DNA of 64,000 nucleotides, from positions 4,216,001 through 4,280,000 of the forward strand of contig NZ_CP166097.1 in NCBI RefSeq assembly GCF_041228105.1, written 5' to 3'. This DNA comes from Pectobacterium aroidearum. GTDB lineage: Bacteria > Pseudomonadota > Gammaproteobacteria > Enterobacterales > Enterobacteriaceae. This document shows, one piece after another, positions 1-64,000 of the stretch; positions within the stretch are counted from its first letter, which is position 1; each line of letters starts with the position of its first letter. Below the pieces are notes generated by a model. That model had not been told where the DNA came from. It saw only the letters and a program-made list of their open reading frames with translations, and ran no database searches. The position numbers were made by a program, and so were the translations under genes.

Positions 1-1566
1 GATGTTGTTGCCATTTATATGCCGATGGTGCCGGAAGCCGCCGTAGCCATGCTGGCCTGCGCCAGAATTGGGGCGATTCACTCGGTGATCTTCGGCGGGT
101 TCTCCCCTGAAGCCATTTCTGGGCGCATTATCGATTCCAGTGCCAAGCTGGTTATTACCGCCGATGAAGGCGTACGCGCCGGACGGGTTATTCCGCTGAA
201 GAAGAATATTGATGAAGCGTTAAAGAACCCGAACGTCACCACCATTTCCAGCGTTATCGTTTTCCGCCGTACAGGTAAGATCGGTGAGTGGAAAGAGGGG
301 CGCGATCTGTGGTGGCACGATCTGGTTGAAAAAGCAGACGATCATTGCCCGCCAGAAGAGATGAATGCGGAAGATCCGCTATTTATCCTTTATACATCAG
401 GCTCGACCGGTAAACCCAAGGGCGTGTTGCACACCACGGGCGGCTATCTGGTTTATGCTGCACTGACTTTCAAATACGTCTTCGATTATCATCCCGGCGA
501 TATTTACTGGTGTACGGCAGATGTCGGCTGGGTCACAGGGCACAGCTACCTACTGTACGGCCCACTGGCATGCGGCGCGATTACGCTGATGTTCGAAGGT
601 GTGCCAACCTGGCCAGACGCCAGACGCATGGCGCAAGTGGTCGATAAACATCAGGTCAATATTCTCTACACCGCTCCCACCGCGATCCGCGCGCTGATGG
701 CTGAAGGTGATAAAGCGATCGAAGGCACATCGCGTGAATCACTCAGGATCATGGGTTCCGTCGGTGAACCGATCAACCCGGAAGCCTGGGAATGGTACTT
801 CAACAAAATCGGCAACGGTAAATGTCCTATCGTCGACACCTGGTGGCAAACGGAGACGGGCGGTTTCATGATCACCCCACTGCCCGGCGCGATTGAAGCA
901 AAAGCCGGCTCCGCGACACGTCCGTTCTTCGGTGTACAGCCTGCGCTCGTCGACAACCTCGGTAACCCTCAGGAAGGCACTGCGGAAGGCAATCTGGTCA
1001 TCGTGGATTCCTGGCCGGGTCAGGCACGCACCCTGTTTGGCGATCACGATCGTTTCGAGCAAACCTACTTTTCTACTTTCAAAGGCATGTACTTCAGCGG
1101 TGACGGCGCGCGCCGTGACGAAGATGGCTATTACTGGATCACGGGCCGCGTTGACGACGTGCTGAACGTTTCCGGCCATCGTCTGGGGACGGCAGAAATC
1201 GAGTCAGCACTCGTTGCCCATCCCAAAATTGCCGAAGCAGCCGTGGTTGGCATTCCACACCATATGAAAGGACAGGCTATTTACGCCTACATCACGCTGA
1301 ACCACGGCGAAGAGCCGTCTAGCGAGCTGTATACGGAAGTTCGCAACTGGGTACGTAAAGAAATCGGCCCGATTGCAACTCCGGATATCCTGCACTGGAC
1401 TGACTCTTTACCGAAAACGCGATCCGGCAAAATCATGCGTCGTATTTTGCGTAAAATCGCCGCCGGTGATACCAGCAATCTGGGGGATACCTCAACGCTG
1501 GCCGATCCTGGCGTCGTCGAAAAACTGCTCGAAGAAAAGCAGGCCATGAGTACCGCCTCTCAATAA
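1..1566 (+). CDS. acs: Acetyl-CoA synthetase, 3' part (N-terminus outside window)
   Basis: AMP-forming acetyl-CoA synthetase, which turns acetate, ATP and CoA into acetyl-CoA in the cytoplasm during acetate scavenging. The reading frame is open from base 1; 521 residues are visible against about 652 for the family, so about 130 N-terminal residues lie upstream. Visible motifs are the adenylate-forming P-loop [11 protein letters not shown] (near nt 390-425), TWWQTETGG (near 838-865), the hinge and CoA region [15 protein letters not shown] (near 1144-1190), and the C-terminal [11 protein letters not shown] that carries the lysine acetylated in known Acs proteins. It is followed by yjcH and actP on the same strand, as in E. 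coli. The promoter lies outside the window. The identification is secure. Confidence 0.97.
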
Positions 1567-1592
1567 CCCTCTGACCCACCGCTCTCTTCATT

Positions 1593-1619
1593 CCCGTAAG
1601 CCATGACGTGGCTTGCGGG
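1593..1619 (+). other. Intercistronic hairpin between acs and yjcH
   Basis: An 11-bp stem (1593-1603 pairing with 1609-1619, one G-T pair) with a 5-base loop lies in the 125-bp acs-yjcH gap. No U-tract follows. It may protect acs mRNA or reduce read-through rather than terminate fully; this role is inferred from position only. Confidence 0.45.
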
Positions 1620-1691
1620 GATGTGGCTGGCGATAAATCAGGTGGTGACGTCGCGGCAATACTCAACACTACAGATTACTGGAGACTTACG

Positions 1692-2003
1692 ATGAATGAT
1701 GCCATTTATCAACGGATTGAAAGTAACCCCTTATTCAGAGAACTGGTCAACAAACGGCAGCGTTTCGCTGTTTTTCTCTCACTGATCATGCTGGTGCTTT
1801 ATGTGGGTTTTATCCTGCTCATCGCCTTTGCACCTGGCTGGCTGGGAACGCCTATCAGCTCAGGTTCCAGCATTACCCGTGGTATTCCGATTGGTGTGGG
1901 ATTGATTGCGATCTCCTTCATTCTGACAGGCATTTATGTCTACCGCGCTAACGGTGAATTTGATCGTCTGACCAAACAGTTACTGGATGAGGTAAAGCAA
2001 TGA
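1692..2003 (+). CDS. yjcH: DUF485 inner-membrane protein YjcH
   Basis: Small inner-membrane protein of 103 residues in the DUF485 family, always found between acs and the acetate permease; its exact role is not established. Two hydrophobic segments are visible (about residues 22-45 and 62-84), with charged ends. The frame is open upstream to 1608, but the start at 1692 is chosen because GGAG lies 8 bases before it and the protein then begins MNDAIYQRI, typical of the family. Its stop overlaps the actP start by 4 bases (ATGA), which points to translational coupling with actP. Confidence 0.93.
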
Positions 2004-3658
2004 AAATACGCTTTATGATGCTGTTCGGGCTTTTGACGCTGCCGGTGCTTGCGTGGGCGGCAGATGCCCTCACGGGGGATGTTCAGCGCCAGCCGTTGAA
2101 TATTCAAGCCATCGTGATGTTTCTGTTGTTCGTCGGCGGTACGCTGTATATCACCTACTGGGCGTCGAAGAAAACCCGTTCACGAAGCGATTATTATACG
2201 GCTGGCGGCAATATTACCGGTTTCCAAAACGGGCTGGCGATCGCGGGCGACTATATGTCTGCCGCGTCCTTCCTCGGTATTTCTGCACTGGTCTATACCT
2301 CCGGCTACGACGGCCTGATCTACTCACTCGGCTTTTTGGTCGGCTGGCCAATTATTCTGTTTCTGATCGCTGAGCGGCTACGCAACCTCGGACGTTATAC
2401 CTTTGCTGACGTCGCCTCCTACCGTTTGCAACAGCGTCCGATCCGTAGCCTTTCCGCCTGTGGTTCACTGGTGGTTGTAGCCCTGTACCTCATTGCACAA
2501 ATGGTGGGCGCGGGGAAACTTATCGAACTGCTGTTCGGCCTCAACTACCATGTGGCCGTGGTACTGGTCGGTATTCTGATGGTGATGTACGTCATGTTTG
2601 GCGGCATGCTCGCCACCACATGGGTACAGATTATTAAAGCCGTCCTGCTGCTATTCGGCGCCACCTTCATGGCCGTCATGGTCATGAAATCCGTCGGCTT
2701 CAGCTTTGACGCACTGTTCAAGCAGGCAATGGCGGTTCACCCAAAAGGCGCTTCGATCATGAGCCCGGGCGGACTGGTTTCTGACCCCATCTCCGCGCTG
2801 TCCCTCGGGTTAGGTCTGATGTTCGGTACCGCCGGTCTGCCGCACATTCTGATGCGCTTCTTCACCGTCAGCGATGCCAAAGAAGCACGAAAGAGCGTGT
2901 TCTACGCCACCGGGTTCATGGGCTATTTCTACTTCCTGACCTTCATCATCGGCTTCGGCGCCATCCTGTTGGTCAGCGCTAATCCGGAGTTTAAGGACGC
3001 GACAGGCGCACTCATCGGTGGTAATAACATGGCGGCGGTGCATCTGGCTGATGCGGTCGGCGGCGACTTCTTCCTCGGCTTTATCTCCGCCGTAGCCTTT
3101 GCCACCATTTTGGCGGTCGTCGCCGGTCTGACGCTGGCAGGCGCTTCTGCCGTGTCCCACGATCTCTACTCTAACGTGATCAAAAAAGGGAAAGCGACAG
3201 AGCGTGATGAGCTGAAAGTCTCGAAAATCACCGTGCTGGTGCTGGGTGTCGTGGCGATTTCGCTCGGTATCCTGTTTGAGAACCAGAATATCGCCTTCAT
3301 GGTCGGTCTGGCCTTCTCCATCGCTGCCAGCTGTAACTTCCCGATCATTATCATCTCGATGTACTGGTCAAAGCTGACGACACGCGGCGCCATGATTGGC
3401 GGCTGGGCTGGGCTGCTTACGGCTGTTATTTTGATGATATTGGGGCCGACTATCTGGGTGAAAATCCTCGGTCACGCCACCCCCATTTACCCTTACGATT
3501 ATCCAGCACTCTTCTCCATGCTGGTCGCGTTTATCGGTATCTGGTTCTTCTCCATCACCGATCGCTCCGAAGCGGGACAGCAGGAACGTGCGCGTTTCCA
3601 TGCACAGTTTGTCCGTTCACAAACCGGCGTCGGCGCCTCAAAAGGCAGTTCCCACTAA
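2000..3658 (+). CDS. actP: Acetate/cation symporter ActP
   Basis: Sodium:solute symporter of 552 residues that imports acetate and other short monocarboxylates across the inner membrane. It begins with a hydrophobic signal-like segment ([20 protein letters not shown]) followed by about 13 transmembrane helices. The SSF signature region with [10 protein letters not shown] lies near residues 208-217. Length matches E. coli ActP (549). It overlaps yjcH by 4 bases and feeds Acs with substrate. A strong hairpin terminator follows at once. The next gene is convergent and unrelated in function. Confidence 0.96.
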
Positions 3659-3668
3659 TTTCCCTCTC

Positions 3669-3698
3669 ATTGGCCCGCTTTCGCGGGCCAATTCTTCT
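3669..3698 (+). terminator. Rho-independent terminator of acs-yjcH-actP
   Basis: Perfect 10-bp stem ATTGGCCCGC / GCGGGCCAAT (3669-3678 with 3683-3692), loop TTTC, followed by the pyrimidine-rich TCTTCTCT. It sits 11 bases after the actP stop and separates it from the convergent rhiE. Confidence 0.85.
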
Positions 3699-3731
3699 CT
3701 GACTCCAACGCTCCACGTTATTAAAACTGGT

Positions 3732-5462
3732 TTACTCCTCGCTTAAGGTCACCACGTCGTACATCACGCTGCCGCCTTTTAATTGCAGCGTGATCGTGTT
3801 GTTGCCGTTTTTCAGCAAGTGGGATGCCACAGGGATGCGGGCTAGGTGATAACGACCGCTTTGTAGCGCACCGCGATAAATGGTTTTGTCATTTTCGTAA
3901 GTCAGCGTTTCCAGCATCCTGCCGTTTACCGCTACCGCCAGCTGTGGCAGGGTCGGTTCACTCATGCCGCTATTGCTGGCTGCCGCCAATGCGATATTCA
4001 GGAAATAGGTTTTCTTCTCAGGTTGCAGGGCAAAACGGATATCCCATTTTCCCGGTTTGGTCTGCGCGTAATACCAGTCGCGTTGATAGTCGCTGCGGCC
4101 AATATCGAACGTCAGATTGGCAGGCACCTCATGTTGCCAGCGGGTGTTGCGTGCCTCGTCGCCAAAGCGGAATTCACTCGCCTGGCGATTTGCCTGTCCA
4201 ATCGCCCAGATAACGGGTTCGGCTTTAGGCAGAACAATCACCGGCAGGGCTTGTTTATCACCAGAAACAGACAGCGTTTGTTCTGCCAATATTCCCGGCT
4301 GCGTACCGCTATTGGCGTAGATCGCAAGGTGGTAATTGCCCGGACGGACATGGGAAATCGCAAAATTCCCATGTGTATCAGTCGTTGCCTGATACGAATA
4401 ACCGCGGGTTTGTACATCAAACGGTTCATCCAATGATGATGAAAGCACCACCGTCACCGGCTGCTGGCTGGCAACGCGTCCACTCACCTGGGTGCGATCG
4501 CGCACATAGCGGGAATCATCCACCCATTGGTACGGCCAACTGACAGCTTCCGTCAGCGCCTGACGCCGGGCATCTGCCAGCATCCGCTCGGTATCGCCCT
4601 GATTGATATACAGCAGCCACGGGCCGTAGAATTTTTTCCAGCCCGGAGGCGCCACCATATCCGGCGTACCGAAGTGTGAACCCGTCATGTAGTTCAAAAT
4701 GATCGCATCCTGATGCACCAGTAAATCCTGCTTGAGCGCATCACCGGAGAAATACTCCCGATTGCCGTGAATCAACCACGCCCCGACGCCATTACCAAAA
4801 ACACCCCAAAAAGGCGCGGCACGCATATAGCCAGCAAAATCATATTTGGAATAGATACTGCCATCCGGTAGCCGCCAGGTTTCATCTTGTACCTTCGGCG
4901 AGGCTTCAAGCTGGCTGTAGAGCAGTGGTTTACCCTGACGATCGCCGTTATAGAGATGGTCTAACCGGGCAGGGTCGAAACGGTATACGTTACGTAGTTC
5001 ACTGACTTTAACGTCCTGACTGCCGCGATTCTCCGCCACTACATAGCTGTAAAGTCCGCTAACGCCGCGACGCATAATCAGATGATATTCAAGCCGCAAC
5101 AGCCCGTCCCGATCGTCGATATAGGCGACATGCGCCATCTCACGATCGTTGCGCAGCACCTCTACCCGCTCGGGGACAAAATCTTTGACGCCTTTAGCAT
5201 GAACATTGTTGACATAATAATCGAGGTAAGCGCTACGCGTTTTGCTCGGATCGCGCGCCGCACCAGACAAATTCGTGACGATATTTTTGCCTCCCGTCAC
5301 CATACGCACCGCGCTGCCATCCTCGCCAAATGCGACGCTGAGTAAGCCGTTATCCAGCACGGTATTCAAACCAGAAACGGATAACGACACCGCATTATCC
5401 TGCGCGCTATAGCTATAGGGCGCCAGCATGGCCCCCACCAACAACAAGACAGATCGCTTCAC
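3732..5462 (-). CDS. rhiE: Secreted rhamnogalacturonate lyase (PL4 family, RhiE-like)
   Basis: Predicted polysaccharide lyase family 4 enzyme that cleaves the rhamnogalacturonan I backbone of pectin by beta-elimination. In Dickeya and Pectobacterium, RhiE is exported by the Sec and Out type II pathways. The protein has a large N-terminal beta-sandwich lyase domain, a fibronectin-like middle part (near QPVTVVLSSSLDEPFDVQTRGYSYQATT region) and a C-terminal carbohydrate-binding-like domain, the usual PL4 order. The frame opens at a TTG at 5495, but a GTG at 5462 has AGAGGG seven bases before it and gives an immediate signal peptide (MKRSVLLLVGAMLAPYSYSA), so 5462 is preferred (576 residues). It stands alone on the minus strand, convergent with actP. 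No clear KdgR or RhaS box was recognised upstream. Confidence 0.9.
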   Translation of the reverse strand: MKRSVLLLVGAMLAPYSYSAQDNAVSLSVSGLNTVLDNGLLSVAFGEDGSAVRMVTGGKNIVTNLSGAARDPSKTRSAYLDYYVNNVHAKGVKDFVPERVEVLRNDREMAHVAYIDDRDGLLRLEYHLIMRRGVSGLYSYVVAENRGSQDVKVSELRNVYRFDPARLDHLYNGDRQGKPLLYSQLEASPKVQDETWRLPDGSIYSKYDFAGYMRAAPFWGVFGNGVGAWLIHGNREYFSGDALKQDLLVHQDAIILNYMTGSHFGTPDMVAPPGWKKFYGPWLLYINQGDTERMLADARRQALTEAVSWPYQWVDDSRYVRDRTQVSGRVASQQPVTVVLSSSLDEPFDVQTRGYSYQATTDTHGNFAISHVRPGNYHLAIYANSGTQPGILAEQTLSVSGDKQALPVIVLPKAEPVIWAIGQANRQASEFRFGDEARNTRWQHEVPANLTFDIGRSDYQRDWYYAQTKPGKWDIRFALQPEKKTYFLNIALAAASNSGMSEPTLPQLAVAVNGRMLETLTYENDKTIYRGALQSGRYHLARIPVASHLLKNGNNTITLQLKGGSVMYDVVTLSEE

Positions 5463-5784
5463 AGTCAGCCCTCTTGTATCCAGTCGGTTAGACAAGAATT
5501 TTCATCACAGTGGTTCAGGCTATTGCCGCTTCAATATCGAGATACACGGGGCTACCACGGCGCGAGGTGTCCCTGCGGGAACCTCATCACCGTGTTTCCC
5601 CTAACATCTAACATTGGGTGTAGCCTGAGATATAAAAAATTCCAGCTATTTTAAATATATAGCAGTGATAGGAACAACATAATCGAGGGGATAAGCGCCC
5701 TCCTTCACGTCACTGCCAGCAGAAACAGGAAGCTGGCAATGACAGGAAGAAAGTCAGGATCGACATCGCAGAAATCAAAACTGA
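5463..5784. other. Intergenic region between rhiE and the export cluster
   Basis: This 322-bp gap must hold the rhiE promoter (minus strand, next to 5463) and the end of the export transcript. It contains the 81-bp palindromic repeat described separately (5536-5616) and a 7-bp hairpin TGCCAGC / GCTGGCA (5714-5720 with 5732-5738), which has no U-tract on the minus strand and is at best a weak terminator for the export genes. No further gene was seen. Confidence 0.6.
5536..5616. repeat. Dispersed palindromic repeat, copy 1
   Basis: An 81-bp intergenic sequence that reappears without indels at 51538-51618, about 90% identical by eye. It folds as an outer arm ACACGG/CCGTGT and an inner hairpin GAGGT-GTCCC-TGC-GGGA-ACCTC. 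In copy 2 the inner arm is GAGAT/ATCTC, so both sides changed together and pairing is kept. This suggests a small structured repeat family of the REP/MITE type; the family name is unknown to me. Confidence 0.75.
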
Positions 5785-7914
5785 TCAGAATGACAGTTCG
5801 CGAATCAGTACCGCAGACACCACCTTCCAGCCGCGAACCAGCAGGCTTTGCGCCTCACCGTCCATCACCACCGTGCCGCGCAGCACCTGCGGCTGAGCAC
5901 GATAGTCTTCAGGCAAACTGAGCAGCACGCGATAAACGGCCTGTTCAGGGTGCAGTTTGCGCTGTGCATCGCTCAGCGTGGCAATATCGCCGCCGTAAAT
6001 CGATGCCAGCTCTGGCGCAGCGTTCAGATCGCGGGTGGCCGTGCTGGCGATCTCCACAATGGTGAGCGGCAGCGACGAGCGGCTGACATCCTGTAAATAA
6101 AACGTCCCCTTTGCGCCGGAGTGAAGCCGCTGCCAGTCTTTTTCCGACACGAACGCTTCTACCAGCCCGCCGGTCGGCTTGGTGACAACCGCTAGCCATT
6201 CGCCCTGCCCCAGCCACTCACCCGTTGCCAACGGCGTTGCCATGTCAGCCACCACACCGTCTATCGGCGCACGTACCGTCAGCTGTTCAGACTGACGCTG
6301 CAATACCTGTAACTTTTGTAATGCCGCGTCGTGCTCCTGCTTCACTCGCAGGTGGTCGCCAGCCGCTTCCTTGTTGAAAACCTGAAAGGCACTTTGCCAG
6401 TTCAGCGTAGCGATTTGTCGCTCCAGCTGTTGCCGTTCATGCACCAGCGCGTCAGACGACAGCGTAAATAGCGTCTGTCCCGCGCGTACAGGCTGACCCA
6501 CCTGTACTTCAATGCGCTGAACCATCGCGGGCACGGGCATATACAGGCTGCTTTGCTGTTCCGCCCGCAGCAGCGCTGGCGCGTACACACCGCGCTGCCA
6601 GGGAATCATCAGCAAAAGCAGAACTACTGCGCTCACGGTCAACGTTGTCGTCATATTACGGTTCATACGATAATCCTTACGGCGTTTACTCCATTCGCGC
6701 ACTTCATTCACCACTGGCATCACCACGAAATAGCCGATTTCAATGGCGAAAAGCAGCATCCCCAGCAGCTTGAACGCCATGTGATAAACCAGAATCGCGA
6801 TACCGGTAAACAGGAAGAAACGGTATATCCACACCGCGAAGGCATACCCCACCAGCGTGCGTTGTAGCCAGCGGGGAAAGTGTTCCGGCGGCGCATCCCC
6901 CAAGCCAAACAGCCATTCCCGCATCTGCCAGCGGCCGATCGCAAAACCCCGATTTTGCAGGTTCGGCACCTGTAACCCATCGGAAAGCAGAAAATAGCCA
7001 TCGAAACGCATAAGCGGACTGAGGTTAATCGCCAGCGTCATAATCCAGGTCGTCGTTGCCAGCATAAACGCCGCGCTGCGCAGCATACCGTCCGGCAAGA
7101 AGCTCCATGCCAGCGTCGCCCACGCCGCCAGCACCAGTTCGGTCATCATGCCTGCCGCACCAATCGCCATCCGCTGTCGGCGGCGGGTGAGTTTCCACGA
7201 CCCAGAGGTATCGGTATACAGCACCGGCATCATCACCAGAAATGCGACACCCATCGTGGCAACCCGCGCACCAAAGCGCTTGCAGGTGTAGGCGTGGCCG
7301 AACTCATGCAGGATCTTGGTAAAACACAGCGTCAGCCCCGCCAGCGCTGCGCCTTCCAGCGTGAAGAAATGCAGAAAGGTATGCTTGAACGTTTCCCACT
7401 GGCGTCCGGCGAGAAAGAGCCCCAGCACGGCCACCAGCAGCGTCAGTTTGAGGAAGGTTCGGCTGAAAAACGGCTCAACCCACCGTAGCGTCGCGCCCAG
7501 AAAACGATCGGGATGCCATAAGGGAATACGGAAAAACAGATAGTTCTTCAACAGCTTGCGCCAAATGGAAACGCGCGACTGCTCTACCTGACGAGAAAAT
7601 TGCGCCAGCGCGTCATCGCCGGCAACGCGTGTCAGGCTGTTAGCCTGCAAGAAACGGTTGAAATACTGCACATCGCTGTCATCGAGCGTTAGCGCAGAAG
7701 TCTGGTTAACCTCGGCCACAATCTGCGCCGCGTTCCCCATCGACCAGCGCGATAACATCGCCATTTCTGCCCAGCCGATACGGAAATAGAGACCACGCAG
7801 CGGATCTTCCAGCGTCCAACTGGGGGATCCGTCGCGATTAGCCGGCCCGGCGTGCAGGATCAGTTCATCGCGCAGCGGGCTGAGTCCGGCGGCTGGGGTC
7901 GCGCCTCCGGCCAT
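5785..7914 (-). CDS. Membrane M50 (site-2-protease-like) metallopeptidase fused to an HlyD-type adaptor
   Basis: A 709-residue polytopic membrane protein. The N-terminal 120 residues are soluble and PqqD/winged-helix-like in appearance. A six-helix membrane core follows, with HEFGH at residues 203-207 and NLSPLMRFDG at 297-306, the two zinc-binding motifs of the M50 family, both intact. After the last helix (about residues 425-445) comes a biotinyl-lipoyl/HlyD-like periplasmic domain with coiled coil (about 460-709). This fusion occurs in loci described as 'putative peptide zinc metalloprotease' exporters. It is the last gene of a minus-strand cluster that starts with the giant LEPR protein and ends 2 bases after the GAF-HlyD gene. 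Processing or guiding the giant protein during export is an inference. No ABC ATPase is present in the cluster. Confidence 0.85.
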   Translation of the reverse strand: MAGGATPAAGLSPLRDELILHAGPANRDGSPSWTLEDPLRGLYFRIGWAEMAMLSRWSMGNAAQIVAEVNQTSALTLDDSDVQYFNRFLQANSLTRVAGDDALAQFSRQVEQSRVSIWRKLLKNYLFFRIPLWHPDRFLGATLRWVEPFFSRTFLKLTLLVAVLGLFLAGRQWETFKHTFLHFFTLEGAALAGLTLCFTKILHEFGHAYTCKRFGARVATMGVAFLVMMPVLYTDTSGSWKLTRRRQRMAIGAAGMMTELVLAAWATLAWSFLPDGMLRSAAFMLATTTWIMTLAINLSPLMRFDGYFLLSDGLQVPNLQNRGFAIGRWQMREWLFGLGDAPPEHFPRWLQRTLVGYAFAVWIYRFFLFTGIAILVYHMAFKLLGMLLFAIEIGYFVVMPVVNEVREWSKRRKDYRMNRNMTTTLTVSAVVLLLLMIPWQRGVYAPALLRAEQQSSLYMPVPAMVQRIEVQVGQPVRAGQTLFTLSSDALVHERQQLERQIATLNWQSAFQVFNKEAAGDHLRVKQEHDAALQKLQVLQRQSEQLTVRAPIDGVVADMATPLATGEWLGQGEWLAVVTKPTGGLVEAFVSEKDWQRLHSGAKGTFYLQDVSRSSLPLTIVEIASTATRDLNAAPELASIYGGDIATLSDAQRKLHPEQAVYRVLLSLPEDYRAQPQVLRGTVVMDGEAQSLLVRGWKVVSAVLIRELSF

Positions 7915-7916
7915 CG

Positions 7917-9272
7917 TTAAACCCCTAGCCAGACGCGCAGAGAGGCCAGCGGTTTACGCAGCAGGTAGACAAACAATACCGTGCGTTTCCCGTACAGCTT
8001 AGCCGTCCCCTTCAGGCCCACACGCAGCTGTGGATCATCCTGCGTAAAGCGCGCCCGCAGCCGATAAGCCATCACATTATCCGGCGTTGGCGCGGCGCGG
8101 TAGCCAATCTGCTCAAGCCGCGCGTCCTGTGCCGAATTCGGTGCAACATTGAGGAACAAGCGCACATCCGCGCCGTTTTCCAACGCAATCGCGTCCGCCG
8201 CGGGCAACTGGATCTCCAGTTCAACATCGTGCGGATCGGCGATCATCATGATGCGTTCTCCCACCGACACCGAGCGCCCAATCCAGTCGTTGCTATCATC
8301 AAAAATCGCCACGCCGTCGCGCGGGGAAGTAAGCTGCATGCGTTCTTGCTGACGTTGGAGAAAATCCATGTCGCTCTGCGCCTGCTCGCGGCGGCTTTGC
8401 AGCACGGCCAGACTGGCTTTGCTATTGGCATCGAACAGCGCCTGCTGCTGTGCCTGACGATACTGGGCATCAGCCGTAGCGAACGCCTGCCGCGCGGATT
8501 CCAGCCGATTTTCCAGTTCGCGCACGTCCAGCCGCACCAGCGGCTGATTGGCACTGACACTCTGATTAGGACGAACCAGAATATCATCCACCACGCCCGC
8601 CACAGGCGCACGCACCATCACCGGACGGTGTGCGACGATCTCCGCTGGCGCCAGCACCGACTGGCGAACCGGGATCAATAAGATCAACACCAACGCCACG
8701 ATCCCCGCCAGGATCAAACGACGTTTCTTCGGACTGGTGTTGGTCTGCCGACGACGTTGCTTCAGCAAACTCGACCAGGCGTGCGCGTAGGCGTCCGCCA
8801 GTTTTTCCAGCAGCACGATCTCAGCAGGCAGCCACGCGCTGTCCCGCGCTAGCGCCAGCACCAGCGGCGCATCACCCTGCGGTAAACGCAGCGGCAGCCA
8901 AAGTAAAAACTCCGGCAGATGTTCCTGCCACAAAATCCGATCGTCAGTAGCTAGCTCGCGGCATTGTAGCGTCTGCGTTTGACGCCCTTCTTCCTGCCAC
9001 TGGCGGCACAAGCGACTAAATTCGGTACAAAATGGCGCGTTGTGATCGAGCGAGGCCAGCCCGGAAGCCGCCTGCAAGCGCTGTTTATCGCAGTCCCACA
9101 GCAGCGCCTGACGATACTTCACTAAATTATGCGTCTCGTTGACGATAAAAAACGCCAGTTCATCTAGCGTTTCACGTGCTCTGGCACGGCTTTGCAGCTG
9201 TAATAGTTCGGCCAGCAGCGCCAGCCGGATATCCTGTTCAGTTTGTGCTGCGGTCGTGTTCCGTTCGGTCAT
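7917..9272 (-). CDS. GAF-domain/HlyD fusion membrane adaptor
   Basis: A 451-residue adaptor. Residues of about 25-170 resemble a GAF domain in the cytoplasm (ETLDELAFFIVNETHNLVKY and following), then a basic stretch, one transmembrane helix (about 188-206, LILAGIVALVLILLIPV), and a periplasmic HlyD part with a lipoyl-like half motif (APVAGVVDDILVRPNQSV), a coiled coil (about 255-310) and a beta-barrel. A sensor-like domain in front of a membrane-fusion protein is unusual and could link export to a cytoplasmic signal; that is inference. Its start overlaps the upstream adaptor stop by 4 bases (ATGA) and it ends 2 bases before the M50 gene, so these genes are translationally coupled. Confidence 0.83.
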   Translation of the reverse strand: MTERNTTAAQTEQDIRLALLAELLQLQSRARARETLDELAFFIVNETHNLVKYRQALLWDCDKQRLQAASGLASLDHNAPFCTEFSRLCRQWQEEGRQTQTLQCRELATDDRILWQEHLPEFLLWLPLRLPQGDAPLVLALARDSAWLPAEIVLLEKLADAYAHAWSSLLKQRRRQTNTSPKKRRLILAGIVALVLILLIPVRQSVLAPAEIVAHRPVMVRAPVAGVVDDILVRPNQSVSANQPLVRLDVRELENRLESARQAFATADAQYRQAQQQALFDANSKASLAVLQSRREQAQSDMDFLQRQQERMQLTSPRDGVAIFDDSNDWIGRSVSVGERIMMIADPHDVELEIQLPAADAIALENGADVRLFLNVAPNSAQDARLEQIGYRAAPTPDNVMAYRLRARFTQDDPQLRVGLKGTAKLYGKRTVLFVYLLRKPLASLRVWLGV

Positions 9273-10024
9273 GGCGACACGCTGCCTGCATCAGGCGGCA
9301 CGATTTGCGCCACGCCGCTCATGCCCGGCAGCAATCCGGCGGTAGACTGGGTAATACGACCAAAGACTTTTACCGATTGACTGACCGGATCGATCGCTGA
9401 CGAGAGCCGACTAATTTCCGCCGGGTAGCTCAGGCCGGTTTCATCCAACGTAACCTGAAAAGCGCTGCCCTGCTTGAGCCACACCAGCCAGCGGGACGGC
9501 ACGATCATTTCCAATTCGAACGCGCTGTCATCATAAATCGCTAACAGCTCTTTGCCTTCCGGCACCGATTCCCAACGCTTCACTTTGGTTTCCGTGACAC
9601 GGCCGGAGAACGGGGCTTTAATGGCACAGCGTTGCAACATGGCGCGATTGACGCCACTTTCGGCCTGCGCCATCGACACCGACGATCGCGCCTGATCGAC
9701 ATCCGACAGGCTGATCGAATTGAGCTTATCCAGCCGATCGGCAATCGCCAGCTTCTTACGCGCGGCATTCTCTGCCGCGTTTGAGTAGTTCAGCTTTTCG
9801 CGCAGCACGGTGCAGTCAAACGTCACCAGCGTATCACCCTGCTTGAAGTGTTCGCCCTCTTTCACCGCAATATCCGTCACTTTCCCGGCAATTTCGCTGG
9901 ATAACACGGTATAGCGCTGCGCGCTAAGCTGTACGCGAATGTCTCCCGTCGTCGCAGCCTGCCCCCACAGGGGCAGACTTAACGCACTCACCAGTAACAG
10001 CGGACGCATCATGCCGACAGCCAT
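9269..10024 (-). CDS. Periplasmic HlyD/RND-type membrane fusion protein
   Basis: A 251-residue periplasmic adaptor with a signal peptide (MAVGMMRPLLLVSALSLPLWGQA), a lipoyl half motif (LSSEIAGKVTDIAVKEGEHFKQGD), a short coiled coil (about residues 78-128), the second lipoyl half (IKAPFSGRVTETKVKRWESV) and a barrel domain. Such proteins join an inner-membrane component to a TolC-like channel. The start at 10024 shares a base with the stop of the preceding TolC-like gene (TAATG), so translation is coupled; an alternative ATG lies at 10009. It has no transmembrane anchor, unlike its two neighbours. Confidence 0.85.
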   Translation of the reverse strand: MAVGMMRPLLLVSALSLPLWGQAATTGDIRVQLSAQRYTVLSSEIAGKVTDIAVKEGEHFKQGDTLVTFDCTVLREKLNYSNAAENAARKKLAIADRLDKLNSISLSDVDQARSSVSMAQAESGVNRAMLQRCAIKAPFSGRVTETKVKRWESVPEGKELLAIYDDSAFELEMIVPSRWLVWLKQGSAFQVTLDETGLSYPAEISRLSSAIDPVSQSVKVFGRITQSTAGLLPGMSGVAQIVPPDAGSVSP

Positions 10025-11811
10025 TAACGCGAACCTCCGGCCTGTAGGGATTGCAGGTTATCCCACATATCCGTATTCACGACGCGGTATGGTTTCCCCG
10101 CGTTGGCCGATGGCGTTACCGCCACAGGCGTGATGGGTTTCGTGACAACGGAACCTGTTGCAGAAGCAGTGACGGCAGGAGCCGTCGTGGTGGCAGGCGT
10201 AGCCGGTGTTGACAGAGACAGACGCGGCACGGCAACGCCACCTTTCTCAAGGTTCCCTGTGGTGCGGGCAATCGAGTTGCTCAGCGCCGCCAGACTGACA
10301 TCGTTCACGTTATCCGGCAGCACATCCAGTCCGGCAGCCTGATACACCGCGCCCAGCGCGTTCTGCACATCGGCAAAGCTGCGGTCACGTGCGCGGGTGG
10401 TCAGAATGGTTTCGGTGCTGACGCGTACCTGCTCCATTTGCGTTTCGGCACGATGCTGTACGCTGAGCGTGGTCTGGTTGAGGATACCGCGCTGAATCCG
10501 CGCCAGTTCCTGATAGCGACCGAACATCCGCGTACTCTGCTGATATTCCTGCCAGGCGACGTTCACCTGTGTCAGCACCGCCATGCGTAGCGCCTGACGA
10601 CGAACTTCCGCCAGATCTTCATTCGCCTGTCCGGCACGTTTAACCGACGACCACGACAGCACGTTCAGCAGGTTGCCGCTGACCTGAACACCCGCGTTTG
10701 CCCACTGGTGATTGACCAGATAGCTGTTGCTGTCGCCGTTGATACCGGCAAACAGCGACACACCCGGCAGCAGGCGCAGCAACGATTTGCGGGTTTCCAG
10801 TACGCTATTGCGTGCCAGATAGCTCTCTTCACGCACTTCCGGGCGTTTAACCATCGAGAAGTTTTCCAGATCGTCGAGCGAGTAGGCCATCTTCGGCGCG
10901 ACCAGACTGCTTTCGCTCGGTACAACGACATCGTATTTACTCGACGGCGGCAGGTTCATCAGCGCGGCCAGACGGGATTTCGCCACCACCAGATCGCTGT
11001 CAACGATTTCTAACTGACGTACCATCTCCAGCATGTTTTTCTGGAAACGCAGCGCCTCAACCGGTGCCAGCAGACGCTGTTGCTCAGTCTGACGCGCGTA
11101 TTCCAGTGCCTGACGCGCCTGCGTCAACGCAGTCGTCACTTCTGGCTGCAAACGCTGCGCCGTTGCCGCTTCCCAATAGGCGGTCCGCACCTGACGGGTA
11201 ATATCCGCGACCACACGACGACGACGCTCTTCCGCCGCCAGCGATTTGTTCGCTTGTACTTTGGCGTTGAAATAGCTGATACCAAAATCCAGCACGTTCC
11301 AGCTCATCGTCAGATCGGCGGTACGCTGGGTCTGATCCTGACTGGTGGACGCTTCCAGTGATTGCCGACCCGTGGTAACCGACTGGCTGCTGGAACCAGC
11401 GACATTATCGCGGGTTTGCAGGCCAGCGCGGGCGGTCAGTTTAGGTAACAGCATGTCCAGATTCTGTACGCCCAACAGGTCATCTTCCATCGCCTGTTCC
11501 ATCAGTGCGACCCGCTGTTGCAGGTTATATTTCAGCGCACGGGCAATCGCCTCATCCAGCGTGATCGTGCCGCGCACCGGTTCTTGATTGGCGAACATCT
11601 GCGTTCTGTCGCTCAGCGCCTGTGCGACCTGCTGTTCGATCGTCACCGGCTCCGGCTTGACGGCACAGCCGGCCAGCCCCAAACAGGCAAGGGTCACCGC
11701 GATCCGTAACACCCGGGAGCCCGCGGTGCGTGGTGTAGCCTCGTGTTGAACGTGCTGCTGCTGACTGTCGTGTTGCTGGCTATCCCAGAAATGCGCTATG
11801 TGCTGATTCAC
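10024..11811 (-). CDS. TolC-like outer-membrane efflux lipoprotein
   Basis: Outer-membrane efflux protein of about 595 residues with two repeated helical OEP domains (roughly residues 75-290 and 295-490) rich in coiled-coil heptads. A lipobox LGLAGC precedes the mature part (Cys near residue 49), so it is probably a lipoprotein. The C-terminal 110 residues are a low-complexity Thr/Ala/Pro/Val tail not usual for TolC. The frame opens with ATG at 11826, but GTG at 11811 has GGGGAG seven bases before it and is preferred. It supplies the outer-membrane channel for the cluster. The stop overlaps the next start by one base. Confidence 0.87.
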   Translation of the reverse strand: MNQHIAHFWDSQQHDSQQQHVQHEATPRTAGSRVLRIAVTLACLGLAGCAVKPEPVTIEQQVAQALSDRTQMFANQEPVRGTITLDEAIARALKYNLQQRVALMEQAMEDDLLGVQNLDMLLPKLTARAGLQTRDNVAGSSSQSVTTGRQSLEASTSQDQTQRTADLTMSWNVLDFGISYFNAKVQANKSLAAEERRRRVVADITRQVRTAYWEAATAQRLQPEVTTALTQARQALEYARQTEQQRLLAPVEALRFQKNMLEMVRQLEIVDSDLVVAKSRLAALMNLPPSSKYDVVVPSESSLVAPKMAYSLDDLENFSMVKRPEVREESYLARNSVLETRKSLLRLLPGVSLFAGINGDSNSYLVNHQWANAGVQVSGNLLNVLSWSSVKRAGQANEDLAEVRRQALRMAVLTQVNVAWQEYQQSTRMFGRYQELARIQRGILNQTTLSVQHRAETQMEQVRVSTETILTTRARDRSFADVQNALGAVYQAAGLDVLPDNVNDVSLAALSNSIARTTGNLEKGGVAVPRLSLSTPATPATTTAPAVTASATGSVVTKPITPVAVTPSANAGKPYRVVNTDMWDNLQSLQAGGSR

Positions 11812-11916
11812 CCGGGTTCTCCCCATCTTCTATTTGTCTGTTCCCTTCATCTGGCAAACTCCCGCCTGCCAGCGCCAGGGTTAGTGGTTAAGTAAATAAA
11901 ATCTCGTCTTAATATT

Positions 11917-11945
11917 CAGCCTACGTGTGCTATGTACGCAGGCTG
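11917..11945 (-). terminator. Hairpin over the stop codon of the giant gene (weak or partial terminator)
   Basis: An imperfect 10-bp stem (11917-11926 with 11936-11945, one mismatch) spans the TAG stop of the giant protein gene. On the minus strand only a loose ATTTTATTT follows about 15 bases later. It may lower read-through into the export genes; strength is uncertain. Confidence 0.4.
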
Positions 11946-14900
11946 CTCAGTTCACTGAGCGCCGCCAGCAGCGCATCTTGTTCCGGCTGATGCTGACGCA
12001 GTTGTTCGGTAAAGGCGGTTTTCCCCGCAGACGCTAACCGTTCGACATCCCGGCTTTCAGCGGGCTGTATCGTGGGGTTGGCTGGCCCTTGCATCGCACC
12101 ACGGTCAGTCGCCATCTCGGCGCCAGCACCCTGTCCGGTTTGCAGCGTAATCGGTACGATCCGGCTGGTGCCATCTGCGGCCTGCGCTTTCAACGCCAGT
12201 TGAATCTGATTAACCTGCACGGCACTGGCATCGGTAATGCGCACCACGCCGCTGCGGGCATCAAACTGCACCCACGCAGGCAGAGGACGCCCGTTCGCCA
12301 GTTGCAGCGTCAGCGTGGCATTGCCTTCACGCACGCTGAACATGCGCTGCGGCAGGCTAAAGGCGAGCGCGCCGGAGGCATCCGGCTGTAACGCGCCCTG
12401 CACGCTGCTGAATGCCGATTCCAGCGCCGTTGTCTGACCGCGCACGCTCAGGAACAGGTTGGAATCCGTCGGAGAAACGGCGGCGCTGTCACGCACGGTG
12501 GTGCTGGCACGCGAAGAGAAGTTGACCTGATCCAGCGTCGGCATGAGCTGTGACATCACCGGATCGAGTACCCAAGGCGCATCAGACTGCCGTGTCGAAC
12601 CCGCATCACGCTGCCGTGCAGGCTCAGCGACAATGTTGGTTGGTAGCGCTTGCGCCTCCGGGCGAGACAGATCGGCGACAATCGCGCCCAGCGGCTGTTC
12701 ACGCTCTCTTTCATCCGCATCGGCGGGCAGGCTCACGCCCTGCTGCACCAAAATCACCGGTGCCGCTGTGGCGGTGTTGTCAGGATTGGCCGGCTCCGTC
12801 GGCGTACCGGGATCAACCGGCGTCGACGCGGCGTTGACCGTCAGCGCCACATTCAGCGCCGTCGCGTTGCCCGCGCTGTCCGTGGCGGTAATCGTCAGGT
12901 TGAACGTTCCTGAAACAGCCGGATCGCCGCCGATCGTGCGCGTTACGGCATCAAACGTCAGCCCGTTCGGCAGACCGTTGATCGACAACGTCAGCGTATC
13001 GTTTTCCGCATCGCTGAACAGGTTATTGGGTAAGGTATAGGACCAGCGAGTGCCAACCTGTGCCATTGGCGGGGTGAATAATTCTGCATGGCCAACAGGC
13101 GGCTGGTTAACCTCTCTTGACAGCGTCACGCCAAGTGTTTGCGCTGTAGAGTCGGTTTCACCGTCATTGAGCACCAGCGTCAACGATGTCGCGTTCCCCG
13201 TCAGCGGTGCGCTTGTCGCCCAGCTAATCTGGCGAGCCAGCGCCGTCGCGTCCGCACGGGAAATAGCGGCAGTGAAGGTGATGGTGAGCTTGCCTTCTGC
13301 CTGTGTGAAGGTCGCTACCGCTTGCCCGTCTTTGCTAATTACGCCATTCGCCAACGTGAAGCCATTGCCCGCAGTAAAATCGAAGCGATCGCCTGCTGAT
13401 GCCGTTTCACCTCGCTGTAGCGTGATCGAAGCGCCCTGATAGTTTCCTGCTCCTCCGTTCAGCGCATCCAGTTCCGCATCACTGAAGACGAGCGACGGCG
13501 CAACGATAACCGCCGGACCATCGATGCGATAAACCGGCAGGCGAGAGACTTCATCCAGCACCGTCACGCCATTGCCGAGCGCAATCAGACCACCGTCAAC
13601 GGGCAACAGATGGGCAAAGCCCGCCCCGTCATTTTTCAGCGTATCGAGTTTTGTCAGCGCCTGACCATTCAACACATAGCGAGTCAGCGAACCGTCGCTT
13701 TGCGTAACGTACAGCACCCGCGCATCCGCAGAGAAAGCGATACCATTCACCGTGCCTTCCGTCGCAACGCGGGCAAGGTGTGTGAAGGTTCCCGTTGCCG
13801 TATCCAACGCGAAGGCATCGATGTGATCTGCACTGGCAACAACAATGCTACGGCCATCGGCGCTAACCGTTATCTGTTCCAGTCCAGAGAGTTGTACGGT
13901 ATTACCCGAAGCATCGGTAACGTCACGGGTGTATCCCAATAGCGTCGGCTCGCCGTTGTCACCACGCGTATACACAATCAGTGATGAACCACTGCTGGTG
14001 TTCGTCGTCACAAAGAGCAGATTACCGCGGCTGACTATTTCACTGGGTTGCCACAGATAGGGCTCACTCCACATCCCCCCTTCAATCAATCCCACATAAT
14101 CGAGCTTGCCTGTGGCCGTATCGCGGGTAAACCAGAGAAGGTTGTAGTTGTTGATGACATACAGCGTCTTACCATCATCAGACAGGGTGATGCCTTTGAT
14201 GTCGTAGAGGTTGCTTTTATGTATATCGTAGTTATCAACGATGGTTTCTTTATGCTCCAGATTGCCTTCAGCATCGCGGCTAAACCAGACAATCGCGTTA
14301 CCGTCGGCACGCAGTGCATACACGCTGTTGCCATCGGCGGAAACCTGTAGCTGACTGATCCCTCCGACGCCTTCAACGGCGGCAAAGGTCCGCACATAGG
14401 TTAATTCGCCGCTGTTCGCATCACGCTGGAATAAGGCAATCGCCCCTTTATCATCGCTGACATACAGCGCCAGTCCGTCTGTCGTGCGAGCGGCACTCTT
14501 CACCGTGCCTAGCCCGGCGATCGCGGTATACGCATTCACCAGACGCAATTCATCGGCGGAGAGCACCGGATCGTTCGCCACGACAGGCGTGTCGTTGATC
14601 GCGGTAATCGTTACCGACAAGGCCGTAACCTGAGACTCCAGATAACGATCGGACAACGTGACGGTCACCGCAACCTGTGCAGCAGGCGTATGGCTGTCGC
14701 TGGCGTAAGTAACCTGACGTAGCGTGTTCTGCACATCTTCCGTAGTGGGGATAGTGCCCGCATTCGCGTTAAAGCGGATCGTCAGCACACCGTCTTTATT
14801 GCTGACCTGACCGATGGTAACGCCGTCTTTTTGCAGCGTATCGCCGGATAGCGTCAGGCCGTTACCCGCGTTAAAACCGAGCTTATCGAGTGCTGTTTTC

Positions 14901-17900
14901 CCGTCACCCAACGTAATCTTGAGCGTCGCGCCGTCGTAGTTACCCTTGCCACCGTTAAGTTTATCCATCTGCGCATCGGACACTGTCGCATCCGGTGCCA
15001 ACACAATAGGATCGGCACGCTCGGTATACGTCGGCGTAGTGCCCGGAACCGTAATGACTGGCGCAGTATTGGTCTCTGCCGCAGGCACCAGTGTTAAGGT
15101 AATTGCCTGCTCTAACGTGGTTTCCGGTGCGCTGCCGCTATAGTTATTCTCCTTGATCATCAAGGTAACATGGCGTTCCCCGCTAGCGTCGCTACCCAGA
15201 TAGTTGTAGCCGATGCTGTCAATGATCGCGGCAGTGCCACTACCGTCTTTCCCGACGTACAGGAGAACCGTTGCTTTACCGTCTTTCACCTCAACAGAAT
15301 ATTGCAACCCACTGGCGGTGCGCGGTGTACCGTTAGATTTTTCGAGCACGATCGTACTGCCATCGACGCTGATCGTCTCATTGGGCCCTGACACATCAAA
15401 CGTCAGCACCACCTGCCAGATAGTTTGCCCGCTCTCAATGGTGTCGATATGCGTATCTTTAAACAGCTTAACGAACTCGCCGTTGCCCGGAATCTGTGGA
15501 TTCAGCACCGTCGTGGTCAGCACAGCCGGATCGTTTACGCCGATCAGATTAACCGTCACGTCCATCGTCGCAACGTTATTGTCACCGTCATTAATGCTAA
15601 AGACGAATGTCGGCGACGATCCCGCATGTTCAGGATCCTGACTGGTGTTCTGGTAGGTAATCTGACGCAACACATTTTGCGCATCAGCTTTTGTCACCGC
15701 TGCCGTAAAGGTCACCTTCAGCACGCCATCAACCTGCGTAAAGGTAGCGATCGTGGTGCCATCTTTGACGATATTGTTACCGTCCAGCGCTAAGCCGTTA
15801 TCGGCCTTAAAGCCGAAGGTATCTTCCGGTAGGCCACCTTCTTGTCGGCCTACTGTGATGCTGGCACCGTTATAGTTACCCGCACCGTTATTTAACGCAT
15901 CTAGCTGCGGATCGGACAAACGGCCTGACGGCAGCAGTACCGTTGCGTCAGTCTTTTCGGTATAGGTGGCACCCGCTGTCCCGACATTCAACACATGAAC
16001 TTTATCGCCGCCAATCAGGTACAGTTGCTTACCGTCTACACTCAGTTCTACATTTTGTAGATCCGAGAAGGAAATATTGAGCGGGCTATCCCAGCCGCCG
16101 CTAATCGTATGTTTCAGCGTCAGACTGCCATCCTCGGCACGAGCGAAAACAGAAATATTCTTACCAATCACGAACAGCGCCGTGCCATCGGCAGAGACAA
16201 CCAGACCGGTTGCCAGCGCTTCACCAGTATCCCCCCCGTCATTGACAAACGGCACCGTTGCGACCAGCGAGAGTGCCCCATCGACCCCCACCGTTATCGT
16301 ATTGAGCGTGTACTGAATGCCATCAGCATTAATCGCATACAGGGTCTTGCCATCAGGTGAGAGGGCAAGTGAATTGATGTAGTACGGGTCATCGCCTTCA
16401 GCACGAATCTGGGCAACCTGAGTTAACTTGCCCTCAGCATCAATACTGAAACCCGTGATACCAACCATATCAACCGTATCACCTGAACCCGACACGAACA
16501 GGTAACGCCCTTCAGGATCAAGCACGAGACGGCTCGCCCCGATCAGGTTATCGGTCTGAGAAACCGACGTCAGGCTACCGTCCGTCCCGCGCTTAAACAC
16601 CAGCACGCTGCGGCTGTCATTATCACTGCCAGACTGGGCAGCGGTGAGATAGAGGTAATCGCCTTGAGAAACAATGTGAGAACGCACATCCAGCGAATGG
16701 CCACCTAGTGCCGCCTGATCGAGGACACCGGCTTGCGTCAGTTCCCCATCGCTGCCAATGCGGAAAAGGGTCACCGCGTTGCCTTCACTGCCTACCACAT
16801 ACAGGTACTGCCCATCGGCAGACAGGGTAACGTCTGATGCCCCCGCCAACGCGGCATTGTCCACAATCTTATCAAGCTGTCCCGTTTCATCGTTATACAC
16901 GGAGCGATAGTTGTAGAAGGTCTTCGACAGGGTAAATTTGCCTTCTTCGTTACGGACAAACACGCTCAGTACCGCTGAACCACTATCAGGCGAACTGACA
17001 ACGTAGAGAGTTTTTCCGTCAGCAGACAACGCGGTGTCTTTTACCCCGCTCAGTACATCCACATAATTATTAGAGTCATTGCCGTCAAGATTGTAATCAT
17101 TCTGAAGGGCGCTGGATTCGCCGCCGATCGTCGGGATTTGTGCAGGGTCGGAGGCAACGGTTAATGTCAGCGTCCGCTCCGCCTGTTCGCCCGATCCATC
17201 GGTTGCCACGACGGTAATAGAGAAGCTTCCCGCCCCATTAAGCGCGGGTGTACCAGAAATCGTGCGCGTTTCAGGATCGAAGGTTAACCCAGCAGGAAGT
17301 CCGTTCACCTGCCACGTCAGCGCACCATTTTCAGGATCGCGGAACAGATCTTCTGGCAGTTCTGCACTATACGAGTGTCCTGCTGTACCAGACGGCGGCA
17401 CGTACTCGACGTTATCCACCACAGGCGGCTTATTCGGCACCAGCGTCAATAGCAGACTGGTCTCCTTACCGCCGTCGCTAAAGGTGATATTCAACGGAAT
17501 CGATGTACCAGCCGCATCGCCATCATTACGGTAAGTCACCTGATGCAGAACCTGATTGGCGACCGTTTTAGTGACGCTGTCGGTAAACACCACCTTCACC
17601 GTCCCTTCACTCACGTTGAAGGTGCCAATGGTCGTGCCCTGATACTGAATCTCGTTGCCGGACAGCGTTAACCCGTTCCCATTCTGGAAAGCAAAGCGAT
17701 CATTTGCCGATGCTTCGCCATTGCGACTAATGGCAATAGATGCACCCTTGTAATCATCGGCGGCGTCCAGTTCCTGATCTGACAGTGTGACGCTCGTGGC
17801 AAACGGGGCATCCGTCGTTTGGCTATAAGGCGCATTAGCTGCCGCATTGAGCACGTTCAGCCCGGCAAAGAACGAACTGACCCCGGCATAGATATTCTTA

Positions 17901-20900
17901 CCATCCGCACTGACGGCAAGATGGTTAACCGTGTTAATCGAGAGTTCAACGCTATTGCGGTAGGTTAAGGCACCAGAATCGCTATCGCGGCCAAACACCA
18001 GCACTGACTGACTACCGAGCGCAGCAACATACAACGCCGAACCGTCTTCGGATATCACCAGTTCACGCAGTGACAGCGCATTCGCAGGAATATGTCCTGC
18101 ATTATACAAATCCAATGTCCCAGCATAGGTCAGCGACCCGGTGTCCACATCACGGCTGAAAATCGAGACGGTGCCCTGAGTATTTGAGGACACATAGACA
18201 AAGCGGTTGTCAGGGGAGATCACGATATCCTGCAACCCAGTGAGATAACGGTCGTCCTTCGGAATTTCCGCGCTGTTCGCATCAGCCGCTATCGTCGTTT
18301 TATTGATCGTAGTGACGTAGTTCAGGCTGCCCGTTGCGGCATCGCGCGACAACACGGTAATACTGTGATTCCCCAGGTTGGAGATATACGCCGATGTGCC
18401 GTCACTGGACAGCACGATGCCGCTCGGGCTTCTCACCGGAATGGTGTCGCTGCCAACCAGCGAGCCGACAAACGTCAGCGCACCGGAGGTGGTATCACGC
18501 GAGAAAAAGGTAATCGCGTTTTTACCCGTAGAGCCATCCGTCGGTGTCACACCGTTAATGGTGTACAGCGAGGTGCCATCTTCGGACAGCACGATCTCGG
18601 AAACTGCCGCATCCAGGCCGCTGACGCCATTCACGCCCTGCGTGGCAACTACGCCGACATAGCTCAGCAGTCCCGTTGTGGCATCACGGCTAAACTGCAC
18701 CAGCGAGTAGGCGCTTCCGCTGCCTCCCGCCACATAGACGCTACTGCCGTCTTTTGACTGTGCCAGCGTGGTGATGGTGTTCAGGCCGTTAACTTCAATC
18801 GCAGGAGTAGATGGATCATCCTGTTCGCCCTGCGTGAAGCTTTGTAACAGTGTTAATTTGCCGCTTTCCGCATCACGAGCGTAAACGCGCAGGTAGGTTT
18901 TGCCGCTGTTATTGTTCCCTTCACTACCGGTGACCAGCAGGGTTTTCCCATCCTGCGAGACACTGATCGCCGAGACGCGTTCATTGTAATCACTGAGCTT
19001 TCCGTCGTTATAAAACAGCGCGGCATCGGGGGAGTAGGTTGCCTCGATCGTTGGAAGTTCGTTGAAGGCCAGATTAACGCTGCCAGAAACCGTCAGCGTC
19101 GCGGTATCGCTGCCGCCATTGGCGGTGCCGCCGTTATCCTGCAACTCGGTTAAGGTGATGGTACGTAAACCGCTGGCGCTAGTGCTCTCTTTACCAGTCG
19201 AGTAGCTCAGGCCATCGACCAACTTCATCACCGCCATGCTGCTGATGCCTTGAACGCTACTCAGCACCAGTGAAGACTCGCCGCTCAGGGCGTTATACGT
19301 GTAACTATACTGATAGCCGCTCACCGTCGTGCCCGCGCTGTCTTTGCTCAGATCGATGACCGTGCCATCAACAGTCAGGTATTCCTGATGCGGGTTGTTT
19401 AGGCCATCAATGCCTATCGACAGTTTGGTCAGTGCCTGTCCAGCTTCTCCGGTATTCACAGCGGTATCTTTGAATATCGTGACGGAGGCGCCACGCGTAT
19501 CCAGCGTCAGGCTGCTTCCGCCCTGACTAACCAGCGTTGGCGCACTGTTGGCAGTCAGCAGCAACGCGACCGTGGTCACCGTGCTGTTCAGCTCGCCATC
19601 GTTCGCGGTCACCGTCAGCACCACCGTCTCGGTAGCGCTCTGGCTACCGATGTTGCGGTAGGTGATTTGCTTCAGGACGGCATTGGCGGTTTCTTTCGTT
19701 ACATCAGCGGTAAAGGTGACGCTAAGCACGCCCTGATTCTGCGTGAACGTTCCAATTTCCGTGCCTGATTGCAGAACTTTGCCATCTTGCAGCGTCAGGT
19801 TGTTGCCTGCGCTTAGGCCGAATTGATCGTCTGCGGAAGGCGTTTCACGACCGATAGTTATCACCGCGCCGTTATAGTTTCCGGCACCATCGTTTAACAC
19901 ATCCAGATTGCTATCCGAAAGCGCAATATGATCGGCAAACGGTAAGTCGCTGCCGTAGAGGTAAGTGCGTAAGGCGCTAAAGCGCTGAATGGCCTCACCC
20001 GCGATCAGGAGTGATTGCCCATCGGGTGACAGCACCATGCCACGCGTATCGCCAATATTCGTAATCTGGCCGCTTTCGCTTAGTGCTCCCGTAGAGGCGT
20101 TGACGCTATAAATCTGCAATGCGCCTTCGCTGCTCAAAGCATAGAGCTGGCTCCCGTCGGCGTTAAGATAGACTGCGTTGACACCTTCCAGCGTTTTCGT
20201 ATCCGTACGGGCCAGCGTCTTCCCTTCAGTACCATCGCGCAGTTGGTAGACGCTAATTTCGCCGTTATCAGGATCGGCGACGTAGATGAACTGTTGATCC
20301 TTCGAGATCGCCAGTTGGTAATCTACCGCACCATAGCCTTCCCCAGACGTTTCCAATGTCGCGACAGAGATTAATTTTCCGCTATCACTCCGCTGGAAAA
20401 CCGACAGCGTGTGCTTTGCTCCCATCCCAATCGTGACCACATAGTTACCGCTGCTCGCCACGATACCACTGCGATCGATTCCGCTGTCATTCACCACCTG
20501 AAGTAGCGTCAGGCCGCCCGTCGTCGCATCGCGAGTAAAGACGACCATGCCGTTCCACTGTGTAGTGGCATAAACCTGAGTACCATCGCTGGAGACGGCC
20601 AGTCCGGTAATATTGCCGTTTTGCGAAGGGGTAGTTTGGGTATAGCTGCCATCGACCTGAATGACCTGCCCGTTATCATCCAGGCTAAGTGCAACAATAT
20701 TTTTATCGCCCGTGATGGCATAAAGTGAACGGTTGTCCGCACTCAGCGCGATGTCTTTCACATCTTTGAGCGCACTGATATCGCTCAGCGTTTGGCTCAG
20801 CGTCAGTTTGCCATGTTCGCCGACGGTAAAGACCCCCAGTGTGCCATCGCTTCCTATGGCGTAGGCATACTCGCCATTACTGGAGTAGCGTACATCCTGT

Positions 20901-21598
20901 GGAGCCTCCATACCGGGCACGACGATCAATTCAGCCAGTTCGGGCGCATCCGATGCAGACACCACTGGCGCTACGTTGATTTTGCTATCGATAGTGATGG
21001 TCGAGTGGATATTCAGATCGGCCGTGTCGCTCTCATCGCTCAGGCTTTTCAGCGTCACCGTGACATCCCCACCGGCCACGGTTTTATCGAGTGGCTTATA
21101 GGCAATACCGTCGATCAGCTTCGCGACGTCATTGGGCTGAAATGCGTCAGATGAAGCAATGCTAACGGTGATGGTTGTCGTCCCACCACTAACCGCAACG
21201 GTATAGCCGTATTTTCCATCGCCTTCCGTCGTTTTTGCGCCATTAGCGGCTTCCAACGTAATTTCAGTACCGTCGATGACAATTGCCTGATTCGCGCCCG
21301 TGCGATTGACGGTAATCACCAGATCTTTCAGTTCCTGCCCACCTTTATCCGCCGATACGCGAACCTCGCTGAACAGATCAATCGATGCAAAGCTGTCGCT
21401 GGAGTCGGTAATAGTGACCGTCGCCTTAACCGGCGTAGCATCAACGCCGGGTGCCGTGTCTGTTGCCGCAACGTGTGCCGCCACATCCACCGCGGTCACC
21501 ACAGCGGCGGCATCAAACATCATGCGCGGTTCCAATACCCACGCCTGACGCGGCGTGCGCGTTAAGCCTGAACCAGATTTTGAGCGGGAAAAAGTCAT
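11930..21598 (-). CDS. Giant LEPR-motif exoprotein with beta-propeller and cadherin/Ig-like modules
   Basis: Very large secreted or surface protein of about 3,222 residues. The N-terminus has basic residues and then VLEPRMMFDAAAV (about residues 21-33), the LEPR-type signature seen at the start of giant proteobacterial exoproteins; there is no Sec signal peptide. Four regions of YVTN/lactonase-like propeller repeats (SxDGxxLYV, about residues 229-546, 869-1253, 1513-1869, 2358-2679) alternate with five copies of a module of about 125 residues starting LSDxxLDxLNxGxGNYxG (about 557, 1269, 1890, 2204, 2703). Three copies of a second module and two putative Ig domains (about 1400-1480 and 2841-2923) are also visible. 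A cadherin-like domain lies near 3075-3156. No RTX GGxGxD repeats occur. ATG at 21598 follows AGGA by 9 bases; the upstream ATG at 21637 has AGGA touching it. An adhesin or matrix role is inferred. It lies directly after tadG and before its likely exporter. Confidence 0.88.
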   Translation of the reverse strand: MTFSRSKSGSGLTRTPRQAWVLEPRMMFDAAAVVTAVDVAAHVAATDTAPGVDATPVKATVTITDSSDSFASIDLFSEVRVSADKGGQELKDLVITVNRTGANQAIVIDGTEITLEAANGAKTTEGDGKYGYTVAVSGGTTTITVSIASSDAFQPNDVAKLIDGIAYKPLDKTVAGGDVTVTLKSLSDESDTADLNIHSTITIDSKINVAPVVSASDAPELAELIVVPGMEAPQDVRYSSNGEYAYAIGSDGTLGVFTVGEHGKLTLSQTLSDISALKDVKDIALSADNRSLYAITGDKNIVALSLDDNGQVIQVDGSYTQTTPSQNGNITGLAVSSDGTQVYATTQWNGMVVFTRDATTGGLTLLQVVNDSGIDRSGIVASSGNYVVTIGMGAKHTLSVFQRSDSGKLISVATLETSGEGYGAVDYQLAISKDQQFIYVADPDNGEISVYQLRDGTEGKTLARTDTKTLEGVNAVYLNADGSQLYALSSEGALQIYSVNASTGALSESGQITNIGDTRGMVLSPDGQSLLIAGEAIQRFSALRTYLYGSDLPFADHIALSDSNLDVLNDGAGNYNGAVITIGRETPSADDQFGLSAGNNLTLQDGKVLQSGTEIGTFTQNQGVLSVTFTADVTKETANAVLKQITYRNIGSQSATETVVLTVTANDGELNSTVTTVALLLTANSAPTLVSQGGSSLTLDTRGASVTIFKDTAVNTGEAGQALTKLSIGIDGLNNPHQEYLTVDGTVIDLSKDSAGTTVSGYQYSYTYNALSGESSLVLSSVQGISSMAVMKLVDGLSYSTGKESTSASGLRTITLTELQDNGGTANGGSDTATLTVSGSVNLAFNELPTIEATYSPDAALFYNDGKLSDYNERVSAISVSQDGKTLLVTGSEGNNNSGKTYLRVYARDAESGKLTLLQSFTQGEQDDPSTPAIEVNGLNTITTLAQSKDGSSVYVAGGSGSAYSLVQFSRDATTGLLSYVGVVATQGVNGVSGLDAAVSEIVLSEDGTSLYTINGVTPTDGSTGKNAITFFSRDTTSGALTFVGSLVGSDTIPVRSPSGIVLSSDGTSAYISNLGNHSITVLSRDAATGSLNYVTTINKTTIAADANSAEIPKDDRYLTGLQDIVISPDNRFVYVSSNTQGTVSIFSRDVDTGSLTYAGTLDLYNAGHIPANALSLRELVISEDGSALYVAALGSQSVLVFGRDSDSGALTYRNSVELSINTVNHLAVSADGKNIYAGVSSFFAGLNVLNAAANAPYSQTTDAPFATSVTLSDQELDAADDYKGASIAISRNGEASANDRFAFQNGNGLTLSGNEIQYQGTTIGTFNVSEGTVKVVFTDSVTKTVANQVLHQVTYRNDGDAAGTSIPLNITFSDGGKETSLLLTLVPNKPPVVDNVEYVPPSGTAGHSYSAELPEDLFRDPENGALTWQVNGLPAGLTFDPETRTISGTPALNGAGSFSITVVATDGSGEQAERTLTLTVASDPAQIPTIGGESSALQNDYNLDGNDSNNYVDVLSGVKDTALSADGKTLYVVSSPDSGSAVLSVFVRNEEGKFTLSKTFYNYRSVYNDETGQLDKIVDNAALAGASDVTLSADGQYLYVVGSEGNAVTLFRIGSDGELTQAGVLDQAALGGHSLDVRSHIVSQGDYLYLTAAQSGSDNDSRSVLVFKRGTDGSLTSVSQTDNLIGASRLVLDPEGRYLFVSGSGDTVDMVGITGFSIDAEGKLTQVAQIRAEGDDPYYINSLALSPDGKTLYAINADGIQYTLNTITVGVDGALSLVATVPFVNDGGDTGEALATGLVVSADGTALFVIGKNISVFARAEDGSLTLKHTISGGWDSPLNISFSDLQNVELSVDGKQLYLIGGDKVHVLNVGTAGATYTEKTDATVLLPSGRLSDPQLDALNNGAGNYNGASITVGRQEGGLPEDTFGFKADNGLALDGNNIVKDGTTIATFTQVDGVLKVTFTAAVTKADAQNVLRQITYQNTSQDPEHAGSSPTFVFSINDGDNNVATMDVTVNLIGVNDPAVLTTTVLNPQIPGNGEFVKLFKDTHIDTIESGQTIWQVVLTFDVSGPNETISVDGSTIVLEKSNGTPRTASGLQYSVEVKDGKATVLLYVGKDGSGTAAIIDSIGYNYLGSDASGERHVTLMIKENNYSGSAPETTLEQAITLTLVPAAETNTAPVITVPGTTPTYTERADPIVLAPDATVSDAQMDKLNGGKGNYDGATLKITLGDGKTALDKLGFNAGNGLTLSGDTLQKDGVTIGQVSNKDGVLTIRFNANAGTIPTTEDVQNTLRQVTYASDSHTPAAQVAVTVTLSDRYLESQVTALSVTITAINDTPVVANDPVLSADELRLVNAYTAIAGLGTVKSAARTTDGLALYVSDDKGAIALFQRDANSGELTYVRTFAAVEGVGGISQLQVSADGNSVYALRADGNAIVWFSRDAEGNLEHKETIVDNYDIHKSNLYDIKGITLSDDGKTLYVINNYNLLWFTRDTATGKLDYVGLIEGGMWSEPYLWQPSEIVSRGNLLFVTTNTSSGSSLIVYTRGDNGEPTLLGYTRDVTDASGNTVQLSGLEQITVSADGRSIVVASADHIDAFALDTATGTFTHLARVATEGTVNGIAFSADARVLYVTQSDGSLTRYVLNGQALTKLDTLKNDGAGFAHLLPVDGGLIALGNGVTVLDEVSRLPVYRIDGPAVIVAPSLVFSDAELDALNGGAGNYQGASITLQRGETASAGDRFDFTAGNGFTLANGVISKDGQAVATFTQAEGKLTITFTAAISRADATALARQISWATSAPLTGNATSLTLVLNDGETDSTAQTLGVTLSREVNQPPVGHAELFTPPMAQVGTRWSYTLPNNLFSDAENDTLTLSINGLPNGLTFDAVTRTIGGDPAVSGTFNLTITATDSAGNATALNVALTVNAASTPVDPGTPTEPANPDNTATAAPVILVQQGVSLPADADEREREQPLGAIVADLSRPEAQALPTNIVAEPARQRDAGSTRQSDAPWVLDPVMSQLMPTLDQVNFSSRASTTVRDSAAVSPTDSNLFLSVRGQTTALESAFSSVQGALQPDASGALAFSLPQRMFSVREGNATLTLQLANGRPLPAWVQFDARSGVVRITDASAVQVNQIQLALKAQAADGTSRIVPITLQTGQGAGAEMATDRGAMQGPANPTIQPAESRDVERLASAGKTAFTEQLRQHQPEQDALLAALSELSSLRT

Positions 21599-21656
21599 CG
21601 TGTCATGTCCTGTAATAAAAGGGGCAAAGCGCGTCATTCCTGGCTACATTCAGCGG

Positions 21657-23288
21657 TCATTCAACCAGCCGAACATAGCCGCCCTCGGTTTCGATCTGGC
21701 CGGCGATACGATCCAACCGTTGAATCAATTGATCCTCAACGCCCTCTGCGCCGAAGCCTGCACCATCGATAAAGCTCATGCGTTTTTCGCCCTCGGTACA
21801 GACCAGCAGGCCCGGCGTCGCTTCTCTGTCGAACAGGTTGCGGCCAAAGTCTTCAGGGTCGCCGGGACGAATACCGACAAAATAAAATTTGATGTTGCGC
21901 GCGCGGAAGCTGGAACACAGATCCTGGAAGCGCTGTGCGGCAAAGGAACGGGCAGGATCCGTTCCGGTCGAGCCACGAAATTCGTTACGATTGAAGTTGT
22001 AGCTGTCGGTGTCGAACCAGTTACCGATGGTGTTAGCCATCATGACGATCACCTTTTGCCCATCACCATTGCCGTCCAGATTGAAATCCAGCGGTAGCGT
22101 CGTATCGCCCCAGCCGTCTGAACCACGCATGTTGGGTGACAGCGCCGCCCCTGCCCATGACATTGCGATCGCATAGTTGGTGTTAAAGCGTGGGGTAAAC
22201 TCGGCAATACGCTGATTCAACTTGCTTTCTTCATTGGTCAGCGGCATCAATGCGGCATTCGGGCACCCTCGATCCGCGACGATAAAGCGGGTGTCTACGG
22301 CATCGGAGTTGTTATCCCACGGATAGAGATCGGGGTTAGGGCCACGCCAGGTAATCGGCGGTGCGCCGGGGCTGCCGTTTTGCGGCAAATCGTGGCGGTA
22401 GTACACGCGGAATTGCCCAACGGGCGGCTCGTCCCAGAAGAAGTTTTCTTCTCGGCCCAGCCCACGGTACATGCACAGCAAATTCGCCCGGCGATCCGGG
22501 AAACGACGATCGGCGAGGCTGCTGACAACCCCGCTGGCAAACAGTGAACGCAGCTCCGGTGGGTTTAGCGCACTCGGCGTAGACCAGCGACGAATGCGAT
22601 TCGCGTCTTCCGCGTCATACACATTCACCGACTGGCTGTACGGCACCAGTGAGAGCCACAGGTTGTCGCGTTTACCGTCCGCGCTGCTCAACATGCGTTC
22701 GACAAACGAGCGGCTAACGCTTTTCAGCGAACGGATATCGGCATCACTCATATCCCCCGTCACTGGCATAACAAGGGCAATTTCAGTCGGACGGTTGATG
22801 ACCTCAGCAGTCGAATACACTTCCTGCTTTCTCGCCCCGAGGCTCATCAGGCTGGGTTTGGTTTCGAAAGCGACGGTGACGGTATAGGTTTTACGCGTCG
22901 CGCTGTTACGTCCTTCCGCAACGGATACATCACTCGCCACCAGTTTTTCACTTAGGGCCTTATTCATCCCCAGATTATTTTTGACGTATTCATACGCCAG
23001 CTTATTAGTCTCTTCCTGACTGTATTCTTCACCATTAATGGTCGCCTGATGCCCGACAGCCAGCGCAGCGGCATCCGTCGCGCGTTTGATTTGCGTCGCA
23101 TCACCGGTTGCCGTAGAGGTATCGACGATAAAAGCCGCCGTCACCAATAAGGCCATCGCCCCCAGCACATAAAACCCTGTGCCTGCCCCCTTTTCCTGCT
23201 GAATAAAAGCAGACAGGTGTTCACGCCAGAACAGAGTGGTTCTGCTATCGTCTTTTTTTACTCTTCTGTTCTGTAAGGTTTTTTTCAT
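21657..23288 (-). CDS. tadG: TadG-like pilus assembly protein (vWA-type)
   Basis: A 543-residue TadG-like protein. A basic N-terminus is followed by one transmembrane helix (about residues 38-58, GFYVLGAMALLVTAAFIVDT) and a large periplasmic part that begins with the Tad-type DAAALAVGHQ segment. The vWA-like domain starts near residue 170, but where a MIDAS motif DxSxS is expected it reads IALVMPVTGDMSDAD, so metal binding is doubtful. TadG is thought to act as an accessory minor component of Flp pilus assembly. The start has AGGAAGGA directly before it. The gene ends 58 bases before the giant LEPR gene in the same direction. The 178-bp gap to tadF holds a hairpin. Confidence 0.85.
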   Translation of the reverse strand: MKKTLQNRRVKKDDSRTTLFWREHLSAFIQQEKGAGTGFYVLGAMALLVTAAFIVDTSTATGDATQIKRATDAAALAVGHQATINGEEYSQEETNKLAYEYVKNNLGMNKALSEKLVASDVSVAEGRNSATRKTYTVTVAFETKPSLMSLGARKQEVYSTAEVINRPTEIALVMPVTGDMSDADIRSLKSVSRSFVERMLSSADGKRDNLWLSLVPYSQSVNVYDAEDANRIRRWSTPSALNPPELRSLFASGVVSSLADRRFPDRRANLLCMYRGLGREENFFWDEPPVGQFRVYYRHDLPQNGSPGAPPITWRGPNPDLYPWDNNSDAVDTRFIVADRGCPNAALMPLTNEESKLNQRIAEFTPRFNTNYAIAMSWAGAALSPNMRGSDGWGDTTLPLDFNLDGNGDGQKVIVMMANTIGNWFDTDSYNFNRNEFRGSTGTDPARSFAAQRFQDLCSSFRARNIKFYFVGIRPGDPEDFGRNLFDREATPGLLVCTEGEKRMSFIDGAGFGAEGVEDQLIQRLDRIAGQIETEGGYVRLVE

Positions 23289-23399
23289 TCCTTCCTATCC
23301 TGTATACCTGGATTCAGCGCGTACTCAACCCGCCCATCAAGCGGGAAAATAAAAACGACATGGCTCACACGTTATTTGTCTTAATGGTTTCGTTATTTT

Positions 23400-23422
23400 C
23401 GGTAACGAGGCTCTCGCTACCG
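23400..23422 (-). other. Hairpin between tadF and tadG
   Basis: A 10-bp stem CGGTAACGAG / CTCGCTACCG (23400-23409 with 23413-23422, one G-T pair) with a 3-base loop lies in the tadF-tadG gap. On the minus strand it is followed by an A-rich, not U-rich, run, so it is not a standard terminator. It may be an mRNA processing or stability element. Confidence 0.4.
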
Positions 23423-23466
23423 TTTGCGATCTATTTGCCGCTTCTGTATTTTCTATAAAACCGTAG

Positions 23467-24117
23467 CTATTGATCTTTTTCTTCCAGACCGGCCTCTTTT
23501 CTGAGTACGTCATCCAGTTCAACCACACCGATAGCCACCCGGTTGACCGACGAGGCGTGCAGCAGTCCCCCCAGCGACAACCCGCCCAACAGGCTCACAT
23601 CTTTCCCCTGACGACAGATCTCGACCACCATCATGGAGGTGTTCTTGCTGCCTTCCTCGCGATCCCTTTCCGGTAGTTCAGGGAGATACTCTTCATCCGG
23701 CAGCGTTTCACTTTCCGCACACAGCGACTCTGCTGTCCCTTTGCTTAACTGCCAGTACAGCTCGCCGGTCTGACGCACGTTGCTGATTAACAGTTGGTAA
23801 TTGCCTAACCCTTCCGTTGGCAGCACCGTATCGAGTAGACCTTGCAAGCCTTTCTCATCCAGCTTCTGCTGCATCGCCAGTATTGACGCGATGGCACCCG
23901 CACGCTGTTCCATACGCGTACGCTCCAGCCCGACGGTGTAGATATCCGCACACAGCGAACCAATCGCCAACACAATCGGAAACGCCAGCGCGGTTTCTAC
24001 CGCGGTAGAAGCACAACGAGAAAACCAGAAGCGGCGGAGTCCATTCAGGAAATAGCCGGGTTTCAACGAACGGCTGGTTTTCAATGAACGACCAGTTTTC
24101 AATGAACGATCAGTCAT
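23467..24117 (-). CDS. tadF: TadF-like minor pseudopilin
   Basis: A 216-residue protein with one N-terminal transmembrane helix after STAVETALAFPIVLAIGSL, the TadE/TadF pseudopilin signature, and a periplasmic domain. The N-terminal cytoplasmic tail has three copies of a six-residue unit (RSLKTG, RSLKTS, RSLKPG) encoded by an 18-bp tandem repeat. The ATG at 24117 is preferred because it overlaps the tadE stop by 8 bases (ATGACTGA); a frame extension to 24141 would overlap more. It belongs to the tadDEFG group, where TadE and TadF are prepilin-peptidase substrates needed for Flp pilus assembly. Confidence 0.83.
   Translation of the reverse strand: MTDRSLKTGRSLKTSRSLKPGYFLNGLRRFWFSRCASTAVETALAFPIVLAIGSLCADIYTVGLERTRMEQRAGAIASILAMQQKLDEKGLQGLLDTVLPTEGLGNYQLLISNVRQTGELYWQLSKGTAESLCAESETLPDEEYLPELPERDREEGSKNTSMMVVEICRQGKDVSLLGGLSLGGLLHASSVNRVAIGVVELDDVLRKEAGLEEKDQ
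24061..24114. repeat. 18-bp tandem repeat, three units, in tadF
   Basis: Three head-to-tail 18-bp units (24061-24078, 24079-24096, 24097-24114); the last two differ at one base and the first at several. They encode the RSLKxx repeats near the TadF N-terminus. Since 18 is a multiple of three, copy-number change would keep the frame. Confidence 0.9.
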
Positions 24118-24670
24118 TGCGCAGTTCCGTCCCAAACACATGTTTGTACTGATAGCGGAAGGTGTCTCCCAGCGTTAACACCTCCGGCAGTGGCGTAATA
24201 AACGCCTTTTTAATCTGCACCGTCACGGACCACACGGGGAGCGTTGTCGTCTCTTCGCCATTGGGGTTGTCCTGACTGCTATTGCCGTTCGTCAGCCCGC
24301 CAAGCTGACTCAGATTGTCAAAGTGCAACACGCTGACGGTTAAATCATCTTCCTTGAGGTAGCCGTATCCCGCTTCAACCATCCGTGCCTTTAGGCGCGT
24401 TCCCATCTGTTCCGCGCTGTCCGACGCCAGATTGTCGAGGCGGAAAGCCTGCACCGCTTTATCCAGCGCAGCGCTGCCAGCGGCAATCACCAGCCCGATG
24501 CGCGCCAGTTCAAACAGCATCATCACCCCGACCAGCACTACCGGCACCAGAAACGCCACTTCCGTCGCGATCACGCCGTGCGTGCTGCGCCAGTGACGTT
24601 CATGGCGCGGCACGATTCCTTGCACGGTGCCTTCATCACGCCACGGGCCGAGATTACGAAGCCACGCCAT
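24110..24670 (-). CDS. tadE: TadE-like minor pseudopilin
   Basis: A 186-residue TadE-family pseudopilin. After a polar N-terminus comes STHGVIATEVAFLVPVVLVGVMMLFE, matching the TadE pattern (small residue, then a Glu at position +5 of the helix). The periplasmic part follows. Its start shares a base with the tadD stop (TAATG), and its end overlaps tadF. In Tad systems TadE and TadF are processed by TadV and support pilus formation at the inner membrane. Confidence 0.85.
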   Translation of the reverse strand: MAWLRNLGPWRDEGTVQGIVPRHERHWRSTHGVIATEVAFLVPVVLVGVMMLFELARIGLVIAAGSAALDKAVQAFRLDNLASDSAEQMGTRLKARMVEAGYGYLKEDDLTVSVLHFDNLSQLGGLTNGNSSQDNPNGEETTTLPVWSVTVQIKKAFITPLPEVLTLGDTFRYQYKHVFGTELRND

Positions 24671-25536
24671 TACTCAGGCGAACTCAATTGCAGGCGTTGA
24701 CGGCTGGACAGCAGCAGCGCTTCGCCACGGGATTTATCCTGTTGCATCTGCTGTAGACGCTGATGCAGCTCGTCGATCAAGCCATCAATACGCTGTGGCT
24801 GTGCAATGGTCGCCAACGCCGAACGTGCGTCATCCTCTCTGCCGCCAGAAAGGTAGGCCAGCGCCAGATTCAGTCTGCCGGTTGCGTTACTCTCATCCAC
24901 CGAGCGCAGCAGAGAAATGGCTTTATCCGCGTTGCCACTTGCCAGCCATGAGAGCGCCAGATTGTTGAGTGCCGCGACATCTGCCGGGTTTATCTGCAAC
25001 GCTTTTTCAAACAGCTGGCGCGCTTCTGCGTGTTTACCTGAGGCATCCATCACCACGCCCATGCCGTTAAGAGCGCCTGCATCGTTCGGCTGTGCTTTTA
25101 GCGCACAGGCAAAGTCGGCTTGCGCCATCGAATTACGTCCTAATGCCAGTTGCGCACGCCCCATTCCCAGACACACCGCCAGCGCTTCTTCCGGCGTCAT
25201 TTTGTTGGTATCGCCGCCCAACGCCTGACGTGCTCGCCCGTACAGTTCCAGCGTTTGCTGCGGTGAACGCGCCAGCGCTGCGACGCTGGCATACTCCAGC
25301 ATCTCTGCGCCTTTCAGTGCATCGCGGCTGTCGAGACGCGCGTACACTTCCGTCGCGGCCTCAACACGTCCCTGATCGCGCAGCAGGCGTGCCAGACGCA
25401 GTCCTTCATCTTTACTGCCTTTAATCGCCATCGAGCTGCCGCATCCCGCCAGCACGGTGCTGACAATCAGCAGTGCCAGCATGGGCGCGCCGCGCTTAAG
25501 TTTTGCTACCAGATCGACCATCTTCGATAACTCCAT
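24670..25536 (-). CDS. tadD: TadD-like TPR lipoprotein
   Basis: A 288-residue lipoprotein with signal and lipobox STVLAGC (Cys near residue 32) and several TPR repeats (about residues 40-240; for example the consensus-like PADVAALNNLALSWLASGNADKA). TadD-type proteins are thought to be pilotin-like factors for secretin assembly or localisation in Flp pilus systems. It is the first gene after the ERIC element and starts the tightly coupled tadDEFG group. Confidence 0.88.
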   Translation of the reverse strand: MELSKMVDLVAKLKRGAPMLALLIVSTVLAGCGSSMAIKGSKDEGLRLARLLRDQGRVEAATEVYARLDSRDALKGAEMLEYASVAALARSPQQTLELYGRARQALGGDTNKMTPEEALAVCLGMGRAQLALGRNSMAQADFACALKAQPNDAGALNGMGVVMDASGKHAEARQLFEKALQINPADVAALNNLALSWLASGNADKAISLLRSVDESNATGRLNLALAYLSGGREDDARSALATIAQPQRIDGLIDELHQRLQQMQQDKSRGEALLLSSRQRLQLSSPE

Positions 25537-25565
25537 CGGTTGTCACCGCCGTGATTTCCGGCACA

Positions 25566-25690
<125 letters not shown>

Positions 25691-25736
25691 TATCGGGAAT
25701 CGATATTTTAAAAATCAATGTGTTGTAAATAAAAAA

Positions 25737-26696
25737 CTATTGCGCCAGCAGGCGGACCACTCGCACCAGTGCAGGCGACGCCATAATGGCGATAATCGGT
25801 GGCAGAATGAGTGCCATCAGCGGCACGCTCAGCTGCGCTGGCAATTTACCCGCCTTCTCTTCCAGACTCAGAATCAGCGTCTTGCGGCTTTCATCCGCAA
25901 TCGTGCGCAACGCCTGAGACAGCGGCGTACCGTAGCGCTCCGCCTGAATCAGCGTCGCCACCATACTTTCGATCTCGCTGACGCGGGTTCGCTCCGCCAG
26001 ATGTTTCATCGCCAGCGTACGATCTGACAGGATCTGTAATTCGGCGGCGGTATAGTGCAATTCATCCGCCATCTCCGGTGAAGACAGCCCCAGTTCCTTC
26101 GATACCACCTGCAACACGCGCCCGATAGGCAGACCAGCTTCGGCACAGACCACCATCAGATCCAGCGCATCCGGCACCGCTCGCGCCAGCTTTTCGCCCC
26201 GGCTTGCCGCACGCCACTTCAGCCACCACTCCGGCACCATAGAACCGACAAAGAAGCCAATCAGCCCCGCCGCAACGCCCGTCAGCCCCGCACGGTCAGC
26301 TGGCGGCAACCATCCCCACACCAGCGCGATAGCGAACAGCGCACCGGCGGCAAATTTTCCCATCACCAGCCAGCCTACCGCTTCGTTGCGGCGGATCCCG
26401 GCCAGATCCAGCAGGCGGCGCAGGTTGCGGCGATCGCGCTCCGATCCCGATAGGCGCTCGCCCTGCGTAGCAACGGGCTGCAACAGCTTCTCCAGCAGGG
26501 GAGATAATGTGGTTCCCTGGCCTCTCAGGATGTTTTCCTGAGAGGCCGCCTCTATAGAGGCGGCGGGCAGATGCCCGCGCATGCGAATTTCCAACTGCTT
26601 GTATTGCTGTGTTTTATGCTGTGTACGTGCCAGGTAAATCCCGACCACCATCAGCACAAGCGCCAGCAGCAGTAAGGGATCGTCAAAAACAGTCAT
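25737..26696 (-). CDS. tadC: TadC-like inner-membrane platform protein
   Basis: A 319-residue type II secretion system F-domain protein. It has an N-terminal transmembrane helix (DPLLLLALVLMVVGIYLA), a helix pair around residues 110-160, and a C-terminal pair (about 270-319). The T2SSF domain contains GLPIGRVLQVVSKELGLSSPEM, typical of TadC. With TadB it forms the membrane platform on which TadA acts. The start follows GGGAGAG by 6 bases; the gene begins 14 bases after tadB. Confidence 0.88.
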   Translation of the reverse strand: MTVFDDPLLLLALVLMVVGIYLARTQHKTQQYKQLEIRMRGHLPAASIEAASQENILRGQGTTLSPLLEKLLQPVATQGERLSGSERDRRNLRRLLDLAGIRRNEAVGWLVMGKFAAGALFAIALVWGWLPPADRAGLTGVAAGLIGFFVGSMVPEWWLKWRAASRGEKLARAVPDALDLMVVCAEAGLPIGRVLQVVSKELGLSSPEMADELHYTAAELQILSDRTLAMKHLAERTRVSEIESMVATLIQAERYGTPLSQALRTIADESRKTLILSLEEKAGKLPAQLSVPLMALILPPIIAIMASPALVRVVRLLAQ

Positions 26697-26710
26697 GAAT
26701 GGCTCTCCCT

Positions 26711-27691
26711 TTACCCAATTCGCTTAACCATCACGTGCGTGATCAACATGCCGACTGAGACGCTGCACAAGGCATAAATCAGCACCGACGTTCCCACCGG
26801 ATCGGAAAACAAGAAACTGAAATCGTCCGGCGACTTCATGTACAAATAGGCCAGACAGCCGGGGAACAGTGCCGCGACAATCTTGGCGGATGCACGTGCT
26901 TCCGACGTTTTGGATTGCACTTTCAACTGCAACTCGCGACGTTCACGCAGCGTGGCCGACAGACGCTCCAGCGTTTCCCCCAGTCGTCCACCCGCTTCCT
27001 GATTGATGATCAGAATTACCACGAAGAAACGGTATTCGGACATCGGCACCCGCGTGGCAGAAGCCTGAATCACCTGACGCAGCGGAATCCCCAGCCGCAA
27101 CCAGTGATCGATCGTCTTGAATTCATTCGCCAGCGGCCCGGTCAGGTGCTCAGCGACAATAGAGAAGGTGTTAGCAACCGGGACACCGGCACGGCAGCTG
27201 CGAGTTATCGCATCAATCGCTTCTGGCAGGCTCTCACGCAGCGCTTTCAGATGTTTTTGCAACGTCGAACGGAACAGCAGCATGCCGATACTGACAAACA
27301 GCACCAGCGTAAAAATCAGCCCCATCGTGAGCGGCAGCAGGGTGCGCTGCCCCAGAATCATGCCGAGTATCAGGCTAACCGCCGCCAGCGCAAGAGAGCG
27401 TTGAAGCAGGTTCTTTTTCCAGCCAATGAACGTCATCTGCGCCCACAGGATCGCCAGCCAACGTCCAATCATCGGGACACCCATCAGCGGCGTTCTGATC
27501 TCATCACGCAGGATCGAATCAGATGCCACTACGGCAGCCGACGGGCTGACCTCGTTCAAAATCTGCTGCCAGCGTTGTTCGCGCTGCATGCGCTGCTGCC
27601 GTGATTTTCTCCAGGCGTTGACCGCCAGAAGCAGCATCAGCACGCTGCAAAACACCAGCAGCGTAATCAGGTTCAGACGTGCGTCACTCAT
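26711..27691 (-). CDS. tadB: TadB-like inner-membrane platform protein
   Basis: A 326-residue GspF-type platform protein with an N-terminal helix (LITLLVFCSVLMLLLAVNAW), a helix pair about residues 95-145, a cytoplasmic T2SSF domain (SLPEAIDAITRSCRAGVPVANTF) and a C-terminal helix pair. It is the partner of TadC in the Flp pilus machine. Its start has GAGGAG eight bases ahead and lies 18 bases after tadA. Confidence 0.88.
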   Translation of the reverse strand: MSDARLNLITLLVFCSVLMLLLAVNAWRKSRQQRMQREQRWQQILNEVSPSAAVVASDSILRDEIRTPLMGVPMIGRWLAILWAQMTFIGWKKNLLQRSLALAAVSLILGMILGQRTLLPLTMGLIFTLVLFVSIGMLLFRSTLQKHLKALRESLPEAIDAITRSCRAGVPVANTFSIVAEHLTGPLANEFKTIDHWLRLGIPLRQVIQASATRVPMSEYRFFVVILIINQEAGGRLGETLERLSATLRERRELQLKVQSKTSEARASAKIVAALFPGCLAYLYMKSPDDFSFLFSDPVGTSVLIYALCSVSVGMLITHVMVKRIG

Positions 27692-27709
27692 CAGCGTCTC
27701 CTCACCCCA

Positions 27710-29113
27710 TCACTGCGCATCAAACAGATGCGATTTGTCGCTGTAGAACTGCGGGCGCTGAATGTGCTGAACATATTCCCCCGTCAAAAAACCCTGTCCA
27801 TCCATCCCCTGAATGTTGAAGCTGAACAGATCCTGAAGCTGGATCACTTCGTTCTCCATGCCACACACTTCTGTGATGGACACTACGCGGCGCATACCGT
27901 CGCGCATACGTTCGATCTGCACGATCAGGTGAACCGCGCTGGCGATCTGGCGGCGGATCGCCATCAGTGGCAGTTGCATGTTCGCCATCATCACCATGTT
28001 TTCCAGACGCTGTATCGCATCGCGCGAGGTGTTGGCGTGTACCGTACACAGCGAACCGTCGTGGCCAGTGTTCATCGCCTGCAACATGTCAAAGCTCTCG
28101 CCGCCGCGCACCTCGCCCAGAATGATGCGGTCGGGCCGCATACGCAGGGCGTTACGCATCAGATCGCGCTGATCGACGCGGCCAGTACCTTCGGCGCTGA
28201 CAGGACGCGTTTCCAGTCTCACCACGTGCTCCTGCTGCAATTGCAGTTCGGCGGCATCTTCGATGGTAATGATGCGATCGGTGCTGCCGATCTTCTGCGA
28301 CAGCGCATTCAGCAAGGTGGTTTTACCCGCGCCCGTTCCGCCGGAGACGATCACGTTAACGCGTGCCTGCATCGCTTTGTTCAGCACATCCGCCATCGCG
28401 TAGGACATACAGCGGCGCTCTGCCAGCATTTCCAGCGACAGGTTGCGGCGCATAAATTTACGAATCGAGATCGTGGTGCCGTCAATCGCCAGCGGATAGG
28501 TGATGACGTTGACGCGGCTACCGTCAGGCAGACGCGCATCCACCATCGGGCTGGCTTCGTCGATACGGCGCCCCACTGCCGCCGCGATACGCTGCGCGGT
28601 GTTAAACACATGTTCTTCATCAATGAAGGTAATTGGTGACAGTTCCAGTTTGCCAAAGCGCTCGACAAACACCTGCCCCGCACCGTTAACCAGAATATCG
28701 TTGACCGTGTCATCCGACAGCAGCGGTTGGATCGGCCCGATCCCAGTCATCTCGTCCAACATTTCGGCGGCGATGGCTTCCTCTTCCTGCCGGGAAAGCT
28801 GTAAGCGCTGCTCATCACAGATGCGGCGGATCACCGTCTCGATCTGCACCAGCAATTTGTCACGCCCCATCATCGCCGCTTTACCCGCGTCGATCTGATC
28901 GTAGAGCTGTGCGCGGATAATCCGGCGCTGGCTGGTTCGGCTGTCCGTCTGGCGCGCGGCTGGAGCGGATCCAGACGCGGAGCTCGCCGCAGGCTGTGTG
29001 CGGTTCTCCGCAGCCGGACGCGTTTTCAGTTCTGCCACATTGGCAGCAGGCGCAGGCTGAGGCGTGCTTTTTCCTGCTTCACTTTTTTGCAGGTTATTCT
29101 TGCGAATCAACAT
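27710..29113 (-). CDS. tadA: TadA/CpaF pilus assembly ATPase
   Basis: Secretion-type ATPase of about 467 residues that powers Flp pilus assembly (TadA/CpaF family). The first 65 residues are low-complexity and probably a flexible linker. The Walker A motif SGGTGAGKTTLL lies near residue 256-265, the Walker B region RPDRIILGEVRGGE near 325, and Asp- and His-box residues lie between (RIITIEDAAELQL). The ATG at 29113 is used; the frame can extend to a TTG at 29128. It sits between tadZ and tadB in the usual Tad order. Confidence 0.93.
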   Translation of the reverse strand: MLIRKNNLQKSEAGKSTPQPAPAANVAELKTRPAAENRTQPAASSASGSAPAARQTDSRTSQRRIIRAQLYDQIDAGKAAMMGRDKLLVQIETVIRRICDEQRLQLSRQEEEAIAAEMLDEMTGIGPIQPLLSDDTVNDILVNGAGQVFVERFGKLELSPITFIDEEHVFNTAQRIAAAVGRRIDEASPMVDARLPDGSRVNVITYPLAIDGTTISIRKFMRRNLSLEMLAERRCMSYAMADVLNKAMQARVNVIVSGGTGAGKTTLLNALSQKIGSTDRIITIEDAAELQLQQEHVVRLETRPVSAEGTGRVDQRDLMRNALRMRPDRIILGEVRGGESFDMLQAMNTGHDGSLCTVHANTSRDAIQRLENMVMMANMQLPLMAIRRQIASAVHLIVQIERMRDGMRRVVSITEVCGMENEVIQLQDLFSFNIQGMDGQGFLTGEYVQHIQRPQFYSDKSHLFDAQ

Positions 29114-29173
29114 AATCCTGAACCCCAAAAAACAGTCTGTAACCCGTTGAAAAACGGCGAGCGCTTAACATCA

Positions 29174-30373
29174 TCAGGCACGTTTTAACCAACGCGAGAA
29201 CCAGCGTTTTTCTGCCGGTCTGGCGCGTACGCCGCAGGCCAGATCGACCAACTGGCGTAATCCCTGCTGGAAAGCGGGTGCCGCAGCCAGATTCAGTGCG
29301 CCGAGCGTCAGGCTTTGCGACAGCGCGTGGCCCGCGTTCGGCAGCACGACATCAATCTTCCGGCCGGTAAATTGTTCAAACTGCTCGCGGCTTAGCGGCG
29401 CGGTCGAGGCAAAACGGCTCTGGTTATGTACCAGCAACAGGCGTTGCCCTTCACTTTCGTCACCGATTTCATTCAGCACGCGCCGCACATTACGCGCATC
29501 CTGAAGCGTCAATTCCGTCACAATGATGCGCAGATCCGCGTAGGTCAGTACGTCCAGCGCCCCGGTCGGGTAACTGCTGGGCAGATCCCAGATCACCTGG
29601 TTGAACATGCGGCACAGCGCCCCGCCGAGATTCAGTACGTTATCCACGTCCACCGGGCTCAATTCACCCAGTTCCGGCTTTTGCGCCAGCAGATGCAAAC
29701 GGGTATCCACACGCAGCATGGCGCGCTGGAGCAGTCGGGTATCCAGCTCCTGCGTTTCCAACACCGCCGCCAGCCCTGCGTCATCGGTTTGCCCTTGCAG
29801 CAGCAGTTGATCGCCGTTACGACGATCGAAATCCACCAGCGCGACGGGCAAATGACGCTCGCCGGACAGCAGGCGGCTCAGCCCCATCGCGACGGTACTT
29901 GCCCCACTTCCGCCGCTGGCGCCGACGACCGCAATCGTCCTGCCCATGCGGGCATATTCCGGCCCGGCCTGTTGGCCTTCACATTTCGCCAGCGTTGCTG
30001 CCAGCAGATCCAGCGTGAACGGCTTGACCAGATAATCCACCACGCCAGCCTGAAGCAGTGCGCGGTACAAGCCGACATCCTGCTCTTTGCCCGTCGCAAT
30101 CACCTGGCTGGTGGGACCACAGACGCTCAGCAGCTCTTCCAGTGCCGGAAGCGGCCAGTGCGCGCCTTCCAGATCCACCAGTAAAATACGTGGCGGAACA
30201 TTCAGCTCACACCATTGACGAGCAGCTGCAATACCGCCGGACATCACCGGTACATCCGGCTGTTTCAGGCGAGTGAAAAGATCGCTGATATCGGCCACAT
30301 CGCGTACGTCATTGGCGAACGCCACCAGCGGCAACGCCAGTTCTTCACCATCGTTAGGGGTAATTTCACTCAT
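29174..30373 (-). CDS. tadZ: TadZ/CpaE-like pilus localisation ATPase
   Basis: A 399-residue protein of the TadZ/CpaE class. The N-terminal 145 residues look like a response-regulator receiver (LLVDLEGAHWPLPALEEL, ending with VVDYLVKPFTLDLLA). The rest is a MinD/ParA-like ATPase with an atypical P-loop (VVGASGGSGASTVA, near residue 147-160) in which the usual GKT lysine is replaced, as in other TadZ proteins. TadZ is thought to mark the site where the pilus machine is built. It lies between cpaD and tadA. Confidence 0.87.
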   Translation of the reverse strand: MSEITPNDGEELALPLVAFANDVRDVADISDLFTRLKQPDVPVMSGGIAAARQWCELNVPPRILLVDLEGAHWPLPALEELLSVCGPTSQVIATGKEQDVGLYRALLQAGVVDYLVKPFTLDLLAATLAKCEGQQAGPEYARMGRTIAVVGASGGSGASTVAMGLSRLLSGERHLPVALVDFDRRNGDQLLLQGQTDDAGLAAVLETQELDTRLLQRAMLRVDTRLHLLAQKPELGELSPVDVDNVLNLGGALCRMFNQVIWDLPSSYPTGALDVLTYADLRIIVTELTLQDARNVRRVLNEIGDESEGQRLLLVHNQSRFASTAPLSREQFEQFTGRKIDVVLPNAGHALSQSLTLGALNLAAAPAFQQGLRQLVDLACGVRARPAEKRWFSRWLKRA

Positions 30374-30387
30374 GGAATGTCACGCCC

Positions 30388-31074
30388 TTAATCTTCTTCA
30401 AAGTTAATGTCGATGAGCTCTTTCACTTCACCTTTGTGATAGCGTTCGATGCTATTCACCGCCGCTACGCCATCCGCATCATCCAGCGCTTTCGCCTGAA
30501 TCAGATCGCGTGGTTCAGCGATCATCATCGCCAGATTGTTTTGTGTGGCGCAGCCAAGAGAACCAATGGCTTCATAAGGCTTCACCATCAACTGGTTGGG
30601 ATCATTAATCGTGCAGCGGGTGGTTTTGACCACCAGCGCCTCGGAGATCACTTCCAGATCGCCGTTCTGACCACTCGCCGTAGAACGGCGCATCTGTTTC
30701 ACATTCTGTGGATTAGCGCCGGCATTTTTCAGCACGGTCGCCAGTCGCCCAGCCATCTGCTCACCGCTCGCACTGTGCGGAATCAGCGTGATCGTTTGTG
30801 CCGATAACCGCCCCTGATCCTTCAACATGATATTGAGCTGCTTTAACGACTCAGGGAGGAAACCCCGCCCGTTCGGCGCAGCCAGTAACGGCACGGACAC
30901 CGATGACGGCTGGACGGCAATGGGTTGCAGAGCAGGTTGGTCAAAACGCTGCATACGTACATCGTTAATCGGTTTATTCCATCCGCAGCCTGCCAGCAGA
31001 AAAACGGCGGTCAGCACCGCTGCACGCAAGGGCAGAGGACGAAACGGAGGGTGATTGCTATTGATCGTTTTCAT
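30388..31074 (-). CDS. cpaD: CpaD-family pilus lipoprotein
   Basis: A 228-residue outer-membrane lipoprotein with lipobox FLLAGC (Cys near residue 30). The C-terminal half has the CpaD family pattern: a conserved Cys-containing strand (TTRCTINDPNQLM), then LGCATQNNLAMMIAEPRDL. It occupies the place of rcpB in the Aggregatibacter tad locus, between the secretin and tadZ, and probably assists the secretin. GAGGGG stands nine bases before the start. Confidence 0.82.
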   Translation of the reverse strand: MKTINSNHPPFRPLPLRAAVLTAVFLLAGCGWNKPINDVRMQRFDQPALQPIAVQPSSVSVPLLAAPNGRGFLPESLKQLNIMLKDQGRLSAQTITLIPHSASGEQMAGRLATVLKNAGANPQNVKQMRRSTASGQNGDLEVISEALVVKTTRCTINDPNQLMVKPYEAIGSLGCATQNNLAMMIAEPRDLIQAKALDDADGVAAVNSIERYHKGEVKELIDINFEED

Positions 31075-31095
31075 GTGTTGTTTCCCCTCGCGAAC

Positions 31096-32532
31096 TCAGT
31101 AGAGATAGCCGATAGATGCAGAACGTGGCATGGACGAATCCAGCATTTTTACGCCTTGCCCCGGCGTCTGAAGATCGCCTGCATTAACCGGCTCAACCAC
31201 ATAAGCGGTCGCGATAATCACCAATTCCGTTTCTTCCTGACTGGTGGCTTCGCTTTCAAACAGGCGGCCAAACATCGGGACGCTACTCAGCCCCGGCACG
31301 CCGTTGATTGTCTGGCTGCCGGCGCTACGCAACATCCCCGCCAGTGCAAAGCTCTGTCCGCTGGCCAGCTCTACCGTGGTATCCGCACGACGTACCGTTA
31401 AGGCCGGAATACGCGATCCGCCTTCCAGCTGTACGGAACCGACGTCCGTGAGTTCACTGACTTCCGGTGCAATGTGCAGGCTGATGCGGTTAGCAGACAG
31501 CAGCGTTGGCGTCATGCGCAGAATCACGCCGTAGGATTTGTAATCGATGCTGACGCTGTTGTTGGTGATCAAAACGATAGGTACTTCACCACCCGCAGCA
31601 AACGCGGCGGTTTCCCCTGACATCGCTGTCAGGTTGGGTTCGGCCAATACGGTCGCCATGCCCTGCTGGTTCATGGCGGTTAACAATCCACTCAGTCTGG
31701 AGCGGCCGAAGTTCAGGAAGCCAGAATCTGTTGGGTTAGAAAATCGTCCGGTTGTAGCGTTGAACAGATTCAGACGCGAACCGCTGCCCGCACTCATATT
31801 CCCGCTGCCGGTGCTCAGCGATGCCGCCCAGTTGAAGCCCAGTTCGCTGGTCAACTTGCGGGACACTTCCACCACACGCACCTGAATATTGATTTGCGAA
31901 GGCGTTTTAATTTTCAGTTGGTTGATCACCTTGCCGGAGGATTCGCTGGAGCCCGGCAATTTTTCGCCACCGCCTCCACCACCGCCCTGCCCGCCCGAGG
32001 ACGCGCTGATGTAAGCCTGTATGCTGTCGATGACGCGCTTGGCATCCTGCGGGGTATCTACGCTGCCGCGCACAATGACACCGCTGGGAATCGATGCTTC
32101 CAGTTGGATATCCGCACCGGGGAATTCACGCTTCATGCGTTCACCCAGCGCTTTCAAATCATGCTCGGACACCAGACGAATGGCATTGATGACATTGCCA
32201 TTTTCATCCATCGCATAGAGCGTGGTGACACCGACACTTTTGGCGTAAACGAACAGGTTACCCGGCGAAGGCAGTTCAAAACTGGCGATATTCGGATCGG
32301 CCACCAGCACGCTATCCGGTGTATCAGCAAGTTGGAGTAACCGTCCCTGATTGACCGTTAGGTGAACTTCATCAGTGATAGGCGCTGTAGATACCCCAGC
32401 AGCTAGTGTGGTCGCAGGCAACATCATCGTCGTTAGCGTGACAGGCAATACCGCATTAAACAGGCAAGCAGCCAGCAATCGTTTGCACGTACCCCGAAAG
32501 TCCGATTTCAAAAACAGCGAAAACATCGTCAT
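31096..32532 (-). CDS. rcpA: RcpA/CpaC secretin of the Flp pilus
   Basis: A 478-residue secretin that forms the outer-membrane channel of the Tad machine. It has an N-terminal signal region (LLAACLFNAVLPVTLTTMM...), a pilus-assembly N-domain (TVNQGRLLQLADTPDSVLVADPNIASFELPSPG), a BON-like domain (about residues 130-175), a glycine-rich linker (GGQGGGGGGGEK near 180), and the C-terminal secretin domain (about 210-460) with the typical VPIVLITNNSVSIDYKSYGVILRMTPTLL segment. It lies 80 bases after rcpC. Confidence 0.92.
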   Translation of the reverse strand: MTMFSLFLKSDFRGTCKRLLAACLFNAVLPVTLTTMMLPATTLAAGVSTAPITDEVHLTVNQGRLLQLADTPDSVLVADPNIASFELPSPGNLFVYAKSVGVTTLYAMDENGNVINAIRLVSEHDLKALGERMKREFPGADIQLEASIPSGVIVRGSVDTPQDAKRVIDSIQAYISASSGGQGGGGGGGEKLPGSSESSGKVINQLKIKTPSQINIQVRVVEVSRKLTSELGFNWAASLSTGSGNMSAGSGSRLNLFNATTGRFSNPTDSGFLNFGRSRLSGLLTAMNQQGMATVLAEPNLTAMSGETAAFAAGGEVPIVLITNNSVSIDYKSYGVILRMTPTLLSANRISLHIAPEVSELTDVGSVQLEGGSRIPALTVRRADTTVELASGQSFALAGMLRSAGSQTINGVPGLSSVPMFGRLFESEATSQEETELVIIATAYVVEPVNAGDLQTPGQGVKMLDSSMPRSASIGYLY

Positions 32533-32612
32533 TTACTTAATTTCCGTAATGGGCTTCATTGTTCTATGAGCAGCTCGCGGCACCTCGCAGGCTGTCAGAT
32601 TGCGTATTCGTT

Positions 32613-33557
32613 CTATCGGGAGGGGAACGTCACCACGTCTTTTTGCTCACCGCGATAGACCTTCACTTTGTGTCCGCCGGATCCTGCTGATAGCGCCCCG
32701 TAGATATCGGTTGCTAGTGGAACCGTAGTCACGCTCTGTCGTTCCTTCAGCGGATCGACAACATCATCCTGCGTGGCACTGCGCAGCGATAAATGCAGAA
32801 TTCCCAGTTCTTTAGCGACGGTCAGTGCCTCAGCCTGCTGCGGCGTGACTTCCAACGTGACGGTTTGATAGGTAGCAGGACGAGAACGCACGGCTGACTC
32901 ACGACTCTTGGCTGCGGCATCAAGCGCCGCGCCATCTTCCATCGCATCCAAACGTGGATATACCGGCGTACCGACCTTATCATTCAGTGCCAGCACTCTC
33001 AGATCACGAACAATGGTCTGCGAAGCCAAAAGTGGCATCACAACTGGCTGGTTACGGCTAACGGGTAACTCTGACTGATCGTCTCGTCTCATGCTGAGGA
33101 TCACATCAACACGATCGCCTGCTGAGACTAGCCCAGCATTGCTCGCAATCGCGCTGGTAGGAACGGAGATAGCCCGCATCCCTTTATGCAGCACGGCGGC
33201 AACAAAGCCAGGTTCATTGGGCTTCACAACAACATTACTGCTAAGCTGTGTCCCCTCCTTTACCGTTTCACGCAGAGTTGCGCCAAATAGCAGAAACTGG
33301 CTATCCCGGCCGCGAACGAAGTTAAACGAACGGGAAACTGATTCATCCGTGGTTTGCCAGCGTACTGAGCTAGAATCAATGAAATCACCGGGATGCAGAT
33401 CTTTTGCTGCCACCAAGACAGCGATTTTTTCCGGCGCTTTAGCCACTACCGGAGGCGGCGCAGGGGGTTCAGAAGAGAGATGGCTACGCACCACCAGCGC
33501 AACAATGCCTGCCAGCACGAGCGCGCCTGACAGTACGTATGTAGAGTTCACTTTCAT
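32613..33557 (-). CDS. rcpC: RcpC/CpaB-type pilus assembly protein
   Basis: A 314-residue Flp pilus assembly protein with one N-terminal membrane helix (TYVLSGALVLAGIVALVVRS), a proline-rich linker and a SAF/beta-clip domain (about residues 45-115; VAAKDLHPGDFIDSSSVRW), followed by the RcpC/CpaB domain (RAISVPTSAIASNAGLVSAGDRVDVILS). It acts in the periplasm, probably with the secretin. AGG-rich ribosome site nine bases upstream. Same direction and close spacing with tadV and rcpA. Confidence 0.9.
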   Translation of the reverse strand: MKVNSTYVLSGALVLAGIVALVVRSHLSSEPPAPPPVVAKAPEKIAVLVAAKDLHPGDFIDSSSVRWQTTDESVSRSFNFVRGRDSQFLLFGATLRETVKEGTQLSSNVVVKPNEPGFVAAVLHKGMRAISVPTSAIASNAGLVSAGDRVDVILSMRRDDQSELPVSRNQPVVMPLLASQTIVRDLRVLALNDKVGTPVYPRLDAMEDGAALDAAAKSRESAVRSRPATYQTVTLEVTPQQAEALTVAKELGILHLSLRSATQDDVVDPLKERQSVTTVPLATDIYGALSAGSGGHKVKVYRGEQKDVVTFPSR

Positions 33558-33603
33558 TTCAACTTGCCTACCCTAGCGTGTGTGTCTTAAAGCTGCGACA
33601 GAA

Positions 33604-34155
33604 TTAAAACAAGGGAAAAATCAGGACATACATCGCGCCGAACGCAATGGCGACGCCGTAAGGTATGCCTTGAGAAAGGTCGGCGGGCAACGCGGGTGGC
33701 ATAGGCAACCGACTCTTGAATATCCGGTTGGTGGTTTGAATGCCCATCGCCACAGCTGTGGGTACGGTATTCAGCAGCGGCAGGCTAAGCGCCAACACAC
33801 CGCCAGCCAGCGCCGTCACCATGACGAAAACGATCTGGTGCCCTTGCCCAACCCACAGGCACAGCACACTCATCAGCTTGACATCCCCGGCACCTAGTCT
33901 GCCGGTGAGGAAAAGCAAAAAACCCACAACCAATACCGCCGCCGCACCTGGCAGCGCCCAAAGCGTTTTCCGTAATGCCAACATATCTAACGCACCGGAT
34001 TGCAGGACATGTGAAGCGCTGAAGAACAGCCAGCCCAGCAATAAAATCAGTACCGCCCGATTGGTAATTTTGCGTACTAACAGGTCGGTACTGATGCACC
34101 ACAGCAGGCAGCCCATCAGCAATGCCGTCTGCGGCCAGTGCGTGTAATCCGCCAT
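33604..34155 (-). CDS. tadV: TadV/CpaA prepilin peptidase
   Basis: A 183-residue A24-type aspartic prepilin peptidase with about six membrane helices. The two catalytic aspartates are visible in WCISTDLLVRKITN and in GAGDVKLMSVL. It removes the leader of Flp and of the TadE/TadF pseudopilins. The start at 34155 (MADYTHW) is chosen because it lies 7 bases after the flp stop; a longer frame to 34239 would overlap flp by 77 bases. Confidence 0.87.
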   Translation of the reverse strand: MADYTHWPQTALLMGCLLWCISTDLLVRKITNRAVLILLLGWLFFSASHVLQSGALDMLALRKTLWALPGAAAVLVVGFLLFLTGRLGAGDVKLMSVLCLWVGQGHQIVFVMVTALAGGVLALSLPLLNTVPTAVAMGIQTTNRIFKSRLPMPPALPADLSQGIPYGVAIAFGAMYVLIFPLF

Positions 34156-34162
34156 CTCGCGT

Positions 34163-34384
34163 TTATTTCGCTGCGCCGGATGTACCGCCGCTGGTGCCCG
34201 TACCGGTAATTTGATCGGCGATTTGGCTGAATTTCTCATTCAACGCTTTCACGAAGATACCGTCACCGCCGAAAATAGCGCCAATTGCCGCCGCCATTGC
34301 CGCTGCAAGAATGCCGTATTCGATTGCCGTTACACCGCTTTCGTCACGCAGGAAAGAACGTAATTTTGCTTTCATGTTTTTCAT
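34163..34384 (-). CDS. flp: Flp-type major pilin
   Basis: A 73-residue type IVb pilin precursor. It has a short basic leader ending in ESG, then VTAIEYGILAAAMAAAIGAIFG, the Flp motif with processing after Gly17 and Glu-Tyr at positions 5-6 of the mature form, and a short polar tail ending in Gly/Thr/Ser repeats. The start at 34384 has GAGG eight bases before it; a second ATG lies at 34375. It is the first gene of the tad locus and probably carries its main promoter. Confidence 0.93.
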   Translation of the reverse strand: MKNMKAKLRSFLRDESGVTAIEYGILAAAMAAAIGAIFGGDGIFVKALNEKFSQIADQITGTGTSGGTSGAAK

Positions 34385-34449
34385 GGGAAGAGCCTCTAAT
34401 TCGCAGCCAAAGAAATCATGGCCTACTCGGGAATTCGGGGGCGCCATGA

Positions 34450-34482
34450 TGATAATAAGATTAATAATGAGACTTATTATCA
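34450..34482. promoter_or_regulatory. Inverted repeat upstream of flp, Fur-like
   Basis: TGATAATAAG and CTTATTATCA (34450-34459 and 34473-34482) form perfect 10-bp arms 66-98 bases before the flp start. Read on the minus strand, 34481-34463 matches the 19-bp Fur consensus at 14 positions. It may be a Fur site, another operator or a leader hairpin. Confidence 0.4.
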
Positions 34483-34587
34483 AGCGTCGCAAGCAGCAGA
34501 ACATTAATATTCGTTAATCTTTACATACAAAAAATTATCAATATAAATCAATAATTAACACGAATTCCGTTACAGAGAAAATTAATA

Positions 34588-34618
34588 GATATTCATATTT
34601 TTTGAAGGGATATTCATA
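34588..34618. promoter_or_regulatory. Direct repeat GATATTCATA x2, candidate response-regulator site
   Basis: Two identical 10-mers start 21 bp apart, that is two helical turns, about 205-235 bases before flp. OmpR-type regulators often bind such tandem half-sites, and an OmpR-type regulator gene lies next door. The link is inference. Confidence 0.35.
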
Positions 34619-34697
34619 AGAAATCAAGAGTGGCGTGTCGTGGCAAGCTGGGGGAAAATCGCTCGCCACATGTCTGTTCATCGTAAGAAAAAGCGCA

Positions 34698-36197
34698 TTA
34701 ACAGCGATTAAGGCATAGGTAGACGTTCAGGCCCGGCTCAGAGGAGTCCAGATAGAGCTTGCCGCCGTGCAGGTCGGTAATCGCCTGTACCAAAGACAGC
34801 CCCAACCCATAACCAGACTGAAACCAGGTATCCAGCCGCTGAAAACGCTGTAGCGCTTTGGTATGAAGTGCGGGCGGAATCCCCGGGCCACGGTCAGCGA
34901 CGCTCAGGGCGATCCAGCCGCGATACAGCGTCACGCTCAAGGTGATGTATTTCCCCTGTGCCGCGTATTTCAGCGCGTTCTCCACCAGATTGGCCAACGC
35001 CTGAAACAGCAGCGCACGATCGCCAAAGAGTTGGATTCCGGCTTTGATTTCAATTTTCAGCCGACAGCCGCGCTCTTCCGCCAGCGGCTGATAATATTCG
35101 GCAATTTCTTCCAGCAGTTGGCGCGCTTCAATGTTCTCAAACTGGTGCACACAGCGCCCGCTTTCGATTTCACCGATGCGCATCACGGTACGGAACAGAC
35201 CGAGGATTTTGTGCACCTCGTCCACCGCCAGATTCAATTCATCACGCACGTCGTTATCCAGCCCTGCACGTTCCGTCAGGTTGAAAAGACGATTTTGCAA
35301 ATGCGTCAACGGTGTACGCAGTTCATGCGCGACATGGCTTGATGTGTTGCGCACCTGCTCCATCAGGCGTTCAATCCGCTCCAGATTCTGGTTAATGTCG
35401 GCGCTCAGGCTGTCAAAATCATCGTCATAAGGCGACAGCGGCATGCGCACCTGCTGCTCGCCGCTGCTGTAGCGATGCAGCGCCGCACGGATTTTCTCCA
35501 CGCTGCGCAAACTGCGTAAACTGAAATGGCGGCTGACAAACAGGCAGAAGAGCAGCACGATAAACAGTCCCGCTCCCGCCACAAGCGGGATCGTCCTCAC
35601 CCGTTCCAACATGGGTCGGATGTTGTAGGCGGTAAACAGCACACCTCCATCATCCAGCATGACGGACAAACCGATCAGATTGGGGTCGTCTGGGCTGGAA
35701 ATTTCGGCCTTAAGACAGCTGACATCCATCCGGCAATCAGTACGCTGCCGCATTTCCAGACGATGCGTATTGAAAGAATCGCTACTTAAAGGATGCGTTC
35801 TTAGAGGGTGATTGTGATACAGAATATCGCCTTGTTTATCCATCACCAGAAACAGCGGTAATTCATCCCCTTTCGCTCGATTATCCTGACGTAATTGCGT
35901 AATCAGACTGTCAGCACTCGTTAAACGCGACTGCATTGAGTAATCATAAATATTACCCAGAATAACTTCACGGACATGCGTTCTAATCAACGTTTCGCTG
36001 AGTGAACTGAAGCCGACAATACACATCAGCATCATCAATAAGAACAGAAAAACAATGGTTATTGCCTGACGAAAATTAGAGGTACATAAAAAGTCGGGAT
36101 ATTGGCTTGCCCCGAGTAATTGCCAGTGTTTTATTTTTACCTGCCAGCGCTGCCCCAGCTTCTTTATTTTTATTTTATTCAGCGTGGCTGCCAACAT
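34698..36197 (-). CDS. Sensor histidine kinase next to flp/tad
   Basis: A 499-residue membrane sensor kinase. A first transmembrane helix (about residues 47-67) and a second (about 200-220, VAGAGLFIVLLFCLFVS) enclose a periplasmic sensing domain of some 135 residues with a Cys pair (DCRMDVSCLKAE). A HAMP region follows, then the phosphoacceptor box SSHVAHELRTPL (His near 290), the N box NLVENALKYA and the G boxes ADRGPGIP and GYGLGLSL. Published work on Pectobacterium described a two-component system beside flp/tad that promotes its transcription; this pair fits that description. It overlaps the regulator gene by 23 bases. Confidence 0.9.
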   Translation of the reverse strand: MLAATLNKIKIKKLGQRWQVKIKHWQLLGASQYPDFLCTSNFRQAITIVFLFLLMMLMCIVGFSSLSETLIRTHVREVILGNIYDYSMQSRLTSADSLITQLRQDNRAKGDELPLFLVMDKQGDILYHNHPLRTHPLSSDSFNTHRLEMRQRTDCRMDVSCLKAEISSPDDPNLIGLSVMLDDGGVLFTAYNIRPMLERVRTIPLVAGAGLFIVLLFCLFVSRHFSLRSLRSVEKIRAALHRYSSGEQQVRMPLSPYDDDFDSLSADINQNLERIERLMEQVRNTSSHVAHELRTPLTHLQNRLFNLTERAGLDNDVRDELNLAVDEVHKILGLFRTVMRIGEIESGRCVHQFENIEARQLLEEIAEYYQPLAEERGCRLKIEIKAGIQLFGDRALLFQALANLVENALKYAAQGKYITLSVTLYRGWIALSVADRGPGIPPALHTKALQRFQRLDTWFQSGYGLGLSLVQAITDLHGGKLYLDSSEPGLNVYLCLNRC

Positions 36198-36885
36198 CAG
36201 TTTTGTCCTTATCTACCGCGCCTAATGCGTAGCCCATCGCCCTCAACGTTTTAATTAATGGACGCGGGAAGCCTTTATCAATTTTCGCCCGCAGCTTTGA
36301 CATATGAACGTCGATCAGATTGGTTTGTGGATCAAAATTGTAACCCCATACGCGCTCTAACAGCATGGTGCGCGTAATGGCCTGCCCCGGATTTTCCATC
36401 AATATAATCAGTAACTTGATTTCTTTATCGGTCAAATCGATACGCTTGCCGCCGCGCCATGCAACACGCTGCATACGGTCAAGCTGCAGGTCTTCAAAAG
36501 TCAGCATAGAAGGATTATCCACGTGGCGTTTACCGCGCCGCGCCATAATATCCAGACGTAATCTAAGCTCATTAAAATTAAAAGGCTTGCCGAGATAATC
36601 TTCTGCGCCAAGCTCTAAGCCCATCACCCGATCGACATCACGATCCAGTGCGGAAAGCAGCATAATAGGGGGATGACGCGAGCCTTGTAATTCACGTAAT
36701 ACCGTAAATCCGTCCATGATGGGTAACATTCTGTCTAACAGAACGACATCATAAACTTCATCCTTGATCGCTTTTAATGCGTGTGCGCCATCATGCACCA
36801 TTCGGCAAGAATGGCCGTGGGAATGTAATTTAGACCCCAGCCAATGGCACAGCACAGAATCATCATCAACCACTAATACACGCAT
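36175..36885 (-). CDS. OmpR-family response regulator next to flp/tad
   Basis: A 236-residue regulator with a receiver domain (acidic pair at residues 7-8, phosphoacceptor Asp near residue 51 in VVLLDRMLPIMDG, Lys of the KPF motif near 101) and a winged-helix DNA-binding domain of the OmpR type (about 130-225). The start has GGGGA five bases before it. It is the first gene of the pair with the kinase. A strong Fur-box match lies about 190 bases upstream. It probably controls the flp/tad promoter. Confidence 0.92.
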   Translation of the reverse strand: MRVLVVDDDSVLCHWLGSKLHSHGHSCRMVHDGAHALKAIKDEVYDVVLLDRMLPIMDGFTVLRELQGSRHPPIMLLSALDRDVDRVMGLELGAEDYLGKPFNFNELRLRLDIMARRGKRHVDNPSMLTFEDLQLDRMQRVAWRGGKRIDLTDKEIKLLIILMENPGQAITRTMLLERVWGYNFDPQTNLIDVHMSKLRAKIDKGFPRPLIKTLRAMGYALGAVDKDKTDVGSHAE

Positions 36886-37075
36886 AATTTTCCCCTATAA
36901 ACGTGGCTTATTACCTAATTAATTCAGGGTTAATGTCCGTTTATTTTTATCTGGTCCTTCAAACAGCCATTCACCCCACACGATGTTGATACCGTGCGGG
37001 CCGTTTTGTGCTTCTGGTTTTTTTACTTTTCTGCTTTTTACTGCTCTACTTTTCACCTATGAGAAAAGTCCTACG

Positions 37076-37094
37076 GATAATAACAATCATTATC
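37076..37094. promoter_or_regulatory. Fur box upstream of the two-component system
   Basis: The 19-mer GATAATAACAATCATTATC matches the Fur consensus at 17 of 19 positions. It lies in the 358-bp gap between yjcE and the regulator gene, and both flanking genes are on the minus strand, so the regulator-kinase pair is the likely target. The rest of this gap holds the yjcE terminator and a GC-rich hairpin (36975-36982 with 36993-37000). Confidence 0.65.
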
Positions 37095-37146
37095 ATTTAG
37101 TGACAAGCAGTTTACAATCGCCTGACGTCGTTCTTAGACTGGACGC

Positions 37147-37184
37147 ATAAAAAACATCCCCATCGCTTACGCCATGGGGATGTT
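37147..37184 (-). terminator. Rho-independent terminator of yjcE
   Basis: An 11-bp perfect stem (37153-37163 with 37174-37184) with a 10-base loop. On the minus strand it is followed by a run of T (37154-37149). It lies 60 bases after the yjcE stop. Confidence 0.88.
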
Positions 37185-37243
37185 AAGAAAGGAAAGAGAA
37201 GAGAAATAAATCAACGTGGTAGCGAGGATCACCTCACCGCGTT

Positions 37244-38890
37244 TTACTCATTTTCGATCAGAAGCGCTTCCATCAGATCGAGATCGCGCAGCATTTTTTG
37301 CAACGTCTCATTGCTGATCTGCTGCGTAGCACGCAGGTGATACAGCTCGGCACGTTCGGAGTTCAGCGCGGTCAAACGGAAACGCCGCTCCAGATTCTCG
37401 ATCAGCAGGCCGTTTTCAGGATCGTCTTTATCGATTAGCCTTCGGCGTAAGTTACCGATGACGCGCGCACTGACTTCTTTCAGCACCTGCTCATCAATGT
37501 TTTCCTCCCGATCGGCCGCCAGACGCTCCTCCATTTTGTGCATACTTTTTATCGCCACTTCAGCCACCGCCATACGTGCCATGCGGATTTCTTTGGCGTG
37601 TGCGGCTTTATCCGCCACCACCACGCCGCGCAGTAGAAATGGCAAGGCCAGCACGCCGCACAGCAGAGAAAACAGAATGACACCCGTGGCGATAAACACT
37701 AACTGATAGCGTGACGGGAACGCGGTGCCATCAGTCAGCAGCAGCGGAATAGACAGCACACCCGCCAGCGTAATAGCCCCTCGCACACCGGCAAAGGACG
37801 CGATCCACAGCTCGCGCGTAGAAAACTCGGCGAAGATCATCGGGCGCTTTTTCTGGATGTGCATGCTGTATCTTTTCATCACCCACAGCCAGCAGAAACG
37901 CAGCAGCAGCAGAGCACCGTAGATGATCGCGATATCGGTAAACAACATCCAGGTTTCAACCGTTGGGTCCAATTCCGCCTGCGTCACCGAGGTTTCCAGA
38001 ATGTCAGGCAATTGCAGACCCAGCATGATGAATACCATGCCGTTAAACACGAATTCCAGCATCGACCACACGCCGTTTGCACGCAGCCGCATCGCCAGTG
38101 GTGCGCTACGGATGACGCCCGATTGACCGATCGTCATCCCCGCCGCCACCGCAGCCAGAATACCCGACACACCAATGTGTTCCGCAATCAGATACGACGC
38201 GAAAGGCAGCAGCAGCAGCAGCACGATCTGCGTCGCAGCATCGTCACCACTCCAGCGGCTGATAATGCGCAGCGATTTACCGAATATCCAGGTCACGCCG
38301 ACGCCCGCCAGCAGCCCGCCCAGCGCCACCTGCATGAACTCCAGTGTGGCACCGGAAACCGTAAACACCATCGTACCCATCGCAATCGCGACGGCAAATT
38401 TTAGCGACACCAGACCGGACGCATCGTTCATCAACGCTTCGCCCTGCAAAATGCCCATCAGTTTTTTCGGAATACGATCTTCACCCACGATGCCAGACAG
38501 TGCGACGGCATCCGTTGGCGACAGCACAGCAGCCAGCGCGAAGGCCGCAATCAGCGGCATGCCCGGCACCATCCAGTAGATGAAATAGCCGATGCCCACC
38601 ACGGTAATCAGTACCAGAACCAGCGCCAAACCAATAATTTCCCTACCGTGTCTCAGAAACTCACGCGTAGGCGTTTTCCAGCCATCGGCAAACAGCAGAG
38701 GCGGAATGAAAAGCACCATAAACAGCTCGGGATTGAAATCAACGTGCAAACCGAACTGAGGCCAGGCCAGGATGGCACCCAGCGCGATTTGCATTAAAGG
38801 CAGGGGAATTTGAAAAGGTAAAATGCGGGTAACCACCCCGGACAGGGATACAACCAGGGTCAAAACAAGAATCGTAAAAAATATTTCCAT
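37244..38890 (-). CDS. yjcE: CPA1 Na+/H+ antiporter YjcE
   Basis: A 548-residue cation:proton antiporter of the CPA1 family, with about 12-13 membrane helices and a long cytoplasmic C-terminal tail (about residues 415-548) rich in charged coiled coil. The ion-binding signature is visible in LSPTDAVALSGIVGEDRIPKK and GEALMNDASGLVSL (near residues 125-165). Length equals E. coli YjcE (549), and the next gene upstream is ghxP as in E. coli. AAGGA lies before the start. Confidence 0.92.
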   Translation of the reverse strand: MEIFFTILVLTLVVSLSGVVTRILPFQIPLPLMQIALGAILAWPQFGLHVDFNPELFMVLFIPPLLFADGWKTPTREFLRHGREIIGLALVLVLITVVGIGYFIYWMVPGMPLIAAFALAAVLSPTDAVALSGIVGEDRIPKKLMGILQGEALMNDASGLVSLKFAVAIAMGTMVFTVSGATLEFMQVALGGLLAGVGVTWIFGKSLRIISRWSGDDAATQIVLLLLLPFASYLIAEHIGVSGILAAVAAGMTIGQSGVIRSAPLAMRLRANGVWSMLEFVFNGMVFIMLGLQLPDILETSVTQAELDPTVETWMLFTDIAIIYGALLLLRFCWLWVMKRYSMHIQKKRPMIFAEFSTRELWIASFAGVRGAITLAGVLSIPLLLTDGTAFPSRYQLVFIATGVILFSLLCGVLALPFLLRGVVVADKAAHAKEIRMARMAVAEVAIKSMHKMEERLAADREENIDEQVLKEVSARVIGNLRRRLIDKDDPENGLLIENLERRFRLTALNSERAELYHLRATQQISNETLQKMLRDLDLMEALLIENE

Positions 38891-39126
38891 GCTTTCCTTA
38901 GACGTACTCCTAAATCAAAAAATTCTGCCTGTTAGCGAGCAAACACCCCTTCCATATTTAACGCATTTAGTCCGGTATGAAAATGGATTTTTGGCCGAAA
39001 TTTAGATTAATAACAAGATTGATTATCACACAAGTGACATCAACCCAAAGCCAATAAAAGGGCACATAAAATCGCGTTTGGCGCGAGAAATAATAGAGAA
39101 GGAAAAGAGGAAGGAAAGACGAGGAA

Positions 39127-39162
39127 TAACAGACCTTCTGGGCGGAGCCAGAAGGTCTGTTA
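39127..39162 (-). terminator. Hairpin terminator after ghxP
   Basis: A perfect 15-bp stem (39127-39141 with 39148-39162) with a 6-base loop lies 8 bases after the ghxP stop. On the minus strand a TTCCTCGTCTTTCC tract follows, so termination is likely though the U-run is imperfect. Confidence 0.7.
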
Positions 39163-39169
39163 GAAGGGA

Positions 39170-40525
39170 TTACAGCGCCCAGCCGCCAGCGTAGAACACC
39201 ACCAGCGCGACAGCGATAATGACGGTACCAATGTTCAGTTTACGCCATTCGCCAGCGCAGATGCGGCCTAATACCAGCGCGCCAAAGCCCAGCATAATAC
39301 CGGTCACAATGTTACAGGTCAGTACGATGAATACGGCACATACCAGACCGGACATCGCGTCCACAAAGTCATCAAAATTCAGTTTGGAAACGTTGCCCAA
39401 CATCAGCAGGCCGACATACATCAGCGCGGGTGCTGTGGCATAGCCAGGTACCAGATACGCTAACGGAGAGACAAACAGCAGCAACAGGAACAGCACACCC
39501 ACTACGGTTGCCGTTAGGCCAGTTTTGCCCCCCGCCGCCGTACCCGCTGCGGATTCGATGTAGACCGCTGCCGGTGACGTTCCGACCAGACTGGAGAAAA
39601 TGCTACTCACGGAGTCTGCGGTCAGCGCCTTACCACCGTTGATGATTTGTCCGTCTTTATCCAACAGATTCGCCTGTCCGGCTACGGCACGGATCGTACC
39701 GGTAGCATCGAACACCGCTGTCATCACCAGCGCCAGTACGCTCGGCAGAACCATCGGCTGCAATGCACCCATGATATCCAGACTGAAGATCAGCGACGAA
39801 CCGTCAGCCGCCGTCAGGCTCGGCAACGCAAAGAAGCCAGAGAATTTTACATTCGGGTCAAAAATCAGCCCCAGAATAGAGATCGCGATGATAACCAGCA
39901 GAATACCGCCCGGTACGCGACGTTTCTCTAAACCGATGGTCGCCGCCAGTCCCAGCAGGGACATAACGACAGGGAAAGAAGTGAAATTGCCCAGTGCGAC
40001 CGGCAGGCCATCAATCGGGTTTTTTACCACCAAACCCACACCGTTAGCGGCAATAATCAGCAGAAACAGGCCAATACCAATCCCCGTTCCGTGTGCAACG
40101 CCCATCGGCAGGTTACGCAAAATCCAAGAACGGATGCCGGTGACGGAAATGATGGTAAACAGAACGCCCATCAGGAAGATCGCACCCAATGCCACAGGAA
40201 TGCTGATTTGCTGCCCCAGCACCAGACTGAATGCGGTAAACGCCGTCAGTGAAATCGCACAACCAATCGCCATTGGCAGATTAGCCCACAACCCCATCAA
40301 CAGCGATCCCAGACCGGCAACCAGACAGGTTGCAACAAATACGGCCGCAGGCGGGAAGCCGGCCTTGCCCAGCATACTCGGTACCACAATCACCGAGTAA
40401 ACCATCGCCAGAAACGTCGTCAGGCCAGCTAACACTTCCTGACGCACATTACTGCCGCGCTGTGTAATTTTGAAAAAAGCATCAAGCGTGCCCTGCGAGC
40501 CTGCCTGACGGGTGGTGTTTGACAT
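39170..40525 (-). CDS. ghxP: NCS2 guanine/hypoxanthine permease
   Basis: A 451-residue purine permease of the AzgA-like branch of the NCS2 family; E. coli GhxP (YjcD) has the same size and neighbour. About 14 membrane segments are visible. Family motifs are [16 protein letters not shown] at the N-terminus, [25 protein letters not shown] (near residues 320-345) and [20 protein letters not shown]. The ATG at 40525 has GGGGA seven bases before it; the frame opens at 40564. A PurR-like operator lies upstream. Confidence 0.93.
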
Positions 40526-40638
40526 GGTGGTATCCCCTGAAATGCCATTATTATTTAAGATCAATTTGACCGGTTCCCGCGGCCTTGCTCCGCGAATGCA
40601 CCCACATCACTGGCGCATCATGAACCGTATGGCTCCGC

Positions 40639-40654
40639 ACGCAAACGATTAACT
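40639..40654. promoter_or_regulatory. PurR-like operator upstream of ghxP
   Basis: ACGCAAACGATTAACT fits the PurR consensus ANGCAANCGNTTNCNT at all fixed positions but one. It lies 114 bases before the ghxP start. Control of purine permease genes by PurR is established in E. coli, so purine repression is plausible. Confidence 0.65.
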
Positions 40655-40994
40655 CGCTGAATGCAAAACCGGAAAACGTTGTTGTATCAAAACATTACCG
40701 TATAAAGACATTGCTGTATCAAAACAGGCGGTACTAAAACGAGCTGGATAAAACGGCGTCTGGCAATGTGAAGCGCACGATTATCCCGCTTCACCCACGC
40801 GTATTTCAACTGCTAATCGAGACAATTTACCTATCTCACTTAATCTGTCCGATAAGGACGCCTTCAGCCAGTACACCTAACGTTCAATCGGGCAACTCGC
40901 TGAAAACGCGTCAGTATGAAGAAAAAGCAGAAACGGTTTTTAGACGAAAATCAAAACAGCGGTTTACTCCTCACAAACTGATCGTTCATTTTTT

Positions 40995-41010
40995 TGTGAT
41001 TCTCATCACA
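40995..41010. promoter_or_regulatory. CRP site, perfect match
   Basis: TGTGATTCTCATCACA has the full TGTGA-N6-TCACA consensus, and the arms extend to TTTTTTGTGA / TCACAAAAAA. It sits just upstream of the -35 element of the small-protein transcript, with its centre about 49 bases before the predicted start. That position is not a standard activating one, so repression or a variant mode is possible. Confidence 0.85.
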
Positions 41011-41016
41011 AAAAAG

Positions 41017-41045
41017 TTGACCACCCGTATCAGTGCGAGTATTCT
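41017..41045 (+). promoter_or_regulatory. Sigma-70 promoter of the small-protein transcript
   Basis: TTGACC (41017-41022), a 17-bp spacer and TATTCT (41040-41045). Transcription would start near 41052 and run about 290 nt to the terminator at 41313-41346. Confidence 0.75.
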
Positions 41046-41100
41046 TAAAAACGTGAACAGCATCACAGAAAAACAATCAACTAACAATGAGGAAATGACC

Positions 41101-41172
41101 ATGAAACTGCTGAACAAAATCATCGCTATGTTTGAAAACATCAACATCAACTTTGGTACTTTCAACCAATAA
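41101..41172 (+). CDS. Predicted 23-residue peptide
   Basis: A tiny ORF starting MKLLNKIIAMFENI and ending NFGTFNQ. GAGGA stands seven bases before the ATG. The first half would form a cationic amphipathic helix. It is first on the CRP-box transcript, 28 bases before the AzuC-like ORF. I do not recognise the family; expression is supported only by the ribosome site and the promoter-terminator frame. Confidence 0.55.
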   Translation: MKLLNKIIAMFENININFGTFNQ

Positions 41173-41200
41173 TTATTTAAGAATCGTGGGGATAAAAAAG

Positions 41201-41287
41201 ATGCGCGTTGTCCGCAAAATCAATCAAATATTAAAAGCGTTGGGCAAAACCTATCGCGGTGTTAACCCCCACGCTATCTTCCGTTAA
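41201..41287 (+). CDS. AzuC-like 28-residue small protein
   Basis: Predicted peptide of 28 residues with GGGGA eight bases before the ATG. Its length equals E. coli AzuC, and its C-terminal half KTYRGVNPHAIFR aligns with the remembered AzuC end KTFKDVPPGNMFR (six identities and three conservative changes in 13). AzuC in E. coli is made from a dual-function RNA (AzuCR) and binds the glycerol-3-phosphate dehydrogenase GlpD at the membrane. The N-terminal half here is basic and could be an amphipathic helix. The short transcript with CRP site and terminator fits a similar small RNA. Family membership rests on a recalled sequence, so it needs an alignment. Confidence 0.65.
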   Translation: MRVVRKINQILKALGKTYRGVNPHAIFR

Positions 41288-41312
41288 TCGTACTCAGTAC
41301 GTTAACCACCAT

Positions 41313-41346
41313 AAAATGGCTGCCATCCGGCGGCCATTTTTGTTTT
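41313..41346 (+). terminator. Rho-independent terminator of the small-protein transcript
   Basis: A 12-bp stem AAAATGGCTGCC / GGCGGCCATTTT (one T-G pair) with loop ATCC, followed by TGTTTTA. The stem itself ends in T-rich sequence. It also separates this unit from the convergent lpxP. Confidence 0.9.
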
Positions 41347-41426
41347 ACACGATATGTAACGAATTCTGCATCACCAATACAGCGATGGCGCAGAAGCGCC
41401 ATCAGATATCACACGTGCTGATGCCA

Positions 41427-42350
41427 TCAGGCGTAGAGCGACACTTCCCCAGCCGGGCGCGTTTTAAAACGACGGTGCAGCCAGAGATACTGCTCAGGCG
41501 CACGCATGATTTCTTTCTCAATCACCTTATTCATATAACACGCCGCAGCCTGTTCATCATGATAAGGGTAATCCTGTAATTCGGGCTGAATCACCAGCTG
41601 GTAGCCAGAGGCATCAGGCTTACGAATCAGCACCGTCGTCATCATCGCCGGTTTTGCCAGACGACTGATCGTGTACGTACCGCTGGTTGTCGCCGCATTT
41701 TTCACTGCAAAGAACGGGGCAAACACGCTGCCTTTAGGGCCGTAATCCTGATCGGGCGCGAACCAAACGGCTTCTCCGCGTTTCAGTGCTTGCACCATGC
41801 CACGTAGATCTTTACGGTCAATCATCGCCTTGTTCGAACGAGAACGTCCCCAGGTTTGCACCATTTCCATCGCTTTATTATTGTGCGGACGGTACATCGC
41901 CATCATCGGCCGACATAGCCCCATCGCCCTGCCGCCCAGTTCCAGCGACATAAAGTGAATACCAATCACCATCACGCCCTGGCCTTTTGCTGTAGCCTGA
42001 TGTAAATGCTCCAGTCCCGAAACATCAAACCAGTGACGCACGCGACGATCGGACCAGAACCAGGCCATGCCCGTTTCGACCAATGCCATTCCAAGCGACG
42101 CAAAGTTGCTGTCGATCATCGCTTCCTTTTCGTCGTCGGAGATCGTAGGGAAGCATAATTCAAGGTTACGTCTGGCAATCGACACACGACGTTTAAGAAA
42201 AACGCGGGACAGGCGACCCGCATTGCTCCCGATTTTCATCAGCAGCGGGTAAGGAAGTTGAACTAATAAAAACAGCACGCCAAGGCCGAACCAAGTCGTC
42301 CAATAGCGTGGGTGGAGTAATGCCCTGGTAAAAGTTTGCTTAATTTTCAT
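41427..42350 (-). CDS. lpxP: Lipid A palmitoleoyl/lauroyl acyltransferase, LpxP-like
   Basis: A 307-residue inner-membrane acyltransferase of the LpxL/LpxM/LpxP family, which adds a secondary acyl chain to lipid A. After a short start come HPRYWTTWFGLGVL and one membrane helix; the catalytic HX4E motif is HFMSLE (near residue 130-135), followed by MYRPHNN and the C-terminal EYLWLHRRFKTRP. Sequence and length fit remembered E. coli LpxP (306) better than LpxL. The ATG at 42350 is chosen; the frame extends to 42386. A cold-related role is known for E. coli LpxP, but nothing in the sequence shows it here. Confidence 0.88.
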   Translation of the reverse strand: MKIKQTFTRALLHPRYWTTWFGLGVLFLLVQLPYPLLMKIGSNAGRLSRVFLKRRVSIARRNLELCFPTISDDEKEAMIDSNFASLGMALVETGMAWFWSDRRVRHWFDVSGLEHLHQATAKGQGVMVIGIHFMSLELGGRAMGLCRPMMAMYRPHNNKAMEMVQTWGRSRSNKAMIDRKDLRGMVQALKRGEAVWFAPDQDYGPKGSVFAPFFAVKNAATTSGTYTISRLAKPAMMTTVLIRKPDASGYQLVIQPELQDYPYHDEQAAACYMNKVIEKEIMRAPEQYLWLHRRFKTRPAGEVSLYA

Positions 42351-42726
42351 GATACTCGTCTTTAAGTGATTAACAGCGTACCGCATAAAGAGTCGTACTC
42401 ATCGCGCTACATCTATCATGACACTTATTTATAGGAATCGTTTCAGCTGTGTGGAAAACTAGTTCTGACCGTTATCACGCATGAGGTTAAAAAGCAGGAT
42501 GAACATGCTGATAACACAGAGGGGATGTTGAGCAACCGATGAACGGTTGACGGCAGAAGAATCATACCCGATTCATTCTTAATAAAGGAGTGGTCGGATA
42601 AGAAATATTCGCAATATCGCGTAGTCTAACGTTAACATCTTGGCATATATCAAAAAAGCGATTCGCTCCCTGACGTTCAGACAGCGTCGATGACAAATAA
42701 TAAGATAATCAAGGATTTGATGGAAA
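42351..42726. other. Intergenic region between lpxP and the DUF1176 gene
   Basis: This gap holds the two divergent promoters. I saw no repeat, RNA gene or operator I could name. AAGGA at 42711-42715 is the likely ribosome site of the following gene. Confidence 0.5.
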
Positions 42727-43794
42727 ATGACGATTTCTCTCCCTTCCCGCCTCCCTATACTAGCCGCTCTCATCGCGAGTACCCCGGCCCTGGCGTTTGC
42801 CACAACATCCACCGATAGTTCTTTCTCTCATAAAGACTGGGAAGTGGTCTGTGATAACACGCTGACGTGCCGAGCAGCCGGCTACTCATCCGAAGAGCAG
42901 TACGCGGGGGAAGAGCAAGATGTTCCTGGAATTTCACTGCTTCTCACACGTCATGCAGGGCAAAATACGCCAATAACGGCAGACGTCATGCTCGCTGAGG
43001 TATACCAAGCGATTCCTAAAGGCACCACACTCACGCTAACCATTGATGGCGTGGATAAAGGCCTGCTCACCCCGACCAGAGACAATCTCTGGCAGCTAAA
43101 TGAGAAACAAATTCCCGTCGTATTGCAGGCTCTAAAAGGAAGCGAGAAAGTAGCTTTTCGTCACAATGGTGCCGTTTCCGAACTGTCCGGGGCCGGTGCC
43201 TACGCCGTACTGTTAAAAATGGATGAGAAACAAGGTCGCATTGGTACAACAGACGCCATCACCAAAAAAGGAAATAAAAGCAGTGCGTTACCTGCCGTAC
43301 CAGCCCCTGTTATCTACGCAGCAGTCACTAAACAGGCGCCATCGCGAAATCTGACAGACGCGGAACAGTCGGCTCTCCAGAAAAAACTGCTTAAAACGCT
43401 AAATAGCGACTGCGATAGATTGCTACCGCAAGATGACCAAAAAGCGGAGCCTATTGAGCTCACTCCACTAAATGACAGCCTGTCCCTGCTCAGCACCCTT
43501 TGCTGGCGCGCGGCTTACAACGAAGGCTACGCCTACTGGATCATCGATAACGCCATGCAGACTCAGCCACAGCTCGTGACGACAGATGGCACAGATTACG
43601 AAAACGGTGAAATTACCTCTGCGCATAAAGGACGCGGACTCGCGGACTGCATGAGCTATGAATCCTGGACATGGGATGGCAAAACATTCCAGCAAAGCAG
43701 TGTATCGACCACAGGTTCATGCCGCATGATCCAACTCGGCGGCACCTGGGATTTACCCAGTTGGACGACAACCGTGGTGCAACCGGGTAAATGA
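42727..43794 (+). CDS. DUF1176 periplasmic protein
   Basis: A 355-residue exported protein with a signal peptide (cleavage probably after ALAFA, near residue 25) and a DUF1176 pattern: HKDWEVVCDNTLTCRAAGY near the mature N-terminus, a central RNLTDAEQSALQKKLL segment and the C-terminal AYWIIDN with GRGLADCMSYESWTWDGKTFQQS. Conserved cysteines are paired through the domain, consistent with disulfides in the periplasm. The family's function is unknown to me. It is monocistronic. Confidence 0.85.
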   Translation: MTISLPSRLPILAALIASTPALAFATTSTDSSFSHKDWEVVCDNTLTCRAAGYSSEEQYAGEEQDVPGISLLLTRHAGQNTPITADVMLAEVYQAIPKGTTLTLTIDGVDKGLLTPTRDNLWQLNEKQIPVVLQALKGSEKVAFRHNGAVSELSGAGAYAVLLKMDEKQGRIGTTDAITKKGNKSSALPAVPAPVIYAAVTKQAPSRNLTDAEQSALQKKLLKTLNSDCDRLLPQDDQKAEPIELTPLNDSLSLLSTLCWRAAYNEGYAYWIIDNAMQTQPQLVTTDGTDYENGEITSAHKGRGLADCMSYESWTWDGKTFQQSSVSTTGSCRMIQLGGTWDLPSWTTTVVQPGK

Positions 43795-44117
43795 TAGTGA
43801 ACAAAAGTGCTCTCTTCCCTTTGTTCAGTGCCAGTGCAAGTGAAATTAAGAGTGGTGTATTTTAAATAAAATACAGTCCAACATCAGGGCAAGCATGAGC
43901 CCGTAGTTTAATTGCTACGAGTTTTCGTCACATTCGACAACCACTAAATTTTATTTATATAAGGATATATTGTCGTCTTTTCTAAAAAAACAATATTTTC
44001 ACTCTATAATTAGTAGGATGCAAATTACCAGCCCAGCAAATACATTGAAGTCATGCCTGTTATTCGGGTAAACTATCTGCATAAAAGGAGAGAAATTCAG
44101 TAAAAGGAATATATAGA
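43795..44117. other. Intergenic region at the left edge of the AT-rich accessory stretch
   Basis: Base composition falls sharply in this gap. A 5-bp hairpin (43902-43906 with 43915-43919) followed by AGTTTTCG may weakly terminate the DUF1176 gene. AAAGGA before 44118 is the ribosome site of the next gene. No mobile-element end was recognised. Confidence 0.4.
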
Positions 44118-44807
44118 ATGCAAGCATCAGAATATTTAAAATACAAAATGGAATCTGACAAAGTTCTCGCAACCCATTTAGATGACATAACAAAGAAATT
44201 AAAGAACAATTCAATAAGTTTAACAACTGATCTATATAGTGGCATGGAAAGAACAAGCTGGTATTCATCATGTCTCCTTGAGAAATATAACGATGTATGT
44301 CAAGAATTACAGTATGAAGACTCCAGAATGGTTAGCGCAATAAAAGAAGTATTTAAAAGAGATGATGTCATTCTGGATATGGTGAAGATTTATATCGATA
44401 ATTTAATGAAAGATTTTGATGAAAATAAACAAAAAAAGATAGCCAAAGCAGTTTTAGGTATAGCTTCTGAATTTTCCACAAACAGGGCGATAAAAGAATC
44501 AATATCATATGCACTAGCTAAATTTATTAGCACGACGCTTAATTTCCAAGCATCTTTACGCAAAACAATAAATCAAACATCTTATTGGGCTATAACAGTA
44601 ACAGCATTTTACGGAAAAGTTCAGAAAGCAGCCATGTCAGCCCGTCATTTACGGGATATTAATCCCGCATTATATGCTTTATTTTATTCACAAAATTTAG
44701 AAATGTTATACTTTTTAATAGAACCAATCCTCTCACCATATAATTTAACAAATTATAAAAATGAAGAAGAAATAATCAACTTAATTAATGGAGTTATAAA
44801 GCAATGA
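44118..44807 (+). CDS. Hypothetical helical protein, possible T6SS cargo
   Basis: A 229-residue protein of AT-rich codon use that I do not recognise. It is almost all alpha-helical, with a charged N-terminal half (many Lys/Asp, DVILDMVKIYIDNLMKDF) and a moderately hydrophobic stretch near residues 150-175 (TSYWAITVTAFYGKVQKAAMSA). It has no signal peptide. Its stop overlaps the start of a 65-residue membrane protein by 4 bases, and the pair converges on hcp. A toxin with a membrane immunity partner is one possible reading, from context only. Confidence 0.6.
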   Translation: MQASEYLKYKMESDKVLATHLDDITKKLKNNSISLTTDLYSGMERTSWYSSCLLEKYNDVCQELQYEDSRMVSAIKEVFKRDDVILDMVKIYIDNLMKDFDENKQKKIAKAVLGIASEFSTNRAIKESISYALAKFISTTLNFQASLRKTINQTSYWAITVTAFYGKVQKAAMSARHLRDINPALYALFYSQNLEMLYFLIEPILSPYNLTNYKNEEEIINLINGVIKQ

Positions 44808-45001
44808 ATTTAAAAAAAATATTAAAATATATGATAAAAAATTTTATAATCACTGAGGTTTTAGTTATTATAACCATAGCATTATGGTTTTTTTATGTTT
44901 CGTTTATTCCAGAACACTGGATGAAACTGATGTTGTTTTCAATTGTAATAATCATATTTATCAACATAAAATATGGATCAAAAAAATCAGGCCGAAAGTA
45001 A
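44804..45001 (+). CDS. Small membrane protein, partner of the preceding gene
   Basis: A 65-residue protein with a basic N-terminus, two membrane helices (about residues 13-32 and 40-56) and a basic tail (KYGSKKSGRK). ATGA overlap with the preceding gene implies coupled translation. No family recognised; a role as membrane immunity or anchor protein is speculative. Its stop codon lies inside the shared terminator hairpin. Confidence 0.6.
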   Translation: MNLKKILKYMIKNFIITEVLVIITIALWFFYVSFIPEHWMKLMLFSIVIIIFINIKYGSKKSGRK

Positions 45002-45015
45002 ATCGGCCTTTAGTA
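44989..45015. terminator. Bidirectional terminator between convergent genes
   Basis: A 7-bp stem AGGCCGA / TCGGCCT (44989-44995 with 45003-45009). It is flanked by AAAAAAT on the left and TTAGT on the right, so it can serve the plus-strand pair and the minus-strand hcp. Confidence 0.75.
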
Positions 45016-45020
45016 TAATA

Positions 45021-45500
45021 TCAATAGGCTACATTTTGCCAAAGCATGTAAGCGCTTGTTCTTGCAATAACATGCTCCCATTCAATAGAAGCAAATTTGA
45101 ATGATACACTTTCCTGTGGCTGAACTTCATTGTGTGTCAGTGAGTTAGGATAGAAAAAACGGATATTGCTGATAAGTGCATCCCGAAGTTTCATCTTAAA
45201 ATAAAGTTCATTTCCACCAGACTGAGCCGTTCGATAGAAAGAAAGAATGCACTCCAATTTTTCCTTATCATTGATTGCCTGAGCGAACAATGGTGTGGCT
45301 TTATCAATTGGCTTTCTGATTTCTACAGGAAGCATTGAAATATTCTCTTCCCGACTAATATTATTCACCAACTCATAAACAAAAATTTCATTCTCATGTG
45401 CCGATTGATACTTGTTGCCAATAGAATCCAGAGATGAACATCCTGCTGATATCAGTCCCTGCTTTTCCCCAGTAACGCTAAGATAAATAAGATTAGACAT
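45021..45500 (-). CDS. hcp: Hcp-family type VI secretion tube protein (orphan)
   Basis: A 159-residue Hcp protein. It starts MSNLIYLSVTGEKQGLISAGC and carries the family segments HENEIFVYELVNNISRE, LPVEIRKPIDKATPLFAQAI and a C-terminal strand set. Hcp forms the inner tube of the type VI apparatus and carries cargo. GGAGG lies five bases before the ATG at 45500, which decides the start although the frame opens at 45557. No other T6SS gene is in the window, so this is an orphan copy of the kind often found with effector genes. Confidence 0.9.
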   Translation of the reverse strand: MSNLIYLSVTGEKQGLISAGCSSLDSIGNKYQSAHENEIFVYELVNNISREENISMLPVEIRKPIDKATPLFAQAINDKEKLECILSFYRTAQSGGNELYFKMKLRDALISNIRFFYPNSLTHNEVQPQESVSFKFASIEWEHVIARTSAYMLWQNVAY

Positions 45501-46744
45501 TATGCCTCCATACAAAAAATTCCATTCTACGATTCGGATCCCTAGTCTCTGTTGCATGGATATAATACTCTCTCAGGTGAAGTTTTAAAACACACAAAAC
45601 CGTTATTTATATATAAACGTTTTATTTCCATGGGGATGGCTTGAGCACTTTAATGGTCATAGCAACATATAATAAAATGTATCACCTAAAGGATAAGCGT
45701 TACATGAATATATTAGAACATACGCCCACTCTTTCTAACCCTCGTTGAATATTTCATCTGCCGAATTACGTTATACTTAATTTTTCATTGAAAAACCGCC
45801 ATTCCCTTAAATAATTATTGAGAATAAATCTGATGATGGAGAGAAATATTTTATTCAGACGAACCTAACCAATTAAGTCATCACTAATTACTTATATATA
45901 ACAAAAAGATAAAAAACCAGCTCCATTTTTTAAATAAATACTTTTATTTTTCAGTGAAAGTTAATGTAAACCCCATAAATATACATGACCATTAGGCTAC
46001 GCCTACATTTAAAAAAGCGGTCTAGTTAGTTTTATACCTCCTCCAGCAATAGCGAATACCTCTCTATTAAACATATATTTTCATAGCTATGAAACCTTGT
46101 ATTTAAGAAATACATATTTCTTTATGAAAATAGAAAAAATTAATTATAAAATTAAAATAATACAATTTAAACTGTATCATGACGCTTACACAAAAAACAT
46201 TAATTTAGTAAAGACTAATTAAACTTATGATAATCTTATTTCATTTTCCCCAATATTTAAAATGATATAAGAGCAATAATCGATGTACAATAAATGGGAA
46301 AATATTTTCCTCAAAAGTATCACTGTCCCTACTTAACCAATTTTGGCTCTTTACACACTGCACTATGGTTGATGGCAGAGGCATGGGTATAGTTTCCTAC
46401 TGTATTGAAGGCGAATGTGTATAGGATTTCGAGTGTCATCATGTCCTCTACACTTGAGATAATGATTTAGATAGGCGATTAATTTACATAACCCACTGAA
46501 AAATTAGTGCTAAACCCAGCTATTACTAGATTTTACGGACTTAGGTGGATATTGAGAGAAGTGTAATTGGAGCAGTGAAGGGATTAGAACATAACATATA
46601 ATGCATTGTAATTAATAATGTTTTTTGTTTATAAAAACCATTCTATACTCATTACTATACACATCAGATCTATTGTATTTGTCTATTATGTTAAGTAAAC
46701 GATAAAAGCTAACAATTGTATAACTCCCGAATTATTACTAAAAA
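45501..46744. other. AT-rich region without recognisable genes
   Basis: About 1.2 kb of very AT-rich DNA with no reading frame of note on either strand. It must include the hcp promoter at its left end. At 46566-46590 it holds a degenerate copy of the tRNA-Gly 3' end (see separate entry). Otherwise I see no hairpin pair, tandem repeat or RNA gene that I can support. It may be the decayed remains of an inserted element. Confidence 0.6.
46566..46590. repeat. Degenerate att-like copy of the tRNA-Gly 3' end
   Basis: This 25-mer matches 49754-49779, which spans the CCA end and T-arm of the tRNA-Gly gene, at 23 of 26 aligned positions with one gap and two mismatches, in the same orientation. It is probably the far attachment site of an islet that once integrated at this tRNA. 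Confidence 0.65.
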
Positions 46745-47017
46745 TCATAAAATATTTAGAAAAATAGCCATTGCAGCCATAATCGCTCCGCAACTGTTCC
46801 AAAAACTTTGTTTATGTAACGTTTCAATTAAATCATATTCTTTTCCATTCCTTACTAAACTAACTCCAGAATAATCAGGCTCCGTTTTTTGTTTTTTAGC
46901 TATTTTTTGACGAATCTTCTCTAATTTAGTCCTATTCACCGTAACAGTACTAGCACGAAGCCAGCATAAAGCAGAAACTATACCAGAAAATATTGATAAA
47001 TATTTTAAAAAATCCAT
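46745..47017 (-). CDS. Hypothetical small membrane protein
   Basis: A 90-residue protein with an N-terminal helix (FLKYLSIFSGIVSALCWLRAS), a basic middle part (KLEKIRQKIAKKQKTEP) and a C-terminal helix (SCGAIMAAMAIFLNIL), giving a hairpin topology. AGGTGG five bases before the ATG at 47017 decides the start; the frame opens at a GTG at 47026. No family recognised. It follows the lipoprotein gene at 47115 by 97 bases on the same strand, in the glyU islet. Confidence 0.6.
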   Translation of the reverse strand: MDFLKYLSIFSGIVSALCWLRASTVTVNRTKLEKIRQKIAKKQKTEPDYSGVSLVRNGKEYDLIETLHKQSFWNSCGAIMAAMAIFLNIL

Positions 47018-47114
47018 AAAAACCACCTATCTTAATTAAAGAAACCAGGTTAATTATATTTAAAAGCTACAATCACATAGTATTTCATAAGGAAAACCCA
47101 CAATATATAATAAA

Positions 47115-47786
47115 TCATTCATTGGATTTTAATTTCTCACTACTATGTTTTTTTCTTTCATATTCTTTTAAAGCTCTCAACCACCATTCATAATCATTAG
47201 AGTGACAAAAATTCATTGTTTCCAGCATGTTAGTGGCAACACCACCCTCGCCATCATCCCCAACATTTTTAATTAAGCGTATTGGTTTATCGCCAATTAT
47301 ATTAAGCGGGTCAGTGAGAGGGGTAACTGTAACAACACCATCACTATTTTCATAATTTATTTTTATTCTACCTAACTTCCTAGTTTCTCCTTTTACAATA
47401 GCGATAACGTCAGCTCTTATAACATGGAATAAATTAATCTCCCCATTAATCATCATATCAAGCATGTGTACTTTCTTACAAAACTCTTTAGATACTATTT
47501 CCCCGCTAACCACTCCATTATTAAGAGTTAGACTTATAATCACATCAGTGTCTGATAAACTATAGTCTCCCATGTTTACTAGTCCTTCAGGAAAGGCAGA
47601 CCAGGTTCCGTTCCATTTTCCTGGTTCATAATAGTAATCACTCATTTTATCTGAAAAAACTTTCATCTTCTGAGGAAGATCAATCGATTTTGTCAAAATA
47701 TTATCAACAGCATCAATACAACTAGATAAACTTAAAATTAGAGCCAGTATCCCCCCACCGATAATCCATTTATATATCGTTTTCAT
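47115..47786 (-). CDS. Hypothetical lipoprotein
   Basis: A 223-residue protein with a signal segment and lipobox LSSC (Cys23; MKTIYKWIIGGGILALILSL precedes it). The mature part has a WNGTWSAFPEGLV segment and alternating strands like a lipocalin-type or beta-rich fold, and a C-terminal charged helix (YEWWLRALKEYERKKHS). I do not recognise the family. It lies in the AT-rich islet next to a small membrane protein. Confidence 0.65.
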   Translation of the reverse strand: MKTIYKWIIGGGILALILSLSSCIDAVDNILTKSIDLPQKMKVFSDKMSDYYYEPGKWNGTWSAFPEGLVNMGDYSLSDTDVIISLTLNNGVVSGEIVSKEFCKKVHMLDMMINGEINLFHVIRADVIAIVKGETRKLGRIKINYENSDGVVTVTPLTDPLNIIGDKPIRLIKNVGDDGEGGVATNMLETMNFCHSNDYEWWLRALKEYERKKHSSEKLKSNE

Positions 47787-47920
47787 AAAGCCCCTTTTAA
47801 AAACAATCAGGATATTATATATTTATTTTTAATATCATCGATGTACTATATTCTAAACGTAATACTTTGTTATCTTACTACCAATTCCATGAAAAATCCC
47901 TACCCCCAACAAAACCTGCT

Positions 47921-48007
47921 CTACACCGCACCCGCACCAACCTGCTGGTTTTCGGCCTGCTTCAGGACAAACGCAATCTGTTCTTCGGTATAACTCGTCT
48001 TTTTCAT
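47921..48007 (-). pseudogene. IS3-family transposase OrfA, N-terminal fragment
   Basis: Translation from 48007 gives MKKTSYTEEQIAFVLKQAEN followed by eight residues and a TAG stop. This matches the usual first residues of IS3-family OrfA helix-turn-helix proteins, which continue for about 60 more residues. Nothing downstream continues the transposase and no IS ends were seen, so this is a relic. Confidence 0.7.
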
Positions 48008-48118
48008 TCTGGATGCTCTCTTTTTGACGGAGAGGACGGGCCGAAAACTCTACTTTAGGCCAATACTGAACCAAGAGAGATCAACAGCGAGCGACCTCAT
48101 CTATCTGGAATACAAAAC

Positions 48119-48139
48119 GCCTGATGTCAGGCATCAGGC
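48119..48139 (-). terminator. Hairpin terminator after the zinc-ribbon gene
   Basis: An 8-bp stem GCCTGATG / CATCAGGC (48119-48126 with 48132-48139), followed on the minus strand by GTTTTGTATT. It lies about 105 bases after the stop at 48244. The remaining 47787-48243 gap contains the transposase fragment and nothing else I can name. Confidence 0.6.
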
Positions 48140-48243
48140 ATTTTAGCACTAAAAAAGTGTCAACCTATATCAAGACTAGCCACTACAGATTGGCTGGTAT
48201 AAAATATAGTGTCCCCCCTGCAGCCATACTAAAACTTTTCGAA

Positions 48244-48675
48244 TTAATTAGTTATCTCATATGTAGTGTCGCATACCCGGCAATACCAGTTTTGTTGTTT
48301 CACTCGTGAGAAACCAACAATTTTATAATCACGAAATATGGTATGTATTCTTTTCTGGTCATTCTCAAAGCATTTAGAACAGAATGCGACCTCATCACCC
48401 TCTTTCCAATAAACGCCATAACTAAAAGAAAATGACTGTTTGTCCTTTAACTGTTCTTCGAGCTGTTTATTTTTCAGTTCGGCTTCAAACAAAAGCACTT
48501 GAGTAGTGACAACTTCCATTTTGACGTTGGCAAGTTCAGTCATGAGGTTTGCAAGCTCAAGTTTTAGAGTCGCCTTATCAAGCTCACCGCCATCGTCAGC
48601 GAGTTTCTTTGCAATCCCTACTGCTTTATCAATGATACCCACAGCGGCGGCTGTGCCAGCTAACATTCCAGACAT
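48244..48675 (-). CDS. Hypothetical coiled-coil zinc-ribbon protein
   Basis: A 143-residue protein with an N-terminal Gly/Ala helix (MSGMLAGTAAAVGIIDKAVG), a coiled coil (about residues 35-80, ATLKLELANLMTELANVKME onward) and a C-terminal zinc ribbon formed by FCSKC and YCRVC (about residues 99-103 and 132-135). No named family recognised. It begins 3 bases after the stop of the gene at 48679, so the two are one unit in the glyU islet. A phage-related or defence role is possible but not shown. Confidence 0.65.
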   Translation of the reverse strand: MSGMLAGTAAAVGIIDKAVGIAKKLADDGGELDKATLKLELANLMTELANVKMEVVTTQVLLFEAELKNKQLEEQLKDKQSFSFSYGVYWKEGDEVAFCSKCFENDQKRIHTIFRDYKIVGFSRVKQQNWYCRVCDTTYEITN

Positions 48676-48678
48676 TAA

Positions 48679-49281
48679 TCATTCCTTTCGAATAAATAAT
48701 CTATCGTAATCTTCATCATTTTTGATTTTATTTTTATTGAGTGTATCTATGATGATTGAATCGTCAGGGAGCGGAAGTCCTGCCAACGTTCGTAAGCTGG
48801 ATGATACCTTGTAAAAACAAATCGCGAGATCTGTCAACTCCTTGGCACGTATTGTTGTAGGATAGTCATCGTTAAAATGTTCATCAAATTCATTCCATTC
48901 CTTGGAGAAACGTTGCCTTGCATTGTTAACTTTTGTAGGAAGTGTAAAAATTTTATGCATTAAATTCACAGGTAACAGCTTCCAATCGATGTCTTCGAAC
49001 TTTCCTAGAGTAAATTCTGGAAACTCAACACAATAACCTTTAAACAAAGAACCAGAGCCTCTGCCATCATCTTCATAATAATACTCACATCCATCATCTT
49101 CTGAGCACTCAAGGCACAGTGCAACATAACGATCTAGTTTATAAGTCAGTTTTAAGGCTAACACTTCTAAATCTTTTTTATTCTTCACACGGCTCTTACG
49201 CCAATCGGTGAACCAGGCGAAGCCTCCTGTAATGAGTGCACCCACAACCGTCCCAATTAGACCAACATAACTGTCTGACAT
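48679..49281 (-). CDS. Hypothetical membrane-anchored protein
   Basis: A 200-residue protein with one N-terminal helix (about residues 5-22, VGLIGTVVGALITGGFAWF), the WRKSRVKNKKDLE basic step and a cytoplasmic helical domain with a Cys/Asp-rich patch (CLECSEDDGCEYYYEDDG). AGGGG five bases before the ATG at 49281 decides the start; the frame extends to 49368. The topology resembles small membrane proteins in phage-defence or prophage operons, but I cannot name a family. It precedes the zinc-ribbon gene. Confidence 0.65.
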   Translation of the reverse strand: MSDSYVGLIGTVVGALITGGFAWFTDWRKSRVKNKKDLEVLALKLTYKLDRYVALCLECSEDDGCEYYYEDDGRGSGSLFKGYCVEFPEFTLGKFEDIDWKLLPVNLMHKIFTLPTKVNNARQRFSKEWNEFDEHFNDDYPTTIRAKELTDLAICFYKVSSSLRTLAGLPLPDDSIIIDTLNKNKIKNDEDYDRLFIRKE

Positions 49282-49753
49282 AAGCGCCCCTATTTTTTCG
49301 CATAGTACATCATAAGCCCCATTGGTGGTAAGACAAAGCGGAGCCTTGAGCGACTTCATCAGGGTCATGTCAGACAGTGAAGGGTATCAGGATGACCATG
49401 TACCCGAAGGAGCGAGGCCGAACCGCTGGTAGAGCCTGCGTATCGTGTGCAGGTACGAACACCACCATAAACCTGTTTATCCCCTGCTGCGTCATCTCGA
49501 CATGTGGCATTGTGGCGGCATCGGGCTAAATGCGCTTCACTGAAAGTTTTGGGAGTTATGCCAAGTATACGGCTTTTTGTTTGTTGTTGTGTTTTCGCGG
49601 TAAGAACGTGGACGTGATGATTGCCCCCTTGTACCACAGACCAATCACGCGGTAGGTGCGGACGTAGGACAATGGGTAGTTTAAGTTGTACCTGCTTTAG
49701 CGGGGCAACAACTTAACTAACTGATAAATTATAACATGTTGATTTGTAAATAC
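49282..49753. other. Region between the islet genes and tRNA-Gly, phage-like debris possible
   Basis: A 472-bp stretch of higher GC than the islet genes. A 90-codon minus-strand frame (49365-49637) and a short plus-strand frame beginning MRFTESFGSYAKYTAF (near 49529) exist but have no ribosome sites or recognised family. Similar leftover sequence often lies between P4-like elements and their tRNA site. No integrase gene is present. Confidence 0.35.
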
Positions 49754-49755
49754 AT

Positions 49756-49829
49756 TGGAGCGAGTGAAGGGAATCGAACCCTCGTATGCAGCTTGGGAAG
49801 CTGCCGTTCTACCATTGAACTACACTCGC
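49756..49829 (-). tRNA. glyU: tRNA-Gly (anticodon CCC)
   Basis: The reverse strand reads GCGAGTGTAGTTCAATGGTA onward and folds as a cloverleaf: acceptor GCGAGTG/CACTCGC, anticodon stem GCAGC/GCTGC with loop TTCCCAA (anticodon CCC), T-arm with GGTTCGATTCC, and encoded CCA at 49758-49756. It matches remembered E. coli glyU closely. Its 3' end faces the AT-rich islet and serves as the integration target. Confidence 0.97.
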
Positions 49830-49876
49830 ACACAGAAGCGAATGGCATTATAGCGCTGTGCCATTGCCGAGCAAGT

Positions 49877-49914
49877 AAAAAAACCCGGCAACGTGTTGAT
49901 ATTTTAGCCGGTTA
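49877..49914 (-). terminator. Terminator of the LysE-type exporter gene
   Basis: On the minus strand the stem AACCGGC / GCCGGGTT (one bulged base) is followed by a run of T (49883-49877). It overlaps the stop codon of the exporter gene. Confidence 0.6.
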
Positions 49915-50595
49915 TGCAGTCGTGGAGAGCGGCAGAAACAGCGTCTCATAGCCGCTGGAAATAACGTGCCAGGCAAAGTAGGCAAATAACAGCGCGGAAA
50001 TCAGGCTGCAATAGAATGAGATACGTTCTTTCAGCAGACGCTGACCGTACTTCACCAACGCGGCGAGGAAAAATGTCCACAGCACGCCGCCCACGAAAAA
50101 GCCCAGCAGAAACAGGCTAATCATGAAAGCTGAGCCATCGGTAGACTGCGCAATAATGGTGCCGCCAATCGCCGCAAACCACAGCAACGCCGTTGGTGAC
50201 GCCAGCGCCATGCCGACGCCGCTGAAAAACTCGGTATAGCGAGCTGGTGGCGCAGTAAAATCCGCCCCATTCGCTGTCGCAGAAAGGTCGGCGAAGCGTT
50301 TAACCTGATAGTCACGCCATGCTGCGCGCGCCATACTGAACGTCATCCAGATCAGAATCAGCCCACCGCCAATCCACAGCACCCAGCGCACGGGCGTCAG
50401 ATTAAAGACCACCGCCAGACCCAGTACCGACAGCGTGGCATAAAATAGATCGCCGAAACAGGATCCCAGCCCGATATAAAACGCCGAGCGCGGTCCATGC
50501 CGCAGCCCACGGTTAATAATCGCGGTATTGACCATCCCCAAATCGAGACACAGCGACAGGGATAGCAGCATCCCCATGAACACAACCAACAGCAT
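49912..50595 (-). CDS. LysE-family amino-acid exporter
   Basis: A 227-residue inner-membrane protein with about six helices of the LysE/RhtB family, which exports amino acids or their derivatives. Family-like features are LSLSLCLDLGMVNTAIINRGLRHGPRSAFYIGLGS near the N-terminus and GVGMALASPTALLWFAAIGG in the middle. AAGGG six bases before ATG 50595 decides the start over a TTG at 50613. It lies 62 bases downstream of an AraC-type regulator on the same strand, which probably controls it. The substrate cannot be told from sequence. Confidence 0.88.
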   Translation of the reverse strand: MLLVVFMGMLLSLSLCLDLGMVNTAIINRGLRHGPRSAFYIGLGSCFGDLFYATLSVLGLAVVFNLTPVRWVLWIGGGLILIWMTFSMARAAWRDYQVKRFADLSATANGADFTAPPARYTEFFSGVGMALASPTALLWFAAIGGTIIAQSTDGSAFMISLFLLGFFVGGVLWTFFLAALVKYGQRLLKERISFYCSLISALLFAYFAWHVISSGYETLFLPLSTTA

Positions 50596-50657
50596 GGCAT
50601 TCCCTTCGAACAATAAGCAATAACGCGAGTCTAGAGCTCAAAGGAAACGCTGTATTG

Positions 50658-51413
50658 TCAAAAATTGATACGGCGGAACTGCCCCGGCGTCATGGCGTTA
50701 TAGCGGTTGAAGGCTTTCGTAAAATGCGCCTGATCGGCAAACCCGACATCGCCCGCGACCTGACTAATCGCAGTCCCCTGCCGCAGCAGTTCCCGCGCTT
50801 TACACATGCGCCGCTGCATCAGCCACGCCAGCGGTGGCAACCCAACCGCCTGATTAAACGAGCGTACCAGATGGGCGACCGACAGATTCTCCTGCTGCGC
50901 AAGCTGGTCGAGCGTGGGAACATCACTGAGATCGCTCAGCAACCCGTCTTTGATCCGCGTGATCCGCTCTGCTTCTTTAACCTGACTTTGAGATGGCTCG
51001 TGATGCTGGTTTTCCATCAACCCCGCGAGCAGCAGGATAATACGTTCCTGACGCGTGCTGTCGTCCAAATCAGAGATGACCAGCTGTTTTAACTCGGCTG
51101 CCAATTGCGGCGACGGATTCCAGCCCCGTGAGAATCGAAAGGTTTGGTGGAAATAATGCTCAAACGCCTGCGGGTGAACGTACAGCGATGCGCACTGCCA
51201 GCGGTCAAACGCGTTCTCGCTGCCTTGCAGTTGGTTGGGATTGTAGGTCGTTACCATATCGTTGGTAGCAACAAAGGTTTCTCCATCCAGCCAGACCGTT
51301 TCCAACCCGCTGAGATTGGCGCTGATGACGAACTCATCGTGCGTATGTCGTGGAAAACTGCGGCCGTTGGTTAACAGCGCCAGTTCGAACCAGGCATCGC
51401 GGTACGTCATCAT
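50658..51413 (-). CDS. AraC-family transcriptional regulator
   Basis: A 251-residue regulator. The N-terminal cupin-like domain (FPRHTHDEFVISANLSGLETVWLDG) is the usual sensing part, and the C-terminal 100 residues have two helix-turn-helix motifs (LDQLAQQENLSVAHLVRSFNQAVGLPP and ISQVAGDVGFADQAHFTKAFNRYNAMTPGQFRR). It belongs to the group that often stands beside LysE exporters. ATG 51413 (followed by a second ATG) is preferred over the frame opening at 51491. Confidence 0.88.
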   Translation of the reverse strand: MMTYRDAWFELALLTNGRSFPRHTHDEFVISANLSGLETVWLDGETFVATNDMVTTYNPNQLQGSENAFDRWQCASLYVHPQAFEHYFHQTFRFSRGWNPSPQLAAELKQLVISDLDDSTRQERIILLLAGLMENQHHEPSQSQVKEAERITRIKDGLLSDLSDVPTLDQLAQQENLSVAHLVRSFNQAVGLPPLAWLMQRRMCKARELLRQGTAISQVAGDVGFADQAHFTKAFNRYNAMTPGQFRRINF

Positions 51414-51537
51414 GATGGGTGTTCCGGCAGTGAATGAATGCCTGAAAATAGCATCTTCCCCCGTAGGGCGACAATCACAGAATGACGGCAAGAATGCGGA
51501 GATAAAACGGGATAAGTGAAGAGACTATCGAGGTGAG

Positions 51538-51618
51538 ATCGAGATACACGGGGCTACCACGGTGCGAGATGTCCCTACGGGAATCTCATCCCCGTGTTTC
51601 CCCTAATATTTGGCATTG
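51538..51618. repeat. Dispersed palindromic repeat, copy 2
   Basis: The second copy of the 81-bp repeat at 5536-5616, same orientation and no indels. Its outer arms ACACGGGG / CCCCGTGT pair fully, and the inner arm GAGAT/ATCTC is the compensated form of GAGGT/ACCTC in copy 1. It lies in the AraC-lysS gap just before the lysS terminator. Confidence 0.75.
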
Positions 51619-51625
51619 TCGATAA

Positions 51626-51654
51626 TAAAAAAAACCGGTGCAATTGCACCGGTT
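51626..51654 (-). terminator. Rho-independent terminator of prfB-lysS
   Basis: A perfect palindrome AACCGGTGCAATTGCACCGG plus TT (51633-51654), followed on the minus strand by TTTTTTTATTATC. A textbook strong terminator 41 bases after the lysS stop. Confidence 0.92.
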
Positions 51655-51695
51655 CAATAAAGTATGACAACAATATCAGGCTGACTTTCTCTGCC

Positions 51696-53213
51696 TTATT
51701 TCTGTGGACGCATCGCCGGGAACAGGATCACGTCGCGGATGGTGTGGCTGTTAGTGAACAACATCACCATACGGTCGATACCGATACCCAGACCCGCAGT
51801 CGGCGGCAGGCCGTGTTCCAGCGCCGTCACGTAGTCTTCGTCGTAGAACATCGCTTCGTCATCGCCCGCGTCTTTCGCATTCACCTGCTGAGCAAAACGC
51901 TCTGCCTGATCTTCGGCATCATTCAGCTCGGAGAAGCCGTTACCGATTTCACGCCCGCCGATGAAGAACTCAAAGCGATCGGTGATTTCTGGGTTCTGAT
52001 CGTTACGACGCGCCAACGGCGACACTTCAGCTGGATATTCGGTGATGAAGGTCGGTTGGATCAGGCTGCTTTCTGCCGTCTCTTCGAAGATCTCGGTAAC
52101 GATACGGCCCAGACCCCAGCTTTTCTCGATCTTGATCCCCAAAGACTGGGCGATCGCGGTCGCTTTCTCTAGATCGTCCAGATCGGCGACGTTGGTTTCA
52201 GGACGGTATTTGCAGATCGCTTCACGCATCGTCAGCTTCTCGAACGGCTTACCGAAGTCGAATGTCTGGTCGCCATATTCAACCGTCGTCGAGCCCAGCA
52301 CGTCCTGCGTCAGCGTACGGAACAGGTTTTCCGTCAACACAATCAGATCTTTATAATCGGCATACGCCATATAAAGTTCCATCATGGTGAATTCAGGGTT
52401 GTGACGTGGGGAAACGCCTTCGTTACGGAAGTTACGGTTGATTTCAAACACACGCTCGAAGCCACCAACGACCAGACGCTTCAGGTACAGTTCCGGCGCA
52501 ATACGCAGGTACATGTCGATGTCCAGCGCGTTATGGTGCGTGATGAACGGACGGGCAGATGCACCGCCAGGGATCACCTGCATCATCGGCGTTTCAACTT
52601 CCATGAAGCCGTGATCGACCATAAAGCTACGGATCGCCGCCATCACTTTGGAACGAATACGGAAGGTATTGCGAGATTCGTCGTTAGCGATCAGATCCAG
52701 ATAGCGCTGACGATAGCGGGTTTCCTGATCGGCAAGGCCGTGGAATTTATCCGGCAGCGGACGCAGCGCTTTAGTCAGCAGACGCAGTTCGGTGCAGTGG
52801 ATGGACAGTTCGCCGGTTTTGGTTTTGAACAGCTTACCGCGCGCGCCCAGAATATCGCCCAGATCCCACTTTTTGAACTGCTCGTTATAGATGCCTTCCG
52901 CCAGATCGTCGCGGGAAACATACAGCTGAATACGGCCACCGACGTCCTGCAAGGTCACAAAAGAGGCTTTACCCATGATGCGACGGGTCATCATACGGCC
53001 CGCTACGGTCACTTCAACGCCCAGTTCTTCCAGCTCTTCGTTCTCTTTGCCATCGAACTCAGCATGCAGACGATCGGACGTGCTGTCACGGCGGAAATCA
53101 TTCGGGAATGCGATCCCGGTTTCACGCAGCGCCACCAGCTTCTCACGACGCGTTTTTAATTCGTTATTCAGATCCTGCGCCTGATCGGCACCCTGTGATT
53201 GTGATTCAGCCAT
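51696..53213 (-). CDS. lysS: Lysyl-tRNA synthetase, class II
   Basis: A 505-residue cytoplasmic enzyme that charges tRNA-Lys. The N-terminal OB-fold anticodon-binding domain (about residues 65-145) is followed by the class II core: motif 1 near [21 protein letters not shown], motif 2 [20 protein letters not shown] (about 265-285) and motif 3 [12 protein letters not shown] (about 478-489). Length equals E. coli LysS (505). It starts 8 bases after prfB, so the two are cotranscribed as in E. coli. Confidence 0.98.
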
Positions 53214-53221
53214 GTGAATTC

Positions 53222-54320
53222 TTATAACCCCGCTTTTAAACTTGCTTCAATAAATTTGTCCAGATCGCCATCCAGTACGGCCTGAGTGTTACGTGTTTCC
53301 ACTCCGGTACGTAAGTCTTTGATGCGCGAATCATCCAGAACATAGGAACGAATCTGGCTGCCCCAGCCGATATCAGATTTGTTGTCTTCCATCGCCTGTT
53401 TCTCAGCATTTTTCTTTTGCATCTCAAACTCGTACAGCTTGGCTTTCAGCTGTTTCATCGCCTGATCTTTGTTTTTATGCTGAGAACGGTCGTTCTGACA
53501 CTGCGTGACAATACCGGTAGGCATGTGGGTAATACGCACCGCAGATTCTGTCCGGTTAACGTGCTGACCACCCGCACCGGATGCGCGGTAAACGTCAATA
53601 CGCAGGTCTGCCGGATTGATTTCGATATCGATATCGTCCTCAACTTCCGGATAAACGAACGCGGAGCTGAATGAGGTATGACGGCGGCCGCCGGAATCGA
53701 ACGGGCTCTTACGTACCAGACGGTGCACGCCGGTTTCGGTACGCAGCCAGCCAAACGCATAGTCACCGATGATCTTGATGGTGGCAGATTTCGTACCAGC
53801 CACGTCACCGTCTGACTCTTCAATAATTTCGGTTTTAAACCCTTTGGCTTCCGCCCAACGCAAGTACATACGCACCAGCATGCTGGCCCAGTCCTGCGCT
53901 TCCGTACCGCCAGAACCTGCCTGAATATCCAGGTAACAATCCGCACTGTCGTACTGGCCGGAGAACATGCGACGGAATTCAAGCTGGCCTAATTTATTTT
54001 CTAGCGCGTCCAGTTCTACCGTGGTGTCATTGAACGTATCTTCGTCGTCTTCTTCCACCGCGAGCTCAAGCAGACCGGCCACATCTTCCAGACCCTGAGT
54101 CAGTTGATCGATGGTATCTACGATGGCTTCCAGCGAGGAGCGCTCTTTTCCCAATGCCTGAGCACGTTCAGGCTCATTCCAGACATCAGGCTGCTCCAGT
54201 TCGGCGTTTACTTCTTCGAGGCGTTCTTTCTTGGCATCATAGTCAAAGATACCCCCTAAGAACGGCACTACGTTCAGACAGATCCTGAATGCGGTTTTTT
54301 ACCGGATTAATTTCAAACAT
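53222..54320 (-). CDS. prfB: Peptide chain release factor 2 (programmed +1 frameshift)
   Basis: RF2, which ends translation at UGA and UAA. The gene is read in two frames: 25 codons from ATG 54320 ([18 protein letters not shown] and on), then an in-frame TGA at 54245-54243, where ribosomes slip +1 at CTT-TGA and continue from GAC. The product is 365 residues, the E. coli length. The tripeptide SPF and the GGQ motif ([17 protein letters not shown]) are both present. The slip has an internal Shine-Dalgarno AGGGGG (54257-54252) three bases before CTT. It is not a pseudogene. Confidence 0.98.
54242..54257 (-). promoter_or_regulatory. RF2 autoregulatory frameshift site
   Basis: AGGGGGTATCTTTGAC on the minus strand: internal Shine-Dalgarno, slip codon CTT, stop TGA and next base C. 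Low RF2 favours the slip, so RF2 regulates its own synthesis. Confidence 0.97.
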
Positions 54321-54434
54321 GATTTTTTATATTCTTACGTTAAGTCGTTGACAACGGAATGGTGTAACCCGCCATTCTAGCGGATAAAAGGCCCATTTTA
54401 TAGACTTTCTGCCCGCCGTATTCGGTTCACACGG

Positions 54435-56195
54435 CTAGCGCGGCCACAGATGCTGAATCAACAATTGCACCGAACGTTTACCGCGAAACTCGTTAATATC
54501 CAGCCGGTACACGATTTCCACTTCTTTGATACTCGGATCCGGCCAGATGGTGGTATCAACATTAAACGCGATGCCATCCAACAACGGCACCTGCCCTGTC
54601 GCGCCGACCGGTTCAAACATCGCTTTTAAATGACGTTCTTTGAGTAGACGGGGTTGCAGAATCCGAAAGCGCCCATCAAATGTCGGCTCAGGGAATGACT
54701 GACCCCACGGCCCCGCGTAACGCAGCATTTCTGCCGTTGAAAGCAGATCCAGCTCCGGCAGTACCAGTTCACCATCGGACCAGACGACGCCTTCAAGTTG
54801 AGACGGATCGAGCCATTCGCCAACCAGTTCACCGAAGCGCTGACGGAAATCCTCGAACCGATCTTCGTGCAGAGATAATCCTGCCGCCATCGCATGTCCG
54901 CCGAATTTTTCCATCATACCGGGATACAGCGTATCCAGCCGTTCCAGCGCATCGCGCAGATGCAAACCCGCAATGGAGCGCCCTGACCCTTTCAGCATGC
55001 CGTCGCCCGCAGGCGCAAAGGCAATCACCGGGCGATGAAAACGCTCTTTAATACGCGACGCCAGAATACCGACAACGCCCTGATGCCACTCCGGGTGGTA
55101 CATCGCCAGCCCGTAAGGTAACTCAGTACGGGTGCGTTCCAGCGATTCGCACAGATGTAGCGCTTCTGCCTGCATTCCCTGCTCAATGTCCCGCCTGTCC
55201 TGATTCATGTCATTCAGTTCGTTGGCAAGGATGCGCGCTTGTACGATGTCATCGCTGAGCAGTAATTCGACCCCGATCTTCATGTCGTGTAGTCGCCCGG
55301 CGGCGTTCAGCCGTGGGCCTAACGCAAAGCCTAAATCGCTGGAGACCAGTTGGCTGGCATCGCGGTTCGCCACTTCCAGCAGCGCCCGAATACCCGGACG
55401 ACATTCGCCCGCACGAATGCGGTTCAGCCCCTGCGCCACCAGAATTCGGTTATTGGCATCCAGCGGTACGACGTCAGCGACCGTGCCCAGCGCCACCAAA
55501 TCCAGTAATTCGGTGAGATTCGGTTTCACCAGCCCCTGTTGCGTAAACAAGGGTTGCGTAAACCAGTCACTATCACGCAGGCGCACGAACAGCGCCATCA
55601 TCAGATAAAACGCGACACCTACGCCCGCCAGCGCCTTAGAGGGAAACTGGCAGTCAGGCAGATTGGGGTTAATCATGGCGTCGGCGTCAGGCAATATTTC
55701 GCCCGGCAGGTGGTGATCGGTCACCAGCACGGTGATACCACGGCGATGCGCGTCTTCGACGCCTGCATGAGAAGAGATCCCGTTATCCACGGTCACAATC
55801 ACTTCAGCACCTAGTGCAGCAGCCTGCGCCACGACTTCCGGGCTTAGCCCGTAACCGTCTTCAAAACGGTTAGGCACCAGATATTTCACGTTCACGCAGC
55901 CCATGCTGCGCAGCGCTAGTACAGTAAGCGCCGTGCTGGTAGCACCATCGGCATCAAAATCGCCAACGATGACAATACAGCGCTTCTCAGCCAGTGCTTT
56001 GTGCAACAGGTCGACCGCGTTATCAATACCACTTAGCAACCGGTAATTGAGTAAACCACTCAGGCTACGTTCCAGCTCCTGAGCCGCTTTAACGCCGCGC
56101 TGCGCATAGAGGCGGCGTAGCAAGGGCGGAACGGTGTCAGGTAAATCAATGTCCTCCGCCAGCGGACGCCGACGGAGTTGGGTAATCATATCCAC
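54435..56195 (-). CDS. recJ: Single-strand DNA 5'-3' exonuclease RecJ
   Basis: A 586-residue DHH-family exonuclease for recombination and mismatch repair. DHH domain motifs are visible: IVGDFDADGATSTAL (motif I, near residue 75), TVDNGISSHAGV, LVTDHHLPGE (DHH), and the DHHA1 region with FGGHAMAAGLSL (near 430). GTG at 56195 is kept as the start because it lines up with the GTG start of E. coli RecJ. It begins 6 bases after dsbC and ends 114 bases before prfB, which has its own promoter region. Confidence 0.97.
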   Translation of the reverse strand: MDMITQLRRRPLAEDIDLPDTVPPLLRRLYAQRGVKAAQELERSLSGLLNYRLLSGIDNAVDLLHKALAEKRCIVIVGDFDADGATSTALTVLALRSMGCVNVKYLVPNRFEDGYGLSPEVVAQAAALGAEVIVTVDNGISSHAGVEDAHRRGITVLVTDHHLPGEILPDADAMINPNLPDCQFPSKALAGVGVAFYLMMALFVRLRDSDWFTQPLFTQQGLVKPNLTELLDLVALGTVADVVPLDANNRILVAQGLNRIRAGECRPGIRALLEVANRDASQLVSSDLGFALGPRLNAAGRLHDMKIGVELLLSDDIVQARILANELNDMNQDRRDIEQGMQAEALHLCESLERTRTELPYGLAMYHPEWHQGVVGILASRIKERFHRPVIAFAPAGDGMLKGSGRSIAGLHLRDALERLDTLYPGMMEKFGGHAMAAGLSLHEDRFEDFRQRFGELVGEWLDPSQLEGVVWSDGELVLPELDLLSTAEMLRYAGPWGQSFPEPTFDGRFRILQPRLLKERHLKAMFEPVGATGQVPLLDGIAFNVDTTIWPDPSIKEVEIVYRLDINEFRGKRSVQLLIQHLWPR

Positions 56196-56201
56196 GTAGC
56201 A

Positions 56202-56918
56202 TTAACCGCCGGTTTTCTTCGAGGCTTTATGTGCTTCCAGCATCGCCAGCATTTCTTTTGGCCCTTGGTATCCCGGCACGACCATACCGTCTTGCAGCAC
56301 GATAGCAGGAGTGCCCTGCACGCCAAACTGGATGCCCAGTTGGTAATGCGCGGAGATATCGGTTTTGCACGTTGCTGGCGAGATCGCGTCGCCCTTCATC
56401 GCGCTATCAAACGCTTTATTACGATCGGCCACGCACCAGATGGACTGCATATCTTTTGCTGCTGGCGATTTCATGCCCTGACGCGGGAAGGCCAGATAAC
56501 GCACGGTAATGCCCAGCGCGTTGTAATCTTTCATCTGTTCATGCAGTTTGTGGCAATAGCCGCAGGTGATGTCAGTGAAAACAGTAATAACGTGTTTTTC
56601 CTGCGCGGCTTTATAAACAATCATTTGTTCCTGTAGCGCATCCATCTTGCCAATCAGGATTTTATTGGTGGTGTTGACCGGCATGGTGCCGCTCACGTCA
56701 TAAAGCGGGCCTTGCAGCAAATGCTTGCCGTCTTCGCTGATATACAGCACACCGCTATCGGTAATGACGGTTTTCATGCCCGCCATCGGCGAAGGCAGGA
56801 TTTCCGCCCCCTGCATATCCAGACGCGTCAACGTCTGTTTGATCGCGGCATCATCGGCGTGAGCAAAGTTGGTTGCCGTCGCTACCAGTAAAGAAAGCAG
56901 TAATAACCCTTTTTTCAT
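56202..56918 (-). CDS. dsbC: Periplasmic disulfide isomerase DsbC
   Basis: A 238-residue protein with signal peptide (MKKGLLLLSLLVATATNFAHA), a dimerisation domain and a thioredoxin domain with active site CGYCHK (near residues 118-123) and the cis-Pro loop (GVQGTPAIVLQDG). It reshuffles wrong disulfides and is kept reduced by DsbD. AGGA eight bases before ATG 56918 decides the start. It lies between xerD and recJ as in E. coli. Many secreted pectinases of such bacteria depend on disulfides. Confidence 0.97.
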   Translation of the reverse strand: MKKGLLLLSLLVATATNFAHADDAAIKQTLTRLDMQGAEILPSPMAGMKTVITDSGVLYISEDGKHLLQGPLYDVSGTMPVNTTNKILIGKMDALQEQMIVYKAAQEKHVITVFTDITCGYCHKLHEQMKDYNALGITVRYLAFPRQGMKSPAAKDMQSIWCVADRNKAFDSAMKGDAISPATCKTDISAHYQLGIQFGVQGTPAIVLQDGMVVPGYQGPKEMLAMLEAHKASKKTGG

Positions 56919-57043
56919 TTCATCAATCCTGTTTGTGTCGCAACGCCATGGTGAATACGTCGCTCGTAGCAATACGCCAAGGTGGTTGGCGAGAGGCCCC
57001 GCCAGTCAGATAACATCCTGTTACTCTGTCTACTTACTCTATG

Positions 57044-57943
57044 CTATGCGCGCGGATGGTGCTGCTGGTGAAGCTGTTTCAGCCGCTCCGTCGCCACATG
57101 GGTGTAAATCTGCGTCGTAGAAAGATCGCTGTGCCCCAAGAGCATCTGTACGACCCGTAAATCCGCGCCGTGGTTCAATAAATGGGTAGCAAACGCGTGG
57201 CGCAAGACGTGCGGCGAGAGCTTTTCGCTGTCGATGGACGCCAGTACCGCATAATACTTGATACGATGCCAGAACGTCTGGCGCGTCATTTGCCGTGCAC
57301 GATTGCTGGGAAACAGCACATCGAGCGTTTGCCCATTCAGCAGCCACGGGCGACTATGTTCCAGATAATACTCGATCCAGTACACCGCTTCTTCACCGAG
57401 CGGCACCAATCGTTCTTTATTGCCTTTTCCCAGCACGCGAACCACGCCCTGCCGCAGGCTGACATCGCTCATCGTCAAACCGACCAGCTCAGAAACACGC
57501 AGCCCCGTCGCATACAATACCTCAAGCATGGCCTTATCGCGTAATTCCAGCGGCTGTTCAATGCTTGGTGCGTTAAGCAACGCATCAACCTGCGCCTCGC
57601 TCAAATCTTTGGGTAGACGCTGCGGCAGTTTCGGGGACGATAGCACCGCACTGGGATCGTCGCTGCGCAGCTTTTCCCGATAAAGGTACTGGAAGAAGCG
57701 ACGCATCGCGCTCAACAAACGGGCCGAACTGGTCGCCTTGTAGCCGCCATCAACCCTATCGGCGAGAAACGCCTGAAGATCGAGCACCTGCGCCTGCAAT
57801 AAGTCGTTATCATGATGTGCCAGCCATTCCGCGAGCGTGCGCAGATCCAACCGATAAGACGCCAGCGTATTCTCGGCCAGATTTCTTTCCAGCCACAGCG
57901 CATCGAGAAACTGTTCGATAAGCGCCTGATCGTGTTCTTGCAT
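57044..57943 (-). CDS. xerD: Site-specific tyrosine recombinase XerD
   Basis: A 299-residue recombinase that resolves chromosome dimers at dif together with XerC. The N-terminal SAM-like domain is followed by the catalytic part with Arg in ATGLRVSELVGL, the HxxR motif in SPHVLRHAFATHLLNHGAD and the nucleophile Tyr in STTQIYTHV. ATG 57943 gives the family length (298 in E. coli) and has GGA upstream; the frame extends to a GTG at 57961. It heads the xerD-dsbC-recJ series. Confidence 0.97.
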   Translation of the reverse strand: MQEHDQALIEQFLDALWLERNLAENTLASYRLDLRTLAEWLAHHDNDLLQAQVLDLQAFLADRVDGGYKATSSARLLSAMRRFFQYLYREKLRSDDPSAVLSSPKLPQRLPKDLSEAQVDALLNAPSIEQPLELRDKAMLEVLYATGLRVSELVGLTMSDVSLRQGVVRVLGKGNKERLVPLGEEAVYWIEYYLEHSRPWLLNGQTLDVLFPSNRARQMTRQTFWHRIKYYAVLASIDSEKLSPHVLRHAFATHLLNHGADLRVVQMLLGHSDLSTTQIYTHVATERLKQLHQQHHPRA

Positions 57944-58254
57944 CGCGGTGTCCTTCCTCACTGATTGGCAATATTATGCCGATGAAGCGGCGACTTTACA
58001 CCTTCATCAAGACCGTATTCTCTCGCAGCCAGAATTGTGCGCGATCTCACATATCCCGCGAACATCAACATCGCCATAACATTCTCCGGCAAAAATAAGG
58101 CTGTGGCACATTATATTTTATGTATTGAGAATATATCGGAACAGGCTCCTTGAAGCCGCGTGCCGACTGGCATTGCCCTTACTTAATCAACGTTGAAAAG
58201 CCGATTTTTCTGTGCGTAGAATGGTCGTTCGTGTTGTTAAAATAAAGAAACATT

Positions 58255-59583
58255 ATGCAAGCCACCACCATCACTCCCACGCTCGATGCCGAAGCGGAAG
58301 CGCCACCCGTAAACTCACGCAACAAAGTGATTGTTGCGTCGCTGATTGGCACCGCCATCGAATTTTTCGATTTTTATATCTATGCCACTGCCGCGGTGCT
58401 GGTTTTCCCGCACATTTTCTTCCCGCAGGGCGATCCGACTGCCGCCACGCTACAGTCGTTGGCCACCTTTGCGATTGCCTTTGTAGCCCGCCCTATTGGT
58501 TCGGCGGTGTTCGGTCATTTCGGCGACCGTGTCGGACGTAAAGTCACGCTGGTCGCTTCTCTGCTGACCATGGGGATTTCAACCGTTCTGATTGGACTGT
58601 TACCAACCTACGAAACCATTGGTATTTTTGCACCGATTCTTCTGGCACTGGCACGCTTCGGTCAGGGTCTGGGGCTGGGCGGTGAATGGGGTGGCGCGGC
58701 GCTGCTGGCGACGGAGAATGCCCCATCCCATAAACGTGCGCTGTATGGGTCGTTCCCCCAGCTTGGCGCACCGATTGGCTTCTTCTTCGCAAACGGCACC
58801 TTCCTGCTGCTGTCCTGGCTGCTGACGGAAGAGCAGTTCATGAGCTGGGGCTGGCGCGTACCGTTCGTCGCGTCCGCCGCGCTGGTGCTGGTTGGCCTGT
58901 ATGTTCGTATCTCTCTGCATGAAGCCCCGGTCTTTACCAAAGCGGTCAAAGCTGGCAAACAGGTGCGTATGCCACTGGGAACGTTGCTTAGCAAACATAT
59001 GAAAGTCACGATCCTCGGCACCTTCATCATGCTGGCGACCTACACACTGTTCTACATCATGACCGTTTACTCCATGACGTACGGCACTTCGCCTGTGCCT
59101 AAAGGGCTTGGCTTCTCACGTAACAGCTTCCTGTTGATGCTGATGATCGCAGTGATCGGTTTTGGTCTGATGGTGCCAGTCGCAGGCTATCTGGCAGATG
59201 CCTTTGGCCGCCGTAAGACCATGATTACCATTACTTGCCTCATGATCGTCTTTGCCATGCTGTTCCCTTATATGCTTGGTTCTGGCAATCAGGCGCTGGT
59301 GATGGGCTTCCTAGTGTTGGGTCTGAGCATCATGGGACTGACGTTCGGCCCGATGGGTGCCTTGCTGCCGGAACTGTTCCCGACAGAAGTACGCTATACC
59401 GGCGCGTCATTCTCCTATAACGTCTCGTCGATTCTGGGTGCATCGGTCGCACCGTACATCGCAGCATGGTTGACGGCCAACTACGGCCTGTTCTACGTCG
59501 GCGTTTATCTGGCGGCCATGGCGTCACTGACGCTGATTGCGCTGCTGGCGACCAGAGAAACACGTCACCAGTCTTTGGGATAA
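58255..59583 (+). CDS. yhjE: MFS transporter, metabolite:H+ symporter family (YhjE-like)
   Basis: A 442-residue MFS protein of the metabolite:H+ symporter subfamily (relatives carry dicarboxylates, shikimate or proline-betaine). Twelve helices, with GHFGDRVGRK between helices 2 and 3 and AFGRRK between 8 and 9. The sequence matches remembered E. coli YhjE throughout, including the C-terminal ETRHQSL. The substrate is not known. It lies divergent from xerD, where E. coli has fldB, so it was inserted here relative to E. coli. Possible promoters lie in the 311-bp gap. Confidence 0.9.
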   Translation: MQATTITPTLDAEAEAPPVNSRNKVIVASLIGTAIEFFDFYIYATAAVLVFPHIFFPQGDPTAATLQSLATFAIAFVARPIGSAVFGHFGDRVGRKVTLVASLLTMGISTVLIGLLPTYETIGIFAPILLALARFGQGLGLGGEWGGAALLATENAPSHKRALYGSFPQLGAPIGFFFANGTFLLLSWLLTEEQFMSWGWRVPFVASAALVLVGLYVRISLHEAPVFTKAVKAGKQVRMPLGTLLSKHMKVTILGTFIMLATYTLFYIMTVYSMTYGTSPVPKGLGFSRNSFLLMLMIAVIGFGLMVPVAGYLADAFGRRKTMITITCLMIVFAMLFPYMLGSGNQALVMGFLVLGLSIMGLTFGPMGALLPELFPTEVRYTGASFSYNVSSILGASVAPYIAAWLTANYGLFYVGVYLAAMASLTLIALLATRETRHQSLG

Positions 59584-59592
59584 ATGTCCCTT

Positions 59593-59630
59593 CAGTGAGG
59601 GCCACGGCCCTCACTGCACCTTTCTTTCTT
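59593..59630 (+). terminator. Rho-independent terminator of yhjE
   Basis: Stem CAGTGAGGGC / GCCCTCACTG with loop CACG (59593-59602 with 59607-59616), followed by CACCTTTCTTTCTT. It lies 10 bases after the stop. Confidence 0.8.
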
Positions 59631-59784
59631 CATAATGCCCGTCCCCCCCCGCTCAAATCATACCCTCACGTTATTATCACTTTGATACATTTCCGCATTT
59701 ACCAGGCTAATTAAGTGAGGTATACCAACAGGCCTGTCGATGTAACAAATCCGTTCGGTACAACAATCAAATTAGGATGCAAAA

Positions 59785-60171
59785 ATGTTTTCAAAACATT
59801 ATGACGTTGAGGACAGTCATATCGACTTTCAGGGCGTCGTCGACGGCCTCTACTACCCGTTCTACATGGAGTGGACGCGACATGCCTTTATGAAAGAAGC
59901 GCTGGGCATTGATATTGAAGAAGAGTTCAAGAAGGGAAAGATTTACATGGTACTTGAGTACACTCTGCGCTTCCGTAAAAGCCTGCAAAAAGGCGATCGT
60001 TTAGAAGTCACCTGCCAGTTGGAAAAGAACGAAAAACGTAATCGTGTCAATTTCGTTCAGCAGATTAAGGTTGGCGACGTTACTTATGCTGAAGCCACGT
60101 TTGTCGCCACTTGTCTGACCAATGGCAGACCATCGATGCCGGAAGCGGTAACGAATGCATTAGCCCTTTAA
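59785..60171 (+). CDS. Hotdog-fold acyl-CoA thioesterase (YbgC/4HBT-like)
   Basis: A 128-residue single hotdog domain. The N-terminal motif DVEDSHIDFQGVVDGLYYPFYMEWTRHAFM is the D-x-x-G-V-V-x-H/Y pattern of 4-hydroxybenzoyl-CoA-type thioesterases, where the aspartate is catalytic. It probably hydrolyses a short or aromatic acyl-CoA in the cytoplasm; the substrate cannot be inferred. It has its own leader (AGGATGCAAAA before the ATG) and stands between yhjE and fldB. Confidence 0.85.
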   Translation: MFSKHYDVEDSHIDFQGVVDGLYYPFYMEWTRHAFMKEALGIDIEEEFKKGKIYMVLEYTLRFRKSLQKGDRLEVTCQLEKNEKRNRVNFVQQIKVGDVTYAEATFVATCLTNGRPSMPEAVTNALAL

Positions 60172-60501
60172 TCGTCTGTGTTATCAGGGTTCTCTTCGTT
60201 AGCCCCAGTCTGTAGCGCTAACAAAGAGAACTCTGCATGTTGCAACGAGAGACGTTTTTCTCACTGAGAACACTCCCTCAAGTACGGTTCTTTTGCCTCT
60301 CACTTTAGCCAATCGCTCCGCTCCGCGAGTTTCACCAGCGATTGTAAAAGACCTCAATATCATCGAATATGGCACCCATTGCCTGTTTTCTGCTGCACAT
60401 AGTCGATGGATTTGCCGCATTTAGGCAGTGACGTCACAGCACAGAGACTGAATCAATGCATTGATTTTAGAAAATAATTAAATCATGGACTTATAGATAG
60501 T
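60172..60501. other. Intergenic region between thioesterase and fldB
   Basis: A 330-bp gap. It starts with a 15-bp inverted repeat (60189-60203 with 60217-60231, one mismatch), perhaps the terminator of the thioesterase gene, though no U-tract follows. The fldB promoter must lie in the right half, which is AT-rich near 60450-60490. No gene was recognised. Confidence 0.5.
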
Positions 60502-61020
60502 ATGAAAATCGGTCTGTTTTACGGCTCAAGCACCTGCTACACCGAAATGGCGGCGGAAAAAATTCGCGACATTCTGGGCGAAGAACTGGTGGATCTGCAC
60601 AACCTTAAGGATGTCGAACCTCAACGTATGGAAGACTACAGTACGCTGATTCTCGGCATCCCAACCTGGGATTTCGGTGAGATTCAGGAAGACTGGGAGA
60701 ACATCTGGGGTCAATTAGCGACGCTAAACCTCAAAGGAAAAGTCGTGGCGCTCTACGGTATGGGCGACCAACTTGGTTACAGCGAATGGTTCCTTGATGC
60801 GTTGGGCATGCTACATGACCAACTGCTGCCGCTGGGTGTCACATTCGTTGGATACTGGCCGACAGAAGGCTATGACTTCATCAGTCCAAAACCGCTGGCC
60901 GCTGACGGTAAACACTTTGTCGGGCTGGCGCTGGACGAAGTGAACCAATACGATCTCAGCGATGAACGGTTAGAGCAGTGGTGCGAACAGATTCTGCAAG
61001 AAATGGCGTCACTACTGTAA
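60502..61020 (+). CDS. fldB: Flavodoxin FldB
   Basis: A 172-residue long-chain flavodoxin, a soluble FMN electron carrier. The phosphate-binding loop is [13 protein letters not shown] at the N-terminus, the flavin-shielding loop [13 protein letters not shown] is near residues 53-65, and [17 protein letters not shown] near 90. E. coli FldB has 173 residues. In E. coli it neighbours xerD and is part of the SoxRS response; here the yhjE-thioesterase pair separates them. Confidence 0.95.
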
Positions 61021-61048
61021 ACAGTAAGACTCAACAGAGGTAAGCACG

Positions 61049-61372
61049 ATGAAAATGTTACTCATAGCGGTCGCAGGATTGTTGCTTGCTGGTTGTGCTC
61101 AAACAGATACGCAGGAATACGCCAGAAATCTGGGCGGTAAATGCGATGTGCCGCAATATTACGCTATCGATTTCTCAAGGTTTGATGAAACTGCGCAGCA
61201 AATCGCGCACGCGACGGGCTGTGGCATCATCACCGATACCACGCTGACTGGCGCGATTAAGCCGCATCCCGTCAAAGGCTATCTGACCAGACGGGAAGCG
61301 GTGTTTATGGCGATTCAGGGAACGTCGTTGAAGGTGACCCAGCAGGAACCGGATACGATTACCGTTGAGTAA
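61049..61372 (+). CDS. Small lipoprotein with STN-like domain
   Basis: A 107-residue lipoprotein with lipobox GLLLAGC (Cys near 16). The mature part resembles the secretin/TonB short N-terminal (STN) domain: YYAIDFSRFDETAQQIAHATGCGIITDTTLTGAIKPHPVKGYLTRREAVFMAIQGTSL is the usual beta-alpha-beta signature in which a Phe/Leu is followed by the TGC core. Most STN domains sit in front of TonB receptors or secretins, so a stand-alone form is unusual. It lies 28 bases after fldB and may be cotranscribed with it. Confidence 0.75.
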   Translation: MKMLLIAVAGLLLAGCAQTDTQEYARNLGGKCDVPQYYAIDFSRFDETAQQIAHATGCGIITDTTLTGAIKPHPVKGYLTRREAVFMAIQGTSLKVTQQEPDTITVE

Positions 61373-61380
61373 TACGTTCA

Positions 61381-61401
61381 CGGATACCTTATCGGTATCC
61401 G
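61381..61401. terminator. Hairpin between the STN lipoprotein and rlmF
   Basis: An 8-bp stem CGGATACC / GGTATCCG (61381-61388 with 61394-61401) in the 45-bp gap between convergent genes. It lacks clear U-tracts on either side, but its position suits a shared terminator. Confidence 0.55.
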
Positions 61402-61417
61402 CATCCGTTGAAGTGGC

Positions 61418-62353
61418 TCAGCGCTTTTGTAACCAGCGGGTACGCGCGGCGGTATCAAGGAAACTCCACGCGACAAAGCGGCTTTGCTTCTGGCCTTGCG
61501 CCATATCGATGGTTCTGACCTTTTCCGCGTCAACCGCTTCCAGCGCGCGATAAATCTCCGGCAGGTTCTCTTTGCGTGACACCAGCGACGTAAACCACAG
61601 GCACTGGCGGGCAAAACCGGCACTCTCCTTGATCATCTGACCAATGAAAGTTGACTCGCCGCCCTCACACCACAGCTCATCCTGCTGGCCGCCAAAATTC
61701 AGCGGTGAGCGTTTATCCAGCCCCAGATTATGCAGTTTGCGCTGCGATCCCTGACGTGCATCCTCAGCGGAGGCGTGGAATGGCGGATTACACATGACCG
61801 CATCAAACGTCTCGTTCTTGTGAATAATCCCTGCGAGTATCGCTGTGCTGCTTTTCTGACGGCGCAGGCGAATCGCTCGGTTCAAACCGGGATTAGCCTC
61901 AATCGTCTGGTTGGCCGCTTTCATCGCTATCGGATTAATTTCGCTGCCGGTAAAACGCCAGCCGTATTCACGATAACCAATCAGCGGATAAATGCAGTTG
62001 GCGCCGCAGCCGATATCCAGCACGGACGCCTCTCGCGGCACCACCGAGCGGTTATCTTCCGCCAGCAAATCAGCCAGATGGTGAATGTAGTCGGCACGAC
62101 CAGGAATCGGTGGGCACAAAAAGCCGTCTGGAATTTCCCAATGTTCAATCTGATAAAAATGCTGTAACAGCGCCTGATTCAGCGTTTTCACCGCTTCGGG
62201 ATTAGCAAAATCCACTGACTCATCACCGTAGGCATTTACCGTGACAAACGGGACAAGCGCGGGATAGCTCTGTTTGAGCGAGGGAAAATCATAACGGTCG
62301 CGATGGCGATTACGAGGATGCAGACCATTTTTTTGCACTGCGGGCTTAGTCAT
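61418..62353 (-). CDS. rlmF: 23S rRNA adenine(1618)-N6 methyltransferase RlmF
   Basis: A 311-residue SAM-dependent rRNA methyltransferase (YbiN). The SAM site is [16 protein letters not shown] (near residue 113-128) and the catalytic motif is [11 protein letters not shown] (near 188), as in N6-adenine methylases. The N-terminus [16 protein letters not shown] is typical of RlmF. In E. coli it lies elsewhere, so it is an extra gene in the fldB-cptA gap here. Convergent with the STN lipoprotein. Confidence 0.95.
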
Positions 62354-62422
62354 CAGTTATATCCAATCAATTTCAAAGTACGGCCAGACGATGACCCAAT
62401 AAAGCCTATGTTCAACACACCA

Positions 62423-62836
62423 CTATCTCGCCCAGTTTTTCTGCTGCAAAAGAAGCTGACGCAGATGACGCCATTCGTCATCGCCCATGCTGTCCGATGC
62501 CAGCCACAGTTGTTGTCTGTCTTTACCGTTCACTGCCTGCAATGACAGCAATACGCCATTTTTCAGCAACCACGGTCGTTTAACGATCTGCCATTCCTGC
62601 TGCCGCCAGTTCAGGGTCGTTTCGCTGAGCAAAACGATTTCCCCCTGCCGGGATTTGATATTCCTTTGGCTACGGATAAAACCGAACATCACCATCGTGA
62701 CCAGGCATAGCCACAGCCATGCATAGCCGTCCGGCCACGGCGCCAGAAGAATGAGCAATACTAATAGGCCATGCACAATCAATGAAAGCAGTTGCATACG
62801 CCAGGAAACGCGAAGATCACATTGCCACTGGGCCAC
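62423..62836 (-). CDS. cptA: Inner-membrane protein YgfX (CptA)
   Basis: A 137-residue protein with a two-helix membrane hairpin (about residues 14-55) and a cytoplasmic C-terminal domain ([19 protein letters not shown]). It is the YgfX partner of SdhE; in E. coli it was proposed to bind FtsZ and MreB as a toxin, while other work links the pair to succinate dehydrogenase maturation and pigment or flavin processes. It overlaps the sdhE end by 20 bases. Confidence 0.93.
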
Positions 62837-63083
62837 GATCTTTATTTCGCGTTTGAATAAGAGAAATCATGCGTTTCAGCTCTCCGTCTTTCGGCTCGCC
62901 GTGGTTCATCAGCCAGTTGAATAAATCGGGATCATCGCTTTGTAACAGGCGCACAAAGGTGCGCTTATCGCTGTCACTGAGTGTGTCGTAGTCATGCTCA
63001 AAAAACGGCATGATCGCGATATCCAACTCACGCATACCCCGGCGGCATGCCCAATGAATGCGTGATTTATTATCGATTTCCAT
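62817..63083 (-). CDS. sdhE: FAD assembly factor SdhE
   Basis: An 88-residue protein with the RGMRELD motif (residues 15-21) needed for attaching FAD to succinate dehydrogenase and fumarate reductase flavoproteins. E. coli SdhE (YgfY) has 88 residues. It is the first gene of the pair with cptA and is divergent from ygfZ, as in E. coli. Confidence 0.97.
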
Positions 63084-63318
63084 GTTTCATGTCCACCTTG
63101 TTATCGCAACTTGCCGCTAGTGTACTCCGATTCCGGTAGCGGGTATCAACTAATAGTAACATTTTGACATAGTTTACCCGCGTGCGCCGTGCCGAGCGTG
63201 CCGATCAGTATCAGGATGTGCTATGCAATAACGCTGCGTGAATAACCACTTGCAAACCCTGAGCGCTCTTTTACCATTAAGCCATTCGGGTATCGCCCTT
63301 AGCGCAGGATTGTACTAT

Positions 63319-64000
63319 ATGGTTAACCAACATACGGCTCATCAGCTTCCTTTTGCATCACAACCCCCATTGGCTTCCGCTCAGTTGGCTCCCACGCTCA
63401 TCTCGCTGGATGACTGGGCGCTGGCCACGATGGTCGGGCCGGATACCGTCAAATACCTTCAGGGACAGGTCACCGCAGATGTCAGCGCACTCGCTGACGA
63501 TCGGCACATCCTTTGCGCCCACTGCGACGCAAAAGGGAAAATGTGGAGCAACCTGCGCCTGTTCCATCACGGCGAAGGCTTTGCTTTTATTGAACGTCGT
63601 AACCTACGTGACGCCCAACTTAGCGAACTGAAAAAATACGCCGTTTTCTCGAAAACCACCATCACACCGGACGACAACGCCGTACTGCTTGGTGCGGCAG
63701 GGGCGGGCATCCGCGAACTGCTGGCCTCTGCATTTAGCCAGCTTCCAGACGCCGAGCACCCTGTTGTTCAGCACGAAGGGGCAACCTTACTGCATTTTGC
63801 CCATCCCGCAGAACGTTTCCTGCTGGTGCTGTCTCCTGAGCAAAGCGCTTCGCTGCTTGAGCAGCTCGGCGATAAAGTCAGCCTGAATGACAGCCGCCAA
63901 TGGTTGACGCTGGATATCGAAGCAGGTCAGCCCATCATTGACAGCGCAAACAGCGCGCAGTTCATCCCGCAAGCGACTAATTTACAGGCATTAAATGGGA
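63319..64000 (+). CDS. ygfZ: tRNA-modifying protein YgfZ, 5' part
   Basis: A folate-binding protein of the YgfZ/GcvT-like family that supports iron-sulfur enzymes such as MiaB. The first 227 residues are in the window; the family signature with the conserved cysteine (KGCYTGQE) lies beyond the end. Visible are [26 protein letters not shown] and [13 protein letters not shown], typical of the N-terminal domain. ATG 63319 follows AGGA (63306-63309) by nine bases. Divergent from sdhE. Confidence 0.95.

Follow-up and report, generated by a model that had tools for sequence, protein, structure and literature searches.

Can a protein exporter be powered by SecA and an intramembrane protease, with no ABC pump? 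This question is raised by five adjacent genes in a 64-kb stretch of DNA (bases 4216001-4280000 of G000, a genome of 5.28 Mb in a single contig) that we refer to as the window. A sequence-only reading of this DNA had described a minus-strand row of genes for a giant exoprotein, a TolC-like protein, an HlyD adaptor, a GAF-HlyD protein and an M50-HlyD protein, and ORF coordinates and Pfam domains confirm this arrangement. The giant LEPR protein (P0005; 11930-21598, minus strand, as are all five genes; about 3222 aa) is the putative cargo and contains beta-propeller and Ig-like repeats. Its reading frame is open up to 21637, and the ATG at 21598 is common to its relatives in the genus. The giant is followed by a TolC-family outer-membrane factor (10024-11826) with an OEP domain and, by eye, the lipobox LAGC, and by a periplasmic adaptor (MFP, HlyD_D23; 9269-10024) whose N-terminus is signal-peptide-like. 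Next are GAF-MFP (P0002; 7917-9272), which has a GAF-like domain at its N-terminus, a single apolar stretch as judged by eye and a periplasmic adaptor, and M50-MFP (P0001; 5785-7914), which has a PqqD-like N-terminus, a multi-pass M50 protease and a periplasmic adaptor. Pfam matches HlyD_3/HlyD_D23 in three of the proteins and Peptidase_M50 in P0001. The spacings, in the order given, are 103, -1, -4 and +2 bp, in keeping with the earlier observation of overlaps or tiny gaps from the TolC gene onward. P0002 has no Pfam match to GAF in its own sequence; GAF is matched by 4 of 12 aligned members of its family, and this family aligns with the GAF-MFP family along its length (hhalign probability 99.9).

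A Tad-like pilus locus (TadG-like, two T2SSF and T2SSE genes; 21657-30373) lies directly upstream of the giant. The end of the TadG-like gene is 19 bp from the giant's open frame, so that both genes may share a transcript. A rhamnogalacturonan lyase gene (polysaccharide lyase family 4; 3732-5495) lies immediately downstream of the operon on the same strand.

We propose that the block encodes a dedicated envelope-spanning exporter of the LEPR giant, which would be type I-like with a different inner-membrane part, and we place the probability of this reading at roughly 0.6. The arguments for it, all drawn from comparison of sequences, are the five-gene unit, the co-occurrence of LEPR proteins with M50-MFP and GAF-MFP, the genomes that have no LssB- or PrtD-type ABC exporter, and the SecA found in a sister group of loci.

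Conservation of the block and association with LEPR proteins

Within the genus, M50-MFP is present in 23/23 other genomes at 94-99% identity, and the order giant, TolC, MFP, GAF-MFP, M50-MFP is kept at all 23 loci. The frame of the giant is broken in G021 (L193) and G015 (L203), and TolC is in two frames in G018. The window's genome also contains a second, diverged LEPR/M50-MFP system (4552346-4568274 of the genome; L034/L039), consisting of an MFP, a GAF-MFP, an M50-MFP (40% identical), a tail-collar protein, a 2854-aa LEPR giant and a TolC. Of the 24 genus genomes, 18 have an intact second M50-MFP and one an interrupted copy (G021:C1:4172550-4174644), and the whole set of second-system genes is found in G044, which belongs to another family. 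Beyond the second system, the opposite strand carries what, judged by eye, resembles an NRPS locus.

Small tail-collar (phage tail fibre-like) genes adjoin 6/20 window-type locus sets versus 0/99 sister-group loci, a count for which the queries came from five of the six positive locus sets (L039:1053-1883, L035:3082-3900, L228:20149-22256, L229:3445-4059, L232:2994-4853 and L234:8510-9409). These genes may encode an additional surface component or a further cargo.

An M50-MFP relative (E <= 1e-20) is present in 42 of 276 genomes sampled from the class. In a co-occurrence count on this sample, of the kind that the sequence-only reading had suggested, 19 of the 21 genomes that have a clear LEPR match (E <= 1e-3) also have M50-MFP (p 8e-16), or 17/19 when counted by genus (p 3e-13), where the LEPR cut was chosen post hoc and is one that the window's own giant (0.009) fails. 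At E <= 0.05, M50-MFP is present in 27 of 41 LEPR genomes (p 7e-17) and absent from 14, many of these weak matches being in short frames. The LEPR frame is at most 15 kb from M50-MFP in 11 of the 19 co-occurring genomes, and the two are on separate contigs in eight. Chance adjacency of giant and exporter was rejected on these class-wide statistics. Two genomes, G246 (L213/L214) and G124 (L226), have clear LEPR giants and no M50-MFP detected in the genome search; since G246 has an LssB-type ABC exporter over the cut-off, LEPR proteins may travel by another route too.

Relatives of P0001 also occur in 67 plasmid records. On all six plasmids examined (from Niveispirillum, Azospirillum, Burkholderia anthina, Kosakonia, Citrobacter and E. 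coli) the order is again giant, TolC, MFP, GAF-MFP, M50-MFP, and the N-terminus of each of the five giants translated (that of Citrobacter was left out) has an LExR motif. The giant of Azospirillum argentinense Az39 (L232), whose locus is of the SecA-less type, is split over two frames, and in Citrobacter the annotation divides GAF-MFP into two genes. M50-MFP is found in plasmid records of Escherichia (18) and Citrobacter (8), and an insertion sequence lies just downstream of the cassette in E. coli pABWA45_1 (L230/L233) and Citrobacter pB18196_2 (L231). The E. coli genomes searched contain no near DNA match to the window's own exporter.

The breadth of this association bears on a different explanation of the block, namely that a GAF sensor and a site-2 protease form a device for signalling or regulated proteolysis, with adaptors for small molecules and the giant as a mere neighbour. 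The GAF-like domain, the conserved M50 motifs and the RND-like adaptors would suit such a device. However, the LEPR association spans many families, including those genomes in which the genes are on different contigs, and none of the five window genes encodes a small-molecule pump. We thus regard this explanation as highly improbable.

ABC exporters, SecA and the source of energy

The absence of an ABC ATPase, on which the sequence-only reading had remarked, is confirmed: Walker A and LSGG occur together in none of the 109 ORFs (>=100 aa) of the window. In an ABC ATPase search of G000, 150 of 231 candidates were scored, and none of the scored ones is in the window. There is also no ABC gene inside the five-gene blocks of the plasmids examined. 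ABC-like ORFs are near M50-MFP at 6 of 80 named loci (the best 80 of at least 588) and 3 of 40 class loci. A linked ABC protein as energy source was rejected, in that the four nearby ABC ORFs tested best match Uup (G154) or MsbA models.

An unlinked ABC exporter of the LssB/LapB or PrtD type could instead perform the inner-membrane step, leaving M50-MFP only to process the giant. The window's genome indeed has two LssB-type and two PrtD-type exporters over the cut-off, outside the window, so an ABC protein may have a role in this strain taken alone. However, LssB-type exporters exceed the cut-off in 8/41 genomes and PrtD-type exporters in 1/24 (G000 itself), and searches with these two models found neither type over the cut-off in 23 M50-MFP genomes, of which four are single-contig and 18 have LEPR-type N-termini. 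Together with the Uup and MsbA matches of the ORFs tested near the loci, this makes it very unlikely that such an exporter is the general inner-membrane component. Apart from the reservation for the window's strain, co-occurrence, synteny and the system-bearing genomes without LssB- or PrtD-type exporters support the earlier proposal that the LEPR giant is exported without an ABC protein and that M50-MFP forms the inner-membrane part.

The supply of energy had been called not evident. A likely answer comes from the sister group, whose operons include a SecA paralogue of their own. In this group, a truncated SecA paralogue lies beside M50-MFP (71 of 80 loci). This share should not be read as a frequency in the family at large, because the 80 named loci were those ranked highest for likeness to a sister-group query among at least 588 confirmed loci. 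Planctomycetes are not represented among the 80. The window's branch and the sister group align and join in one tree (a quick tree with a midpoint root). SecA is absent from the locus in 18/18 rows of the window's branch; tree rows L100 and L105 are labelled as without SecA though their genomes hold one elsewhere. Each of the 12 genomes assigned to the window's branch has just one SecA. The one SecA match in G000 is in a 930-aa frame, and no secondary SecA_DEAD protein was found there. An extra SecA copy is missing from 27 of 44 M50-positive genomes, and the SecA search misses some proteins, as 4 of 80 genomes gave no match at all. Given one SecA per genome, the motor in the window's branch is most likely the housekeeping SecA.

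The sister-group paralogue (L115:7772-9781 and 33 aligned relatives, these being 34 of the 71 SecA frames, hand-picked, mostly by frame length) stops short of the wing and two-helix-finger region, and SecA_SW matches marginally in 2/34. Canonical SecA uses this region on SecY, so the paralogue may not act on SecYEG as usual. This matters for a two-step alternative, according to which SecA and SecYEG would take the giant across the inner membrane with LEPR as an atypical Sec signal, the adaptors and TolC would serve only its outward passage, and the M50 protease would trim the signal remnant. The single SecA in each of the 12 window-branch genomes agrees with this alternative, but the truncation of the sister-group SecA does not, and we know of no adaptor/TolC pump that takes up a 330-kDa periplasmic protein. 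The N-terminus of the giant, considered next, also bears on it.

The ends of the giant and the M50-MFP that may read them

The giant has no cysteine, a pI of 4.35, and lactonase-type propeller and Ig-like domains. RTX repeats are usual, though not universal, in type I cargo. As had been stated earlier, this protein has none of these nonapeptides (0 matches to GGxGx[DN]). The LEPR-XLL motif (LEPRMMFDAAAV...; 21482-21535, minus strand), which is the proposed export signal, matches NF012209 with 18.3 bits when the N-terminal 92 residues are searched and 19.1 bits in the genome search (curated cut-off 17), and NF012209 is absent from the output of a profile scan of the whole protein (3235 aa). The C-terminal 30 residues (AFTEQLRQHQPEQDALLAALSEL; 11933-12022, minus strand) are likewise conserved. 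In 21 of the 23 genus giants (L193, with a short frame, and L203, with a broken one, were left out), mean identity is 95% over the first 30 residues and also 95% over the last 30, versus 68% for the whole protein; intact giants in the genus range from 1768 to 3245 aa. Two sister-group LEPR giants (L112:12341-16300 and L117:8758-14565) contain the same apolar pattern close to the C-terminus, xLLxxxLxxxPxWxxxDPxxxL, which is perhaps a membrane anchor.

LEPR N-termini have a basic stretch, followed mostly by LExRxx(F/L/Y)(D/S)(A/G). In P0005, the segment after the motif has a hydropathy of 1.95, which equals that of likely signal peptides here (1.93-2.21) and makes P0005 itself a borderline case, and a basic N-terminus followed by an apolar stretch is a point in favour of the two-step alternative. 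However, 12/13 relatives of P0005 score 1.0-1.68 in this segment, and a signal-peptide-like core in the first 70 residues is missing from 12/13 LEPR relatives. With the SecA data, these values lead us to consider passage through SecYEG unlikely, and we continue to favour direct export by the block.

In M50-MFP, both zinc motifs of site-2 proteases, HExxH and N-P-x(4)-D, are found: HEFGH at residues 203-207 (7294-7308, minus strand) and the third zinc-ligand motif, NLSPLMRFDGY, at residues 297-307 (6994-7026, minus strand). H203, E204, H207, N297 and D305 are invariant in both our alignments, which have 33 rows and 50 rows, the latter being P0001 and 49 of the 80 named-locus M50-MFPs, hand-picked, mostly by frame length. 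The Peptidase_M50 score of P0001 is 28.6 bits (cut-off 27.2). A structure search with P0001 returned, among the matches listed, adaptor and biotinyl folds only.

Residues 19-90 of M50-MFP (7645-7860, minus strand) form a putative PqqD-like (RRE-type) region. PF05402 (PqqD) has no match in P0001 itself and matches its relatives in 36/50 rows (E <= 0.1) and 13/33 rows (E <= 0.5), with a best value of 4e-7. In a structure model, the region of P0001 has the order EEEHHH (three strands, three helices), with a pLDDT of only about 42-72. PqqD-like domains bind the leader peptides of small modified peptides, so this one may be what reads the LEPR end and could recognize the export signal.

In the mechanism that we envisage, the giant would be kept unfolded in the cytosol, and its basic, conserved N-terminus with LEPRxxFDxA would be recognized by the PqqD-like domain of M50-MFP. 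SecA (the housekeeping protein in the window, the dedicated paralogue in the sister group) would drive the giant N-terminus first across the inner membrane, while the adaptor domains of the three MFPs would connect the inner-membrane part to TolC. The M50 site would then cut the N-terminus or release a stalled end, and the conserved C-terminal tail may retain or free the giant at the surface. In its full form, in which LEPR-XLL would be the signal of a separate secretion system with a PqqD-like reader, an M50-MFP conduit and a SecA motor (truncated in one group), leading straight to TolC and bypassing both ABC proteins and SecYEG, this proposal is tentative, and we offer it as possible rather than probable.

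Comparison with known systems

Type I secretion uses HlyB/HlyD/TolC, or LapB/C/E for giant adhesins. The window block is similar in having an MFP, a TolC-type factor and a giant, acidic, cysteine-free repeat cargo, which probably moves in one step. It differs in its three MFPs, in the absence of an ABC protein and in a cargo that is without RTX repeats and has a conserved N-terminal as well as C-terminal segment. Since an ABC component was sought and not found in the block, we describe the system as type I-like in its working, and not as a member of type I. The accessory Sec system, in which SecA2 is associated with serine-rich adhesins in Gram-positive bacteria, resembles the sister group only, where there is a dedicated SecA for giant adhesin-like cargo. 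However, the sister-group SecA is truncated and is accompanied by Gram-negative adaptors and TolC, and the window's branch has no dedicated SecA. RiPP proteases of the Daptide/YydH type (NF041824, NF058609) have an M50 domain of similar sequence, and P0001 scores 145.6 bits against NF041824 over residues 69-399, under the curated cut-off of 300. Unlike these proteases, the window's M50 domain is fused to an MFP and is encoded next to a giant protein instead of a small peptide.

Kamneva, Poudel and Ward (2015; PMC4452313) described a secondary SecA_DEAD protein in one locus with Peptidase_M50-HlyD, GAF-HlyD and HlyD proteins, and proposed SecA as the ATPase and M50 as the pore. Methylobacterium extorquens AM1, which has a four-gene SecA locus, is among the organisms that they name. 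The accessible text of that paper calls the biological role of the module 'completely unknown' and gives no cargo, and the term LEPR does not occur in its main text. As in the window block, M50-HlyD, GAF-HlyD and HlyD/biotinyl proteins occur there together without an ABC protein. However, as described there, the loci were found via the secondary SecA, whereas the window block has no SecA and includes TolC and the giant. In the searchable literature, outside which most subscription papers and preprints lie, we found no published link of LEPR proteins to this module.

Three aspects are thus new here: LEPR giants are probably the cargo; there is a SecA-less, TolC-containing branch to which the window's block belongs; and M50-MFP has a putative PqqD-like domain that could be the LEPR reader. 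These additions could account for the exit from Gram-negative cells of many giant proteins that have neither RTX repeats nor clear signal peptides. For the SecA- and HlyD-rich locus of 2015, the LEPR link would supply both a cargo and a possible signal, and would add a branch without SecA that extends to enterobacteria and to plasmids of E. coli.
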